Assembly (NCBI RefSeq): GCF_037975245.1 | Contig: NC_092563.1 | Location: 28,171,960 to 28,235,959 of the forward strand | From: Apostichopus japonicus | Lineage: Eukaryota; Echinodermata; Holothuroidea; Aspidochirotida; Stichopodidae | DNA: 64,000 nt | Direction: 5' to 3' | Part shown: piece by piece, positions 1 to 64,000 of the stretch | Layout of the letters: the number at the start of each line of letters is the position of its first letter | Position numbering within the stretch: the first letter of the stretch is position 1 | Notes under the pieces: generated by a model | Seen by the model: the letters and a program-made list of their open reading frames with translations, nothing else | Told to the model about the DNA's origin: nothing | Databases searched by the model: none | Made by a program: the position numbers and the translations under genes

Positions 1-1448
1 GTACGATATACGCTTGGTTATACCACTGTCACAACCAATGAATATCTGTAGGTTATTTCACATATTTGTATTTTGAGACTATAACTATTGTCGAATGAAT
101 AAAAAGATGGTTGATAAACCAATAAGAGATGCAAATCCCTATCCCCAAGTGTATAGGCTAACTTCCTCTTACAGAGCCACCGTCCATATATCGGTATCAC
201 GTATATAATGCGTAGAATGATGATAATGATGACGGTGACGACGATGGCGATGTTGATGACGATCCAATCACGATGACGATGATGAAATCACTAATACGGT
301 GCACCCCCCAACCCTTCCCCTCTGTCACATTATACCATTGCGCTTTAACATCAAGCTGAAGGCCCTATACTGCCAGCATATCCCCTGATAATGTTGTCTA
401 CTCACGTACCCGCTTATCGGTATATAGTTCATTTGGCATTTACTGCATACAGATGTATTGTATCCTAATGGCAAACGAGGTTACCGCAGGTAATGTCTGT
501 CAAAGTCAGGCTATCACCATGATAGCTAAACTTACTGACTGATGGATGCATTTTCCTGTTGATTTTAGACGATACCACCACCAGTCACGAATTAGAAATG
601 TTCCGAAATTATTTTTGTGTAACCTAAATGCGACCCTAAAGTAAAGGTCAGACACATCGTTGCCATTGGCAACGTGACTAATGTCTGCCCCCGTGAGTCT
701 GCAACCGACGTGCATATAACCGCGTTAATATAGTTCCGATATAAATCTTTCCGATTGATTAATTGTAAAGCCTGTATATAGTTTACGGCCTAGATTATAG
801 GCCTGTATACATGTAGGCCTAGTTATATATTTCTATGCAAACATTAATGCGTATCAACCATGGAAGCATTATCTTGATAGGCTGACATTTTCATGCATGG
901 TATCAACAGATTTCATCGTTACACACAGTGTATGATATTATACTGTGATTCCTTCATCCTGCATGACGTCACAGTACAATTCGATTTATCAGGTAGGCTA
1001 CCAGATGCTCTTAAACAGTAAGCTATCCCGTTTCCAATAGATCTACAACAAGTTAGCCTATCTTTTCATCCCCGCTGCTCACTCACAAGTAGGGAGACAA
1101 ATGTTTTTTCCGTTGTTTGTCTGTTTGTTGTTTTCCCCCATCTTTCTTATTCGGTATTTGAACGTCAAATGGTACATTGCACACAAAAACATGATTAAAT
1201 GCAAAGATATATTATATAATTCAGGAACTAAACTTTTCTATAACAACACATCTTTTCGTATCCCCAGCCAAATTTTCAATAAACATTTAGGTAAACAACT
1301 TGTATGAAACTCACTTATGAAATTCTCATTAACATGCTTCAAATAACATCCTATACACGATAAGTCCATCCTAAGACACATCAATTCCTTTACAATTCGA
1401 TTTTGCTTGAGAAAGAAACGGACAGTTATCGAAAGCTGTGAGAAGGCT
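1..1448. other. Intergenic DNA, no gene recognised
   Basis: Only short unrelated open frames are present. A GATGAC/GATGATG-rich imperfect microsatellite lies around 212..290. No splice-linked coding pattern or known domain was recognised on either strand. Confidence 0.5.
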
Positions 1449-1456
1449 ATCATATT

Positions 1457-2023
1457 CATGGGCGCAGATCCTGGTGGGGACAGCGGGACGCGTCCCCACC
1501 AACTTTTTCAATGGTGGGGACATAGTATACCGTGTCCCCACCAATTTGTCTTGACCAAACGCTGCATTCAATTTCCCCTGTATTGAACTTTGGCGCAGTT
1601 TGATCCAGCATGTGCAAATGACATGCAGCAGTTCTCATTTTATTATATTTATCCACAGTTGTTAAATATAGGACGGAAATCGCATTTGCGGCAGTCTATA
1701 ATTGTTTTCTGGGAGAGGACCCCAGATCCATCCCAGACCCATCGTATACAAAAGTCTACTTGGATTATTTGTCCCCTGTTTTTTTTTTCTGCAGACGTCC
1801 AAGTATTTCCCCAAACTAAATTTCTAAGCCATGTGATCTAAAACGTAAGGATTGTTTGGAGCATTATTGGGTCTGGGAAGTGTTATTTCCGGCGATCTGG
1901 GAGGTATATTTGCCAAAAAATTTCTTCTACGCTACGCGCGAACCTATGGTCGCGCTCCGCTTAGATAGTATCAGAGAACAGACACGCGTCCCCACCATTA
2001 TCCAAGACTGATCTGCGCCCATG
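1457..2023. mobile_element. Short non-autonomous hAT-like element (567 bp)
   Basis: The ends are inverted repeats: CATGGGCGCAGATC at 1457 and its complement GATCTGCGCCCATG ending at 2023. The flanks are near-identical 8-mers, ATCATATT (1449..1456) and ATCATATG (2024..2031), a 7/8 match. Terminal inverted repeats with an 8-bp target duplication are the signature of hAT-superfamily transposition. The interior has GTCCCCACC repeats near both ends and a GCGCTCCGCTTAGATAGT segment that recurs at about 20600, and in inverse form near 63040 and 63210. There is no transposase frame, so it is a MITE mobilised in trans. It sits at the edge of an L1-type LINE remnant. Confidence 0.75.
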
Positions 2024-2024
2024 A

Positions 2025-2387
2025 TCATATGGTATTGTACGACATACCTTTCAGGTAACAAATTTTCTTTTCTACTTGAAGAGCGCATTTAAATTTATAC
2101 AAGCATTCATTTAACAAAGGTGACTCGAAGTTCAACTTCTTACCAAACAAGTCAAATTTAAATGAAATATTTAAGAAAGCTATATACGGGTGTCTTAAAG
2201 AAAGCGTGTATCCAAAAAGCAGATATTGCTTAGTGAATGCCAACTGCCGGCTCAGTGTACATTGCTCAACATCTAGAATCAAATTTGAAGCATTATTGCA
2301 TTCCCAGAATAGATGCATGGTCCCATTGTGCTCATTACAAAAGGTATACAGATTTGGAGGACCTACTATGCTCATACGACAAAGACG
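2025..2387 (-). pseudogene. L1-type LINE ORF2 C-terminal fragment
   Basis: The minus-strand frame resembles the extreme C-terminus of L1-like ORF2 proteins. It has a short RLCRM-type lead, then a zinc-knuckle-like C-x2-C-x3-H...HLFWEC pattern, then a hydrophobic and lysine-rich tail. The reverse transcriptase and endonuclease parts are missing, and an in-frame stop lies just upstream at about 2385. The upstream side ends at the tandem-duplication boundary (2394). The downstream side abuts the short hAT-like element ending at 2023. It is dead repeat sequence, not a host gene. Family assignment is by pattern memory only. Confidence 0.6.
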
Positions 2388-2548
2388 TTAAATTGTGCCT
2401 AGGATTCGATTCAAGGTAAAAGGAATACTACAAATGATGTGTCATTGTGACTAAATTAACTTAGCACTTTCGTTCCATTTTGTCACAGCAACTGGAGGAG
2501 TGGCAACTGACGGGATTATAACTATTTATAAACATGACGCATCATTAC

Positions 2549-2944
2549 CATAGGCGTATGAGCCCAATTTGATTTGGGAAGGGGGGGGGGGGGCTGTAAC
2601 GAAAATATAACCAAATTATTTTGCGCGCTCCGCGAGCGTTTAACAGCTTAATGTGCATATCATATCGGCATGCATCGGTTTTTACATTGCATGCCAATAA
2701 CATACAATCATATGCCGTGTTATTACCTTCCATATTGGTTATAATTATTGGGGAAGTCGTTACAATAATAATGATAATAATAGTATCACTTTTACCATTG
2801 AAAAACACATTGCAAATTATTTTTCTTACAGAAGGTGCCCGAAAAATTCTCAGCATAGGCTTATATTGTCCGAATTTTCACAAAAATTCTTGCATGGGGG
2901 GGGGGGGGGGAGGGGCTGCAGCCCTCCCGCCTCCTATGCCTATG
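2549..2944 (-). mobile_element. hAT-like MITE, CATAGGCGTAGGAG family (396 bp)
   Basis: The ends are CATAGGCGTATGAGCCC at the left and ...CCTCCTATGCCTATG at the right, an imperfect inverted repeat. It is flanked by perfect 8-bp target duplications ATCATTAC (2541..2548 and 2945..2952). It is the same family as 5509..6169 and 17045..17402 but in opposite orientation. It contains one copy of the unit that is tandemly expanded in the 5509 element, plus long G tracts just inside each end. Confidence 0.85.
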
Positions 2945-5508
2945 ATCATTACCTATGTTCTCCGTATTATTTATATTCAAGTTTTCTTTCCAGACTCTCG
3001 GAATAGCGGAAATGATACCATAAGAAATTTTACCCTCAAAACACCATTTTCATACATAAACTTTCGAAAGACAATTTAATTATTTATCCTTTATGAGGGA
3101 ATTATTCCAACTTATTTCATTTTCAAATCGGTCTATACTGGATTCCTGAACGAGTATTTGGACGAGGCTGCACAAACCTCTGTTTTGCTAAGATTTCCAC
3201 CTTCAAAATCCTTTTTACCTGAAAGCTGCCATGAAATGAAAACTGCTTTCCGTACTTTGCTTCGGTCAAATTCGAAAAACATTTTTCAGGTTGCAAAAGT
3301 CTTGTCAGATTATCTTTTCACCCAAGTATAAACTTTAAACTTCTGATAAAAGTCGCTCCCAGGTCACCTTGATCCAGGGGGCTAATTAAAGTATCCGCCT
3401 TACTTTATCTGGTTTGCCCCCCCCCCCCCCCCAAATAGAACAGAAAGGAGGTCTCTATAGTTCGGGAGGGTCAGGTAGTATACTTGAAATACAAATTACT
3501 AATTGTGAAAGGGCAAATGTCTTAATAATAGTAATTCTACCAATGGATGTAAAGTCCCTTGTAGACCACATATTTACCTTGTTTTTTAGACTTGAGAGTT
3601 TTGGGGTGCAGTTATGGTGAAATATGTTATCTCTGTTAATGTCAAAGGTAACACCTTAACCTGTAACAGGGTCTACAGTCCATACAAAATTGAACTCTCT
3701 TAGGAAAGGAGGCTTATTTAAAACTAATGGTCCTAGAGGGAAAATATTAGTTTTGTCATAATTAACCTTCAAACGGGAAGAGTTCTCTAGCATGTGGAAA
3801 ATGTCCACAACAGTGCGGTGGGTGCATAAATATAGTAGTATCGTCAGCATACTGAGTCAAAGCCGGAGAATTATTAAATTTCCAAAAAAAATATTAATAT
3901 CTAAGTTGACCATTGAATGATCGGCATTCAGTCCATCTCAGGACCGTTCGCAATCGTGTTTCCGTTTGTTGGTGATTTTGTCCAATGTTCCAACCTAAAA
4001 AGGATTACTCAAAATAAAAATACAGTTGATTACGGGGGGGGGGGGGGGGTTGATGTTATGTCGTCGATGTGACGGGCATGTAGTTTCCATTTTGGTGGAA
4101 TGAAGGGTGCTTGGATGCAAAATATACATTTTTGCAACTTTTGAAAAAATGTTGGAAATTTTGACATATACATGTAATATATTGAGAATCAATACAAAAT
4201 GACTTTTCGCAATATTGCTGTCTGCCAGTGTGGTCATTTTCGTCGCCCAGACTCCATTAATATAATGCTTCCATGAAACAGTGAAACGTACAAACAAACT
4301 GAAAACAAATAACAATTTCGCATTTTTATTTCAACGTCGTCAAAACAAAAGATCATTTAATTAAAAATTAAAGCTATATTGGGACCGACCATGGGAGAGC
4401 ATGCGGGAAAGAACAAAAAGAATGACACATTCACAGCAAAACAACTTAGATTAACGTGAAAACCTTTGCGCGCACGTAGCGTCTATATAGCTACTTACAA
4501 AAAAAAAGATTATTTCAGACGAGCCTGGGTCTTCGTTGAACAAATAAATAATAATTGCTGTTCGTGACTAGCCTCTATCCTGGTCGGACTTGATTTTCCT
4601 CAGTGAGAGTAGGTTTATAACATCTATTTATAAAATCGAACTTACGAGTTTAACTTTTACGGTTCTGGGAAGATGTTCTTCCACCAAGATTTCTTTCCTA
4701 TATGACGATTTTAAAATATTACAAGTGAAGCGAAAAAGGAGGGGATGTGATTGAGTATACAGAGACTATATGGATGGACTTCGTATTCTTGAAGCTTTTC
4801 AATTGCATCGCGATCGCGTGGGTAAATTAAATTGAGAGTTTCAAAGCCACTAAGTAATAACTTGTCTGAAACTCGGGGCCTATAAGCCTTTACCGGCCTC
4901 GAGGAAAACAGGATGTGTCGTTAGGTGATCAAACTTGAAACATAGAAAAGCTTTTAGCAGTCTTTCAACTGCAGGAATGTTAACGGTTTTAATATACTTC
5001 AAGTCGGTATTGTATCTTAAACCTTTGTGTCCTCCATGCAGGCAGCATATATACATCCACTGAGCCATCCACACAGTAAAACCACTTTACTTTTGTGTCT
5101 TCCTTTTGAAATTCCGTGTATAGGAGAAGCTAATGTAGGCACAAGACGTCCGTTTTTTAGTTAAATCAGATGGACAGAGATCTGTCCATTCGTTTTGTCT
5201 GATCGACAAGCGATTATATTTCCAAAGACACAGCACTAATATCTATACTGTCAACGGTTTGAAGCAAAATAATGATGGGATTAAATAATCTTTACATATT
5301 TTGTGGCGAGTAATCCACCCCAAATTATAAATCTCCAACGACTGATGTAGCTAGGGACATAGAACTTAATGGAATCACCAAAGAAGGATCAAGTAGTTTA
5401 ATAAAGTAGGGGTATGTTTCTGGAGTCGTTATAGCCGCCTTTCATTTAGGGGGTCTGTAGAACTTCCCCCAGCAAAAATATAAACTTTTAGACGTAATTA
5501 GCTCGAAA

Positions 5509-6169
5509 CATAGGCGTAGGAGGCGGTGGGGCTGGGGGGGGAGGGGGCTGCAGCCCCCAAACCAATTTTTTGGGTGAATTTTCGGGCAATATGCTGAGAA
5601 TTTTTCGGGCACCTACTGAAAGAAGAAGAATTTGCAGTGTGTTTTTCAAATGTTTTTTGTGAAACTTCGGCAATATGCTGAGAATTTTTCGGTCACCTAC
5701 TGAAAGAAAAATAATTTGCAGTATGTTTTTCAATATTTTGTGTGAAAATTCGGGCAATATGCTGAGAATTTTTCCGGGCAACTACTGAAAGGAGAATAAT
5801 TTGCAATGTGTTTTTCAATTTTTTTGTGAAAATTCGGGCAATATGCTGAGAATATTTCGTGAACCTACTGAAAGAAGAATAATTTGCAATGTGTTTTTGA
5901 AATGTTTTTGTGAAAATTCAGGCAATATGCTGAGAATTTTTCGGGCACCTACTGAAAGAAGAATAATTTGCAGTGTGTTTTTGAAATGTTTGTGTGAAAA
6001 TTTGGGCAATATGCTGAGAACTTTTCGTGAACCTACTGAAAGAAGTATAATTTGCAATGTGTTTTTCAATGGTTAAACTTATATTATTATGATCATTATT
6101 GTTGTAACGACTTCCCCATCTCGTTACAGCCCCCCCCCCCCAAAATCAAATTAGGCTCCTACGCATATG
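5509..6169 (+). mobile_element. hAT-like MITE, CATAGGCGTAGGAG family, with internal array (661 bp)
   Basis: The left end is CATAGGCGTAGGAGG and the right end is GGCTCCTACGCATATG. It is flanked by perfect 8-bp duplications GCTCGAAA (5501..5508 and 6170..6177). The extra length relative to sister copies comes from six tandem 84-bp units. G and C tracts lie just inside the termini, next to GGGGGCTGCAGCCCCC. There is no transposase. Confidence 0.88.
5570..6075 (+). repeat. 84-bp tandem repeat, about six units
   Basis: The landmark CAATATGCTGAGAA starts at 5588, 5671, 5755, 5839, 5923 and 6007, spacings of 83, 84, 84, 84 and 84 bp. Because 84 is divisible by three, both strands stay open across several units (5488..5781, 5801..6076 and 5815..6069). 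Those frames are by-products of the repeat, not genes. The array lies wholly inside the MITE 5509..6169. Confidence 0.9.
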
Positions 6170-8417
6170 GCTCGAAACACAAGGTTATGTTAACAAGTAC
6201 TAATGAACTGTAAAAATCCCCCGACTGAACGTTTCCTCCCTACTGACGATGAAGGTGGGGTCAAAGACCCACCCCTTCACTCCATCCCCTTCACCGTCTC
6301 CCTTACGCATAGCAATGGCATGAAAGTATTACCCTGGCTGTCAGTGCATCCCATTGGATACACAACGTAACGAAATACGATGCAGTTCAGCCTACGTAAA
6401 CACATACTATGGGCTTATACACATACATGCAAAAGCAGTAATAATACTGCAACGTAGCAAACTTTCCCACAATGCGATTATAGGTTATAATTAAATACAT
6501 CAAAATGAATAGAAGTGAAGTCAAGGTCTTTTCAGGTATTCAGGTGTGCAACCCTATGTAGACAATATGTTTTATTTTTCTTTCTAGTAGTAACACATTG
6601 ACATCCCTAAGTTTAAAGCAAACAGACAAACCGATAGGAAGTGATTGCCCGTTGAACGATTAAGATGGGTTTTTCTGGGAATCATGGGTTTCTACAAGGT
6701 GAATAAAGATGCAGAGAGGAGATCGGACGCATAAAAAGTGTTCATATTCAAGTCGATCATCTATGGTCACCTTTATATCGATGGAGTGGAACGTCCTGGT
6801 CCTATATAAGTAACATAAAGAATGGACGAACGGGATGACGTCACTCAGCCAACGATAAACAATGAAGGACGACCTTGTGACGTCATATAACCCGTAATGT
6901 AGTCATATCAGGGAGCATCCGTGAAGTGTATGTTAACGTACATGTCACATATAGAGATTATACAGGAGATAGTCAAGCCTTCATATCATACGGGACCAGG
7001 GGTGTCGATCCGTTACCAGGTGGGGGGGGGGAACTTAAAATGAATTAAAATACACTTGATGAGACCAAAGCACAAATTGGCAGAATAATGTACCTCCTCC
7101 TTGTATTGCACCACCGTAATGTAAATGATTCAAGGAAGCCGTTTTTTCTTGTATTTATTCCATTCACTTCATCGGAATACGATCAAGCATTAATTTGTGA
7201 GCATTAATGTGTACTAGTAATGTAACTTGATCGACAAGCACGTGTTGTCGGTGGCACGATGTGTATGGCTTTTGAACAGGGAGTTCGAAGACTTTAATTC
7301 CAGGCAGATGTTTTAATATTTATTTCATAATTTCATAAAACTATTGAAAGCATTGTATCTATTCATTCCTCCATTCATCAATGATCAGCAATAACTCGAA
7401 GAACAACATCAAACTTTTTTCTCCCAAATGATAAGCGCTGAGAGGGCCAATGACCCTTCTGCCTCCCCACCCACCCCTAGAATCTACGCCCCTCTGCACC
7501 TGAGGACAAACAATTGTGCTTGGCTGAAAGTTGTGCACGTTTTTCTTTATCAAATCATCAAGGGCGTTATAGGTCGCATTGAAAGCTACCGTGGTCTAAC
7601 ATAGCAAGTGCTTCTCTGAACGCCCCGCACGAACCGTGGTCCCCCCCCCCCCCCCATTGCCTCAGTAATGATCCCTTCCTTACAACTGAAAACAACGCTC
7701 ACGTGACCATCCCTTCGTTTCTTGACTAAGTTTCCAAATTTTATACTATAAACTGCACACCAAATTTCAAATTGAAGAAAGCCCCTTTAAGGAACCGTCT
7801 GCTTATCATGAGGGGTTGCAAAGACCTACCGGGCGAGTATCTGTAAGTGATAAACCAGACAACCTGTAAGCAATTTTCACATTGCAGCAAATTAGTTTAA
7901 AACTAGGCCTGTTGCCTAGACTTGATAATCAGAACATGATGGCTCAATATACACGGTTCATTGCCGGGATGAATTATTTGGGGACAGAGAAAATATGGAG
8001 GTACCCCTGGAAGAAAAAAATACATGGGACAAAGAAAAAATAAGTTCAGTTTTGACAAACGTCTTTGATACAAAGGAGATTCCTACGGTGTATATATCTA
8101 CAGGTACACGTTGAGCTAAGCATTGCGGTACATTATTCTGCATCATTCCTATACGTAGCATTGAAAGGTCTACGTGCAACGAGGTACGCATGTAAAGACC
8201 ACAGCATGGGATAATGGGATCCGATATGACTCACGCTTCTATGTAAAACTTTTAACTGCTAAAACCAATATTGGTTTTAACAGCCATCGTCCTTAATTAA
8301 CGGTATTATATGTATATAGGAGATCATTGATGCTCACGGCGATAACTACATTAAACGTTATAATTGTATAGACTATACACTATATTATACATCGGCGATA
8401 AACTTACATATGAATAC

Positions 8418-8659
8418 CAGAGGGATCCAGAAATGAAGGAGTGATGCTCTTGGGTGGTTGAAGGCGACTCATGCTGGGGGGGGGGGGTCTGGGATTCCCA
8501 TCCCCTCCCCCTAAAAAAATACACAAATGATGCACTCTAAGGCAAACCGGTTCTGATATAATTAGATCTAAACGCAAGGCTGTGCTAATAATTTTTGTGT
8601 GACCGGTTGGAAAGGGTGCGCAATCCGACCCACCCCCCCCCCCCCCCAGTCCGCGCCTG
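8418..8659. mobile_element. Possible decayed hAT-like element
   Basis: The left end CAGAGGGATCCAGAA and the right end CCAGTCCGCGCCTG have the look of hAT-type termini, and G/C homopolymers lie inside. The flanking 8-mers (ATGAATAC and ACTATTAC) match at only five positions, so the ends are uncertain. The same sequence recurs at 15699..15938 because of the tandem duplication. Confidence 0.35.
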
Positions 8660-9835
8660 ACTATTACAAAGATATCAAAACATATAAAACTACCCTACTC
8701 ACCCTTCCCCTTCATACCGTCTCTTGTTTTCTCTTTCTCTCTGTTATGTCGATGGCATGAGTTTGATGCTCATTCATAAATACAACGAAAAATATTTGAA
8801 CAAGTCTAAACACGACACCCCGAGTGTTTCTTCCTTAATTTATTTTTATTGATAAAAGGGCAGGGTGATTACGAAATTGCTGGAACATAAAGATTTTTAA
8901 AACCTGGATAATACTGTCAGTGAACCAATGCTTTCATATGGCCTAAGTTTCCGCGACGGCAACGTAAGTTTCTGCGACGGCTACATAAGTATATGGTTCA
9001 AACGGCGCGCCATACTTTTACTCCACTGTCTGCTAGCACTACGACGTTACAAACTGATACAATGACATTCCGTAGACATGACATTTGAGTTTCGATATCT
9101 CACAAACGAAACAATGCACTTACTTAATTGCTTGGGGATTTGTTCATTATATATTTTCGATCGTATAAGATGAAGACTGGTGTTTTTCTTCGTTTACTCT
9201 CGTAACGATGAATAAATATTTACGCAGAGAGTCATTTATTTTCCGCCTCTCTTAGTTGTGCATGAGTCACGTATACGGTAAACCGTGCTTGGAAATATAT
9301 GTTACATGTTTACCCAACTGTTTCCCATGTGTTACTATATTGAAACGAGACAAGAGTTGCGCAAATACAAAAAATATTGATTGACTTTCGTAATGTGTAG
9401 GAACTAACGACATGATTAACTATACAGTGAAGCTTGGTACAACGAAGGAGTCGAATATGGAGAGGCATTAACCTGATTCAAACATCCCCCCTCCCCTCCC
9501 CGCCCCTCCTTTCGTACCACCGCTGTCACCACAATCACAGTGTGACTATAAACACACCTACCCCACAAACAAAGATCAAAAGTGATTTTTTATTTCTCAC
9601 CAAAATCAATTTACAGTTCATGGTACCATGATATGACTGCCATGAACAACGGAGGTTCCTTTGGCATTTGACCCCAAATATGTGCCTAGGATTCGATTCA
9701 AGGTAAAAGGAATACTACAAATGATGTGTCATTGTGACTAAATTAACTTAGCACTTTCGTTCCATTTTGTCACAGCAACTGGAGGAGTGGCAACTGACGG
9801 GATTATAACTATTTATAAACATGACGCATCATTAC

Positions 9836-10229
9836 CATAGGCGTATGAGCCCAATTTGATTTGGGAAGGGGGGGGGGGGCTGTAACGAAAATATAACCAA
9901 ATTATTTTGCGCGCTCCGCGAGCGTTTAACAGCTTAATGTGCATATCATATCGGCATGCATCGGTTTTTACATTGCATGCCAATAACATACAATCATATG
10001 CCGTGTTATTACCTTCCATATTGGTTATAATTATTGGGGAAGTCGTTACAATAATAATGATAATAATAGTATCACTTTTACCATTGAAAAACACATTGCA
10101 AATTATTTTTCTTACAGAAGGTGCCCGAAAAATTGTCAGCATAGGCTTATATTGTCCGAATTTTCACAAAAATTCTTGCATGGGGGGGGGGGGGGAGGGG
10201 CTGCAGCCCTCCCGCCTCCTATGCCTATG
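9836..10229 (-). mobile_element. hAT-like MITE, duplicate of 2549..2944
   Basis: Same ends and same ATCATTAC flanks (9828..9835 and 10230..10237). It was copied as part of the 7.28 kb duplication rather than by transposition. Its G tracts differ slightly in length from copy 1. Confidence 0.85.
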
Positions 10230-12787
10230 ATCATTACCTATGTTCTCCGTATTATTTATATTCAAGTTTTCTTTCCAGACTCTCGGAATAGCGGAAATGA
10301 TACCATAAGAAATTTTACCCTCAAAACACCATTTTCATACATAAACTTTCGAAAGACAATTTAATTATTTATCCTTTATGAGGGAATTATTCCAACTTAT
10401 TTCATTTTCAAATCGGTCTATACTGGATTCCTGAACGAGTATTTGGACGAGGCTGCACAAACCTCTGTTTTGCTAAGATTTCCACCTTCAAAATCCTTTT
10501 TACCTGAAAGCTGCCATGAAATGAAAACTGCTTTCCGTACTTTGCTTCGGTCAAATTCGAAAAACATTTTTCAGGTTGCAAAAGTCTTGTCAGATTATCT
10601 TTTCACCCAAGTATAAACTTTAAACTTCTGATAAAAGTCGCTCCCAGGTCACCTTGATCCAGGGGGCTAATTAAAGTATCCGCCTTACTTTATCTGGTTT
10701 GCCCCCCCCCCCCAAATAGAACAGAAAGGAGGTCTCTATAGTTCGGGAGGGTCAGGTAGTATACTTGAAATACAAATTACTAATTGTGAAAGGGCAAATG
10801 TCTTAATAATAGTAATTCTACCAATGGATGTAAAGTCCCTTGTAGACCACATATTTACCTTGTTTTTTAGACTTGAGAGTTTTGGGGTGCAGTTATGGTG
10901 AAATATGTTATCTCTGTTAATGTCAAAGGTAACACCTTAACCTGTAACAGGGTCTACAGTCCATACAAAATTGAACTCTCTTAGGAAAGGAGGCTTATTT
11001 AAAACTAATGGTCCTAGAGGGAAAATATTAGTTTTGTCATAATTAACCTTCAAACGGGAAGAGTTCTCTAGCATGTGGAAAATGTCCACAACAGTGCGGT
11101 GGGTGCATAAATATAGTAGTATCGTCAGCATACTGAGTCAAAGCCGGAGAATTATTAAATTTCCAAAAAAAATATTAATATCTAAGTTGACCATTGAATG
11201 ATCGGCATTCAGTCCATCTCAGGACCGTTCGCAATCGTGTTTCCGTTTGTTGGTGATTTTGTCCAATGTTCCAACCTAAAAAGGATTACTCAAAATAAAA
11301 ATACAGTTGATTACGGGGGGGGGGGGGGTTGATGTTATGTCGTCGATGTGACGGGCATGTAGTTTCCATTTTGGTGGAATGAAGGGTGCTTGGATGCAAA
11401 ATATACATTTTTGCAACTTTTGAAAAAATGTTGGAAATTTTGACATATACATGTAATATATTGAGAATCAATACAAAATGACTTTTCGCAATATTGCTGT
11501 CTGCCAGTGTGGTCATTTTCGTCGCCCAGACTCCATTAATATAATGCTTCCATGAAACAGTGAAACGTACAAACAAACTGAAAACAAATAACAATTTCGC
11601 ATTTTTATTTCAACGTCGTCAAAACAAAAGATCATTTAATTAAAAATTAAAGCTATATTGGGACCGACCATGGGAGAGCATGCGGGAAAGAACAAAAAGA
11701 ATGACACATTCACAGCAAAACAACTTAGATTAACGTGAAAACCTTTGCGCGCACGTAGCGTCTATATAGCTACTTACAAAAAAAAAGATTATTTCAGACG
11801 AGCCTGGGTCTTCGTTGAACAAATAAATAATAATTGCTGTTCGTGACTAGCCTCTATCCTGGTCGGACTTGATTTTCCTCAGTGAGAGTAGGTTTATAAC
11901 ATCTATTTATAAAATCGAACTTACGAGTTTAACTTTTACGGTTCTGGGAAGATGTTCTTCCACCAAGATTTCTTTCCTATATGACGATTTTAAAATATTA
12001 CAAGTGAAGCGAAAAAGGAGGGGATGTGATTGAGTATACAGAGACTATATGGATGGACTTCGTATTCTTGAAGCTTTTCAATTGCATCGCGATCGCGTGG
12101 GTAAATTAAATTGAGAGTTTCAAAGCCACTAAGTAATAACTTGTCTGAAACTCGGGGCCTATAAGCCTTTACCGGCCTCGAGGAAAACAGGATGTGTCGT
12201 TAGGTGATCAAACTTGAAACATAGAAAAGCTTTTAGCAGTCTTTCAACTGCAGGAATGTTAACGGTTTTAATATACTTCAAGTCGGTATTGTATCTTAAA
12301 CCTTTGTGTCCTCCATGCAGGCAGCATATATACATCCACTGAGCCATCCACACAGTAAAACCACTTTACTTTTGTGTCTTCCTTTTGAAATTCCGTGTAT
12401 AGGAGAAGCTAATGTAGGCACAAGACGTCCGTTTTTTAGTTAAATCAGATGGACAGAGATCTGTCCATTCGTTTTGTCTGATCGACAAGCGATTATATTT
12501 CCAAAGACACAGCACTAATATCTATACTGTCAACGGTTTGAAGCAAAATAATGATGGGATTAAATAATCTTTACATATTTTGTGGCGAGTAATCCACCCC
12601 AAATTATAAATCTCCAACGACTGATGTAGCTAGGGACATAGAACTTAATGGAATCACCAAAGAAGGATCAAGTAGTTTAATAAAGTAGGGGTATGTTTCT
12701 GGAGTCGTTATAGCCGCCTTTCATTTAGGGGGTCTGTAGAACTTCCCCCAGCAAAAATATAAACTTTTAGACGTAATTAGCTCGAAA

Positions 12788-13452
12788 CATAGGCGTAGGA
12801 GGCGGTGGGGCTGGGGGGGGAGGGGGCTGCAGCCCCCAAACCAATTTTTTGGGTGAATTTTCGGGCAATATGCTGAGAATTTTTCGGGCACCTACTGAAA
12901 GAAGAAGAATTTGCAGTGTGTTTTTCAAATGTTTTTTGTGAAACTTCGGCAATATGCTGAGAATTTTTCGGTCACCTACTGAAAGAAAAATAATTTGCAG
13001 TATGTTTTTCAATATTTTGTGTGAAAATTCGGGCAATATGCTGAGAATTTTTCCGGGCAACTACTGAAAGGAGAATAATTTGCAATGTGTTTTTCAATTT
13101 TTTTGTGAAAATTCGGGCAATATGCTGAGAATATTTCGTGAACCTACTGAAAGAAGAATAATTTGCAATGTGTTTTTGAAATGTTTTTGTGAAAATTCAG
13201 GCAATATGCTGAGAATTTTTCGGGCACCTACTGAAAGAAGAATAATTTGCAGTGTGTTTTTGAAATGTTTGTGTGAAAATTTGGGCAATATGCTGAGAAC
13301 TTTTCGTGAACCTACTGAAAGAAGTATAATTTGCAATGTGTTTTTCAATGGTTAAACTTATATTATTATGATCATTATTGTTGTAACGACTTCCCCATCT
13401 CGTTACAGCCCCCCCCCCCCCCCCAAAATCAAATTAGGCTCCTACGCATATG
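12788..13452 (+). mobile_element. hAT-like MITE with 84-bp array, duplicate of 5509..6169
   Basis: Identical in structure to 5509..6169, with flanking GCTCGAAA duplicated at the right (13453..13460). The C tract near 13410 is longer than in copy 1, which explains most of the length difference. Confidence 0.87.
12849..13354 (+). repeat. 84-bp tandem repeat, second copy of the array
   Basis: Same six-unit array as 5570..6075. No unit gain or loss is visible between the two copies, which supports a very recent duplication or an assembly duplicate. Confidence 0.9.
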
Positions 13453-15698
13453 GCTCGAAACACAAGGTTATGTTAACAAGTACTAATGAACTGTAAAAAT
13501 CCCCCGACTGAACGTTTCCTCCCTACTGACGATGAAGGTGGGGTCAAAGACCCACCCCTTCACTCCATCCCCTTCACCGTCTCCCTTACGCATAGCAATG
13601 GCATGAAAGTATTACCCTGGCTGTCAGTGCATCCCATTGGATACACAACGTAACGAAATACGATGCAGTTCAGCCTACGTAAACACATACTATGGGCTTA
13701 TACACATACATGCAAAAGCAGTAATAATACTGCAACGTAGCAAACTTTCCCACAATGCGATTATAGGTTATAATTAAATACATCAAAATGAATAGAAGTG
13801 AAGTCAAGGTCTTTTCAGGTATTCAGGTGTGCAACCCTATGTAGACAATATGTTTTATTTTTCTTTCTAGTAGTAACACATTGACATCCCTAAGTTTAAA
13901 GCAAACAGACAAACCGATAGGAAGTGATTGCCCGTTGAACGATTAAGATGGGTTTTTCTGGGAATCATGGGTTTCTACAAGGTGAATAAAGATGCAGAGA
14001 GGAGATCGGACGCATAAAAAGTGTTCATATTCAAGTCGATCATCTATGGTCACCTTTATATCGATGGAGTGGAACGTCCTGGTCCTATATAAGTAACATA
14101 AAGAATGGACGAACGGGATGACGTCACTCAGCCAACGATAAACAATGAAGGACGACCTTGTGACGTCATATAACCCGTAATGTAGTCATATCAGGGAGCA
14201 TCCGTGAAGTGTATGTTAACGTACATGTCACATATAGAGATTATACAGGAGATAGTCAAGCCTTCATATCATACGGGACCAGGGGTGTCGATCCGTTACC
14301 AGGTGGGGGGGGGGAACTTAAAATGAATTAAAATACACTTGATGAGACCAAAGCACAAATTGGCAGAATAATGTACCTCCTCCTTGTATTGCACCACCGT
14401 AATGTAAATGATTCAAGGAAGCCGTTTTTTCTTGTATTTATTCCATTCACTTCATCGGAATACGATCAAGCATTAATTTGTGAGCATTAATGTGTACTAG
14501 TAATGTAACTTGATCGACAAGCACGTGTTGTCGGTGGCACGATGTGTATGGCTTTTGAACAGGGAGTTCGAAGACTTTAATTCCAGGCAGATGTTTTAAT
14601 ATTTATTTCATAATTTCATAAAACTATTGAAAGCATTGTATCTATTCATTCCTCCATTCATCAATGATCAGCAATAACTCGAAGAACAACATCAAACTTT
14701 TTTCTCCCAAATGATAAGCGCTGAGAGGGCCAATGACCCTTCTGCCTCCCCACCCACCCCTAGAATCTACGCCCCTCTGCACCTGAGGACAAACAATTGT
14801 GCTTGGCTGAAAGTTGTGCACGTTTTTCTTTATCAAATCATCAAGGGCGTTATAGGTCGCATTGAAAGCTACCGTGGTCTAACATAGCAAGTGCTTCTCT
14901 GAACGCCCCGCACGAACCGTGGTCCCCCCCCCCCCCATTGCCTCAGTAATGATCCCTTCCTTACAACTGAAAACAACGCTCACGTGACCATCCCTTCGTT
15001 TCTTGACTAAGTTTCCAAATTTTATACTATAAACTGCACACCAAATTTCAAATTGAAGAAAGCCCCTTTAAGGAACCGTCTGCTTATCATGAGGGGTTGC
15101 AAAGACCTACCGGGCGAGTATCTGTAAGTGATAAACCAGACAACCTGTAAGCAATTTTCACATTGCAGCAAATTAGTTTAAAACTAGGCCTGTTGCCTAG
15201 ACTTGATAATCAGAACATGATGGCTCAATATACACGGTTCATTGCCGGGATGAATTATTTGGGGACAGAGAAAATATGGAGGTACCCCTGGAAGAAAAAA
15301 ATACATGGGACAAAGAAAAAATAAGTTCAGTTTTGACAAACGTCTTTGATACAAAGGAGATTCCTACGGTGTATATATCTACAGGTACACGTTGAGCTAA
15401 GCATTGCGGTACATTATTCTGCATCATTCCTATACGTAGCATTGAAAGGTCTACGTGCAACGAGGTACGCATGTAAAGACCACAGCATGGGATAATGGGA
15501 TCCGATATGACTCACGCTTCTATGTAAAACTTTTAACTGCTAAAACCAATATTGGTTTTAACAGCCATCGTCCTTAATTAACGGTATTATATGTATATAG
15601 GAGATCATTGATGCTCACGGCGATAACTACATTAAACGTTATAATTGTATAGACTATACACTATATTATACATCGGCGATAAACTTACATATGAATAC

Positions 15699-15938
15699 CA
15701 GAGGGATCCAGAAATGAAGGAGTGATGCTCTTGGGTGGTTGAAGGCGACTCATGCTGGGGGGGGGGGGGGTCTGGGATTCCCATCCCCTCCCCCTAAAAA
15801 AATACACAAATGATGCACTCTAAGGCAAACCGGTTCTGATATAATTAGATCTAAACGCAAGGCTGTGCTAATAATTTTTGTGTGACCGGTTGGAAAGGGT
15901 GCGCAATCCGACCCACCCCCCCCCCCAGTCCGCGCCTG
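15699..15938. mobile_element. Possible decayed hAT-like element, duplicate of 8418..8659
   Basis: Copied within the 7.28 kb duplication. The evidence and doubts are the same as for the first copy. Confidence 0.35.
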
Positions 15939-17044
15939 ACTATTACAAAGATATCAAAACATATAAAACTACCCTACTCACCCTTCCCCTTCATACCGTC
16001 TCTTGTTTTCTCTTTCTCTCTGTTATGTCGATGGCATGAGTTTGATGCTCATTCATAAATACAACGAAAAATATTTGAACAAGTCTAAACACGACACCCC
16101 GAGTGTTTCTTCCTTAATTTATTTTTATTGATAAAAGGGCAGGGTGATTACGAAATTGCTGGAACATAAAGATTTTTAAAACCTGGATAATACTGTCAGT
16201 GAACCAATGCTTTCATATGGCCTAAGTTTCCGCGACGGCAACGTAAGTTTCTGCGACGGCTACATAAGTATATGGTTCAAACGGCGCGCCATACTTTTAC
16301 TCCACTGTCTGCTAGCACTACGACGTTACAAACTGATACAATGACATTCCGTAGACATGACATTTGAGTTTCGATATCTCACAAACGAAACAATGCACTT
16401 ACTTAATTGCTTGGGGATTTGTTCATTATATATTTTCGATCGTATAAGATGAAGACTGGTGTTTTTCTTCGTTTACTCTCGTAACGATGAATAAATATTT
16501 ACGCAGAGAGTCATTTATTTTCCGCCTCTCTTAGTTGTGCATGAGTCACGTATACGGTAAACCGTGCTTGGAAATATATGTTACATGTTTACCCAACTGT
16601 TTCCCATGTGTTACTATATTGAAACGAGACAAGAGTTGCGCAAATACAAAAAATATTGATTGACTTTCGTAATGTGTAGGAACTAACGACATGATTAACT
16701 ATACAGTGAAGCTTGGTACAACGAAGGAGTCGAATATGGAGAGGCATTAACCTGATTCAAACATCCCCCCTCCCCTCCCCGCCCCTCCTTTCGTACCACC
16801 GCTGTCACCACAATCACAGTGTGACTATAAACACACCTACCCCACAAACAAAGATCAAAAGTGATTTTTTATTTCTCACCAAAATCAATTTACAGTTCAT
16901 GGTACCATGATATGACTGCCATGAACAACGGAGGTTCCTTTGGCATTTGACCCCAAATATGTCAGAAAGTCAAATAATGAATATTCATGCTCCAATATTC
17001 AACAAGTATTTTACTGCCACCCTCTAAGCATTTTCACTCACTTA

Positions 17045-17402
17045 CATAGGCGTAGGAAGCGGGGGGCTGGGGGCTGCAGCCCCCCCAACCAAATATTTTT
17101 TGGAAAATTCGGGCAATATGCTGCGAATTTTTCGGGCACCTACTGAAAGAAAAATAAATTGAAATGTGTTTTATATTATTATTATTATCATTATATGCCT
17201 TCCGACAAAAATGATAACCAATGTGGAGGGTAATGACACGGCAAAGGATTATATGTAATTGGCATGCGATGTAATAACCGATGCATGCCTATATGATATG
17301 CACATTAAGATGTTGAAAAATGTTGGTTATATTTTTCGGGCAAGTCGTTACAGCCCCCCCCCCCCCCAAAAAAAAATCAAATTGGGCTCCTACGCCTATA
17401 TG
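17045..17402 (+). mobile_element. hAT-like MITE, CATAGGCGTAGGAG family (358 bp)
   Basis: The left end is CATAGGCGTAGGAAG and the right end is GGCTCCTACGCCTATATG. Perfect 8-bp target duplications CTCACTTA lie at 17037..17044 and 17403..17410. It contains a single copy of the unit that is expanded sixfold in the 5509 element. It lies just outside the right boundary of the tandem duplication. Confidence 0.88.
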
Positions 17403-17410
17403 CTCACTTA

Positions 17411-20376
17411 TAACATTGAGTAATCTAATTTAACAATCCTCGTTGTCGGGTAAATTGTTGGAGATTTATAAGAGTCAGGAGAGTTCTATAGCATGCTAAC
17501 GAAATGTGAGGCCTAGACTGATGAGTGGAGAGACTTTAAGATACCTGTTTTTAGCCTTACCAATATTCTGATCAATGGTCAGTCGCTAACAACCGACATT
17601 GTTACCCTTTGCTTGCTTGTTTGAGAAGGTTTATATTTGGACTAAAGTCCAAGGTCTAAAGCAACTAAGAATATTTGTAACGTAAACGAACCGTCACGCA
17701 GATGTAGTCTACAGTAAAATGTTTATGTTTGAGTCTATCAACAATAGACCTTTAGTCCCGCAACTTCACTTTTACCTGAGCGCGATTCTGTTAAACATGT
17801 GCTGGTCAGTCATGGTCAATCTTAGAGTAACTACGACCGCTTGATTTATTTTGAGTCATGTAATAGCACAATTAGCTGATTTGAATAACTAACGCGAGAT
17901 ATGCGATGGTTTGAAAAAAAAAATGGTTTTGATAAAATAAGGATATTCTTATCCGCTTTTATTAAAATCTGCCAAACCACAAGCTAGCCTCAATAACTTC
18001 CAACTCAAAATTCGATATTTAGTGTATGTTAATTTTGAGCACAAGTTTTGTCCCACTGGCGTATACTAAGCGTGTGGGTTGAGGAAAGTGTAAAGAATTG
18101 TCAATCACTCTCAAAAATTGGAGAGATAAAATGTCTCTTTGACTTTAAGTTTAACTTATACGTTGAAAGATGTGCAGCATCGCAAACGCCATTTAATAAT
18201 TCAGTTCTGTTCTGAACCTCTTACGTTCGGTTGATATTTTATGTATCTTGATACTGACCTTTAGAATAACAATTAAAACTGATTTACAAATCAATCAGGG
18301 ACACTTTGTCTTACCAGGTGGATGGGGAGGGGGTCACCGACCCCCAGATGTTATGTTATTTTCTGGCTACGCTGCTTGTAGGGGCGGGGGGGGGGTGGGG
18401 GAGGCGAAACGTCCTTCATGCCCGGGGACCCAGATCACCGTCATTCCGCCTCTGATACAAGTAATAACTCACAATGAACCGGAATATATAGCAATGCACA
18501 AGACAGAAAGGCACATACCTCAATTCGATGGGCATCTAGCTATCAACGAGCTATATTTCCTATCTAAATGGTCAGATTAATATTATGTCAATTAACTCCG
18601 ACGCCGGTATACCAAGTAAAATGGTTTCCCATGTATTTCTTCCTGTTCGTAAAGTGTATAGATCAAACTTACATATAGTTCATTCTACCTCATAACCAAT
18701 CTATTATCTCTACACAGCCACACCAGTATGGTTATACCTGCTTGCGCTTCTTACAACAATTACATAACCATATACCACTTCCCTGGTACACCAGCTGAAC
18801 AAATTCACTCTAACATTCTGCAGTGATGCAATGAATGGTTCAATGTTCCTTACGAACCTCTGATATGGGAACTTCCCCTCGTCCATGTTGAGTACATTTA
18901 CCGATAGCAATAACAGATACTTAACACTTGCAAATATAGACGGTTCTAGGATTGTTGTCATATCTTATTCATAACGTATTGTGTTATCATATTCTGTTAT
19001 GATCATATTTGACTGTGTTATCATATTTGATAGTGTTATCTTATTTTTATTGTGTTATCTTATTTAAGTTTCACAACAAACACAAACAAGAACTATAAAA
19101 AAAAAACCTGAAAGAATTATAGGGTACATGACTTCAAACCAAGCAAACAACTCTTCCGTACATGATGGAACTGAAGGCATAGCAGGACCGTGAACAGCGG
19201 AGGGGGGGGGGGGTAAGGGGAATTACAAGCACGAGAATAGCATGGACGTTTTATCCTAACCGTGGAAATATAACTTCTTTATTGTACAAGGGGGACATTT
19301 GCTCTTCATTTCATTACAGTTACTTTACAGGTTGCGATGTTGTTTGTTACAAGATTATCCCTCTGTCCCCACCCTCGACCAACTCCTTCCCCCTCATCCC
19401 TTTGATCAGATATGTATACAGTAGCTATACACAAGTTCTGTCAACTCGCTTTCCATGTACGATTATACCTATTTCAATTGTCCAAACTCCAAACTAGTCA
19501 TTGATTTCTTTGTAAATATCAAGTTCGTAGTGAGGTCATTGTCACGTGACGAATGACGTGGTCAGACAGCAGGAAAATAACCGCAGAGAGTTATTAGGAA
19601 CAGACAGGGCTTTGTACCTTGTAATACTGAATTAGTGTCAAATGAGGTCACGTTAGGTCAGGAAGGTTACAAATTTAAGCCGACTTCATGATACTATCAT
19701 GTTACACTTTTCGATAATTGACATGCTTTTCTCTTTTCTTCTATTCCTGAAGGAGTCCGATAACCCCTCGCTCTCATCCATACGATACCGGTATTGTAAG
19801 TTGAAAACCATAACCAACACTTTGTAGGCCTTAGGCTCAAATTGATTAAGTAAAGTCTGACAGTCAAACCTCCTGCTGATCGAATACATATTTTTGTCTG
19901 AGATCAATTTCTAAAGAAAATTAGGTCAATCAGTATTAATAAGATGTCTTGAATAAAGCTAACATGGAATATATCTCACTAGCTAGAAAAGAAAAGAAAA
20001 GAAAACTTTAATGAAGAAGTCGATGCGAGCGAGGAGAACTGACAGGAATCGAGTATAATACACCTTCACGTTACAGTATATATAGGCGTTTAAATGTCAC
20101 CAGCATTGCCCAAAGATAATAGTCTCACATGAAACGAACTTGGAACGCCCATAATATAATTTTTCTCTCCGACGTGCAGGAGAGGGCAATTGATTTAGCT
20201 AGCCAAGGAGAGTACTAATAGATAACAGATCAGATTTGAAAAATCGGGGGGCCATTATCCTTGCTCAACACTGATTATTAAATGGCAGCAAAGTTTACTT
20301 CATCCCGACGGTTATCAAACAAACTTTGAAAATACCTAATTAGGTGTAGTCAAACTGTATTTCGTATTTAGAAGGA
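17411..20376. other. Intergenic DNA, no gene recognised
   Basis: No coding pattern was found. It contains a short GTGTTATCATATTTGA-type tandem repeat (18975..19068), G-rich tracts near 18380 and 19200, and a GAAAA microsatellite near 19985..20005. Confidence 0.5.
18975..19068 (+). repeat. Imperfect ~25-bp tandem repeat
   Basis: Several consecutive imperfect units of the form GTGTTATCATATTTGA with T-rich spacers. It is AT-rich and has no coding value. Confidence 0.55.
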
Positions 20377-20384
20377 CACGTTAT

Positions 20385-20913
20385 CAAGGGCGGCGGAACC
20401 GGGGGGGCACAGGGGGCACGTGCCCCCCCACTTTTCCTCAGGTTGAAAATGTGCCCTTTTTCTACATAAAAATTGAGGTGTCTCAAGTTAGCAAGAGGCC
20501 AGAAAAACCAGAATGAACACTCGGGAAGGGCCGTTTCCGGCCATCTGAGGGGTTTGTAAAACCAAAAATTTTCTTGTACGTTCCACGCCAACTGATGGTG
20601 GCGCTCCGCTCAGATAGTCGTGCATACAACTTTGCAAATCCTGGCTACGCCCCTGACTTTCAATGAATTTCTGTGGGCCAAACTCAAAGCTATTTCCCAA
20701 TTTGCACATTGGATATTGCAGTGCTAGTATGCATATTTTCCTTGAGGGGGGGGGGGGGGGGCGTTGATGGAGTGATGTGTATACGCAATAAGATAATACA
20801 ATAAGAGTTATAAAGGGTACTAAATATAAGGCTGCATCAGTCCAATCGAATTTCTGCAAAGTGCCCTTTGATGTCGGTGCCCCCCCAGATTAAAAGTGCT
20901 TCCGCCGCCCTTG
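20385..20913. mobile_element. hAT-like MITE (529 bp)
   Basis: The left end CAAGGGCGGCGGAACC and the right end GCTTCCGCCGCCCTTG are inverted repeats. Perfect 8-bp duplications CACGTTAT lie at 20377..20384 and 20914..20921. GGGGGCACAGGGGGCACGTGCCCCCCC sits just inside the left end. The interior GGTGGCGCTCCGCTCAGATAGT segment is shared with the element at 1457..2023 and, inverted, with sequence near 63040. Apparent reading frames (20340..20591 and 20488..20859) are element sequence, not genes. Confidence 0.87.
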
Positions 20914-20921
20914 CACGTTAT

Positions 20922-23822
20922 TGATTACACATTATTGATTACACTTTACCGAAAAAAAAATCCTGGTTATATAGACTTCGAGAAGCCGTTTTGACTCTTT
21001 AAATTCGACCTTTGTGGAAGAAACATTGGTCTTTTTCCAGGTTTTGGTCACTCCCTGGGTTCTCTTATACCAACGGACCACCAACTACTGGACACGAACC
21101 ATTCGTGGGTCGTCGCAATTTAATTTTCAGTGGGTAGCAAAATATTTTCATTGGGTCAGACGTCGGTAATTTATCTACTTTTCGGAATTTCGCCAACGAA
21201 CATCGATTATATATTATTTTTTTTAACATCAAGTCTTCAATCCAAACTAGTTTTCACGCATTCTGAGCATCGGTTCTGCATGAGAAATGGGGATCTGTGG
21301 GTTGTGGCTCCCAGATTATGTATCGTTGGCCTTATTTGCTCAGCGGGGTAAATCAGTTTCGGTTTCAAGGGAAATGGGTGGGTGGCTTGTATCGCAGAAG
21401 GAGAGGTAGAACCCGCGGGACCGCTATCGCGAGCCTGAAGAGGTGGGGCAATATGAGCTGCCCAATAAGAAGATAGACAATACTTTTAAAAAACTTAAAG
21501 GTCGTTTGTTTTGGAGCTTCTGTGCATAGTATACGCAAATATTCATCAGTCTTATTCGTTTTGACGCCTCTGACCGACCACCAACCTTACACCGTCCTCT
21601 TGCTGGCCGGGTGCATTTAAACCGGTAAGGTTTTACATTCATTACCAACCGTGGAACGTTCACACACCTCATACGTGTGCTACCTAACTTACCTTGCATG
21701 TACTTAAAATCATGCTTGATTGGCGTTCATAACAATTTATGTTCACAATATGGTTGTCACTTGTGGTTATTTGTTACCATTTATAGAAACAAGAAAAGTA
21801 CGCTTACCCCGACGGCGGACCAGCACATCAAGACGGCTAAGATGAGGGAGAGCGAAGATTTGATCTCCATGATGATAACGGGTACTTATAATCCACTTCA
21901 CACCCGTCAATGCAGTTAATCCCTGGCACGAAAACACGAAGTCTCGTCTCACATAAGACGCATCATACTCGCGGTACCAAAGGTTTGTAAACACCACCAC
22001 ATTTTACACCCTGTTGGTCCGTTCCTGTACCAATGCTACTATAAAATGTACCAGACAAGGCTAGCGTGATAAGCTTATAAAGTCTTCTGTATAGAGAGTA
22101 CGTCACGTCATTCTCTGCTTTGTGAATCTAACTGTTCAGCATCGCGGGGGAGCGTGACTACTTTTCTACATGGTTGACCGCTCATATCTAATTGACCAAA
22201 ATACGATCCCTTCAAAGTGCCAGATGTAAGTGTTAGTTTTGATAGCTGACATACGCTAGAAGCGGCATTCCGGGTTTCAGGTACTAGCTGAAAAGTGTCG
22301 CAACTGGTGGGTTTTAAAACTAAATATTCCATGCCATACGTTCTTCAAGTATTCGAAATAAAGGTATAGGAGTGATAGAGGGGCTAGGACAGTTAGTGAA
22401 GAGGCAAATTTCGACGGGGTTTTGGCACCATATATTGGATCTGGGGAGTACATCTGAAGAGTAATCGAAAGAAGGAAATTTCGGGGAGGGGGCCTACGGA
22501 CGATGAATTGTATGGAAGGAAGTGGTGTCCGGGAGGAAGAAGGGGACATTTGACCCCAAAGATTGTCCTTATAATTTAAAAAAAAAATACATGTTGGATC
22601 ATGCTAAGACGTATGCATTCTACAAAACATAGTAATTCATAGCCGATGTAAAGGCATAGTTACATTTATAATTTTATTGGTAATTGAGGGGCTTCGAAAA
22701 CCCGTCTTCGCTTACCTCACCACGCCCACTCGTACACACACCCAATATGAATCTATTCCCAAACATTAGCGTATTTGACGCCCACCATAAAAACAATTCT
22801 CACTTGACTGTTCAATATCTGCGGATAGGAATATGTAAGGTTAGGGGTACCTCTCCTAACTTTTTATGTCTTAGATGCAACATTCCCTTTGTGGATTGTA
22901 ACATTCATAATTTTAATCCATTTTGAAGGGGAAAATGCTAGTTATCTCCATTTTCTGTGGTTGATGTTTTTGGTCCAAATAACACCTTTTATGAACCCCC
23001 ACTAAAGGGCCACAAAGTTCACCAGGGGTCACTGCTCTCCCCCTCCCAGTTGGCAAAGGTCAGGTTTTCACGAATGTATAACTAGTTGTGGCTATCTAAG
23101 TCATGTAGCGTTGTAAGAATTCAACATAATATTATTATTGAATCGTTATTATACTCGTTGTCGTTTTCAGTATCTCTGAAAATAATTTATTTGACTTTAC
23201 AAAGTTATATAAATATAGTTGATGACCGAAAACGTGAAAAAGAAACGAACCCGGCAGTGTATTATGTTTAAGAAACAAAACAGAACAATTTTTCTTCATT
23301 ATAAGCTTCAGTGTGTTGTTGTGAGGGCAAGCGATCGACAGTAGCCTTTGACTAAAAAATGATATGCCAACTACAACATTATCTACAACACATCGTACTC
23401 GATGCCTGAATGTCGATTGTATGTAAAATTATATAATTTATTTAAAATTTAATTGAAGTTTTGACATGCGACAGTCTAACAACTGAATATATGTAAGTTA
23501 TGATTTATATCTCCTAACATCATGCATCAATAAATGTATAATGGAAAGTTCATTGTTGCCTCAGTTACAATAAAAATGCAAAATCAAAATCAAATTAAAA
23601 TAAAATACTAATATAATGAGTGAACAGGTCAAATGGTCAGCAGCAGACACGATATACGTTAGCTAGAATAGTCAATATACTGATTTTATTCAAACATCAT
23701 TAATAAATTGCCGATACATTTTAAGCAGATTTTCTAGTATAAAATGCCACTGGAAATTAACCCAAATCAACTAAACAAGCTGCTCTAATCGGTATGCTGC
23801 TTTTGTAGGTTAATTTCTTACC
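20922..23822. other. Intergenic DNA, no gene recognised
   Basis: Short frames only. None shows a known domain, and none links to neighbours through plausible splice sites. Confidence 0.5.
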
Positions 23823-23830
23823 CCATCAGA

Positions 23831-24430
23831 CAGGGGGTAGGAGCCTCCAGGGGGCGTGCCCCCCACTTTTTTCCCAAAATAGCAAATGTGCCCATTTGAT
23901 GAAGAACTGTCTTTTGGATACGCCTTTGTTAATTTTAATATTTTCTTTTACTTATTTATTTTCAGTCTGTACATGCTACTTTTAAAATGGCATCCCATAT
24001 CTATTTGTATCACGGTTAACAATAAACAATCTTAATAAATAAAAAAATTAATGTTGCAGCTCATTCTACTAGCATATTATTCCATACTACACCTGGTCCG
24101 TCAGTTTAAATTCTGGTATGTTGCAACATTTCAAACGTCTCAAGCCCGATGATTTGGATTTAACCAAGTTTTGCTAAAGACATTTGTTCAAGGAATTGAC
24201 ACAGGAGGATTTTTTGGGGAAAGTTCTAAATTATGGATGGACAGAAGTACAGATGCAGGTTGATAGAGTCACGTGCACCATAATAGTATTGATAGCATAC
24301 TAACACATATATATTTAAGTGATATGGCCGGTGTGTACCGGTTTATAGCATAACGAGTGGTGATTGTGGAATGAGAAATTGCCCCTCTGATGTTGTGCCC
24401 CCCAACTTTTGGAAGCTTCCTACCCCTCTG
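23831..24430 (-). mobile_element. hAT-like MITE, CAGGGGGTAGGA family (600 bp)
   Basis: The left end is CAGGGGGTAGGAGCCTCC and the right end is GGAAGCTTCCTACCCCTCTG. Flanking 8-mers CCATCAGA (23823..23830) and CCATCAGG (24431..24438) match at 7 of 8. The reverse complement of its right part matches the left part of 32911..33856, and it preserves the uninterrupted ...CACTTAAATAT... site into which another element inserted in that copy. Confidence 0.82.
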
Positions 24431-24438
24431 CCATCAGG

Positions 24439-26240
24439 TATACGTTGAACAGAAGCTATTTTAAATAGTTTGCTATAGAATTTTATGAACTTGCGAAATT
24501 CTTTCTATTTTCAAAAAAAGAGGCAGTTATTTAGTCTAGATTTGCATACTAGAGGTATCTAGCCTATAGACTGATAAATCGTATGATGTACACTACCTTG
24601 ACAAAAATTCACGCGAGTCACGAACGGTACCGTTAAACTTTTGAAAGTGGAGGCGTAAGTCAACAACGCTCGACTGAGCGTGACCACACCGTTAGAAGAA
24701 CGGCAAAGACGTTCGTCTTTGGTGAACTATTTGATGGTTACTTTCTCCTCACCGCATGTTTATACGCACGCCAGAGAGCTGTCTTTCACGATCGTAGCAG
24801 ACCCTGAACCAACGACGTCGAAAGGGCACTAGGTATTGAGAAATCTTAGTTCCATTAATTGTATATAAACTGCTTTGAGCAGGGAGTTATTCCATACCAA
24901 CTCCCTGCTTTGAGTAGGTAATACACTAGGAAAGCATACGACCTGAGGTACACCTACACTTAATAATGATTAGCTCCATTAAATCTCACGTTATAGTTTG
25001 ATCTTTGAAATATCAACATGATGTAAACCCAGCCGAAGAAGGGGTCTCGCCCAGTTAGGTTTTGTAATTATATGTAAGGCTGTAGTTTTACCTTTACAGA
25101 CCCTTGACTACATAATATTGCTATCAAAGATCACTGCCGATCGGGTGGTCAACGGTCAGTAGAGATTTCGTAGAAATCAGAGGGTGAAGGGGTGATGGTG
25201 GTGGGTTGGGGGGGGTGGAGAGGTTGCAAATATACCACATATATCAAATCTTAACCAACCACTCGATACTGTTCTTACAAATTTAATTATGAGTTACTTG
25301 GAAAAGTGTAATTTGCTAATTAAAAATGTTCAAAGACAGCTTTAATTTAGAACAAAAGCATGTGTGGTTAAATGCATAATTTAGAGGGCCTGCTGTTTCG
25401 ATCCCTTCTTTCTTCAGATTTCTTCAAAGTTCTTGTTATATTCAACTTATTTTTGCAAAAAGGTAAGATCATCCGTGGAAAATTTCCTGATTAAGGTAGG
25501 CCATGGTACTTAACGGAAGGACTAGAGATGGATCAAGAATTTGACAAAGTTGGGGGTGGAGCAATGGAGTCGTTGAAGTGGACTCCCATGTATGCGGTGG
25601 GGGGGGGGGGTCTGGGTTATATCCTCATACAGAAAAATATAAAAACTTTAGATGTCAAATGGTACATTCTTATGCATATGTAGACTATAAGTTAGATCTA
25701 TTATTTCGTCTACATGTAAGATTGTGTTAATAAATACTCTGGAAAGTTGTGTAAGATTGAAAAGGTGGGTGTACCCTGGTAGGAGTGGTCTAATTTTTCC
25801 CCCAAGTGTAAAAAATGGTCTGACTGAACCACTACCCCGTCCACAGTCCCCCCTCTCACAATGATGAAAGGAGGTCAGGGGTATGGCCATCCCCCTATCC
25901 CCCCCCTCTGCCTTTTCACACACTACTATATAGTCTCTGTTTATAAAGTGTGGTAGATCTAGATTATGTAGTGAGATAGGAATTGTAATGTAATCGAAGT
26001 AATACCAAAATTCCTTAGGTGTTCACCATCTCTTGTGGCACTTATACAACCAGGAAGCTGCCACATAGATGGCAACTCCCTGATACAACACATTTACTAG
26101 TTTGTGCTGATATCTCTGTAAGGCTGATAAAGGCTTGCTTAAAAATAACAGAAACAGTTGTTTTAATAGTCAATGTTCCCTTACAATTTAAAACAAAGAA
26201 AACACTAAAAAAATTGAGAAAATGTATCTTTTCATTTTCA
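24439..26240. other. Intergenic DNA, no gene recognised
   Basis: No coding signal. A short inverted repeat around GCAGGGAGTT...AACTCCCTGC (24879..24908) is the only structure noted, apart from G-rich tracts near 25210 and 25600. Confidence 0.45.
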
Positions 26241-26246
26241 TTTATT
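26241..26246 (-). promoter_or_regulatory. Candidate polyadenylation signal for NDUFS6
   Basis: TTTATT on the plus strand reads AATAAA on the NDUFS6 strand, about 255 bp past the stop codon. No transcript evidence is available. Confidence 0.35.
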
Positions 26247-26498
26247 TTAGTTGCAATAATTTTGAGGCTCAAGTATCAGTCAAGTTCTGCTATCATTAAC
26301 TGGTGTTGTATCATATATAACAGTCTAAGCTATGTATGACAATGAATCAATCCTCTTCTACCCTCTCCCCCCCCCCCCCACCGACCCTCCCCCCTCCCCT
26401 CTGTGGCTGCTGGTTTAAACCAATACTCTCTGTATTAAACAAGTTCTCAGTTTCTTTTACTCTTTCTGTCTTCCTGAAATAAGTTACAAGTCCATTCT

Positions 26499-26564
26499 TC
26501 AGTGGTGATGCTTCTGTACAAACCTCAGACCACAATAGCCGCAGGGTTGAGGACCAGATGCATC
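26499..26564 (-). CDS. NDUFS6: NDUFS6 coding exon 4 (terminal)
   Basis: Encodes residues 102-122 with CGYCGLRF and a terminal His triplet, then TGA at 26499..26501. The acceptor is TGTTTAACTCAG. C109 and C112 complete the zinc site. Confidence 0.95.
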   Translation of the reverse strand, partial: DASGPQPCGYCGLRFVQKHHH

Positions 26565-29500
26565 CTGAGTTAAACAGAAAGAAAATGACAAATAGAGTTT
26601 TGTGACCAAAAGTGTCAGGAAACACATAGAACCACTGGCCACTAGCATACACAGGCTGTTTGTGTGAGAGAAAACTTCTACGGACAGTATAGACAATAGA
26701 TTATTTAAAGGCATGGAAGGCTCGCCCCAAACCGCGTGCTGCGCTCTGAAAAAGTTAACTTCCGTTGCTTGCAAGTTAAGTTTTGCTGCTTGCGCTACAA
26801 AATGCAGACAGTAATGAAACGTGATACCTTGTTATCTTTAGCTGGACCTGAGATGTCCATCGCTGTATTGTTTGTTTACTGTGCTGTGGGTATTGACCGC
26901 AGCTGTGTGTACTGACTGTACACTAGTGTCTAATTACCGAAGATAGCAAGCTGTGTGCCTATTTTCTGGGATCGATGGTGGTGTCTAACACTTCTGTTAC
27001 ACCTCATTCGAAACTAGGTCAGATTACCGGCATTAGACGTTTCTTTTTGCGCGAGTCTTCACATCCTTTAAGGCAGATCATACTTGAGAGGTAGTATTTT
27101 ACTTGACAGCATCACCAATATATGGTTTTGCTCATTCCTTTGGTTGCAAATCTAACTGAAGCAACTTCTTTAGGACAGGCTATAAAAAATATTACAATGC
27201 CGAATGCCTAGGAATTAGCAAAATAAATTATAAGGCCGGGAATACTGGGTACATAAAGTTTGGTCAGATTGTACAATTTATTCACTACTAATGATATTAA
27301 AATAAATAATAATCCCAAACATTCCTTTCAATTCAGTAATTTCCACAGAATATTTGGGCCAAGTTATTACTTTGAGGATGGCCGAAATTTCACCTTGGTA
27401 ACCGATCACTGGGCTAGGATGACAACATCTGGGCCTGATTGTGACTGTTTCATTCAAAGTCCTATGTTCCCTTTTCCCTATCAATAACATCACTGACATA
27501 ATTGATACCAATTGTTTGTCATACCTAATTAATGACACTTGTAATAGTACTTCATTTATGACACAATAACAGATTACTCACCAAATTAATGTAGACTTTT
27601 GGATGTCCTAATTCACCTCCACCTCCATCGCACCAAACATTTCTTCCATCTACTTCTGTTGGTGGTTCTTCATGGACTAAATCTATGGCAAATTTGTCAT
27701 TTACCTGAAATGTGAACAAAATTCCATTGTCAATTTGCCACAACACCAAGGATGAAAGGACAAAACAAGGAAGAAAAAGATGATACTTCATTCAGAGCAA
27801 AGTTGAAAGGGTTGCCCCAAGTCTCTGTTATGTGCTGATGGTGATAATGAGGCACACTGGTAGAGGGGGGAGGGGCATATTGTGTGATAGGATGGGACTC
27901 CCCATAGTACGGGGTAGAGGGTACAGAATAAACATCTTTGCCCTGGGGGTTGATTAAAAAGTTAGGCTATGTCTGACCCTTTAAGTTATTAAGGATCAAT
28001 CCAAAAATAAAGGAATAAGAATTTGCAGTTGAATATCTGTTGATATATTCTCTCCTTCTCTCAAATTAATGTAAAGTAATCACAAAGTCAAAATATTTTT
28101 AATGAAACCATATGTGCCTGCCACTTAAAACAAAATCATTGTGAGGCCTTCCGATTTGAGTGATAATTTTGATGGCACGAAACTTGCCAAAATACAGCAG
28201 GCTGCTATGATGGGAAGATATTTATAATCTGGTGATTGGTTGAAATAGGTTCACCCTGAAAGTAATTACTACTGTAAGTAGCATATTGTTACAAAGAGTC
28301 AATCACAAGTGAAAGTTAGCTACGCCTACACTCTTGCTTGTTTAGATCGAATGTCTGCATCTGAAAATTTTGTTGTAATGGAAGGATTCAATGCTTTGTT
28401 CTTTATAATCGAGCATGAGAAAACACTGTAGCAAAACATCTTCCAGAGATGCATTAAAATCTGGGAACTATCTTCAGGTGGTCTAAGGGACTTAAAGGAG
28501 CGTACAGAGTAAATTAAATATATTCTACCTATTACGTGACATTAGCTCAGAGACATAGGTTATTTGGAGTTGTCTGACAATAAAGGTGCTTTATTTCCTC
28601 TGCAAAAAAACTCCTCCTAACTGTTTACTTACTTCTTTTTCTCTATCAACATAACGTAGGGCTCTGTAATCACCTTTGTCGAAAACCTGAGTAGAAAACA
28701 TAGATAAAGAAATCAAATTTAGGTTTCATTAAAATGATAAATGGAATACAAGAAATGTAAGTCAACAATGCTTGATAATATCAAGACATGGTGAATTTTG
28801 GGAGCAATAACGATGCACGGACAATGTCATCACATTGGACTGGTATATCATTTGCTTGCAGAGACAATCAGGGGGCAGTAACAAGCATATTGAATAAATC
28901 AAAAGTATTTGTAAATTACTTGTACTCTGATCCTAAACTGCTGTACTCTGACACTGGTATTTGAATCCTAACATCCAGTAGGCCTTGACCTATCCATATG
29001 GCACTTGGATCCAGTACTAAGAAGTAGCATGGTTGGTCCAGTTATGACACACTGAAGACTTTTAACTGGCATTTTTATGAATGATACTGGAAAATCGTTT
29101 TCATTGTTTACTTTTGTTACACATACAAACAACAGTCTAGCAGATGAAATTTAATACAAAATAAGTTACTTTGAAATCTATAGGTTGTACACAGCTTTGC
29201 AAATTGCCATCATTGTTGGTCTTCAATTTTATGAAAAACACATTGGGAAACTTGCTAGTAGTATAAGTAAGTTTGGCTTACTTTCTGTTGCTATGGTAAA
29301 ATCATGAAATTTCCAAAATGCACCATTATTATAAGTTAATACTCCTACGATATGTTATAATATTAGGTCTTCGTCTTCGATACGGTGACACATCCGCAAA
29401 AAGGGACAATATCTCACCACACACACGTCAAGAGAATAACTAGTTAAATCTGACCCAAGTACTGATATAAGAGACAGGATTCACAGAACCACTGGAACTA

Positions 29501-30318
29501 CTAATGAGGTCTGAAGGCAGACTATTCCAATCCCTAATTGTATTTGGAAAAAAACTATACTTATAGCAATTGGTACTGGCATACAGTTGGCAGAAATGCA
29601 TATCGTGCATGTTCCGACTCCTACGCAGAGGCTTTCTTAGGCAGTCAATAGGGATCTGAGCCTGACCATAGATGCCCTTAGCAAATAAGATGATTCTACT
29701 TTGTCTGCGCCTCTCTGCCAAGGGCACCAGGTTTAGGTCCCGTAACTGAGATGAGACAGAGCCAGGCTCTCTTGAATAATCTGAAGCGATGAAACGGGCT
29801 GCACGCCTCTGAATGTTTTCGAGGTTGTGCTGCAAGAAAGCTTGGTGGGGATCCCAGACAGAACTGGCATATTCCAATACTGGCAGGAGGAGACCTTTAT
29901 ATGCAGCCAATTGGTCCCTTGATTACTCTTGGTACTCACATAAAAGTACCCAACTAAGCTACACGACACGTTTAGAAGAGCTTTTACCCGGCTACCCAGT
30001 GTCATCCTCCTTGTCCTTAATCTTGAGCGCCCTGGAATGTAGCCTAGCCCACAATGTGTACAGTATGCGATGTAACGCCATGGCCAGTAGTCTGTTGTAA
30101 TGTTACTAAAGAATGCAACATAGGCTATGCATAGGTCTAGGCTAGGCATACAGTTTGCCTATTCTGATTATCGTAGCCTAGCTGACACTTACCTGTCCTG
30201 TGTGAGTAACTTTTTCTGTCGGCAACTGTAACCTTGATGAGGAACATAGCGATCGACAAGTAAATGCTTTTGTTAAATTGCACCTCAGCAGCACTGAAGT
30301 CGAACGACAAAGCGCCAT
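26499..30318 (-). CDS. NDUFS6: NADH dehydrogenase iron-sulfur protein 6, mitochondrial (complex I zinc-binding subunit), 4 coding exons
   Basis: NDUFS6 is a small matrix-side accessory subunit of respiratory complex I that binds zinc and is needed for late assembly. Coding exons, in transcript order, are 30193..30318, 28633..28686, 27582..27704 and 26499..26564. All junctions are GT-AG in phase 0 and give 122 residues; human is about 124. Residues 1-30 are rich in Arg, Ser and Leu with no acidic residues, as expected of a mitochondrial presequence. The conserved core has KVTHTGQ (36-42), [16 protein letters not shown], then CDGGGG and [10 protein letters not shown], and the end is CGYCGLRF...HHH. 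Zinc ligands by family alignment are C85, H94, C109 and C112. The gene lies head to head with MRPL36. Introns hold a reverse-transcriptase fossil (intron 1) and a TTAA-type element (intron 3). There are no frame breaks. Confidence 0.96.
26705..27071. mobile_element. TTAA-flanked MITE in NDUFS6 intron 3 (367 bp)
   Basis: TTAA lies at both ends (26705..26708 and 27068..27071). The terminal sequences TTAAAGGCATGGAAGGCTCGC and, from the other end, TTAAAGGATGTGAAGACTCGC form an inverted repeat. A second, inverted copy lies at 54957..55313 in PEPD intron 3. TTAA target use is typical of piggyBac-like elements. No transposase is present. Confidence 0.65.
27582..27704 (-). CDS. NDUFS6: NDUFS6 coding exon 3
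   Basis: Encodes residues 61-101 with the first two zinc ligands (C85, H94) in CDGGGG and LGHPKVY. The acceptor is CACATTTCAG and the donor is GTGAGT (27576..27581). Confidence 0.95.
28633..28686 (-). CDS. NDUFS6: NDUFS6 coding exon 2
   Basis: Encodes residues 43-60, including the DYRALRY segment. The acceptor is TTTTCTACTCAG and the donor is GTAAGT at 28627..28632. Phase 0 at both ends, 54 bp. Confidence 0.93.
29440..29910 (-). pseudogene. Non-LTR retrotransposon reverse-transcriptase C-terminal fragment
   Basis: The 156-residue minus-strand frame has the classic end of non-LTR reverse transcriptases. It opens with [15 protein letters not shown], continues with [13 protein letters not shown], a [13 protein letters not shown] block and F.KG, and ends with [13 protein letters not shown]. 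Upstream sequence to about 30140 looks like the preceding part of the same domain but is broken by stops and frameshifts. There is no catalytic YxDD and no endonuclease. It is a 5'-truncated, dead insertion inside NDUFS6 intron 1, in the same orientation as the gene. The clade could be CR1, L2 or Jockey-like and cannot be decided by eye. Confidence 0.82.
30193..30318 (-). CDS. NDUFS6: NDUFS6 coding exon 1
   Basis: Begins at ATG 30316..30318 and ends CAG before the donor GTAAGT (30187..30192). It encodes residues 1-42: the basic presequence and the conserved VTHTGQ. Phase 0. Confidence 0.93.
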
Positions 30319-31226
30319 TCTAATAAATTTCTTGAAAATGCAAGAATTCAGAACACTGTTATTATCTACAAATTGCGTGTCTATTTATTCATCAATAGAA
30401 AATGCTAAATATAATTTGGGCTAGGAACAAGACGCCGTGAACGCTGAAGGCAGTTTTCTTTCACCAGTCAGTGGGCAAGCGCAACTGACCAAACTATTAT
30501 TTATTAGTAGTTTCTATCAGATAGACCAAATTGTGAGTAACATTCATATCGAAAGTTATCTATTCTCCGAAATCAGTTCGAAAATTCATGTTCTGAACCA
30601 ACTTTAAGTTCAATTATCACATGTATGATGTACACCATCACTAGTACAAGTACACTGTTTAAGCACTGTATGAAAGAACTTAGGCTAAGCTTAGCATAGG
30701 CCTAGATAAATGGGGTCGATGCTATACAGTAGTACTTTTAGCTGAGATATGTCAAAGACGATCCTCATAAATTATTTTGCTTATCATGTGGTTAATATTC
30801 GGTGTCATGTTTGTCGAGCTTGCCAGCCTGGGCTTATGGAAGTAAGGGAGTTGGGAATTCCTCCATAGGCTAGCAATGTTGTTCGTTTTCAAAACTGGTA
30901 TAGTAAGTTGTGAGGACCAGTTGCGCGAAAGAGGATACCCAATGATAAAATCACTATTATGTATGTTTATGACTCTGAGCTAGGTATATGAGATACTTTG
31001 TTGTGGTTAGTGATGAAACTAACTCACAAACTTAAGCATCATTTGAAGCAAAAAAATCAGAAAAGATTGAACAAACTGTGCCAATGCAAGTTGACCATAT
31101 TTATCATTGTAGTGTTAGGCCCACCATTTATGCTAAGCAAATTAATATTCTCTTTCCTTTATTTCCATTTTCAGTTAAATCAACGAAAAGAAGAAATTAG
31201 TTACAGCACCAAACAGCTCCAGTAAA
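30319..31226. promoter_or_regulatory. Shared intergenic region between NDUFS6 and MRPL36 (candidate bidirectional promoter)
   Basis: The start codons of the two divergent mitochondrial genes are 908 bp apart. A strong acceptor, a pyrimidine tract ending TTTCAG at 31171..31174, lies 52 bp before the MRPL36 ATG. This suggests that MRPL36 has a noncoding first exon, with a possible donor GTAAGT at 30903..30908. That would put the two transcription starts within about 600 bp of each other. No TATA box was identified. Promoter activity is inference. Confidence 0.5.
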
Positions 31227-31592
31227 ATGGCATCTGCACTTTCAAGTGTGAGATGGATAATCTCTGCAACAATGCCTTGTAGATTTCAAGCCTTGAGGCA
31301 CATTCATATCAGAAAGTCTTTACCACTTGTCTTTGGTCTCTCTGAAAGATCTAAAAGAAATCTTTTGACAACTCCATCTTCAAAAATTGGAAACTTACAA
31401 CTTCAAAGAAATTTGAAGGTTAAATCCGCCATAAAGAGACGTTGCAAGCACTGTCGTATTGAGATGAAGTTAGGACTGTGGCATGTTATTTGTGAAGAAA
31501 GCCCTAGACATAACCAACGTCAGAGGGGTAAATTGCCACCACCAGAACTCCAATTCTTTCCGTACTTCTTCCGATCCAAGATTGCTAAATAG
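31227..31592 (+). CDS. MRPL36: Mitochondrial large ribosomal subunit protein bL36m
   Basis: bL36 is the smallest zinc-ribbon protein of the large ribosomal subunit; this is the mitochondrial form. The 121-residue frame starts at AAAATGG. It has an N-terminal extension of about 64 residues that is rich in Arg, Ser and Leu with few acidic residues, as expected for a mitochondrial targeting sequence. Then comes the bL36 core VKSAIKRRCKHC, ending VICEESPRHNQRQ. Zinc ligands by family pattern are C73, C76, C89 and H95. A short tail follows (GKLPPPELQF...). Human MRPL36 is about 103 residues. The coding part is a single exon, but an acceptor at 31171..31174 implies a noncoding 5' exon. The gene is divergent from NDUFS6 and convergent with PEPD. 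Confidence 0.95.
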   Translation: MASALSSVRWIISATMPCRFQALRHIHIRKSLPLVFGLSERSKRNLLTTPSSKIGNLQLQRNLKVKSAIKRRCKHCRIEMKLGLWHVICEESPRHNQRQRGKLPPPELQFFPYFFRSKIAK

Positions 31593-32902
31593 CTATGGAA
31601 ACTATGACAACATTCATGTGAAACAGAACTTGATAGGGCAATAGTTTTTGAAAAAGTGCAACCTTGTGATTAGCTTTACTTCCATCTCTTTTGTCCACTT
31701 TTCAAAGACTACTTGGAGGAAGGCCTAAGGAAGTGTGCATCTCTCAATTCCTTGAAAAACCAGGATGCTATACCAAGCCCGAGAGTAACTTAATCAGAAT
31801 CACACAGGATATATTCAAATCTGGATATCATATGTGATTGCAAAGATATGAAGTTTGCTGCATATTTGTAGTGGACAACTGTAGTGACAAGAGTGATTTA
31901 TGGCAGATGGCAGAAAAACTGAAAAATTTGTGCATTGTTATTATTTCATAAGTTACATGTAAATCAATCGTCCACAAAAGGATTGAATATCTCTGCCTTC
32001 TTTGTAATTTGTGTGTCACTGACTCATTCAGTTACAAAGAATGCATAACAAGCAGTATTTTACATTGATTGTGGTTTATCTTTTGTTATATACCCAAAGT
32101 ATACTTATGTCACCATATATGTGTTTGATTTAACTTAGCTAAGTTTCATTTCAAATGCAGGAAAAGTACAAAATAATGTAAAATGTCTAGTTTCTCTCCT
32201 ATTCTATCTTACCTTTGAGTATTATGTGGTTAGCTGAACTTGCCATTATTTACAACATAAGGCAAGACAGCTTCTTCAAAGAAAATGGACTAACTAGTGG
32301 TTAGGTCTGAGCTACAGAGGGAGCATGTATGCCTGTGCTATAATTCTGCAATGGAATGCTCTCATTCCAAAGTTACTAATCAACATTTGCTACCTTTTAG
32401 CTCTATCATTGCTGATACAACAATAACTTACTTGATTAATATCATAATGGCAACTTTTGTTATAGGAAACCCATTTATAAAAGCAGAAATACTTGAATAA
32501 ATTTGAGCAGTTTTTCTCCAAAAGGCTTGAGTGGCTTTGTTCACTGACTTTGCCAGAGTCAAACAGATTAATGGAAAAAGTGAAGTCATACTGTACGTAC
32601 AATTCTGGTAATGGGGCAGCATTCCAGTTTGTAAATTTGTCCAATAAATGGATTTTAAGGAAAATTATCTCCATGGTTTCTGTTTCTTCTCAAGTCCTAT
32701 CTACAGAGAATATATATTTTCTTGACATTTCATTTGGCTGATTTGAAGATCAGTCCAGTGTTTCTCAAATCCCTGAGTTGTCAAGTTATCAACCATTCAT
32801 CACAGGTGAACCTCAACATTGCTAAACTTAAAACTCTGAAGTGATGCAAGTCTCCCTAAACTTGCAACAAACCAACTTTCTGAAAGGCATATATTGTATA
32901 CC
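31593..32902. other. MRPL36 3' region and intergenic DNA
   Basis: No further gene was recognised. The first AATAAA on the plus strand noticed past the MRPL36 stop is near 32497, so either the 3' UTR is long or a variant signal is used. Confidence 0.4.
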
Positions 32903-32910
32903 CACTATGG

Positions 32911-33856
32911 CAGGGGAGTAGGAAGCTTCCAAAAAGTTGGGGGGGGGGGGGGCACAACATCAGAGGGGCACTTTCTCATCCCACAACCACCACTGGTTAT
33001 GCTATAAACCGATACACCCCGGCCATATCACTTAAAGCAGCATTTTGTGTCCTTTTCTATATTTCTCAACCTCACTGACTCCACTATGCCATAACGACAT
33101 ACATAACTAGCTTATCTATTTAAATCTTACTTCAAATGGTGGCATAAAAGTCGAAAAAAAATTGCCAATTCTACTTTGTTTTTCTCCAAGATATTTTCCG
33201 TTGGGATCCCAATTAACCTTGCCCATAATATGAATATTTAAACACTACGAACGTTATTGACCAATACGTAATCCAACACCAAGCTTGATTTGTGTACAGT
33301 CTATATGGCAGTTGTACCAGGGAGTTCCATAACAACTCACTTGTTGTGCCAACGCAAAGTCTTGAATCTATTTTTAGCAATGGCTCATAACTAAACCTGC
33401 ATCTTTGATTGGTTGAATTCAAACTAGTGGGTTTGGGGTACTGTATGCGATTAATTTTAAATAGTGGAATTTTTTCGTGGATACTTTTCTCATTCTCTGC
33501 AAATATCCTTAATTACTCGCCAATTAACGATGTTGGCAGGGAAAAACTTGGCTGATATCTTAGTTTGCTGTTTTGTGATTGATATATGTGAAAAACTCGA
33601 TGGACATGTCAAAAAAATAGAAAACGGCGACCAAAAGCAAAGTGCTGCTTTAAAGATATATGATGTGTTAGTATGCTATCAATACTATTATGATGCACAA
33701 GAATAATTAAATAAAATATTTAAATTAACAAAGCCTTAAGATATCCAAAAGACAGTTCTTCATCAAAAGGGCACATTTTATTTGCCAGTAGGGCACATTT
33801 TCTATTTTGGTAAAAAGTGGGGGGCAAGCCCCCCCCCCCCGGCCCCCACCCCCTTG
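32911..33856 (+). mobile_element. hAT-like MITE with a second element inserted in it (946 bp)
   Basis: The left end is CAGGGGAGTAGGAAGCTTCC and the right end is ...CCCACCCCCTTG. Perfect 8-bp duplications CACTATGG lie at 32903..32910 and 33857..33864. Outside the nested insertion 33032..33653 its left part matches the reverse complement of 23831..24430. Removing the insertion leaves about 325 bp, so it is also internally deleted relative to that copy. Confidence 0.82.
33032..33653 (-). mobile_element. TTAA-type MITE nested in a hAT-like MITE (622 bp)
   Basis: The ends are TTAAAGCAGCATTTTG and CAAAGTGCTGCTTTAA. The related copy 23831..24430 shows the empty site ...ATCACTTAAATAT... where this copy has TTAA on both sides of the insertion. 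That directly shows TTAA target duplication, as for piggyBac-like elements. A homologous element lies at 43058..43695 in inverted orientation. No transposase is encoded. Confidence 0.85.
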
Positions 33857-34974
33857 CACTATGGAGACATGTGGAAGAGAAGAAACAGCTGGCAAGTTGA
33901 AGACCTAGTGTATGACATTTTATGTATTGCTCTGCAGATATTAAGGGGGAATGTTACTAATGTTCTTTTTGCATTGCTTACCTTTACAATGTTAACTCTT
34001 CATGACAGAGTGGTAGTCTCCATTGATTGGTTGGTGGCTATGCAGTATTGGGCCACATGTAACTCTTTACTTAACAACCTTATACATTCATGCAATTTTT
34101 CAACAGTAATTAAATAAGTATAATTCAAGATATATCCTCAAGTACAGCGCAAAAGACAACCAACTTTGAATTTTTTCTCAAACCCTTCACCTGACCCCCC
34201 CCCCCTCCCCCCTCTTATCTTAATCTTAAAACTTCATGTACAGACCATTAAGCTAAAGTACCATCTGGTCTTTAAATGGATACACATTAGGTTTTTTTTC
34301 CTGAACTAAGAAATATAACACTTTAGCTTGATTAGGGCTACCACAAGTAACAACCACAATAATTAAAAGCATAAACACAACAGGATTCATAAGTTTATTA
34401 ACCATCTATTTCAGATCAAGATTTTCTACATTCTGTGAGCTGCATATACTGAAAGATTAAGTGAAATGTGAGTCAGAAATGGGCATTACACTGTAGCAAG
34501 GCAAGAATATCATCTATTGGACACCATTGGTATAAGAGGATAGGTGATTGTCTTCATATTTATAAATGTGCTACAGATTCAGAACTTCAAACAGACTTTA
34601 ACAAAGAAACAAAATGAAGCCTTCCTAGGCAGTACCAAAAAAGAAGTGAAGACTTCTGTGCTTACTTCACATAACCATGAAAAAAAGTGAGCACAAAGAT
34701 TTTCACAAACATGAATGCCATCCAAATATATATTCCATAACTGTCTGAAACGTACAGAAAAATGAGTTGTAAGTTTCTGAAACTTTGTGATTATATAAGC
34801 ATATCTAGCAGTATTTCTGTCACAATATATTGTCCTATGTAATGAACATAAAGTATCGAATAAAAGGATAGGTTGTCTGTACATCTGCTACAGTACATAC
34901 ACATTATTTATTCACTATGCAGCCCTGAATGCAAAGTCTCTTGCAGGAAAAACGTCTTGGAACAAAACTGGGAA

Positions 34975-35057
34975 GAAAGTCAGGACCGTATGTCCTAGAT
35001 CTTGATAACACATGTACAGAAAGTCAGGACCGTATGTCCTAGATCTTGATAACACAT
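34975..35057 (+). repeat. Two-copy direct tandem repeat, 44-bp period
   Basis: GAAAGTCAGGACCGTATGTC...AACACAT occurs at 34975..35013 and again at 35019..35057 without an internal mismatch. The 5 bp between the copies are TGTAC-like. Confidence 0.8.
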
Positions 35058-35399
35058 TTACTGCTCTCATATGGTTGATTTATGGTAACAAAATACACTT
35101 CAATAGCTATATTTTCCCAGGGAGGCTGGACATTTTCCTTTCTAACATCTGAGAAGAATTTGTAAATTTTCATCTTATAATTTATATGTAGATGAGGGAT
35201 AAAAACCACTGCTGGCAGTCATCATGTTATCATTAAACTATTTGTTACTTTAAACAATGACCTATCAGAATTAATTTGTGGCTAACGCAATCAGTACAAG
35301 CACTTGGTGGTTATCCATATCATTTTCATGTCACCTTTGAGAAAACATTTGGCAAAAATAAACAGACTTGGTGATTTCTTTACCACATTTGAGAACATT

Positions 35400-35830
35400 C
35401 AAAAGTAACACTATACCCAGGGTCTTTAATTACTGACCATGATTGACTTCAAGTGATCCGAAAGGTTCTTCCACCAATGCAGTCCTACATATCACTATCA
35501 ACTTCAATCTTGTTTTTCTTTGGAAATGTAGTTCTTCTCTTTACATCGTGAGCAGACTTTGACCTCTGTTGACCTTAAATAACATTTGAACACCAATTTC
35601 AAATTGAGTCTTGAACACACCAAGGGAGATCTATGTCCTGTACCAAGCATGAAATTCAACCAATCTGTAATTATTGATTTATGGTGTTCATTCTTTGACT
35701 TATACTGACCTCAAATGACCTTTGACCACCCAAAATTTCTTTTGCTCAATGAGGGGAATCTCCACCCCATGTATAAACTTTCGAGCAAGATGTCCGTATT
35801 TACAAGCAAATATTTACAAGCAGGTTAGGG
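35400..35830. repeat. Dispersed repeat carrying TGACCTTTGACC
   Basis: It shares phrases with 40160..40400: TGACC..AAATGACCTTTGACC, then CAATG(A/T)GG, then CACA(C)-rich trailing sequence. It reads as a member of an interspersed repeat family ending in a CA-rich tail. The motif TGACCTTTGACC at 35716..35727 is a direct repeat of the nuclear-receptor half-site with one-base spacing (DR1). Confidence 0.55.
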
Positions 35831-36643
35831 CATCACATACATACACACAAACTCGTCATAACCATTGTATGTCTTGGCAAGGAATCAACAAGGAAGAAAC
35901 ATTTCTGAAATATTCTAATGATTCAATTATTTATCCTCATATATTAACCTAAAAAGTAATTGTATTTTACATATTTTCACAAGATGCAGAATCCTTTTAC
36001 AGGTAAACGGCTGCTTATCTCATAAACTGGTTTCCATTGTGCCTTACGAGGAACTTCACAGTTCTTACTTTACAGTACATACAAAATAAATGTCAAACGT
36101 TATTGTCTTATAGACAAATTTGATTCAAATTAGATTGCCTCCGAAATCAATACTGACTACTTATCAGTGAAAGTACTTTATACGAACATAATACTTATGC
36201 TAGGAATGTAATAGTTGTTATGTAGCTATTAAGTAGTTGGTTTCCCAATATATATCTTACAGACAGAACGTATCAAATATATTTTTCATCCTGTATCTAT
36301 ACAAAATTACAAATATACAGCATTCGTAATTGCAAAGGAAGAGATACAACATGGGCAATGATGGTTACAAATATAATGAATATTTAAGAAAGAAAAAAAG
36401 ATGGATATTTAATTTTCCATGTCAAATGATCTAAAAAGTGTTTGTTTGGAAGTTACCTTAAATTGTTCACTTGTCAAAGCAAACATGTAATTAAAGAGGT
36501 TGAAGTACCATTAAGTATGATACTTGCCAAAAATAAAATTTCTTATATAGTATAGAAGATGATAAATGATTATGTGGTAAATGTTTGATTTTTCCTACCA
36601 CATTTTCATTCATTTCCCAAAGGCACAGATATGAATTATGACT

Positions 36644-36763
36644 TTAAATTTTTGTAAACTTTCCTCCGGCCATAACGGATTCAATTTCCTCCACTGTTCT
36701 TGGGACGTGATTCAGAAGCTCCGCTCCATTTTTAGTGATGACAACGTCGTCTTCAATCCGAAT
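36644..36763 (-). CDS. PEPD: PEPD coding exon 15 (terminal)
   Basis: Residues 450-488 and TAA at 36644..36646. [10 protein letters not shown] supplies metal ligand E453, and VPRTVEEIE is the conserved C-terminal segment. The acceptor is TGCATCACAG. Confidence 0.95.
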
Positions 36764-39700
36764 CTGTGATGCAGAAAAAATACAAAGGAGTGATGATTTA
36801 AAAAATAAATTTAAAAAAAAATTATAAAAAAAAAAAAAATCGATTTTGTATCATTAGTTTATAGATGAATGGTCGTTAATCAAATGAGAGCAAGTCAAAT
36901 TCAACTGAAATTATCACAAATTGTCAATGAAACAGCTATATTGTAAACAAAATTATACATGTGGCAGTACTAGTTAGTGATATTTACATCGGTACAAATT
37001 CTTGCTTCAATACACATTATCTCAGGTGGTATGAGGGGCATACACCCCCTCTTCCCTTTTCAACCCCACACAAAAAACTTAAAAGTAGCTACTGGTACAA
37101 TACTGCGTGTAGACCTAATTATAGACCTAATCGTTTGCCTAATTATGCCTCAGAACACACCATTTAATGTCTAAATTTGTTTTTCTTTTCTGGGGGAGTA
37201 TACTCCAGACCCTCTACAGGGGGAGATGGCTATAACGACTCCAGGGTCACACCCCATACTTCCTAGGATCCGCCCCTGTATCTTAAAGTGGTCATCGGAT
37301 GCTAAAAACTTGCTAAATGGTTTTTGGAAGTACTCTCCTGAAATGGGGAAGTGTCAAAATAAACATGTACATGTCTCAGTGAGAAAGAACGTTCTGAAGT
37401 TTGCAGTAAATGAGTGAAGCAGTTTGAAGATGATTGACCATCAAGGTTATGGGATAAGATTTAACATATTCTTCTTTCATGTCACACTTCAAAGCACTTC
37501 TACTGACAGTATGAACAGTATGTATATCATGTTGCTATTAGATAAAGGGATGGAACTGTTCATACTGTCTATACTATCCACATAAAAGAATGACATGGAA
37601 ATATCCTGTATAGAGTAGCATGGTAGGTGACCATTAGTTGACCATCTAGCAGATTTGGCTTTTTAGTCTATATGATTGTCAAGTGATAGTAAACCCCAGC
37701 TTGATTCTCATATGGAAAGCAGAATAGGCTAGGTTTTTGTGCTACAAAAGAGTGGTATATCTAAGCTCTAGTTGATTTTTTACATCTGATGTGACATTTA
37801 TACAACAAGAAGCACACAAAATTCTTTCTGTTCTAGAGTAACTGGTGATGAGACATAAAAAGCTGAAAACATGTCCAACTGCTTTTATGTGGTTAAACAG
37901 GCCCCGATGCAAACTAGGACAAATAGTTAATATGATTCACACATAAAATGTGTTGTGTACTTACTCCTCCAAACTTTAAGTACTGTCGAATGACATCAGG
38001 ACAAAGGAATCCCTTGTACTTCTCATCAGACATGGCTTCCTCGAGGATCTAGGCAACAACAATCGATAAAGAAAAACAACAGCATTAGAGTAAATCACGC
38101 TATTCATAATGATTTCTCTTATTGCACTTTTTTGTTTTACTCCTGTAACTTTAAATATTAATTATTCTATCTGCAAATGTTTTCGTATGATGTTGTAAGA
38201 CAGGTGTACATGGAAGTAAACAACAATGACTTCAATTTTACATTGATGGAAAATGATTTAGTTTAGTAGAAAAAAAAGGATCAGGAGGGACACTCAAGTC
38301 CCCATCAAGGACCCTATAGGAGAAAAAAAAAACTGAAGACACAAACACTCAGACCTGAATACAATGCTTAAAGTCCTTGTCCAAAGCATTCTTAAACCCA
38401 TTCACACTACTTGCAAGTACAACTTTCTCAGGCAAACCGCTCCACTCATTCACAACCCTATTAGAAAAAAAGTTATGCCGAATATTAATCCTACTTTGTG
38501 ACTTTTGGAGTTTAAGACAATGACCTCTGGTACAACTACTATCAGCAAACATGAAAAAGTCGGTGAAGGATTAATTGTCAAAACCATACACAATCTTGAA
38601 AACCTGAATTAAGTCACCACATAACTTCCTAAGTTCCAGTGTGGGGAGATTCAACAGTTGTAACCGCCTATAATGAGGAACTGCTCAGTTACTGTACACC
38701 ACCTCTTTTGGAAAGCCAAATAAGCCTCATCAGATGGATTTATCTTCTGAAAGATTTTGCCTCCATCTTCTAAAAGATATGTTCACCTTCATGTCGGTAA
38801 TATTGACTGACATATAGCTAATATAAACATGTCTGATGCTACTGTTAAAATGACATGTGCATGATGACCATTTTAACATATCGGTTAAAAATATTGATAA
38901 ACTTCAGAGCATTTTCCAATTTGATGACCTTTTTGGTAAACATACAGGATAGCAAAAAGCTTCCGAAATACAATGATGTACGAAAGGTATGTACACATTT
39001 TGTTATGATATGTAAAATGTGTATTGTTTGGTCATGTGACACTTGACAAGCAGCAACTACCCTGGTTACATCAGCCATATATCACCTGAGATTATGGAAA
39101 TATCATATAGAACATTAATTTTTCAGAAGATCATCATATCTGGTGAGTCCTTTGAACATCGATACATTTAATAATAATCATAATAATCGGCAGTTATATT
39201 CACGACGCTGAAGCGACCACAAAAGTGGGAGAAACCGGCAAGGGCTTACGGATTACAACTTACACGTCTGGTGGCTTCCAATTCAACGTTTTTCACTCAA
39301 ATTTGGAATCTTTTCAAGTTAGAAAGTCATTTCAGATGGGAAAACCGTAGATTGTTCTTGGATGAAAACACACCTTACTATGACCTGGCCGGGTATCGAA
39401 CCCGGAACCTCCTGATTGCTAAACCTCATTGCTTAAAATGCCACCGCCTTTTTTATCCACTTGGTCACAGCACGCTATCATTGCTATCAGCATGTCTTTT
39501 CACCATACTGCATCTTCCACAGTGAATGATCACAGGCATGACTACACATTACAGATACACAAAGAACATTTAAAGTAACTGATGGATTTCTTAAATTTTA
39601 GATGCAAGTGGCTTCTGTGTCATTACCAGGGAAGTAGCCCAAAAACTGGTGAATTTAATTCATAACAAGCACAGCACTCTAATGACAAGAAACTTACCGA

Positions 39701-42700
39701 TTCAATGAAGTAGCACCCTGGCTCGATGGTGAGGACCATATCAGCTTCCAAAACCCTGGCGGTACGGAGGTATTTTAGGCCAGGGAGTGTGCTCCGTTCA
39801 TTTCCCCCCTACGAATAGATAAGGACCAAGCATTAGATGAAAATACTAAAATAGATGGGTTGAAAAGTGACTCTTGTAAGAGAAATGAAATTGTACAGTT
39901 TGATGTAGCCCTATCAATGAGCCTACCAGCCCCCCCTCCCCCCCCAAAAAAAAACATAACTTGATACTAGTTTGACAGATCAGTGTGCATCAGTCATGCA
40001 AACTTTTATGTGAAAGAAATACATATTTGTATTAAACATTCTTATGTGAGGAAGCAGGGTACAAAAATAACACACACACATTATTCATACACAATATAAC
40101 AACCAGAATGCAAAAATGCATTGTGGTTTCGATGATGTAACATGAGCAGTTTTCGTCATGAATTTGATGTGATGTGATGTATAGTGAGGGTGTACATGTT
40201 TACAAGGGTTTCACGATTTGACCTATGATGACCCCAAATGACCTTTGACCTCCACCAAAAACAATAGGCTTCTTGTACTCAATGTGGTACTTCTACACAC
40301 CAAATATGAATTGGTTTGACCTTCCCTTCTTGAGATATCATGTTTACAAGCTGGGCGTCACAAACGCACTCACATACACGCACACACACACATACACATA
40401 TACGCCATCATGAATGCAAAGGTTACGATAATCATCGAAACAAAAACCTTTCCAAAACCACCAAAATTGATGCATGAATTACCAAACAAGAGAAGAAACT
40501 GATTTAATATTTGTTCTCCATCAAGAAGAAACTATACCAGATGAAAGACAAATGTTGCAGTCATTAACATTATTTGCCAGATACAAAATATTCCATGAGT
40601 CTTTGACAGCGATGTTCTCTCATGCTATACAAGAAGTTTCTCTGGTTTTTATATACTGTACAAAAAAATACTAGATTAAAGAGATAAAAGTTTATCTTTC
40701 TATTCATAGCCTCCAACACATCTAAATATCAAGCGAATGTATAGGGTAATGATGAATTTAGTTATAAAGTTCATTGGAACATGACCCCAAACATATCAGA
40801 AGGACCGAAGCCAGTCACCGAGGATCAAATGGGTAGTCCTTTTTTCTTTCCAGTCACAGCATTTTCACTCACTGGGAAGAAATTAATTAGGTCATCTCAC
40901 CTTCCTTGATAACTTCGACTAATTTGGACGGGGCAAGACGGATGACCTATAACCAGATTTCTGGTGAGTTACTTCGTTTTATGGTTAAGTCGAGCCACTA
41001 CGAGTGATTCATCTGAAACGAGTCTGTGACTTCAGCCACGGTATTACATCTCCATCCAGTAAATAAAATTCACTGACTTCTCGAGTCACTTAAGTAAGAC
41101 ATAGCAATCTATTGAATCTCACCTCGGGGTACCCCCCAACATCATGTACATCTATACCCATTAAGTGTCCCAGGCCATGAGGGAAGAACAGGGCACCGAC
41201 ATTGACTTTCTGCATCTCGCTGATATCACCCTTCAACAGACCGTGTGATGTCAACTCCTCAAGGATGACTTTCTCTGCCAACAGATGCATGTCTGTCCAG
41301 AGGACTCCTGAAAAAGAGAGAAACGAATGTCAAATCAAATCCAGCTTCATGTATCAACATGCAGCTGGGTCATTCCGCCTCAAATCAACCAATTTTCTGA
41401 AAAGTTCCCAGGTGACCCCCTCAGAATTAGATGAAATTTCATCAGAATGATTGAGTATGTCCCAAATGAACACATACAAAAAATTAAAATCATACTCCAT
41501 GTCGTTTTCGAGATATGGCCCGTTGAAATTTGGTCGTTGTGGCCAGTTTGCTCGTTTGCGATTCGCAAAAAGTGACTTTTGTGATATTTTCCGAATTTGA
41601 AAGCTCATAATTCAGTCTTTGTACCAGGTAGAGAGTTCAAATTTGGTATTCTATCTTACTTCTTGCCAAAATTTATGAATCTGCACTCAATTTAACTGTA
41701 TCTCCTTTATTTTTCTGGTTATGATCACCCAAAGTAGGCACTTTATTCTGTCAAAAATGTTTTTTGTGATTTTTAAGGTCACCCTGTATCCACATGAGAG
41801 GTCACATGAATCGTATATTCCTTGGGTATTATCTATGGTTGCATGTCTATACCCATAAGCAATTATAAGCCCACCAATGCATTAATTAAGAAATGGCATG
41901 GGGCCAAAGTTGGCTCCAGCCAGAAAAAGGTCAAAAAGACCCCGCCCTTCTTGACCCCGATTGACCCCGCGATCAATTGAAACATTGATTGAAATTTACA
42001 CCAGTTAAATATATATATTATATCTACTTGTACATCAAATTTCAGCTTTGGCACTCAACTCCTTCATGGTATGGTGGCAATTTGAATATTAGACGTTTTT
42101 CGCACATTTTTTAACAACCGCGTACACTAAGTTAATATCATACAGTGTATTTCAAGTTTGAAGCTTGTGTAATGTATTTTTTGCAGTTAGAAAAAAGATT
42201 GTTTTTATTATTGTTTTTAGAAATGGGTTGATTATGCATGTGTTCCACTGCAATACATGATCACTTCAGTTAACCCTCCAATAGGCTGGTCCCTCATACC
42301 TGTATAGTGCCTCAAAATCTCCCATAACACACGACACAATTTGGAGCCTTATATACAGTAGTATACAGTACTGTTGTAGAGTTTTTGTAGAGAAACATGG
42401 ATTAAACCACACAATACAATTTAAATCTGCCAGTACTTAAAAGAATAGTCCAGGTCAAAATTTCTTTGTGATGTTTAAAAGAGGAACATAATCCAAGCAT
42501 TCTGATGAAATTTGCATTCAATTCCTATGTACCTTTTTTGAGATATTGACAGTTGAAGTTGCCACCTTTTGGTACTAAAAGTGAACTTGGAGCAAACGGA
42601 TTTGACGTCATTGTTGCACTATGATAACTAAAGCTATTGTTTTCTTTAAAATTTATGTCTAATTTTATACTCCACAATTGGATGCATCCATAATGTTAAT

Positions 42701-45700
42701 GTACCATAGGTATTGGTATTTTATAATCATCACATCCCCTTTAGACAAACTAGTATTCCTATCCAATTATGGTCAAATCAATAGACTGAAAAATACAGAA
42801 AAAAGAAAACATTATTTGTCAGTGTGCAACTGTGACATCACACCTGTTTGCTTCAAGTTCACTTTGGTAGAATATCAGATAACTTCAACTGTCAATATCT
42901 CAAAAATGGAACATACTGTAGGAATTGAATGCAAATTTCACCAGAATGCTTAGATTATGTTCATTTTTAAGATACAGTATATCATAAAGAAATTTTGACC
43001 TGGACTTTTTTTTAGACTTTTCTTTTTAGACTGTGTCTGTCTTACTGCTCTCTGGCTTTAAAGCAGCATTTTGCATTTGGTCACCATTTTCCATTTTTTT
43101 GACAAGTCCATCAAGTTTTTTACATATATCAATCACAAAACAGCAAACCAAGATATTAGCCCATTTTTTCCTGTCAAAAGCGTTAATTGGCGAGTAATTA
43201 AGGACATTTGTAGATAATGTGAAAAGTGTCCTCCGACAAATTACACATTTCATATTAATCGCATCTATACAGTTCCCCCAACCCACTAGTTTGAACTCAA
43301 CCAATCAGAGATGCAGGTTTAGTTTGAGCCGTTGCTAAATATAGATTCAAAAATGTCGAGTTGGTAACTTGTTACAACCAGCGAGCTGGTACTCTAACAA
43401 CTCCCTGGTTCAACTGCCATAGACAATCTACACAAATCAAGCATGGAGTTGTATTACATATCGATCAATGACGTTCGTCGCTTTTAAATATTCATATTAT
43501 GGGTGAGGTTTATTGGGATCCCAATGGAAAATATCTTCGAGAAATACAAAGTTAAAAGTTGTTAATTTTTCGACTTTAATGCCACCATTTGAAATAAGAT
43601 TTGAATAGATAAGCTAGTTATGTATGTTGTTATGGCATCGAGGAATCAGTGAGGTTGAAAAAAACCATAGAAAAGAACGCAAAATGCTGCTTTAACCTAA
43701 CCCAGTCCCCCTTTTTCCCCCTCATGCTATACAAACACTGGTAACTCATTTGTCTAAACCTTTTGAACAATATCACCTGTGTGTCACATGTAGACACTAC
43801 ATTCTAGAACAATACTACCAGTGTGTCACGTGCAGCCACCATCATAAACTATACTGTAGCAGGAATACGATCTCATCACATCTTTATACCCATTGATGTT
43901 GGAAAGATTGAGAAGCTGCGACTCTCCAATGACCAACCACTGCAAAATTGTGCCCATTAGAGACCATGCAGAAGAGAGAGAATCCATTTCTGCTAATATT
44001 CAACCTCAGGCTGACACGAAAGAGTACCAACCAAGCGTTACATCGCTGGAATGTACGACAATGAGTGGTACATTGGTTATAGTGGAAATTTCAGAGGAAG
44101 AAAATTATGTCTTTGTGAAGTTAATGAAACAAACCAAGAACTCCAATGCACTTCCTTGGCCACAAAACACCCACAATAATTGTTGGATATCATTCTGAGC
44201 TATTATTTGTGTCATCAGTGCTCCAGAGTTACAGGGACATGGAAGCAGCCAGTACACCCTTCCTCATGAATACTTAAAAAACCATTCCAACCAAACTGCA
44301 AGCATTCATCAAGTAAACAAATTAAAGTGTGCTAACTTGTATATTAAGCCACACTGCAAGCATTCATCAAGTAAAAGAAATTAAAGTGTGCTAAACTTGT
44401 TTAACTTGTATCATGGAGCTATAAACAGTTTATAGCTCCATGCTTGTATATAGACATCCATGTGTGGTAAGAAAACTGTAAGGACATTGAAGCATTGAGA
44501 GTTGTGACAGAACCAGTAATTTAAATGTGCGTGAATCGTAAATGATGTGATTAAATGTCATTAATTTGACCTAAAACAATTTGTTATGTTACATTTTGAT
44601 TAAGCTGACTGAAACAAGGATACAATGATAATATCACTCATTCTTATACTATGATTACATGACGAATATATAAGCTTGAGATTAAAAAATGTGCGAAAAA
44701 CGTCTAATATTCAAATTGCCACCATACCATGAAGGAGTTGAGTGCCAAAGCTGAAATTTGATGTACAAGTAGATATAATATATATATTTAACTGGTGTAA
44801 ATTTCAATCAATGTTTCAATTGATCGCGGGGTCAACCGAGGTCAAGAAGGGCGGGGTCTTTTTGACCTTTTTCTGGCTGGAGCCAACTTTGGCCCCATGC
44901 CATTTCTTAATTAATGCATTGGTGGGCTTATAATTGCTTATGGGTATAGACATGCAACCATAGATAATACCCAAGGAATATACGATTCATGTGACCTCTC
45001 ATGTGGGCACAGGGTGACCTTAAAAATCACAAAAAACATTTTTGACAGAATAAAGTGCCTACTTTGGGTGATCATAACCAGAAAAATAAAGGAGATACAG
45101 TTAAATTGAGTGCAGATTCATAAATTTTGGCAAGAAGTAAGATAGAATACCAAATTTGAGCTCTCTACCTGGTACAAAGACTGAATTATGAGCTTTCAAA
45201 GTCGGAAAATATCACAAAAGTCACTTTTTGCGAATCGCAAACGAGCAAAATGGCCGCAACAACCAAATTTCAACGGGCCATATCTCGAAAACGACATGGA
45301 GTATGATTTTAATTTTTTGTATGTGTTCATTTGGGACATACTCAATCATTCTGATGAAGTTTCATCTAAATCTGAGAGGGTCACCTGGGGACCACTGGTT
45401 GATTTGACATGGAATGACCCAGCTATCTGTAACATTGACATAAAATGCTGAATTATGATTGGTACAGGATGAAATAATGGAAGGTATTTCTCCTTCTTAT
45501 CTTCCTATCTTACGAAAAGTTTGGTTGTTGATTGCAAGCGGTCTGCTGGGGAGGATATTTAGTTTACTGAGTTAGTGCGTCTTGCGACTCACAGCTACAA
45601 TATAGTGTTACAGAAGAGACAGCGATCCCAATACCAGCGAAAGAAATACTTGCTCCATTTGGGAGAGGAGAAAGATACCATTGTTTTAAGTTCATGCTTG

Positions 45701-48700
45701 AGAGCTGTTATTTTGCAAATCTGTAATGTCATACAGTAGTGCCACTATGATATATTTTATAATATCTCTCTGTTTATTGTTTTCTTCATATTTTCAAGAT
45801 ATAAATGTTAACTGTGTTGACACTGAACTTAATGGCCTCATTAGGTCATGTTAAGAGCTTCAATGTTTTAGATTGAGCATTTGTAAAACACGTATATATT
45901 CATCAGCTCTGGCATTTACTACATTATATGACGGTCAAATATCTGGTTACCCAAAAATTTAAAACAGGGATTATTTTCTTCCTGTTAGGCAGCTAGTTTG
46001 CTTACCTGGGAAGCTTTAGGATGCTGTTATCTAAAGTTTGCTGTATGATTAATTCAATTGGCTTTATTGAATTTCACATTAATATAACTGTAGAAGTCTA
46101 ACGGGTAGCCTTCACTGAGTAATGATTCAGGATTCTGCAATCTGTTCACAGCTGTCTTAACATTACTGCAATGTTAAGACAGCTGTTCACAGCTGTCTTA
46201 ACATTGCAGTAAAGGGAAATATAGCATATAACCTATTCATGAGACAAATACCTGGTTTGACAGCATTAAAGACTGCTTGGTTTGCTTTCAGTACAGTATT
46301 GTAGATTTTCTTCTGTTGGTCTGTAAACTTGCCATTGACCGGGTAGGCACAAGTAATGTCTGAAGCATAGCAGTAGTACTCCCCTCCCATGTCAAAGTTA
46401 CTACAGAAAGAAAATTGACCAAAACACTTTAATACAAACTTTTACCCCCGACAAGGGTGTAAAACAAAACTTTGATCTGCGCTCAAGTCAGATATGGTAA
46501 TCTGAACAAAGATGAAGCTGGGACGAAGAGTTTGCGAGGAAAACTTGCACGCTCTCTGCATCAAAAAAGACATCGCGATGACATGAGACTACAGCGCCAT
46601 AGTACAAATGAATCTATTCATACAATGACTTATGCAATATTACTGTATCACAAATTATTCATTTTCAGTCACATTAGAGTTAGATCAAATGCCCAGTGAA
46701 GCTGATTTTTGCAGTGTTAAGGTGGATTCCATGAGCATTCACCATCTGTTATCGATGGGTCTTTAGTATCAATCAAACTTAAAGAGTGAAAGAAACACCA
46801 AAGAAGAGCGTCCAGATTTGTGAAACAGACAACAAACTAGTTAAAATTGATATTTATATACTGCACATATGTATATATATATATATATGTTGAGACGAGT
46901 TGAGACTAGTGGAACACTAGTAGTTGTTACTCAGAGTTTCAGGCGTTGAGCGATCATCAGACAACTCAATATATATCTATATATATATATATATTCATTT
47001 GCCTTTGTCGTTTACCTCCATTTCATTAACATAAAGTCTGTTCAAAGTATCTCTTTTCTAGATCCGGCTTTAGGAATCACAAATGATTTCGAGTTGGTTT
47101 GCATCATGTTTGATCTCTAGAGTAAGGCAAAATATGTCAACAACTAGTATTGTTCGATACAGGTGACAAACGCCTACAGTGAAATTCCGACCTTCCTTAT
47201 CAGTTTCGAACATCTGGACAATCAGCGTCCAGAGCCTAGTGATTAGGGTGTTTGTATATAAAGCGGGAGGCTCGGGTTCGAATCCCGGTGGAGGCTGGAA
47301 GTTTTTTCACTGTTCTTCATTTTCCAACTCCTTACCATTTCAATTATATTTCATACTATTTATACTAGAGAGGGCAATTGACTCACCAGATATCCCCAGC
47401 TTCCATGGTTCTACTGTTTGGTTCACCAGCATGTCCATAATGCAATATGGCTGCATTTGCACCTCTGAAGGAAACACATTCCACGGAAAGAACAAAAAAA
47501 ATCATTGTCGAATATTAAACTGTTCAAATTTGCAAAACAATTAAGGGGTTGGATAACTCAATTGGTAAATTGCAATGCTTGTGACCTTCCAAACTCTCTT
47601 GAAATCCTTTCCCTGTTTTATCTGGATTATTTTAAATGAAACTGAGGCATGTTCCCTTGTTTACACATTTACTATATTGTACTGTGGTTTCTCACTGGTG
47701 ACCCTAGGGAAGAAATGGCTATGTAGGGAAATGAAAGGCTGGATAGCTCAGTTGCTAGAAGACAGGGCTTGTAACCCTGGAGGTCACTGGAGGTCACTGG
47801 TTCAAAACTCTGTTCTTGCCAAAAAAAATCATTGCTCTCTGACATTTTCCAAAAAACTGGACAAGGAATTGGAATGTTATATCACAGAGGAAACAAGAAA
47901 GTAATCACTTCTTCAATAAAGATTTGCTACCAGTAAAACATCTCAGTTTTATTTGTTTATCTCTGCGTAGAGTAAATCAGGTTGAAGGGGATACTTGTCA
48001 TATTTACTAGATTTTTTTGGTTGTTCGTTTTTGCTTTTTTGTCTCTACCATTACTAAAGGTACCAGGCAAGATACTGAAGAAGTTCTTTCAGTTCCATGT
48101 GACCGGTGTAGACTCCTTGGAATACTACAATAATAATTCGTAAAACGACACGATTAACAAATTGAAATATTACAAAGTTTCCAACATTATCACAGCAGAA
48201 TACAGAATCTGTTTTGGTTTTCTTTCTAATTTGTAACTATTTTTGGTTTACATTTCTAGTTATTTTGCATTCTCTTGTTTTATTTTCACGGTGACATTTA
48301 CTCGCTATTAATTCAGGTGTGCTTAACTAAATGCCAAAGTTAATGCTACAATTAATGCTAAAGATAGTTAGCAACTTAATAAATTCACAAGTCAAATAAA
48401 TGCCAAATTTGTAGAAGATGGGAGAGTTGAGAACCATTAACTTACGAAGCACAGATACAGGTGTATGAGGTGTGCCTACATCCTCCATTGTAGTAGCAGT
48501 AATGTTGAAACATGCTGAAAAAAGTACACACACAAAAAAAATTATATAAAATGAAACATGAAAATACATTCTTGTATAGCTTTTAGAGGGGTTCTCCTTT
48601 ACCTCACATAACCCCCATCAAGGCTTCCCCCCCCCTCCAATTGAATGCTTAATTGTGATAATTGTATATTACAATCTAAGAATATAAAAAAACATGTGAA

Positions 48701-51700
48701 AGTTACTTTGTGTTCACCTATATGTAACTAATATATATACTGAAATATGACAAAGTTTCCAACATTGTCACAGCGGAATACAGAATCTGTTTTCTAATTT
48801 GTAATTATTTTTGGTTTACATTTCTAGTTATTTTGCATCCTTTTTTTTTTAATTTTGCATACTTTGTGTTTACCTATATGTAACTAATATTATATGATAA
48901 AATAATACATTCTTTGTTCAGAGTCGAAGATACTCCTACACACTTTGTTCAATTCATTCTTGCCTTTATCTTGCTGACCATGAGATGGTCAGAATGTTAA
49001 AAGTTACTCTTTTTTTCTTCACCTCTCAATCTGGAACTCCTTCATTCCAGGTTTAATCTTCCTCATGACCTCAATGTGTGCCTCGCTTGAGATTCTGCAG
49101 ACGTATCTCAAGATTTCCAGTTCTTTGGCTGTCTTGAAGACACGACTGAAAGGTAAAAAAACAGACACAGTCAACAAAAACAACAAAACATGGGGGAAAA
49201 AACAATGAAGAACAGACAGTCAACAGTAACAACAAAACATGGGGGAAAAAACAATGAAGAAAAGACAGTCAACAATAACAACAAAACATGGAGAAAAAAC
49301 ATGGAGAAGAACAGACACAATCAACAATAACAACAAAACATGGAGAAAAAAACAATGAGAAGAACAGACAAAGTCAGCAATAACAACAAAACATGGTGAA
49401 AAAACAATGAGAAGAACAGACAAAGTCAGCAATAACAACAAAACATGGTGAAAAAACAATGAGAAGAACAGACACAATCAACAATAACAACAAAACATGG
49501 AGAAAAAACAATGAGAGAAACAGACACAGTCAACAAAAACAACAAAACATGGGGGAAAAAAACAATGAAGAACAGACAGTCAAAAATAACAACAAAACAT
49601 GGGGAAAAAACAATGAAGAACAGACAGTCAACAATAACAACAAAACATGGAGAAAAAACAATGAGAAGAACAGACACAATCAACAATAACAACAAAACAT
49701 GGAGAAAAACAATAAGAAGAACAGACACAGTCAACAATAACAACAAAACATGGAGAAAAAACAATGAGAAGAACAGACAAAGTCAGCAATAACAACAAAA
49801 CATGGAGAAAAAACAATGAGAAGAACAGACACAATCAACAATAACAACAAAACATGGAGAGAAAACAATGAGAAGAACAGACACAATCAACAATAACAAC
49901 AAAACATGGAGAAAAAACAATGAGAAGAACAGACAAAGTCAGCAATAACAACAAAACATGGAGAAAAAACAATGAGAAGAACAGACACAATCAACAATAA
50001 CAACAAAACATGGAGAGAAAACAATGAGAAGAACAGACACAATCAACAATAACAACAAAACATGGAGAAAAAACAATGAGAAGAACAGACACAATCAACA
50101 ATAACAACAAAACATGGAGAAAAAACAATGAGAAGAACAGACACAATCAACAATAACAACAAAACATGGAGAAAAAACAATGAGAAGAACAGACAAAGTC
50201 AACAATAACAACAAAACATGGAGAAAAAACAATGAGAAGAACAGACAGTCAACAATAACAACAAAACATGAAGAAAAAAACAATGAGAGGAATCTTGAAA
50301 TTTGTATCCATTCATTTGTAAAGCCTTCATATTTTTGTAATTTTTTTTTCAAGGCACAAGATGGGTTTCGACTAGGAAGTTGAGAGGGGTAGAAAGTAGA
50401 GAGAGGTAGGAAGTGGGAGAGTGATGTAGGAAATGGGCAACTGCATTATGTAAATGAGGTAAAGACAGTTTAGATTTGAGTGGCATAAGGTGGCATACAC
50501 CGTACAGAGTCTATATCAATCCGTGTGAGTGTTCTCTCTCAGGAAACAGTGCACAGGAAAACATCTTTCTTGATATGTTATGAAACAAAATCTGGGTTTT
50601 TACGGCTTGCATGTCATGTAACACAAATGGAAGTACATATGGTGCAATAATTTGGTCAATTGAGGTAATTTAAGACCACTTAAGGCCTCCCAGAAGCGTA
50701 CGAAAATTGTTTACTACTGACTAAAGAGGTTGTTTTCAAGTGATGAAAACTTCAGGCTTTCATGGCCAAAAATCTTCATGGTCATGGCACAAACTTGGAG
50801 TGACATGAATGGCCAACTTGTCAGCTATCCGGTGATGTGTCGGGTTTAGCTAGTGAGAACTTCTACATGGACTGAGAGATCACATGACTTTGATGGTTTA
50901 GTGTGTAAGCCAATGGGAGAATTATATAGAGTATTCTGACATAAAGAGTAAATGCATAGACCCATGAAGGAGGTTCTTGAGTATAGAAGAGAGTTAGGGG
51001 TGGGAGGTAGGGAGGGGGAGAGGGTGGACTCCATGAGAAATAGATGTTAACCAAAACTTTAAAACCTATTTTCCCTTCCACTGTTCAAGTTCACATCTTA
51101 CTCTTGTGACACTGTGCTTGAAATGAGGAGCACATTTATGATAAAATAGTGCACAAGACTCTAACCAGGAGCGGTCAATATATGATCCCCCCCCCCCTCT
51201 CAAGAAAAAAGCAGCTCATGTCAAGATAATTGTAACTTTACCATTCAACGATTTCAGGGAAAAGCAGAGAATTGTTGACTGTGAATCTGTGAAAAGAAGA
51301 AAGAGAACACATTTACGATCAAAAGGAAAATGGTAACATAGACCATGTTAGTCCATTTTAAACTTCATTCCTTCTTCAACACTCCTGCCTCATTCAAAAC
51401 CCCTCCTTTGATTCTTTTTCTTATTACACTTCATTTGTTATCATTAAGTGATCACTCTACCTTGCCTTTTTTTTCTTGCAATGTCACTTTCTATTCGTAC
51501 ATTCATTAACAATTAATCCTTCCTCTCGGCGATGTGTGCAATTTGTACTTCTTCAAACTTGCTGTCAGTTTGCCTCGGACAAAGAATTTGAAATCATATA
51601 TCAATATTTTAGGCCATTTACCTACCATATCAAGTTGGTTGAAAAATTATCTAAACAAATTTTATAGCATTTGCCTGATATACCTTTATTTGTAGAAAAA

Positions 51701-54700
51701 ATGTCCAGCCTTTGTGGGCAAGATACTGTTTAGTCGAACTAATTACAGGCTGCACAAGTGGGCATAACTTTGGTATAAAATACTAATGAACATATTGATT
51801 GAACTACATGGATAATATTGAAGGAGTTTCCAATGGATTACAGTGTGTACACATCGAGATATGGGGTAGGTAATGGACTTCAAAGAAAGCATTAATGCAC
51901 CTCTTTCCAGTCCCTAATCCTCACCTCTGTCACCCCCCCTCCACCCCCACCCACCCCATTCCTGTCAAACACAATCATTTGATAGCTTTGAATGTAAAAT
52001 TGAGAAACAGGGACATAATAATATCAGCCTGGAAGGCCACTAATTTACAAGACTAAGCAGTCACTTGCTTGTGTGGGAGAAGCCCAATGGCTTACAGTAT
52101 TACTTACACACCACATCGGATGGTTTTCCAATATTGACCATTTTGAGTGCTTTTTCACAATTTGCAGGACCATTTCGGGTGGGAAAACCGTGGATTTCTC
52201 CTGAATGAAAAACCCATATCTCATTATTTGGCTAGGGTCGCAGACCCATAGCTTCCAGGATGGTAGGGTTTATCACTTTGAATGCCACAGAGGATTCTCA
52301 GCCATCGATAAATACAACCATGTGTAGACACAATATACACAAAACTTTGGACATAAACCGCAAAAGCAAACACACATACAGACATGTATTTCACACAGTA
52401 CACACAGACATGTCACAAAAGTATCTGAACAATGTTAACAGGCCATCAGTATGGCGAGCTAATATGCTAGAATGTCAGATAATGGTCACCCATGTTCTAA
52501 TTTCAACATGCATATTAACTGCCACTCTAATCGTCATGATCCACACTGAGAGATATACTTGACTATGTTAATGACACTCCTTAATGGCTGAGAAAAATTT
52601 GAAGGGATCAAGGAAACTACTTTTGAAATGTTCTACCATTGTTTTAACATGTTAAAATTTGGGGCAAATACCGAGTACCTTTAAGATTATACAGCCATAC
52701 ATGTACAATATTATAATAAGGTGACCAGATGTCCTTGATTTCAGGGGACAGTCCCCAGATTTAATGGACCGTCCCCAGATTAAAAGTGTCCCTGGATTTT
52801 TACCCACATTTCATGTACTCTCACTGGTCAATCCCAAATTTGTAAAACAAAAGACCCCGAATTAAGGTGATAAGGATATGCTAGCTCCTAGAGACTGAAT
52901 CAAAGAAAGGTGGGCATTTTGACCATCATGACTGAAACATAACACCACTAAACACTGAGATCTCAACCATCCCATAAACATATTGTGAAAACAAATGATA
53001 TGATTACCTTATATTATAAGACTTGATGACTAACATAGCATTTGAAAATGATTACAAACATCCTTAACACAACTGAAAAACTAAGTCTTGCCTAAATTCT
53101 AAACATGATTATCTTACTTGTCAATGCCTGTGAAGGTTGCTTCCTCGGCATAGTTTCCGCTGTCTGTATTTTTCCCTTTCTGCGAAAGGAAAGTTAAAAA
53201 TTAAATCATACAAACTAAACGTGCAAAACCTGTATCTCAAAAAAACCTACCTAGATGCTTTAACGTGACCGATCAAGCGGAAAATATTGAGAAAGCATAA
53301 ACAATTAATCGGTTCCTAAATTTCATCAGATCCAAGACAAATGGTCAAAACAGTAAAATGTGACATTCCAACTCCTAAAGATACAGAATTTGTGCATAAA
53401 GCCAACTGAGAATTTTTTAACATAATTGGGTTGTCATTGTTACACACCTTTTCTTATTTTTTTTTTTTTTGGCCTTTCTGCAAGATAACTGAAATTGAAA
53501 TTAAACAAAACTGCTTCAAATGTGTAACTGTGATTTTAGGCTATCCTATCGGTCATAAAATAGATGTTTCGAGTGAACAGGAGAGGCAGGGGGCTGTTGT
53601 GATAGTAGTTGCATGCTCCCTGCCTTAGTTACTTATCATGAAAAGCAGGACATTGCCTTGTTTGGGTATGGTAGCCGACTAAAACCACCGCATCAATAAT
53701 TGTATGTATATTTTAAGCGTTTAACAATTCTTCAAACTTTTAAACTGTCCTGAACAGGGAGATGATGGGATATTAGTTGCAGTTCTCCCTGTCTGACATA
53801 CTAAGAATTAGACAAAACCAAGAATAAACATTCCAAGCTGTAAGTTCAATGCAGTGGCCTCATGCATATCATTATAGGGACAAGTCTATATTTATAAAGG
53901 AGCATGCACTATGGCTTGACATAGCAAAGTTTAATATGAATCCAATGGTTATATTTAATTTTCCCTCCCCTCACCCCTATGCTGCCCCCAACCCCCCCTC
54001 CTTTCCACTCTAATTTCCACATCACAGGACTAGTCTAAAATTAGCAACATGGGTTTCTGGTTTAGCATTTTTCATATCACTAACTGAAGGAAACAACAAT
54101 ATACTCACCAGGGTTAAAATCACTGATGGCTTCTGTCCTGCAAACCAATCAGCGATCTGAATACAAACAAATTTATATATCAATTTCTCCAAAGCCATCT
54201 TCATTGGCCAAAAAAAAAGGGGGAATGAAATAAAACTTAATGTCTTTATCAAATTAACAATCTAAACAGCACATATTGCATGAAACCTTAGAATTACTAG
54301 CAATGCAAACTGTAATTAAGTTTTAGTTAATTGCTAGAACACAAACAGTATTGTTCTGGGGTTTAACCATTAGCAACTTGCCAATTAATATGGACAGTCA
54401 AATGGCTGTAACCGGATGAACCTCTTAGTTTTGAGTATACAATGATGTGAAAGCATAAAACATCTCAAGGCAAACTACAACTTAAATAAACAGGGTTAGG
54501 ATATTTGATGGCATTTAGAATGGAGATTTCCTAAAGACATAGCCTTTAAACATCATAAATACAACATTGTAAGGATCAAAGTAGATACAAGCTTGATACA
54601 TCTATTGTAACTAAAAGGATGAATAAGGCTAGATGCAGACATTATCCCAAATTTACCTTATTAATAAAGCAAACATCATCCACTGCATATCTCTGTTGGA

Positions 54701-57700
54701 AATGTTCTCGTGGCAAAATTCTACCAAAAAAATTAAAAATATTAATATCAGCATTTAAGGATTAAGGCAAAAATGTAATACTCAATATGTTCTTCCTTTA
54801 GTCTTGAATTTGATAAATATCTTGCGGTACAAAACGGCACCAATATAGCGAAGATAAGGCATCACGAACAGTCTGTTTCCCAGCACATTTAGTAACACTG
54901 TACACTTGAAGTAATAAACCCCAAATATTGGCTAAAATAACAAAAGAACATTTTGTTTAAAGGGTGTGAAGACTCCTCTAATGCCGGTAATATGACCTAG
55001 TTTCGAATGTGGTGTAACATAAGTGTTCTAAGACACCACCATCCATTCAAGAAAATGCACACACAGCTTTGCTACCGTCAGTAATTAGACACTAGTGTAC
55101 TTCAGTACAAACAGCTGCGGTCAATACCCACAGCACAGTGTACAAACAATACAGCTATGGACATCTCAGGTCCAGCTACTGTAAATATAACAAGGTATCA
55201 AGTTTCATTACTGTCTGCATTTTGTACCGACAAGAGAAAAACTTTACTTGCAAGCAACGAAAAGTTAACTTTTTCAGTGCGCAGTTTGGGGCTAGTCTTC
55301 AATGCCGGTAAATTGTGGGACACAAAATTTCCTACGTTGGGACTTAACCGGTAATATAAACTCAATGAGAAGGAGCATTCAACTGGTTGAAACTGGTTGA
55401 ATCCAATTATGTGTGATTTTTACAACCCTTGGTCAGAGTCGGGGAATAAGTTAGCATTCAAAATTATGTATATATTAGGTATTGCAAGCTCTAAACTCTT
55501 CTCTCTTATAAAACACTATGGGTTCTGTGTACAGACACTGCTACACATATTTGTACTTGAATAGCAGTCTGCACATTTTGTATAGCATTTTGTGACGTTA
55601 TACCAGATAAATTATTCCGTGTGAAGGACACAACAAGAAGTTACAAACAAACCCCAAATGTAAGCTTACTGTAGTTATTATCGTTAGTCACAACAGAGGT
55701 GCCGGTCATGGAATTAATGTTTACCTTAGTACGACAAAATTTTGGCCACTACTTGACATTGCAAGCTGTTTTCCTCATGATCGTTCCATATTTGAGTGAG
55801 AAAAACGGAGTATATCTACAAGTGACACAAAGAGCTACCTTGATTATTTAAGCTTTTAATGCAGGTTTTTCTCCTTCAAATTACATCCAGCTGTAGTTTT
55901 CACCACAAAAATATGAGGAGTCTAAATACAAAGGCAGGTTTGAAAGGATTTCACTGTTACTATGACATATATATGATACCAAGAATTCCCTTTGCAGAGA
56001 CATTGAACATTCGTATAAATCACTAAGAGGTCTGCTAATGATATGGGATTAATCTTCCATTTAGAGGAGTTATCGTTGCTCAGGGCTACAAATAACCATC
56101 GACCACACATCGGAAGTAAGAATAAGCCAATAGTGTTCTTGTTTTTGTCAAACAAGAACAATTATTGTCAAACTGCAGCTGTGACTTTCACATGTTTTAC
56201 AGCTTAAGTGGTATCTATACTACACATATGCAGAGGCACATGCTTGTAATATTGTCACACGCTGCTGCGCTACCCTTAACTTGAAACCAGTATAAAAGGA
56301 CAATGAGATTTTGACTCGTGACTGATGCTAATAAACAGGCTGCAGTGTGAGCTAATATATTGAATGCCAATTATACAGCAATTCTACATAGCTACAGTAT
56401 TGTTTCAGGCTCAGTGGTTTACACTTCTCTTCCTGACTCTCAACAACAACAACAATCACAATATTGCAAACAAGTTATATTAGAAGCCACTTTCTGTTTC
56501 ATGGTGGCATACTCCTAGTAGAGAATATATCCATCCGCTCGATTGTTCTCCTTGACCAGTGCCAAAAAGCAGCAGGAGAACATCTTTTTTGACCTGTTAT
56601 CAATCATGATCTAGTTTTTTATGGCTTGCATGTTGAAGAGCATGAATGGAAGTACATGTGGTGAGAAAATTGGGTCAATTGAGGCAATTTTAGACCCCTT
56701 TAGGCCTCCCAGGAGCAGCGTAGGAAAATTGTTTACTACTGAGTGAAGAGGTTTGTTTACAAGTGACGCAAACTTCCGGCTCGGATAGCAAAAAATCTGC
56801 GCGGTCATGGTACGGAAAATTGATGGTTGCCATGAAAGGCCAACTGGTCAGCTATCCGGTGATGGGTAGCGTTTAGCTAGTGAAAACTTCTATCTAGACT
56901 TAGAGACCACATGACTTTTGTGATTTAGTGTGTAAGTCAATGGGGCTTTTAATGGGCGTACATGCTACCTCATGTGAGGATCTGCCCACACCTGCATTAC
57001 CACAATACCAAACACAATCATTGATCTCATGTGACACGTACTTGCCGAGCCAAACAGCGTACTCCTTCGGTAACTCGGGACAAAAGAGTACCGCATTCCC
57101 AGAATCCACTGCAATGGCACCAAAGAAGCCACACTCTTCAACACCAAATGCCCAATGGAAGTAAGATTCCTAGGAAACAATGAAATCAGAAAACATTCTG
57201 ATTTAAAAGTTGAATTTGCTCCAATCTGGTGGTATTTTTAACTCTGTTTAAAGAAAGATGTGGTAGCTGATGGCATAATCTATTACATTTTAATTGCAAA
57301 AAAAAAACAGACTTGTGCCAGTAAGAATCAGGGCCATAGCTAAAGAGATTCACATGACAGGTGGGACACAACCTTGTGCCTAATCTGCAGGGTAGGGTGT
57401 AACTAGTTGCTTACACTAAGTAATTAATTCAGGCCCAGGTACCATATAAACTATTTTAGATATGAAATAATAAAAGCAACTGGATAATAATATTGGAATC
57501 CGTTGTGCATTCCTCCACAGTTACAGTATCCCACCAATTTTGGAATGAACAAGTGCTTGGTCATGGACAGCAGGTTCTGATTTGAGTCATACTGTAGTGA
57601 TGGGAGGCAATATAAGAGTAGTGGGTAGGCCTGCCGTGTGACGCCAACCAGAGCCCTGAACAACCCTGGTAAGAATGAAATTTTGTCAAAAATTTCAAGG

Positions 57701-59766
57701 GCTTGCACGTTATGGTAGTTCATTACACTGACTTATTGGCACACAAAACTTCTATATGGTGTTAAAGGTTAGTTACTTCCTGCTTACTAAACAAGGAATC
57801 AAATGGCTTTAAATTGTATAGATCCAATAGGCACTGAGATGTATCCAAGTATGAATGTAAGATACTTGGTGTAAACAATGATGTTTATTTTTACTTACAC
57901 ATGCAAAATACAGAGCATATATACCAATGACAGGAATTCACATAAAATTTATGTTTTTGCCCATCGTGGTTACAGAGCTCAATGCAGGTAACAGTGAACT
58001 AATAGTGACATTAACCTGCCACATTTGATGTCAATGTTAAATATTGAAACAGGATATTTACAGCTACTGCAACAATAGAACAATAGCTAGCATCAACCAA
58101 GCAGTAAGGCAAAACAAAATGAGGTTACAAACTTCACCACCTTTGAACTAATATAAAATGAACAGAAGAAACATATTTTCTTAATTTTCTGAAATATTCT
58201 GTGGCAGAAAAGTTTAGCTGTTAAGTACTGATCAAGTTGTTGTGACAAGGAGGGAAATGCCAGGTACATCCACCTAGTTAAAGAAATACTCCATTGGCTG
58301 ACTGAAATCAATTGTTTAAAGAAATTGCTGCAGTTTTAGGTCAAAACCTTGGCCCCCTCATAGAGTCGTATATGGCAAGGATATGAATTTTACAAATTTT
58401 GTGATATTTTGTGAATGTATCTGGCCACAGCAGAGTGAACAATGACATCTTGGCAATTGAGGCAAAATGTATCTGCTATTCTTAAAGGTATCTTAATCAT
58501 TTACCAACACAGGAAAATAATAGTTGTACAAACTATTTTGTATTTTGATGATTTTCTAGAGAGAGAGAGCTAGTACATAGACAGATAAGGAGAACATGCC
58601 CAATGTATCATATTTAAAGGATACATCACCAACAAAATCATAAAACAGAAGTAAAGATTTTGAAGAAAAGCTGCCAAGATGACATCACAGAATACTTATT
58701 GCGATCCATTCCCTGGAGAAAGGGACGGCTTAACCAGTGAAGGTAGGTCAAATTCAATCAGCCATATCTCGACTTTGGCGAAAAATTATGATGGTGATAA
58801 TAATCTTAACATAACATTAGTAAATGCAAAACTCAATGATCAACCCAGCTTAAAATTAACCACACTTTTACCATGTTAACTAACCACAGATTTACCACTT
58901 TTACCATGGTAAAATTATGGTAAATCTGTGATAAATTACCATGATTAACCATGATATTTTGGCCTTATGGATGCAGTAAAACCACGGTTCACCATAATTA
59001 ACAACATTATATATTGCAATCGCAGAAGAAGGTTACCTGTCGAAAAACCGGGCCGACATCTGTGTCATTTCTCAGTTCTTCCTCTCCTCCTTTAAGAAAG
59101 ATTATTGCCCCTTCGGGAACTTCCTTTATCTTCTTTAGTTTAGAGCATAGTCTCTTCCTATTTTCGACATGAAGCTCCACTGATATAGTAAGTGAAGCGG
59201 GTCCCCTGGAGAATTCTGGTCTATCAAAAAATTACAACAGTATTTTAAGAACAATATTTTTGACATGTATTTTCATGCCTAACATTTGGTTACCAGATAC
59301 TAATACCATACCAGCATGAAGGGTCACAAGTCAACACTCTTAGCTATAGCCAGCTTCAGGCAGCACATCAATCAAATTACATATGGTCACTGGACTGATG
59401 TTACTTTACCTTCCTCAAACAAGTTTGTGTCAACAAGTGAGGATTGTTAAGCATGTATTTAATGTACAGGTACAGTGCCAGTAGGCTTGCTTATTAACAA
59501 CATGAACCTAAGTATAGTACCATATTTTATGCTAACACAATCACAAATATGCATCATAAGCCTAGGCTATGCCTTCACGCTTTATTGCCTATGCCTAACT
59601 GAGGTGTGCGATTTTCCACAACTTTCGGAGGTATTATTAAGATAGTATAATGCCTGTCCTAACATTAACAAGTAACCCTTCCAATCATTGCGTATCTGAG
59701 GTTACCCAAGCAGACAGTCAAACTGGCAGAGTACAAAATGGGAAGTTACTTTGCTACTTCAGCCAT
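36644..59766 (-). CDS. PEPD: Xaa-Pro dipeptidase (prolidase), 15 coding exons
   Basis: Prolidase is a cytosolic di-manganese homodimer that cleaves Xaa-Pro dipeptides, the last step in recovering proline from collagen and diet. Fifteen phase-compatible GT-AG exons join into 488 residues (human 493). In transcript order: 59750..59766, 59037..59220, 57042..57169, 54657..54720, 54109..54156, 53118..53179, 51242..51286, 49023..49145, 48446..48514, 47387..47464, 46252..46400, 41123..41307, 39698..39808, 37965..38048 and 36644..36763. The N-terminal domain is about 1-160; the pita-bread metallopeptidase domain follows. The metal ligands are D276, D287, H370, E413 and E453; substrate-side H255, H377 and R399 are also present. 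One residue is gained between H370 and E413 relative to human. No stop or frameshift was found, so the gene should be functional. The first 17-bp exon is the least certain. Confidence 0.96.
37030..37277. mobile_element. Probable short hAT-like element remnant in PEPD intron 14
   Basis: The right end CCTAGGATCCGCCCCTG reads, from outside, CAGGGGCGGATCCTAGG, a common hAT-type terminus. The left end is unclear and no clean target duplication was found. The interior GGCTATAACGACTCCAG resembles the inverse of sequence near 5430. Confidence 0.4.
37965..38048 (-). CDS. PEPD: PEPD coding exon 14
   Basis: Residues 422-449, beginning ILEEAM and ending YLKFGG. The acceptor is GTTGCCTAG and the donor is GTAAGT. 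Phase 0. Confidence 0.93.
38349..38669 (-). pseudogene. Non-LTR retrotransposon 3'-end fragment in PEPD intron 13
   Basis: The minus-strand frame reads [20 protein letters not shown], then [29 protein letters not shown] and [11 protein letters not shown]. That is the usual C-terminal end of CR1/L2-type LINE reverse-transcriptase proteins. One in-frame stop interrupts it at about 38568. It is a 5'-truncated relic in the same orientation as PEPD and looks like a different lineage from the fragment at 29440..29910. Confidence 0.78.
39165..39475 (-). mobile_element. tRNA-derived SINE in PEPD intron 13
   Basis: Read on the minus strand, the head (about 39475..39380) carries an A-box-like GACCAAGTGG and a B box GGTTCGATACC. 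A body of about 200 bp follows, with GGGAAAACCG on the plus strand, and it ends in an (ATT)n-like tail at 39168..39190. A decayed relative lies at 52068..52260. Confidence 0.75.
39698..39808 (-). CDS. PEPD: PEPD coding exon 13
   Basis: Residues 385-421, with [18 protein letters not shown], supplying R399 and metal ligand E413. The acceptor is TATTCGTAG and the donor is GTAAGT. The one-residue gain relative to human is at its start. Confidence 0.94.
40160..40400 (+). repeat. Dispersed repeat carrying a perfect DR1 motif, with CA-rich tail, in PEPD intron 12
   Basis: Shares phrases with 35400..35830 and ends in a CACACACACA-rich tail. TGACCTTTGACCT at 40239..40251 is the complement of AGGTCAAAGGTCA, the consensus DR1 site of RXR, HNF4 and COUP-TF receptors. 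The repeat family name is unknown to me. Confidence 0.6.
41123..41307 (-). CDS. PEPD: PEPD coding exon 12
   Basis: Residues 323-384, with [19 protein letters not shown], supplying H370 and H377. The acceptor is CTCTTTTTCAG and the donor is GTGAGA. Confidence 0.96.
42447..43006. mobile_element. Inner foldback element, ~175-bp arms
   Basis: AGTCCAGGTCAAAATTTCTT at the left is matched by ...GAAATTTTGACCTGGACT at the right. Similarity continues inward for about 175 bp with mismatches (GCATTCTGATGAAATTTGC against GCAAATTTCACCAGAATGC). It is nested between the arms of the 4 kb element. Confidence 0.72.
43058..43695 (+). mobile_element. TTAA-type MITE (638 bp), sister of 33032..33653
   Basis: The ends TTAAAGCAGCATTTTG and CAAAATGCTGCTTTAA are perfect inverted repeats. 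Its reverse complement aligns with 33032..33653 along the whole length examined. It sits between the arms of the 4 kb inverted-repeat element. Confidence 0.83.
43893..44198 (+). pseudogene. Degraded fragment of a transposon-associated-type protein
   Basis: Two overlapping frames together resemble a small domain common in uncharacterised, often transposon-linked proteins of marine animals. One frame gives MYDNEWYIG; the other continues with [14 protein letters not shown] and then ALPWPQ...CWISF. A frameshift is needed between the halves near 44060, so it is broken. Family recognition is by memory and function is unknown. It may be cargo or remnant of the surrounding element. Confidence 0.4.
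44294..44400 (+). repeat. Two-copy ~47-bp direct repeat
   Basis: ACTGCAAGCATTCATCAAGT...AAAGTGTGCTAA(A)CTTGT occurs twice, 44294..44340 and 44352..44400, with small differences. Confidence 0.75.
44412..44442. repeat. Perfect 31-bp palindrome
   Basis: CATGGAGCTATAAAC, one A, then GTTTATAGCTCCATG: a perfect 15-bp stem with one central base. Confidence 0.85.
46148..46186. repeat. 17-bp-stem hairpin next to the PEPD exon 11 donor
   Basis: ACAGCTGTCTTAACATT, a 5-nt loop, then AATGTTAAGACAGCTGT. A third copy of the half-site (ACAGCTGTCTTAACATTGCAG) follows at 46189. The hairpin lies 66 to 104 bp into intron 11 on the transcript strand. Confidence 0.8.
46252..46400 (-). CDS. PEPD: PEPD coding exon 11
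   Basis: Residues 273-323, with [16 protein letters not shown], supplying metal ligands D276 and D287. The acceptor is TTTCTGTAG and the donor is GTATTT. Confidence 0.96.
46860..46995. repeat. (AT)n-flanked short repeat in PEPD intron 10/11 vicinity
   Basis: TATATATA runs at about 46869..46889 and 46970..46994 flank about 80 bp that includes GTTGAGACGAGTTGAGAC and GTTACTCAGAGTTTCAGGCG. It probably belongs to a dispersed repeat. It lies in PEPD intron 10. Confidence 0.5.
47224..47370 (+). mobile_element. tRNA-derived SINE next to PEPD exon 10
   Basis: CCTAGTGATTAGGGTGTTTG resembles an A-box region and GGTTCGAATCC (47275..47285) is a perfect B box. The tRNA-like head is followed by a CTGTTCTTCATTTTCC body. 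It ends about 11 bp from the exon 10 donor and is antisense to PEPD. It is not a functional tRNA: the acceptor and anticodon arms do not fold cleanly. Confidence 0.7.
47387..47464 (-). CDS. PEPD: PEPD coding exon 10
   Basis: Residues 247-273, with [10 protein letters not shown]; this contains H255. The acceptor is GTTTCCTTCAG and the donor is GTGAGT. tRNA-derived SINEs lie close on both sides. Confidence 0.94.
47546..47870 (+). mobile_element. tRNA-derived SINE pair (one partial, one longer) in PEPD intron 9
   Basis: A partial copy starts at GGTTGGATAACTCAATTGGTAAATTGC (47550). A longer copy starts at GGCTGGATAGCTCAGTTGCTAG (47731), has a TTGTAA anticodon-like loop (Thr-like) and a B box GGTTCAAAACTC (47799..47810). 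Its body, CTGTTCTTGCC...CATTTTCC, resembles that of 47224..47370. A 10-bp duplication, AGGTCACTGG twice, lies before the B box. Confidence 0.68.
48163..48270 (+). repeat. ~100-bp direct repeat, copy 1 (PEPD intron 9)
   Basis: Matches 48741..48838 closely (ACAAAGTTTCCAACATT, ACATTTCTAGTTATTTTGCAT). The two copies lie on either side of PEPD exon 9. Confidence 0.8.
48446..48514 (-). CDS. PEPD: PEPD coding exon 9
   Basis: Residues 224-247, with [11 protein letters not shown] and RHTSYTCIC. The acceptor is CTTTTTTCAG and the donor is GTAAGT. It is flanked on both sides by a related 100-bp repeat. Confidence 0.93.
48741..48838 (+). repeat. ~100-bp direct repeat, copy 2 (PEPD intron 8)
   Basis: Second copy of 48163..48270, with a 10-bp deletion after TCTGTTTT and a few substitutions. 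Confidence 0.8.
49023..49145 (-). CDS. PEPD: PEPD coding exon 8
   Basis: Residues 183-224, with [14 protein letters not shown] and ISSEAH, the start of the metallopeptidase fold. The acceptor is ACCTTTCAG, directly next to the 52-bp minisatellite. The donor GTGAAG is weak. Confidence 0.93.
49155..50290 (+). repeat. ~52-bp minisatellite, about 22 units, abutting PEPD exon 8
   Basis: The unit is AACAGACACAATCAACAATA + ACAACAAAACATGGAGAAAA + AACAATGAGAAG. Variants have 45 to 52 bp, for example lacking ACA in GACAGTC or carrying GGGG in place of GGAG. Higher-order variant patterns repeat along the array. It begins within about 10 bp of the exon 8 acceptor (49146). On the transcript strand it is T-rich. 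Long apparent frames on both strands (such as 49426..49764) are repeat artefacts. Confidence 0.92.
50489..50918 (+). repeat. ~430-bp dispersed repeat of unknown family, copy in PEPD intron 7
   Basis: Aligns along its whole length with 56503..56945: GGTGGCATAC at the start, GGTCAATTGAGG, AAATTGTTTACTACTGA, GTCAGCTATCCGGTGATG and GTGTGTAAG near the end. It has no coding frame and no clear inverted ends. Confidence 0.75.
51242..51286 (-). CDS. PEPD: PEPD coding exon 7
   Basis: Residues 168-183, with [14 protein letters not shown]. The acceptor is CTTCTTTTCACAG and the donor is GTAAAG. Only 45 bp. Confidence 0.92.
52068..52260 (-). mobile_element. Decayed tRNA-derived SINE, relative of 39165..39475
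   Basis: Shares GTGGGAGAA, GGCTTAC, GGGAAAACCG and the TTGGCTAGGGTCGCAGACCC remnant of the B-box region with the intron 13 SINE. The promoter boxes are degraded. Confidence 0.5.
53118..53179 (-). CDS. PEPD: PEPD coding exon 6
   Basis: Residues 148-168, with [17 protein letters not shown]. The acceptor is CCTTTCGCAG and the donor is GTAAGA. Confidence 0.93.
54109..54156 (-). CDS. PEPD: PEPD coding exon 5
   Basis: Residues 132-147, with [10 protein letters not shown]. The acceptor is GTTTGTATTCAG and the donor is GTGAGT. Phase 0, 48 bp. Confidence 0.93.
54657..54720 (-). CDS. PEPD: PEPD coding exon 4
   Basis: Residues 110-131, with [12 protein letters not shown]. The acceptor is TTTTTTTGGTAG and the donor is GTAAAT. 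Confidence 0.93.
54957..55313 (-). mobile_element. TTAA-type MITE copy in PEPD intron 3
   Basis: Starts at TTAAAGGGTGTGAAGACTC and aligns in reverse with 26705..27071 (ACACTAGTGT, CTGCGGTCAATACCCACAGC, GGACATCTCAGGTCCAGCT). The right end is degraded (GTCTTCAATGCCGG) and its TTAA is lost. Confidence 0.7.
56503..56945 (+). repeat. ~430-bp dispersed repeat of unknown family, copy in PEPD intron 3
   Basis: Second copy of 50489..50918, in the same orientation. It ends about 100 bp from exon 3. Confidence 0.75.
57042..57169 (-). CDS. PEPD: PEPD coding exon 3
   Basis: Residues 68-110, with [12 protein letters not shown] and [11 protein letters not shown]. The acceptor is TTGTTTCCTAG and the donor is GTACGT. 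The exit phase splits codon 110. Confidence 0.94.
58885..58930. repeat. 46-bp perfect-stem palindrome in PEPD intron 2
   Basis: CACAGATTTACCA ... TGGTAAATCTGTG encloses TTTTACCATGGTAAAA (58899..58914), so nearly the whole stretch is self-complementary. The ACCATGGT and TTACCAT theme continues to about 58965. Confidence 0.75.
59037..59220 (-). CDS. PEPD: PEPD coding exon 2
   Basis: Residues 7-67, with NRKRLC, the FLKGGEE strand and the [10 protein letters not shown] segment. The acceptor is TTTTTTGATAG and the donor is GTAACC (59031..59036). Confidence 0.93.
59750..59766 (-). CDS. PEPD: PEPD coding exon 1 (17-bp coding part)
   Basis: ATG at 59764..59766 in a strong context (GACCATGG) opens a six-residue frame (MAEVAK) that ends at the donor GTAACT. 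The frame joins exon 2 exactly and brings the first 67 residues to the same length as the human protein. The exon is too short to be certain without a transcript. Confidence 0.6.
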
Positions 59767-61197
59767 GGTCACCACTTGTCCTTTCTTACAGCTGATGAAA
59801 TAAAGTAACTGCTGTTGATCAAGCTCCTAAATTCAACGTGTGTAACTGCGACGATATAGGCTAACTTTCTATTTCTGAGTTAACGAAAACAAGAGAACAA
59901 TGATATCGGATCATCGGAGGCGCTTCCAGGGTTGCTCTTCCGTTATTTTAGGATACACATGTGACTCACTAACGTGAGTTGGTGTACCATAGAAATTGAA
60001 TTACTTCAATTTCTATGCTGATGACGCAGATTTTTATACATTTATGTGGCTGATAAGCGCCGCGTTCAAATCAGGGCCATAACAACTCCCTGTTGAAATC
60101 TAGTATCCTGGTTAAGGAGGGGTGAAGAGTTCCAGCGTTTTGAATGGTACCAAAACATGCACAATATACAGCAAGCCAAGTTGTAAAGTGATAATATCGG
60201 TGGATCATTTGGATCAACAAATGCTGGTTCACAATAATCACATGATGAAAATGCTTATGTGTTTCGATTTTACACAATGAATAATTTTGGTTCTGCATGT
60301 CATGTAAAAATGCAAGTTCAAAGGAGTGGTACTGTTATGTGGTAGTGAAGTTTCTTCGGCTATACTGATTTTCACGATCCCTGGAATGCTCCTTTAAGGC
60401 TAGTAACTGATTGTAGCCTGCGTCGGATCATCAGTGCAGGCCTAAAAGTTAACTCATTGTAGGAATAAATTAACCAAAACATATGTTCTTTCAACTTGAT
60501 ATGGACAGCTGAGAGCACGGTTGGATGACATTCAACACCATTTGCTTTTGACAAACCTTTTACTTACCTTTAAACATGTCATATAAATCATATAAAAGTC
60601 TTACGTTTCTTTATTGAGTTTGTATTGTATCGGAGGAACTAACATATTGGTCGGTGCATACCATTCAAATTGCCAAGTTGAACCTCGGGTCATTTCTCAA
60701 AAAATTAAAGTGTTACTCAACTGTGTCCACTCAAAATATATGTTTTTTTTTCATCCTACAGTCGTTCTTTAATTTAATTTCTGATTGGTATAATTCCGTT
60801 CGATTTTTGTTAACTATTTTTAAAATATTCATTCGAACCCACTGATACTAAAACATATGTTCCCGACACGAGCTTACAGATAATGGCAGTGTCAACCCTA
60901 ATAAACGCTTGCGGTTTGCAGTTTTTGGGAATTCCCGCTTTTGCAAGGTAGAAAGTTCCCAATTCGGTCACAGTGCCACTGAAATTCAGTCCATGCCTTG
61001 CATAATTATGGAAAATGCAATGAAATCATTGTTCACAAAAGAGTTTATAATATATAAGTCAATCCAATTTGCTTGGAGTGGACTATTATCCTTGATGAAT
61101 GGGAGGAAGCCATGTGACTATCAAATGGTCACAGGACGGAAGCATGATCACAGGTCGAAAGGACAACAGTTCCAAAAAAAGGAGGCAGCATTTGTAT
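59767..61197. other. PEPD upstream flank, candidate promoter region
   Basis: No further coding exon was recognised. A 13-bp perfect hairpin, CATAGAAATTGAA/TTCAATTTCTATG (59988..60017), is present. No TATA box or start site could be assigned. Confidence 0.35.
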
Positions 61198-61205
61198 TTT
61201 ATGAT

Positions 61206-61420
61206 CAGAGGCGTATATAGAGATATGCGGCTATGGCAAGCCTAATGTGCAATAATTGGAAAAACTCAGTTTTCGAGTGAAAAACAGAATTTAACGAATT
61301 ATTGCACATTAGGCGCGCAAAAAAAAAGTATTTTTCGAGATAAAAACAGCCTATCAGTCGATAACCTGAGGTTTTTGAACGAAATTATTCCACATCAGGC
61401 TTGCCATATATATGGCTCTG
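61206..61420. mobile_element. Short hAT-like MITE with nested hairpins (215 bp)
   Basis: The left end is CAGAGGCGTATATAG and the right end is TATATATGGCTCTG. Flanking 8-mers TTTATGAT (61198..61205) and TTTAGGAT (61421..61428) match at 7 of 8. Inside, GCCTAATGTGCAATAATT (61240..61257) pairs perfectly with 61297..61314. A second pairing, GGCAAGCC..GGCTTGCC, reaches 61405. Confidence 0.72.
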
Positions 61421-62358
61421 TTTAGGATGACCGCAAGAATGTTAGCTAGTGTATAGAGTAGTCAATACGAAAATTTATATTTCACAGATGAAAGAGAAAC
61501 ATATTTCTAAACATGTTGAGGAAATTTGCATTCAATGTACCATTTTCGACGTAACAACATCTGAAGTTGATACGGTTTACAGCAAGTAAATAGGTCCATA
61601 CCTGGAATCATAAATGAAGCATATAGTAGAAAAGAACACAGTTTCACTGGTTTTCTGTAATTCTGTACAAGTATTACACGGTGCCCTTTTTACCCTTTTT
61701 TTCAAACTTTGACAGTGCCAATACTTGGGTCATATTAACATCAGTATATATTAGCGTGCTAAAATGCAATCTTATCTTATTTGACTAGGATAATTAAATG
61801 GTGCAGCCATTTCTGAGAGAGGAAGGAAAATTTAAGCATTAAAATTCATACCTAGGTACAATATAAATCGTCCAGTGCGGGGTTATGGAGGGCAAGGGGG
61901 GCTACTTGCAACCGAATCTGGTATGTCAATAAATATTTTAAGAGGTTCTCTTTTGTTACTTTTTTTCTTCTTCTTGATTTGTGTCATTACTTGGCCAGAT
62001 GCATGCATGGAATCACGGACAGCACAATTATTATATACACATGTACATGTATGGCATGTAGAACAATGGCAAACGGGGGGGGGGGGTGGCAAAACCGCCA
62101 AGACTTTTTTTGGCGGGTAGTGGAGGTAGAGTACTTATCGAACCTATTTTCGAGGAAAAAAAACGTTTTTTTCTGCCAGTGATAGACAAATATTTGGGGC
62201 CTAATCGCCCCCCCCCCCCCCCCCGCTCTTCGCCATTGCCGCACCATTGATCTATACGTATGTGTGCTTTAAAGGACTGGGAGGATTCCAATCTCTACAT
62301 GGTGTACACTACTAGTCTGGCTGAATTGTAATAGAACAAATCCGTTCTAGGATAAAAC

Positions 62359-63260
62359 CAGTGACGTGCGCAGGATTTCAAGGGGAAGGGGAAATTCTAA
62401 ATTTACCTATATGACTGATTTAGGACATGAACCATTATAAAATGGCCAGAGGCGGAAGTAGGATTTTTAAAGTGACGGGATCTGGCGGTTATGGTAGCTG
62501 AAGGTCGACTCCCATGGGGGAGGTGAACGTTTCGAAAGGTCGTCCCCAGGAAAAAGTTTATACGTCAAATAATGCATTATGATATACCGGTATTTTTCTG
62601 CTATATATGAATGAGGTCTATAGTTGCTTAAAAGCCAAGGTTGTTCTAATAAGTACTAGTGATTTGTTGTGTGAGTTTGAAAAGGCCGGTCATCTTTACC
62701 CCCCCCCCCCCAAATCATCTTTACCCCCACACCACTGGATCCGTTTATGTGGGCTTCTTCGGAGGATTGGTCTAATTTTGCCAAGAAAAAAATTCAACTA
62801 AATACCGGTGACAGTTGGACGCAATGCCGAAAAGTAGGTACTCCGACTGAAAAGAAGATTCGATGTGTTGTTTAGGGGATTTTGCAATACGCAGTTTCAA
62901 GGGCCCTGCCACTGCAGTTGTGTTAAAGTGAAGAAGTGTACATTACGGGCAGTGGCGTAGCCAGGATTTTTCCAGTGGGGGGCGCTGGGGTGGGGGGGCT
63001 TGACCATTTCCTGGGAGGGCGTCTTGTTACCATGTAAGCGGAGCGCCACCATGTGTTGGCGCGTAGCGTAGCGAAATTTTTAGCTAAAAAGGCCTCCTAG
63101 ATCGTCGGAAATGACACTTCCCAAGCCTTGTAAGCAGGGGCGTCAATCGGATTTGAAACGTGGGGGGGGGACGTAATCGATTCGAGTATTCCGGCCGCAA
63201 GTACTATCTAAGCGGAGCACCACCATCGGTTGGCGGGCAGCGTACCAAGAAAATTTCAGA
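62359..63260. mobile_element. Cluster of hAT-type terminal sequences without partners
   Basis: Four left-end-like starts occur within 0.8 kb: CAGTGACGTGCGCAGG (62359), CAGAGGCGGAAGTAGG (62447), CAGTGGCGTAGCCAGG (62950) and CAGGGGCGTCAATCGG (63133). No matching right ends or 8-bp duplications were found. Between them lie GCGGAGCGCCACCATGTGTTGG-type segments shared with the elements at 1457 and 20385. They are probably nested or truncated copies, or elements continuing beyond what I could pair. Confidence 0.5.
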
Positions 63261-64000
63261 TTTCTATATCTGCCAGATCGCTGGAGATGGCACTTGCCAG
63301 GCTGGATAGCAGCCATCTAGTTGCGTGATTTCGGGAGAAAATTACAAATTCGTCACTCAGGAAATCTGCAATAAAGTTCATGCGGCCTTAATTTTTGGTG
63401 GATTATTTCTGTTATTAGTGATTCCAATTGACATCTTCATTAGAACCCAGTGCAAGTTGACAAATGATGCGGCGAACTGGAAACCCCAACCCCATTTTGC
63501 CTATGTTTCAGGATAGAATACCCCTCATTTGTTCAAACCAATGGCAACTAACAATCTGTGAATACATTTACTTCGAAATGGGCACATTATATTGCACCAA
63601 GTCGGTCAAGGAATGACCCCAGGGCCTCAGATATAGGCCTATAGGAACGATGCCCCAAAATGTCCCCGGACATACTATAGGCGAAGGAAGCTATCCGCCG
63701 CGACTGCATGTGAGTTTCTCGACTTGCCGTCCTGGGATTCATATCACAAAATTGTGAGTTTGACAACGGCATTGACATTTTTCGACAAATCTGCAAATTG
63801 CGCGTGTGAAAATAAGGAAAGATTGACTGGGCTTTCATCCAAGTAACATACTGAATGACCCAAAAATATGTCAAACTGCCATGATCAAAGATTGCGTCTG
63901 AAACATTATTAGGGTGATAGACTGATTCTCAGCGATAGTATTGTCTCCTTTCTTGAAAATTTGTTTTTATTAGCGATTTTAAGAGCATCAGGGTACGTCC
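63261..64000. other. Intergenic DNA, no gene recognised
   Basis: Two short open frames (63325..63516 plus, 63587..63874 minus) have no recognisable domain or codon pattern. Nothing else is seen. Confidence 0.45.

Follow-up and report, generated by a model that had tools for sequence, protein, structure and literature searches.

Results

Gene models of NDUFS6 and MRPL36

The window, i.e. the whole stretch of 64,000 nucleotides of Apostichopus japonicus DNA that was analysed, numbered from its first letter, holds the genes for two mitochondrial proteins, the complex I protein NDUFS6 and the mitoribosomal protein MRPL36 (bL36m). They are adjacent and lie on opposite strands with their 5' ends facing. 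The pair is situated at 28.20 Mb in a chromosome-size contig of 31.4 Mb (C3); the assembly has been reported to comprise 671.60 Mb in 34 scaffolds, with 23 chromosomes of 18.21–46.02 Mb and 19,828 genes (PMC10344927). Contig C35 (16,099 bp) holds a complete cox1 that is open under mitochondrial codes 5, 9 and 13; its 11 AAA codons stand in part at positions where asparagine is usual in cox1 (for example FSTNHKDIG), in keeping with the echinoderm code, a reading shared by flatworms.

The coding sequence of NDUFS6, on the minus strand, is distributed over four exons. Exon 1 (30193–30318) carries the start codon at 30318 and is followed by the donor GTAAGT, while exon 2 (28633–28686) is preceded by TCAG and again followed by GTAAGT. 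Exon 3 (27582–27704) holds the first part of the zf-CHCC domain, the end of which is found together with the stop codon in exon 4 (26499–26564). All three introns are GT-AG introns in phase 0. The spliced product of 122 amino acids matched NDUFS6 (complex I) chains in the PDB with a best E of 6.7e-37, and zf-CHCC in Pfam (E 6.3e-19). MRPL36 is complete within a single coding exon on the plus strand (31227–31592; 121 amino acids plus stop). Its best PDB matches were mitochondrial L36 chains (E 9.4e-7), and residues 64–99 correspond to Ribosomal_L36 in Pfam (E 1.7e-10).

The two start codons are separated by an interval of 908 bp (30319–31226), which was checked for repeats, motifs and open reading frames and represents a candidate bidirectional promoter. 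A preliminary description of this DNA had placed the pair at 26499–31592 with 908 bp between the start codons, and the exon models and homology searches found both the coordinates and the spacing to be exact. When the 671.6-Mb genome was searched, with scoring of the best candidates only, the zf-CHCC family and the L36 family were each found in one place (E ≤ 0.001) and the 908-bp interval matched nothing except itself. One two-copy tandem array of 21 bp is present in 26000–33500 and is of no consequence.

The flanks were subjected to six-frame Pfam scans. No match was obtained in 16501–26402. Prolidase-type domains and nothing else were returned for 31601–61102, namely an AMP_N domain (57029–57169) and two M24 pieces (46244–46399 and 41123–41311), all on the minus strand and assigned to a prolidase by comparison with the PDB.

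Sequence features of the interval

A common CpG-rich promoter is usual for mammalian bidirectional pairs, though not strictly required. The 450-bp segments with the highest CpG o/e in 26000–33000 start at 30150–30250 (peak of 0.95 at 30200), and the stretch 30151–30600, which overlaps NDUFS6 exon 1, contains 15 CpGs at a CpG o/e of 0.94. A second, lower rise (0.81 at 26650–26700) lies beside NDUFS6 exon 4. The CpG core is modest: its o/e is reached by 60 of the 941 segments of 450 bp taken from positions 16500–64000, and the CpG o/e of the whole 908-bp interval, 0.56, is equalled by about half of the segments of that length. The surroundings of the MRPL36 start codon (30951–31400) are depleted, with a single CpG (o/e 0.08) and with TpG and CpA at o/e 1.48 and 1.34, respectively. 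Judged by the CpG pattern of animals with gene-body methylation, this suggests that 30951–31400 is a methylated transcribed region and not a promoter, and that the promoter core would rather be the stretch 30151–30600 adjoining NDUFS6.

A strong 3' splice site is found on the plus strand at 31173–31174, where 17 of the 19 preceding bases are pyrimidines; the predicted exon begins at 31175. It is the only acceptor at that threshold in 30340–31225, and it suggests an intron in the 5'UTR of MRPL36, such as the human gene presumably has as well. The best upstream donors, at 30842 (3.54) and 30903 (2.31), are moderate when scored with a matrix on which a perfect site reaches 8.8; on the same matrix NDUFS6 exon 2 and exon 3 have donors of only 4.07 and 4.42. 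Taken together, the CpG core, the CpG depletion and the splice acceptor suggest a single promoter region and a 5'UTR intron of MRPL36.

A motif scan of 29901–31400 was confined to exact consensus matches, with weaker sites unscored. No exact NRF1 or ETS/GABPA consensus was present on either strand of this region, contrary to the expectation of an NRF1/ETS-driven respiratory promoter. Exact consensus matches were likewise absent from 29901–31400 for full YY1, Sp1, TATA, E-box, ERR, CREB, DRE, ZNF143 and Ohler1. CCAAT, Inr-like strings, one TCT-like string and the six-base YY1 core, the latter at the NDUFS6 start codon and at 30081, are short matches and were discounted as evidence.

Comparison with the mammalian arrangement

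The labels TSS200 and TSS1500 usually mean that a CpG lies upstream of a start, and human NDUFS6 and MRPL36 are taken to lie on opposite strands. Two human CpGs, cg05926253 and cg07875360, are assigned to an island and carry the gene labels NDUFS6;MRPL36 with TSS200;TSS1500 (PMC6537208). Because TSS200 refers to NDUFS6 and TSS1500 to MRPL36 at both of these CpGs, the human pair appears to diverge over one CpG island with a short gap between the starts. The adjacent and divergent arrangement that the preliminary description gives for the human genes on 5p thus appears to be right. The neighbours listed in mouse are Irx4, Ndufs6, Mrpl36 and Lpcat1 (PMC5591014), and tables for pig (PMC9375371) and horse (PMC11350783; 0.92-Mb interval) group IRX4, NDUFS6, MRPL36, LPCAT1, SLC6A3 and CLPTM1L.

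The sea cucumber locus and its mammalian counterpart (5p15.33 in human) hence consist of the same two genes, as neighbours and in the same relative orientation, the human orientation being that given by the labels. The human site is an annotated CpG island, whereas CpG enrichment in the sea cucumber is modest and the interval has 35% GC. Mammals have IRX4 and LPCAT1 as outer neighbours, whereas in the sea cucumber MRPL36 is followed, among Pfam-recognised genes, by the prolidase, which is arranged tail to tail with it.

Putative relatives of the mammalian neighbours were located on the same chromosome as the pair, 15–26 Mb away from it. A Homeobox_KN gene at C3:12.69 Mb (one of eight family matches in the genome) is presumably of the Irx type. 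A member of the CLPTM1 family at C3:4.59 Mb is taken to be CLPTM1L-like, and another family member on C8 to be CLPTM1-like; the exons of the former found no match in the PDB. The acyltransferase family member at C3:2.03 Mb, one of six family matches with the C3 copy chosen post hoc, we assume to be LPCAT1/2-like. All of these paralogue labels are tentative and based on sequence features. TERT was also tried as a marker of 5p15.33 and gave no match in this genome, nor in control genomes, and hence is uninformative. With these labels, the pair is alone among the neighbours compared in having kept its place, and it seems that some of the chromosome's gene content has stayed while the order was lost.

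Other head-to-head pairs

Besides NDUFS6–MRPL36, one of the three vertebrate head-to-head pairs checked in this genome was kept, a sample too small for a rate. SURF1 and SURF2, which are head-to-head in vertebrates, share both chromosome C22 and strand here, with 567 kb between them; the SURF1 match contains an internal TAA. A search of the minus strand over the 9.9 kb ending in the first matched PAICS exon gave no PPAT domain, and an MFS-type transporter lies upstream of PAICS where PPAT was sought. The retained case is a Cpn10 exon (C18:19391055–19391201, minus strand) facing a gene of the Cpn60/TCP1 family on the plus strand, the matched exons being 3.9 kb apart; the family assignment covers Cpn60 as well as its TCP1 relatives. 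Retention of divergent pairs is thus not automatic in this genome (n=3).

The products of HSPD1/HSPE1 (Hsp60/Hsp10) form one chaperonin, unlike NDUFS6 and MRPL36, which are parts of different complexes. HSPD1/HSPE1 resembles the present pair in being a conserved mitochondrial head-to-head pair (Table 2 of PMC2871058), and in the sea cucumber Cpn10 likewise faces a member of the Cpn60/TCP1 family.

Discussion

We consider it likely that NDUFS6 and MRPL36 have come down as a head-to-head pair from the common ancestor of echinoderms and vertebrates, most likely with a bidirectional promoter. Polymerase would be loaded both ways from a single open stretch, rich in CpG, beside NDUFS6 exon 1 (about 30151–30600). 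The start of NDUFS6 would be expected a short distance upstream of 30318; that of MRPL36 would lie further to the right, and its first exon, noncoding, would be joined by splicing to 31175. Splitting the genes would harm at least one promoter, and rearrangements between them would accordingly be lost while the surroundings were reshuffled.

The pair may also be ancestral and yet have been kept without selection for common regulation, two separate promoters being packed into the 908 bp which rearrangement merely never broke. We regard this as unlikely, though it deserves serious weight. The two gene products act in different complexes, the interval holds no shared classic motif and the CpG enrichment is modest. 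Paired human genes, too, often differ in function (PMC3815023), and one survey reports that short divergent spacing is enriched in mammals, less so in birds and frogs, and not in fishes or non-vertebrate animals (PMC2871058). Neither published result speaks for a general rule of co-ordination, and both restrict what can be claimed for it. A neutral pair, however, could have split in this genome, as the known neighbours are scattered and adjacency was not found for two of the three other divergent pairs known from vertebrates. Moreover, the MRPL36 start codon has no CpG-rich stretch of its own, which speaks against a separate promoter there.

That the two genes met twice, once on the way to vertebrates and once on that to the sea cucumber, is very improbable. 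Comparison of 864–1,446 human divergent pairs with a genome of 19,828 genes (inputs from PMC3815023 and PMC10344927) gives an expectation of about 0.02–0.04 chance matches, calculated for a fully random gene order and one-to-one relatives of every human pair. Re-joining would be easier than genome-wide in view of the relatives of other human 5p15.33 genes on the same chromosome; nevertheless, for this pair to stand head-to-head by chance within one chromosome of ~930 genes, pro rata arithmetic gives a probability of about 5e-4. Chance adjacency therefore is unlikely and common ancestry of the adjacency offers the best reading. An artefact, whether through faulty assembly or because MRPL36 is a processed copy, is scarcely credible: MRPL36 does have only one coding exon, and elsewhere the window contains a near-identical tandem repeat of 7.28 kb, but each family matches one place, NDUFS6 has three introns, both frames are open, and the repeat is ~10 kb away from a pair that sits well within its contig.

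Returning to the ancestral pair, NDUFS6 and MRPL36 have probably remained side by side from a time before the separation of echinoderms and vertebrates. The preliminary description had proposed that, should the host be an invertebrate, the genes had stayed together over a very long divergence. The host is an echinoderm, and this retention looks real because the presumed relatives of the other genes near the pair in mammals are dispersed over its chromosome; the low chance expectation agrees with it. The arrangement noted at that stage is confirmed and its interpretation is supported in part. A bolder version, in which the pair is an indivisible regulatory unit that selection has preserved from the deuterostome ancestor, or an older one, onward and one core promoter sets both supplies, we put forward only tentatively. 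The joint regulation of complex I and the mitoribosome proposed in the preliminary description would be a hypothetical effect of such a unit.

Divergently paired genes are defined as adjacent genes that diverge, with less than 1 kb between their transcription starts (PMC2670823, PMC12672016). The sea cucumber genes resemble them in being adjacent and divergent; with 908 bp between the start codons, the transcription starts would be within 1 kb of each other if they lie between these codons, but a distant noncoding exon may place one of them further out. Divergent pairs that have been conserved form an established class (PMC2871058, PMC3815023, PMC12672016, PMC5560861). Of the human pairs, 66 have been reported as conserved in fly, 50 in worm and 18 in yeast (PMC12672016), and in a survey of 64 species the conserved metazoan pairs were more often functionally related than the poorly conserved ones (PMC2871058). 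As far as their accessible text goes, the surveys centre on vertebrates and insects and contain no echinoderm.

A literature search returned no publication treating NDUFS6–MRPL36 as a shared promoter, although supplementary tables may list the pair. The two gene names co-occur with 'bidirectional' in one paper, where the term means another locus. PMC2871058 and PMC2670823 contain no word starting with MRPL or NDUF in their main text, and neither NDUFS6 nor MRPL is named in PMC12672016. The pair is thus a good example and a fresh member of the known class of deeply conserved divergent pairs, the type of arrangement itself being familiar.

If the adjacency is as old as the deuterostome ancestor, or older, it would provide a clean natural test of why certain gene pairs resist rearrangement, since the two genes stayed less than 1 kb apart on a chromosome that seems to have kept part of its content and lost its order. 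The interval between them would also offer a small, testable promoter for a possible transcriptional tie of respiratory-chain and mitoribosome genes.

Structural features of MRPL36 and NDUFS6

In the Pfam search, the L36 domain match in MRPL36 ends at residue 99 of 121, and the 22 residues that follow are encoded at window positions 31524–31589. This differs from the best PDB chain for the protein (3j7y_4), in which the match reaches residue 102 of 103. Within intron 1 of NDUFS6, an open frame of 160 amino acids is found on the minus strand (29443–29922). No Pfam match was obtained for this frame; it looks like the final portion of a reverse-transcriptase gene from a non-LTR retrotransposon.

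Surrounding sequence

Beyond MRPL36, and convergent with it, lie pieces of a prolidase (PEPD) gene on the minus strand (41123–57169). A low-complexity repetitive stretch at 49223–50445, with frames resembling a string of 16 protein letters, looks like a minisatellite. At the left of the window, 2574–8928 and 9860–16207 are tandemly duplicated, the copies being spaced 7279–7286 bases apart. The copies were 99–100% identical in the seven 300-bp samples compared, and represent either a recent event or an assembly artefact.

Other loci in the assembly

Pieces of mitochondrial cox1 were located at 14745–16086 and 30842–31219 of C29, a contig of 31,219 bp; these are either a nuclear copy, or C29 is a redundant mitochondrial contig. 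This small contig is distinct from the 16,099-bp mitochondrial contig, C35.

Relatives of human 5p15.33 genes are carried on a single sea cucumber chromosome, C3, but widely separated: genes that are presumably LPCAT1/2-like (2.03 Mb), CLPTM1L-like (4.59 Mb) and Irx-type (12.69 Mb), and the NDUFS6-MRPL36 pair (28.20 Mb). SURF1 and SURF2 form a head-to-head pair in vertebrates. In the sea cucumber both lie on one chromosome, C22 (4.91 and 5.48 Mb), but 567 kb separate them and they share a strand.
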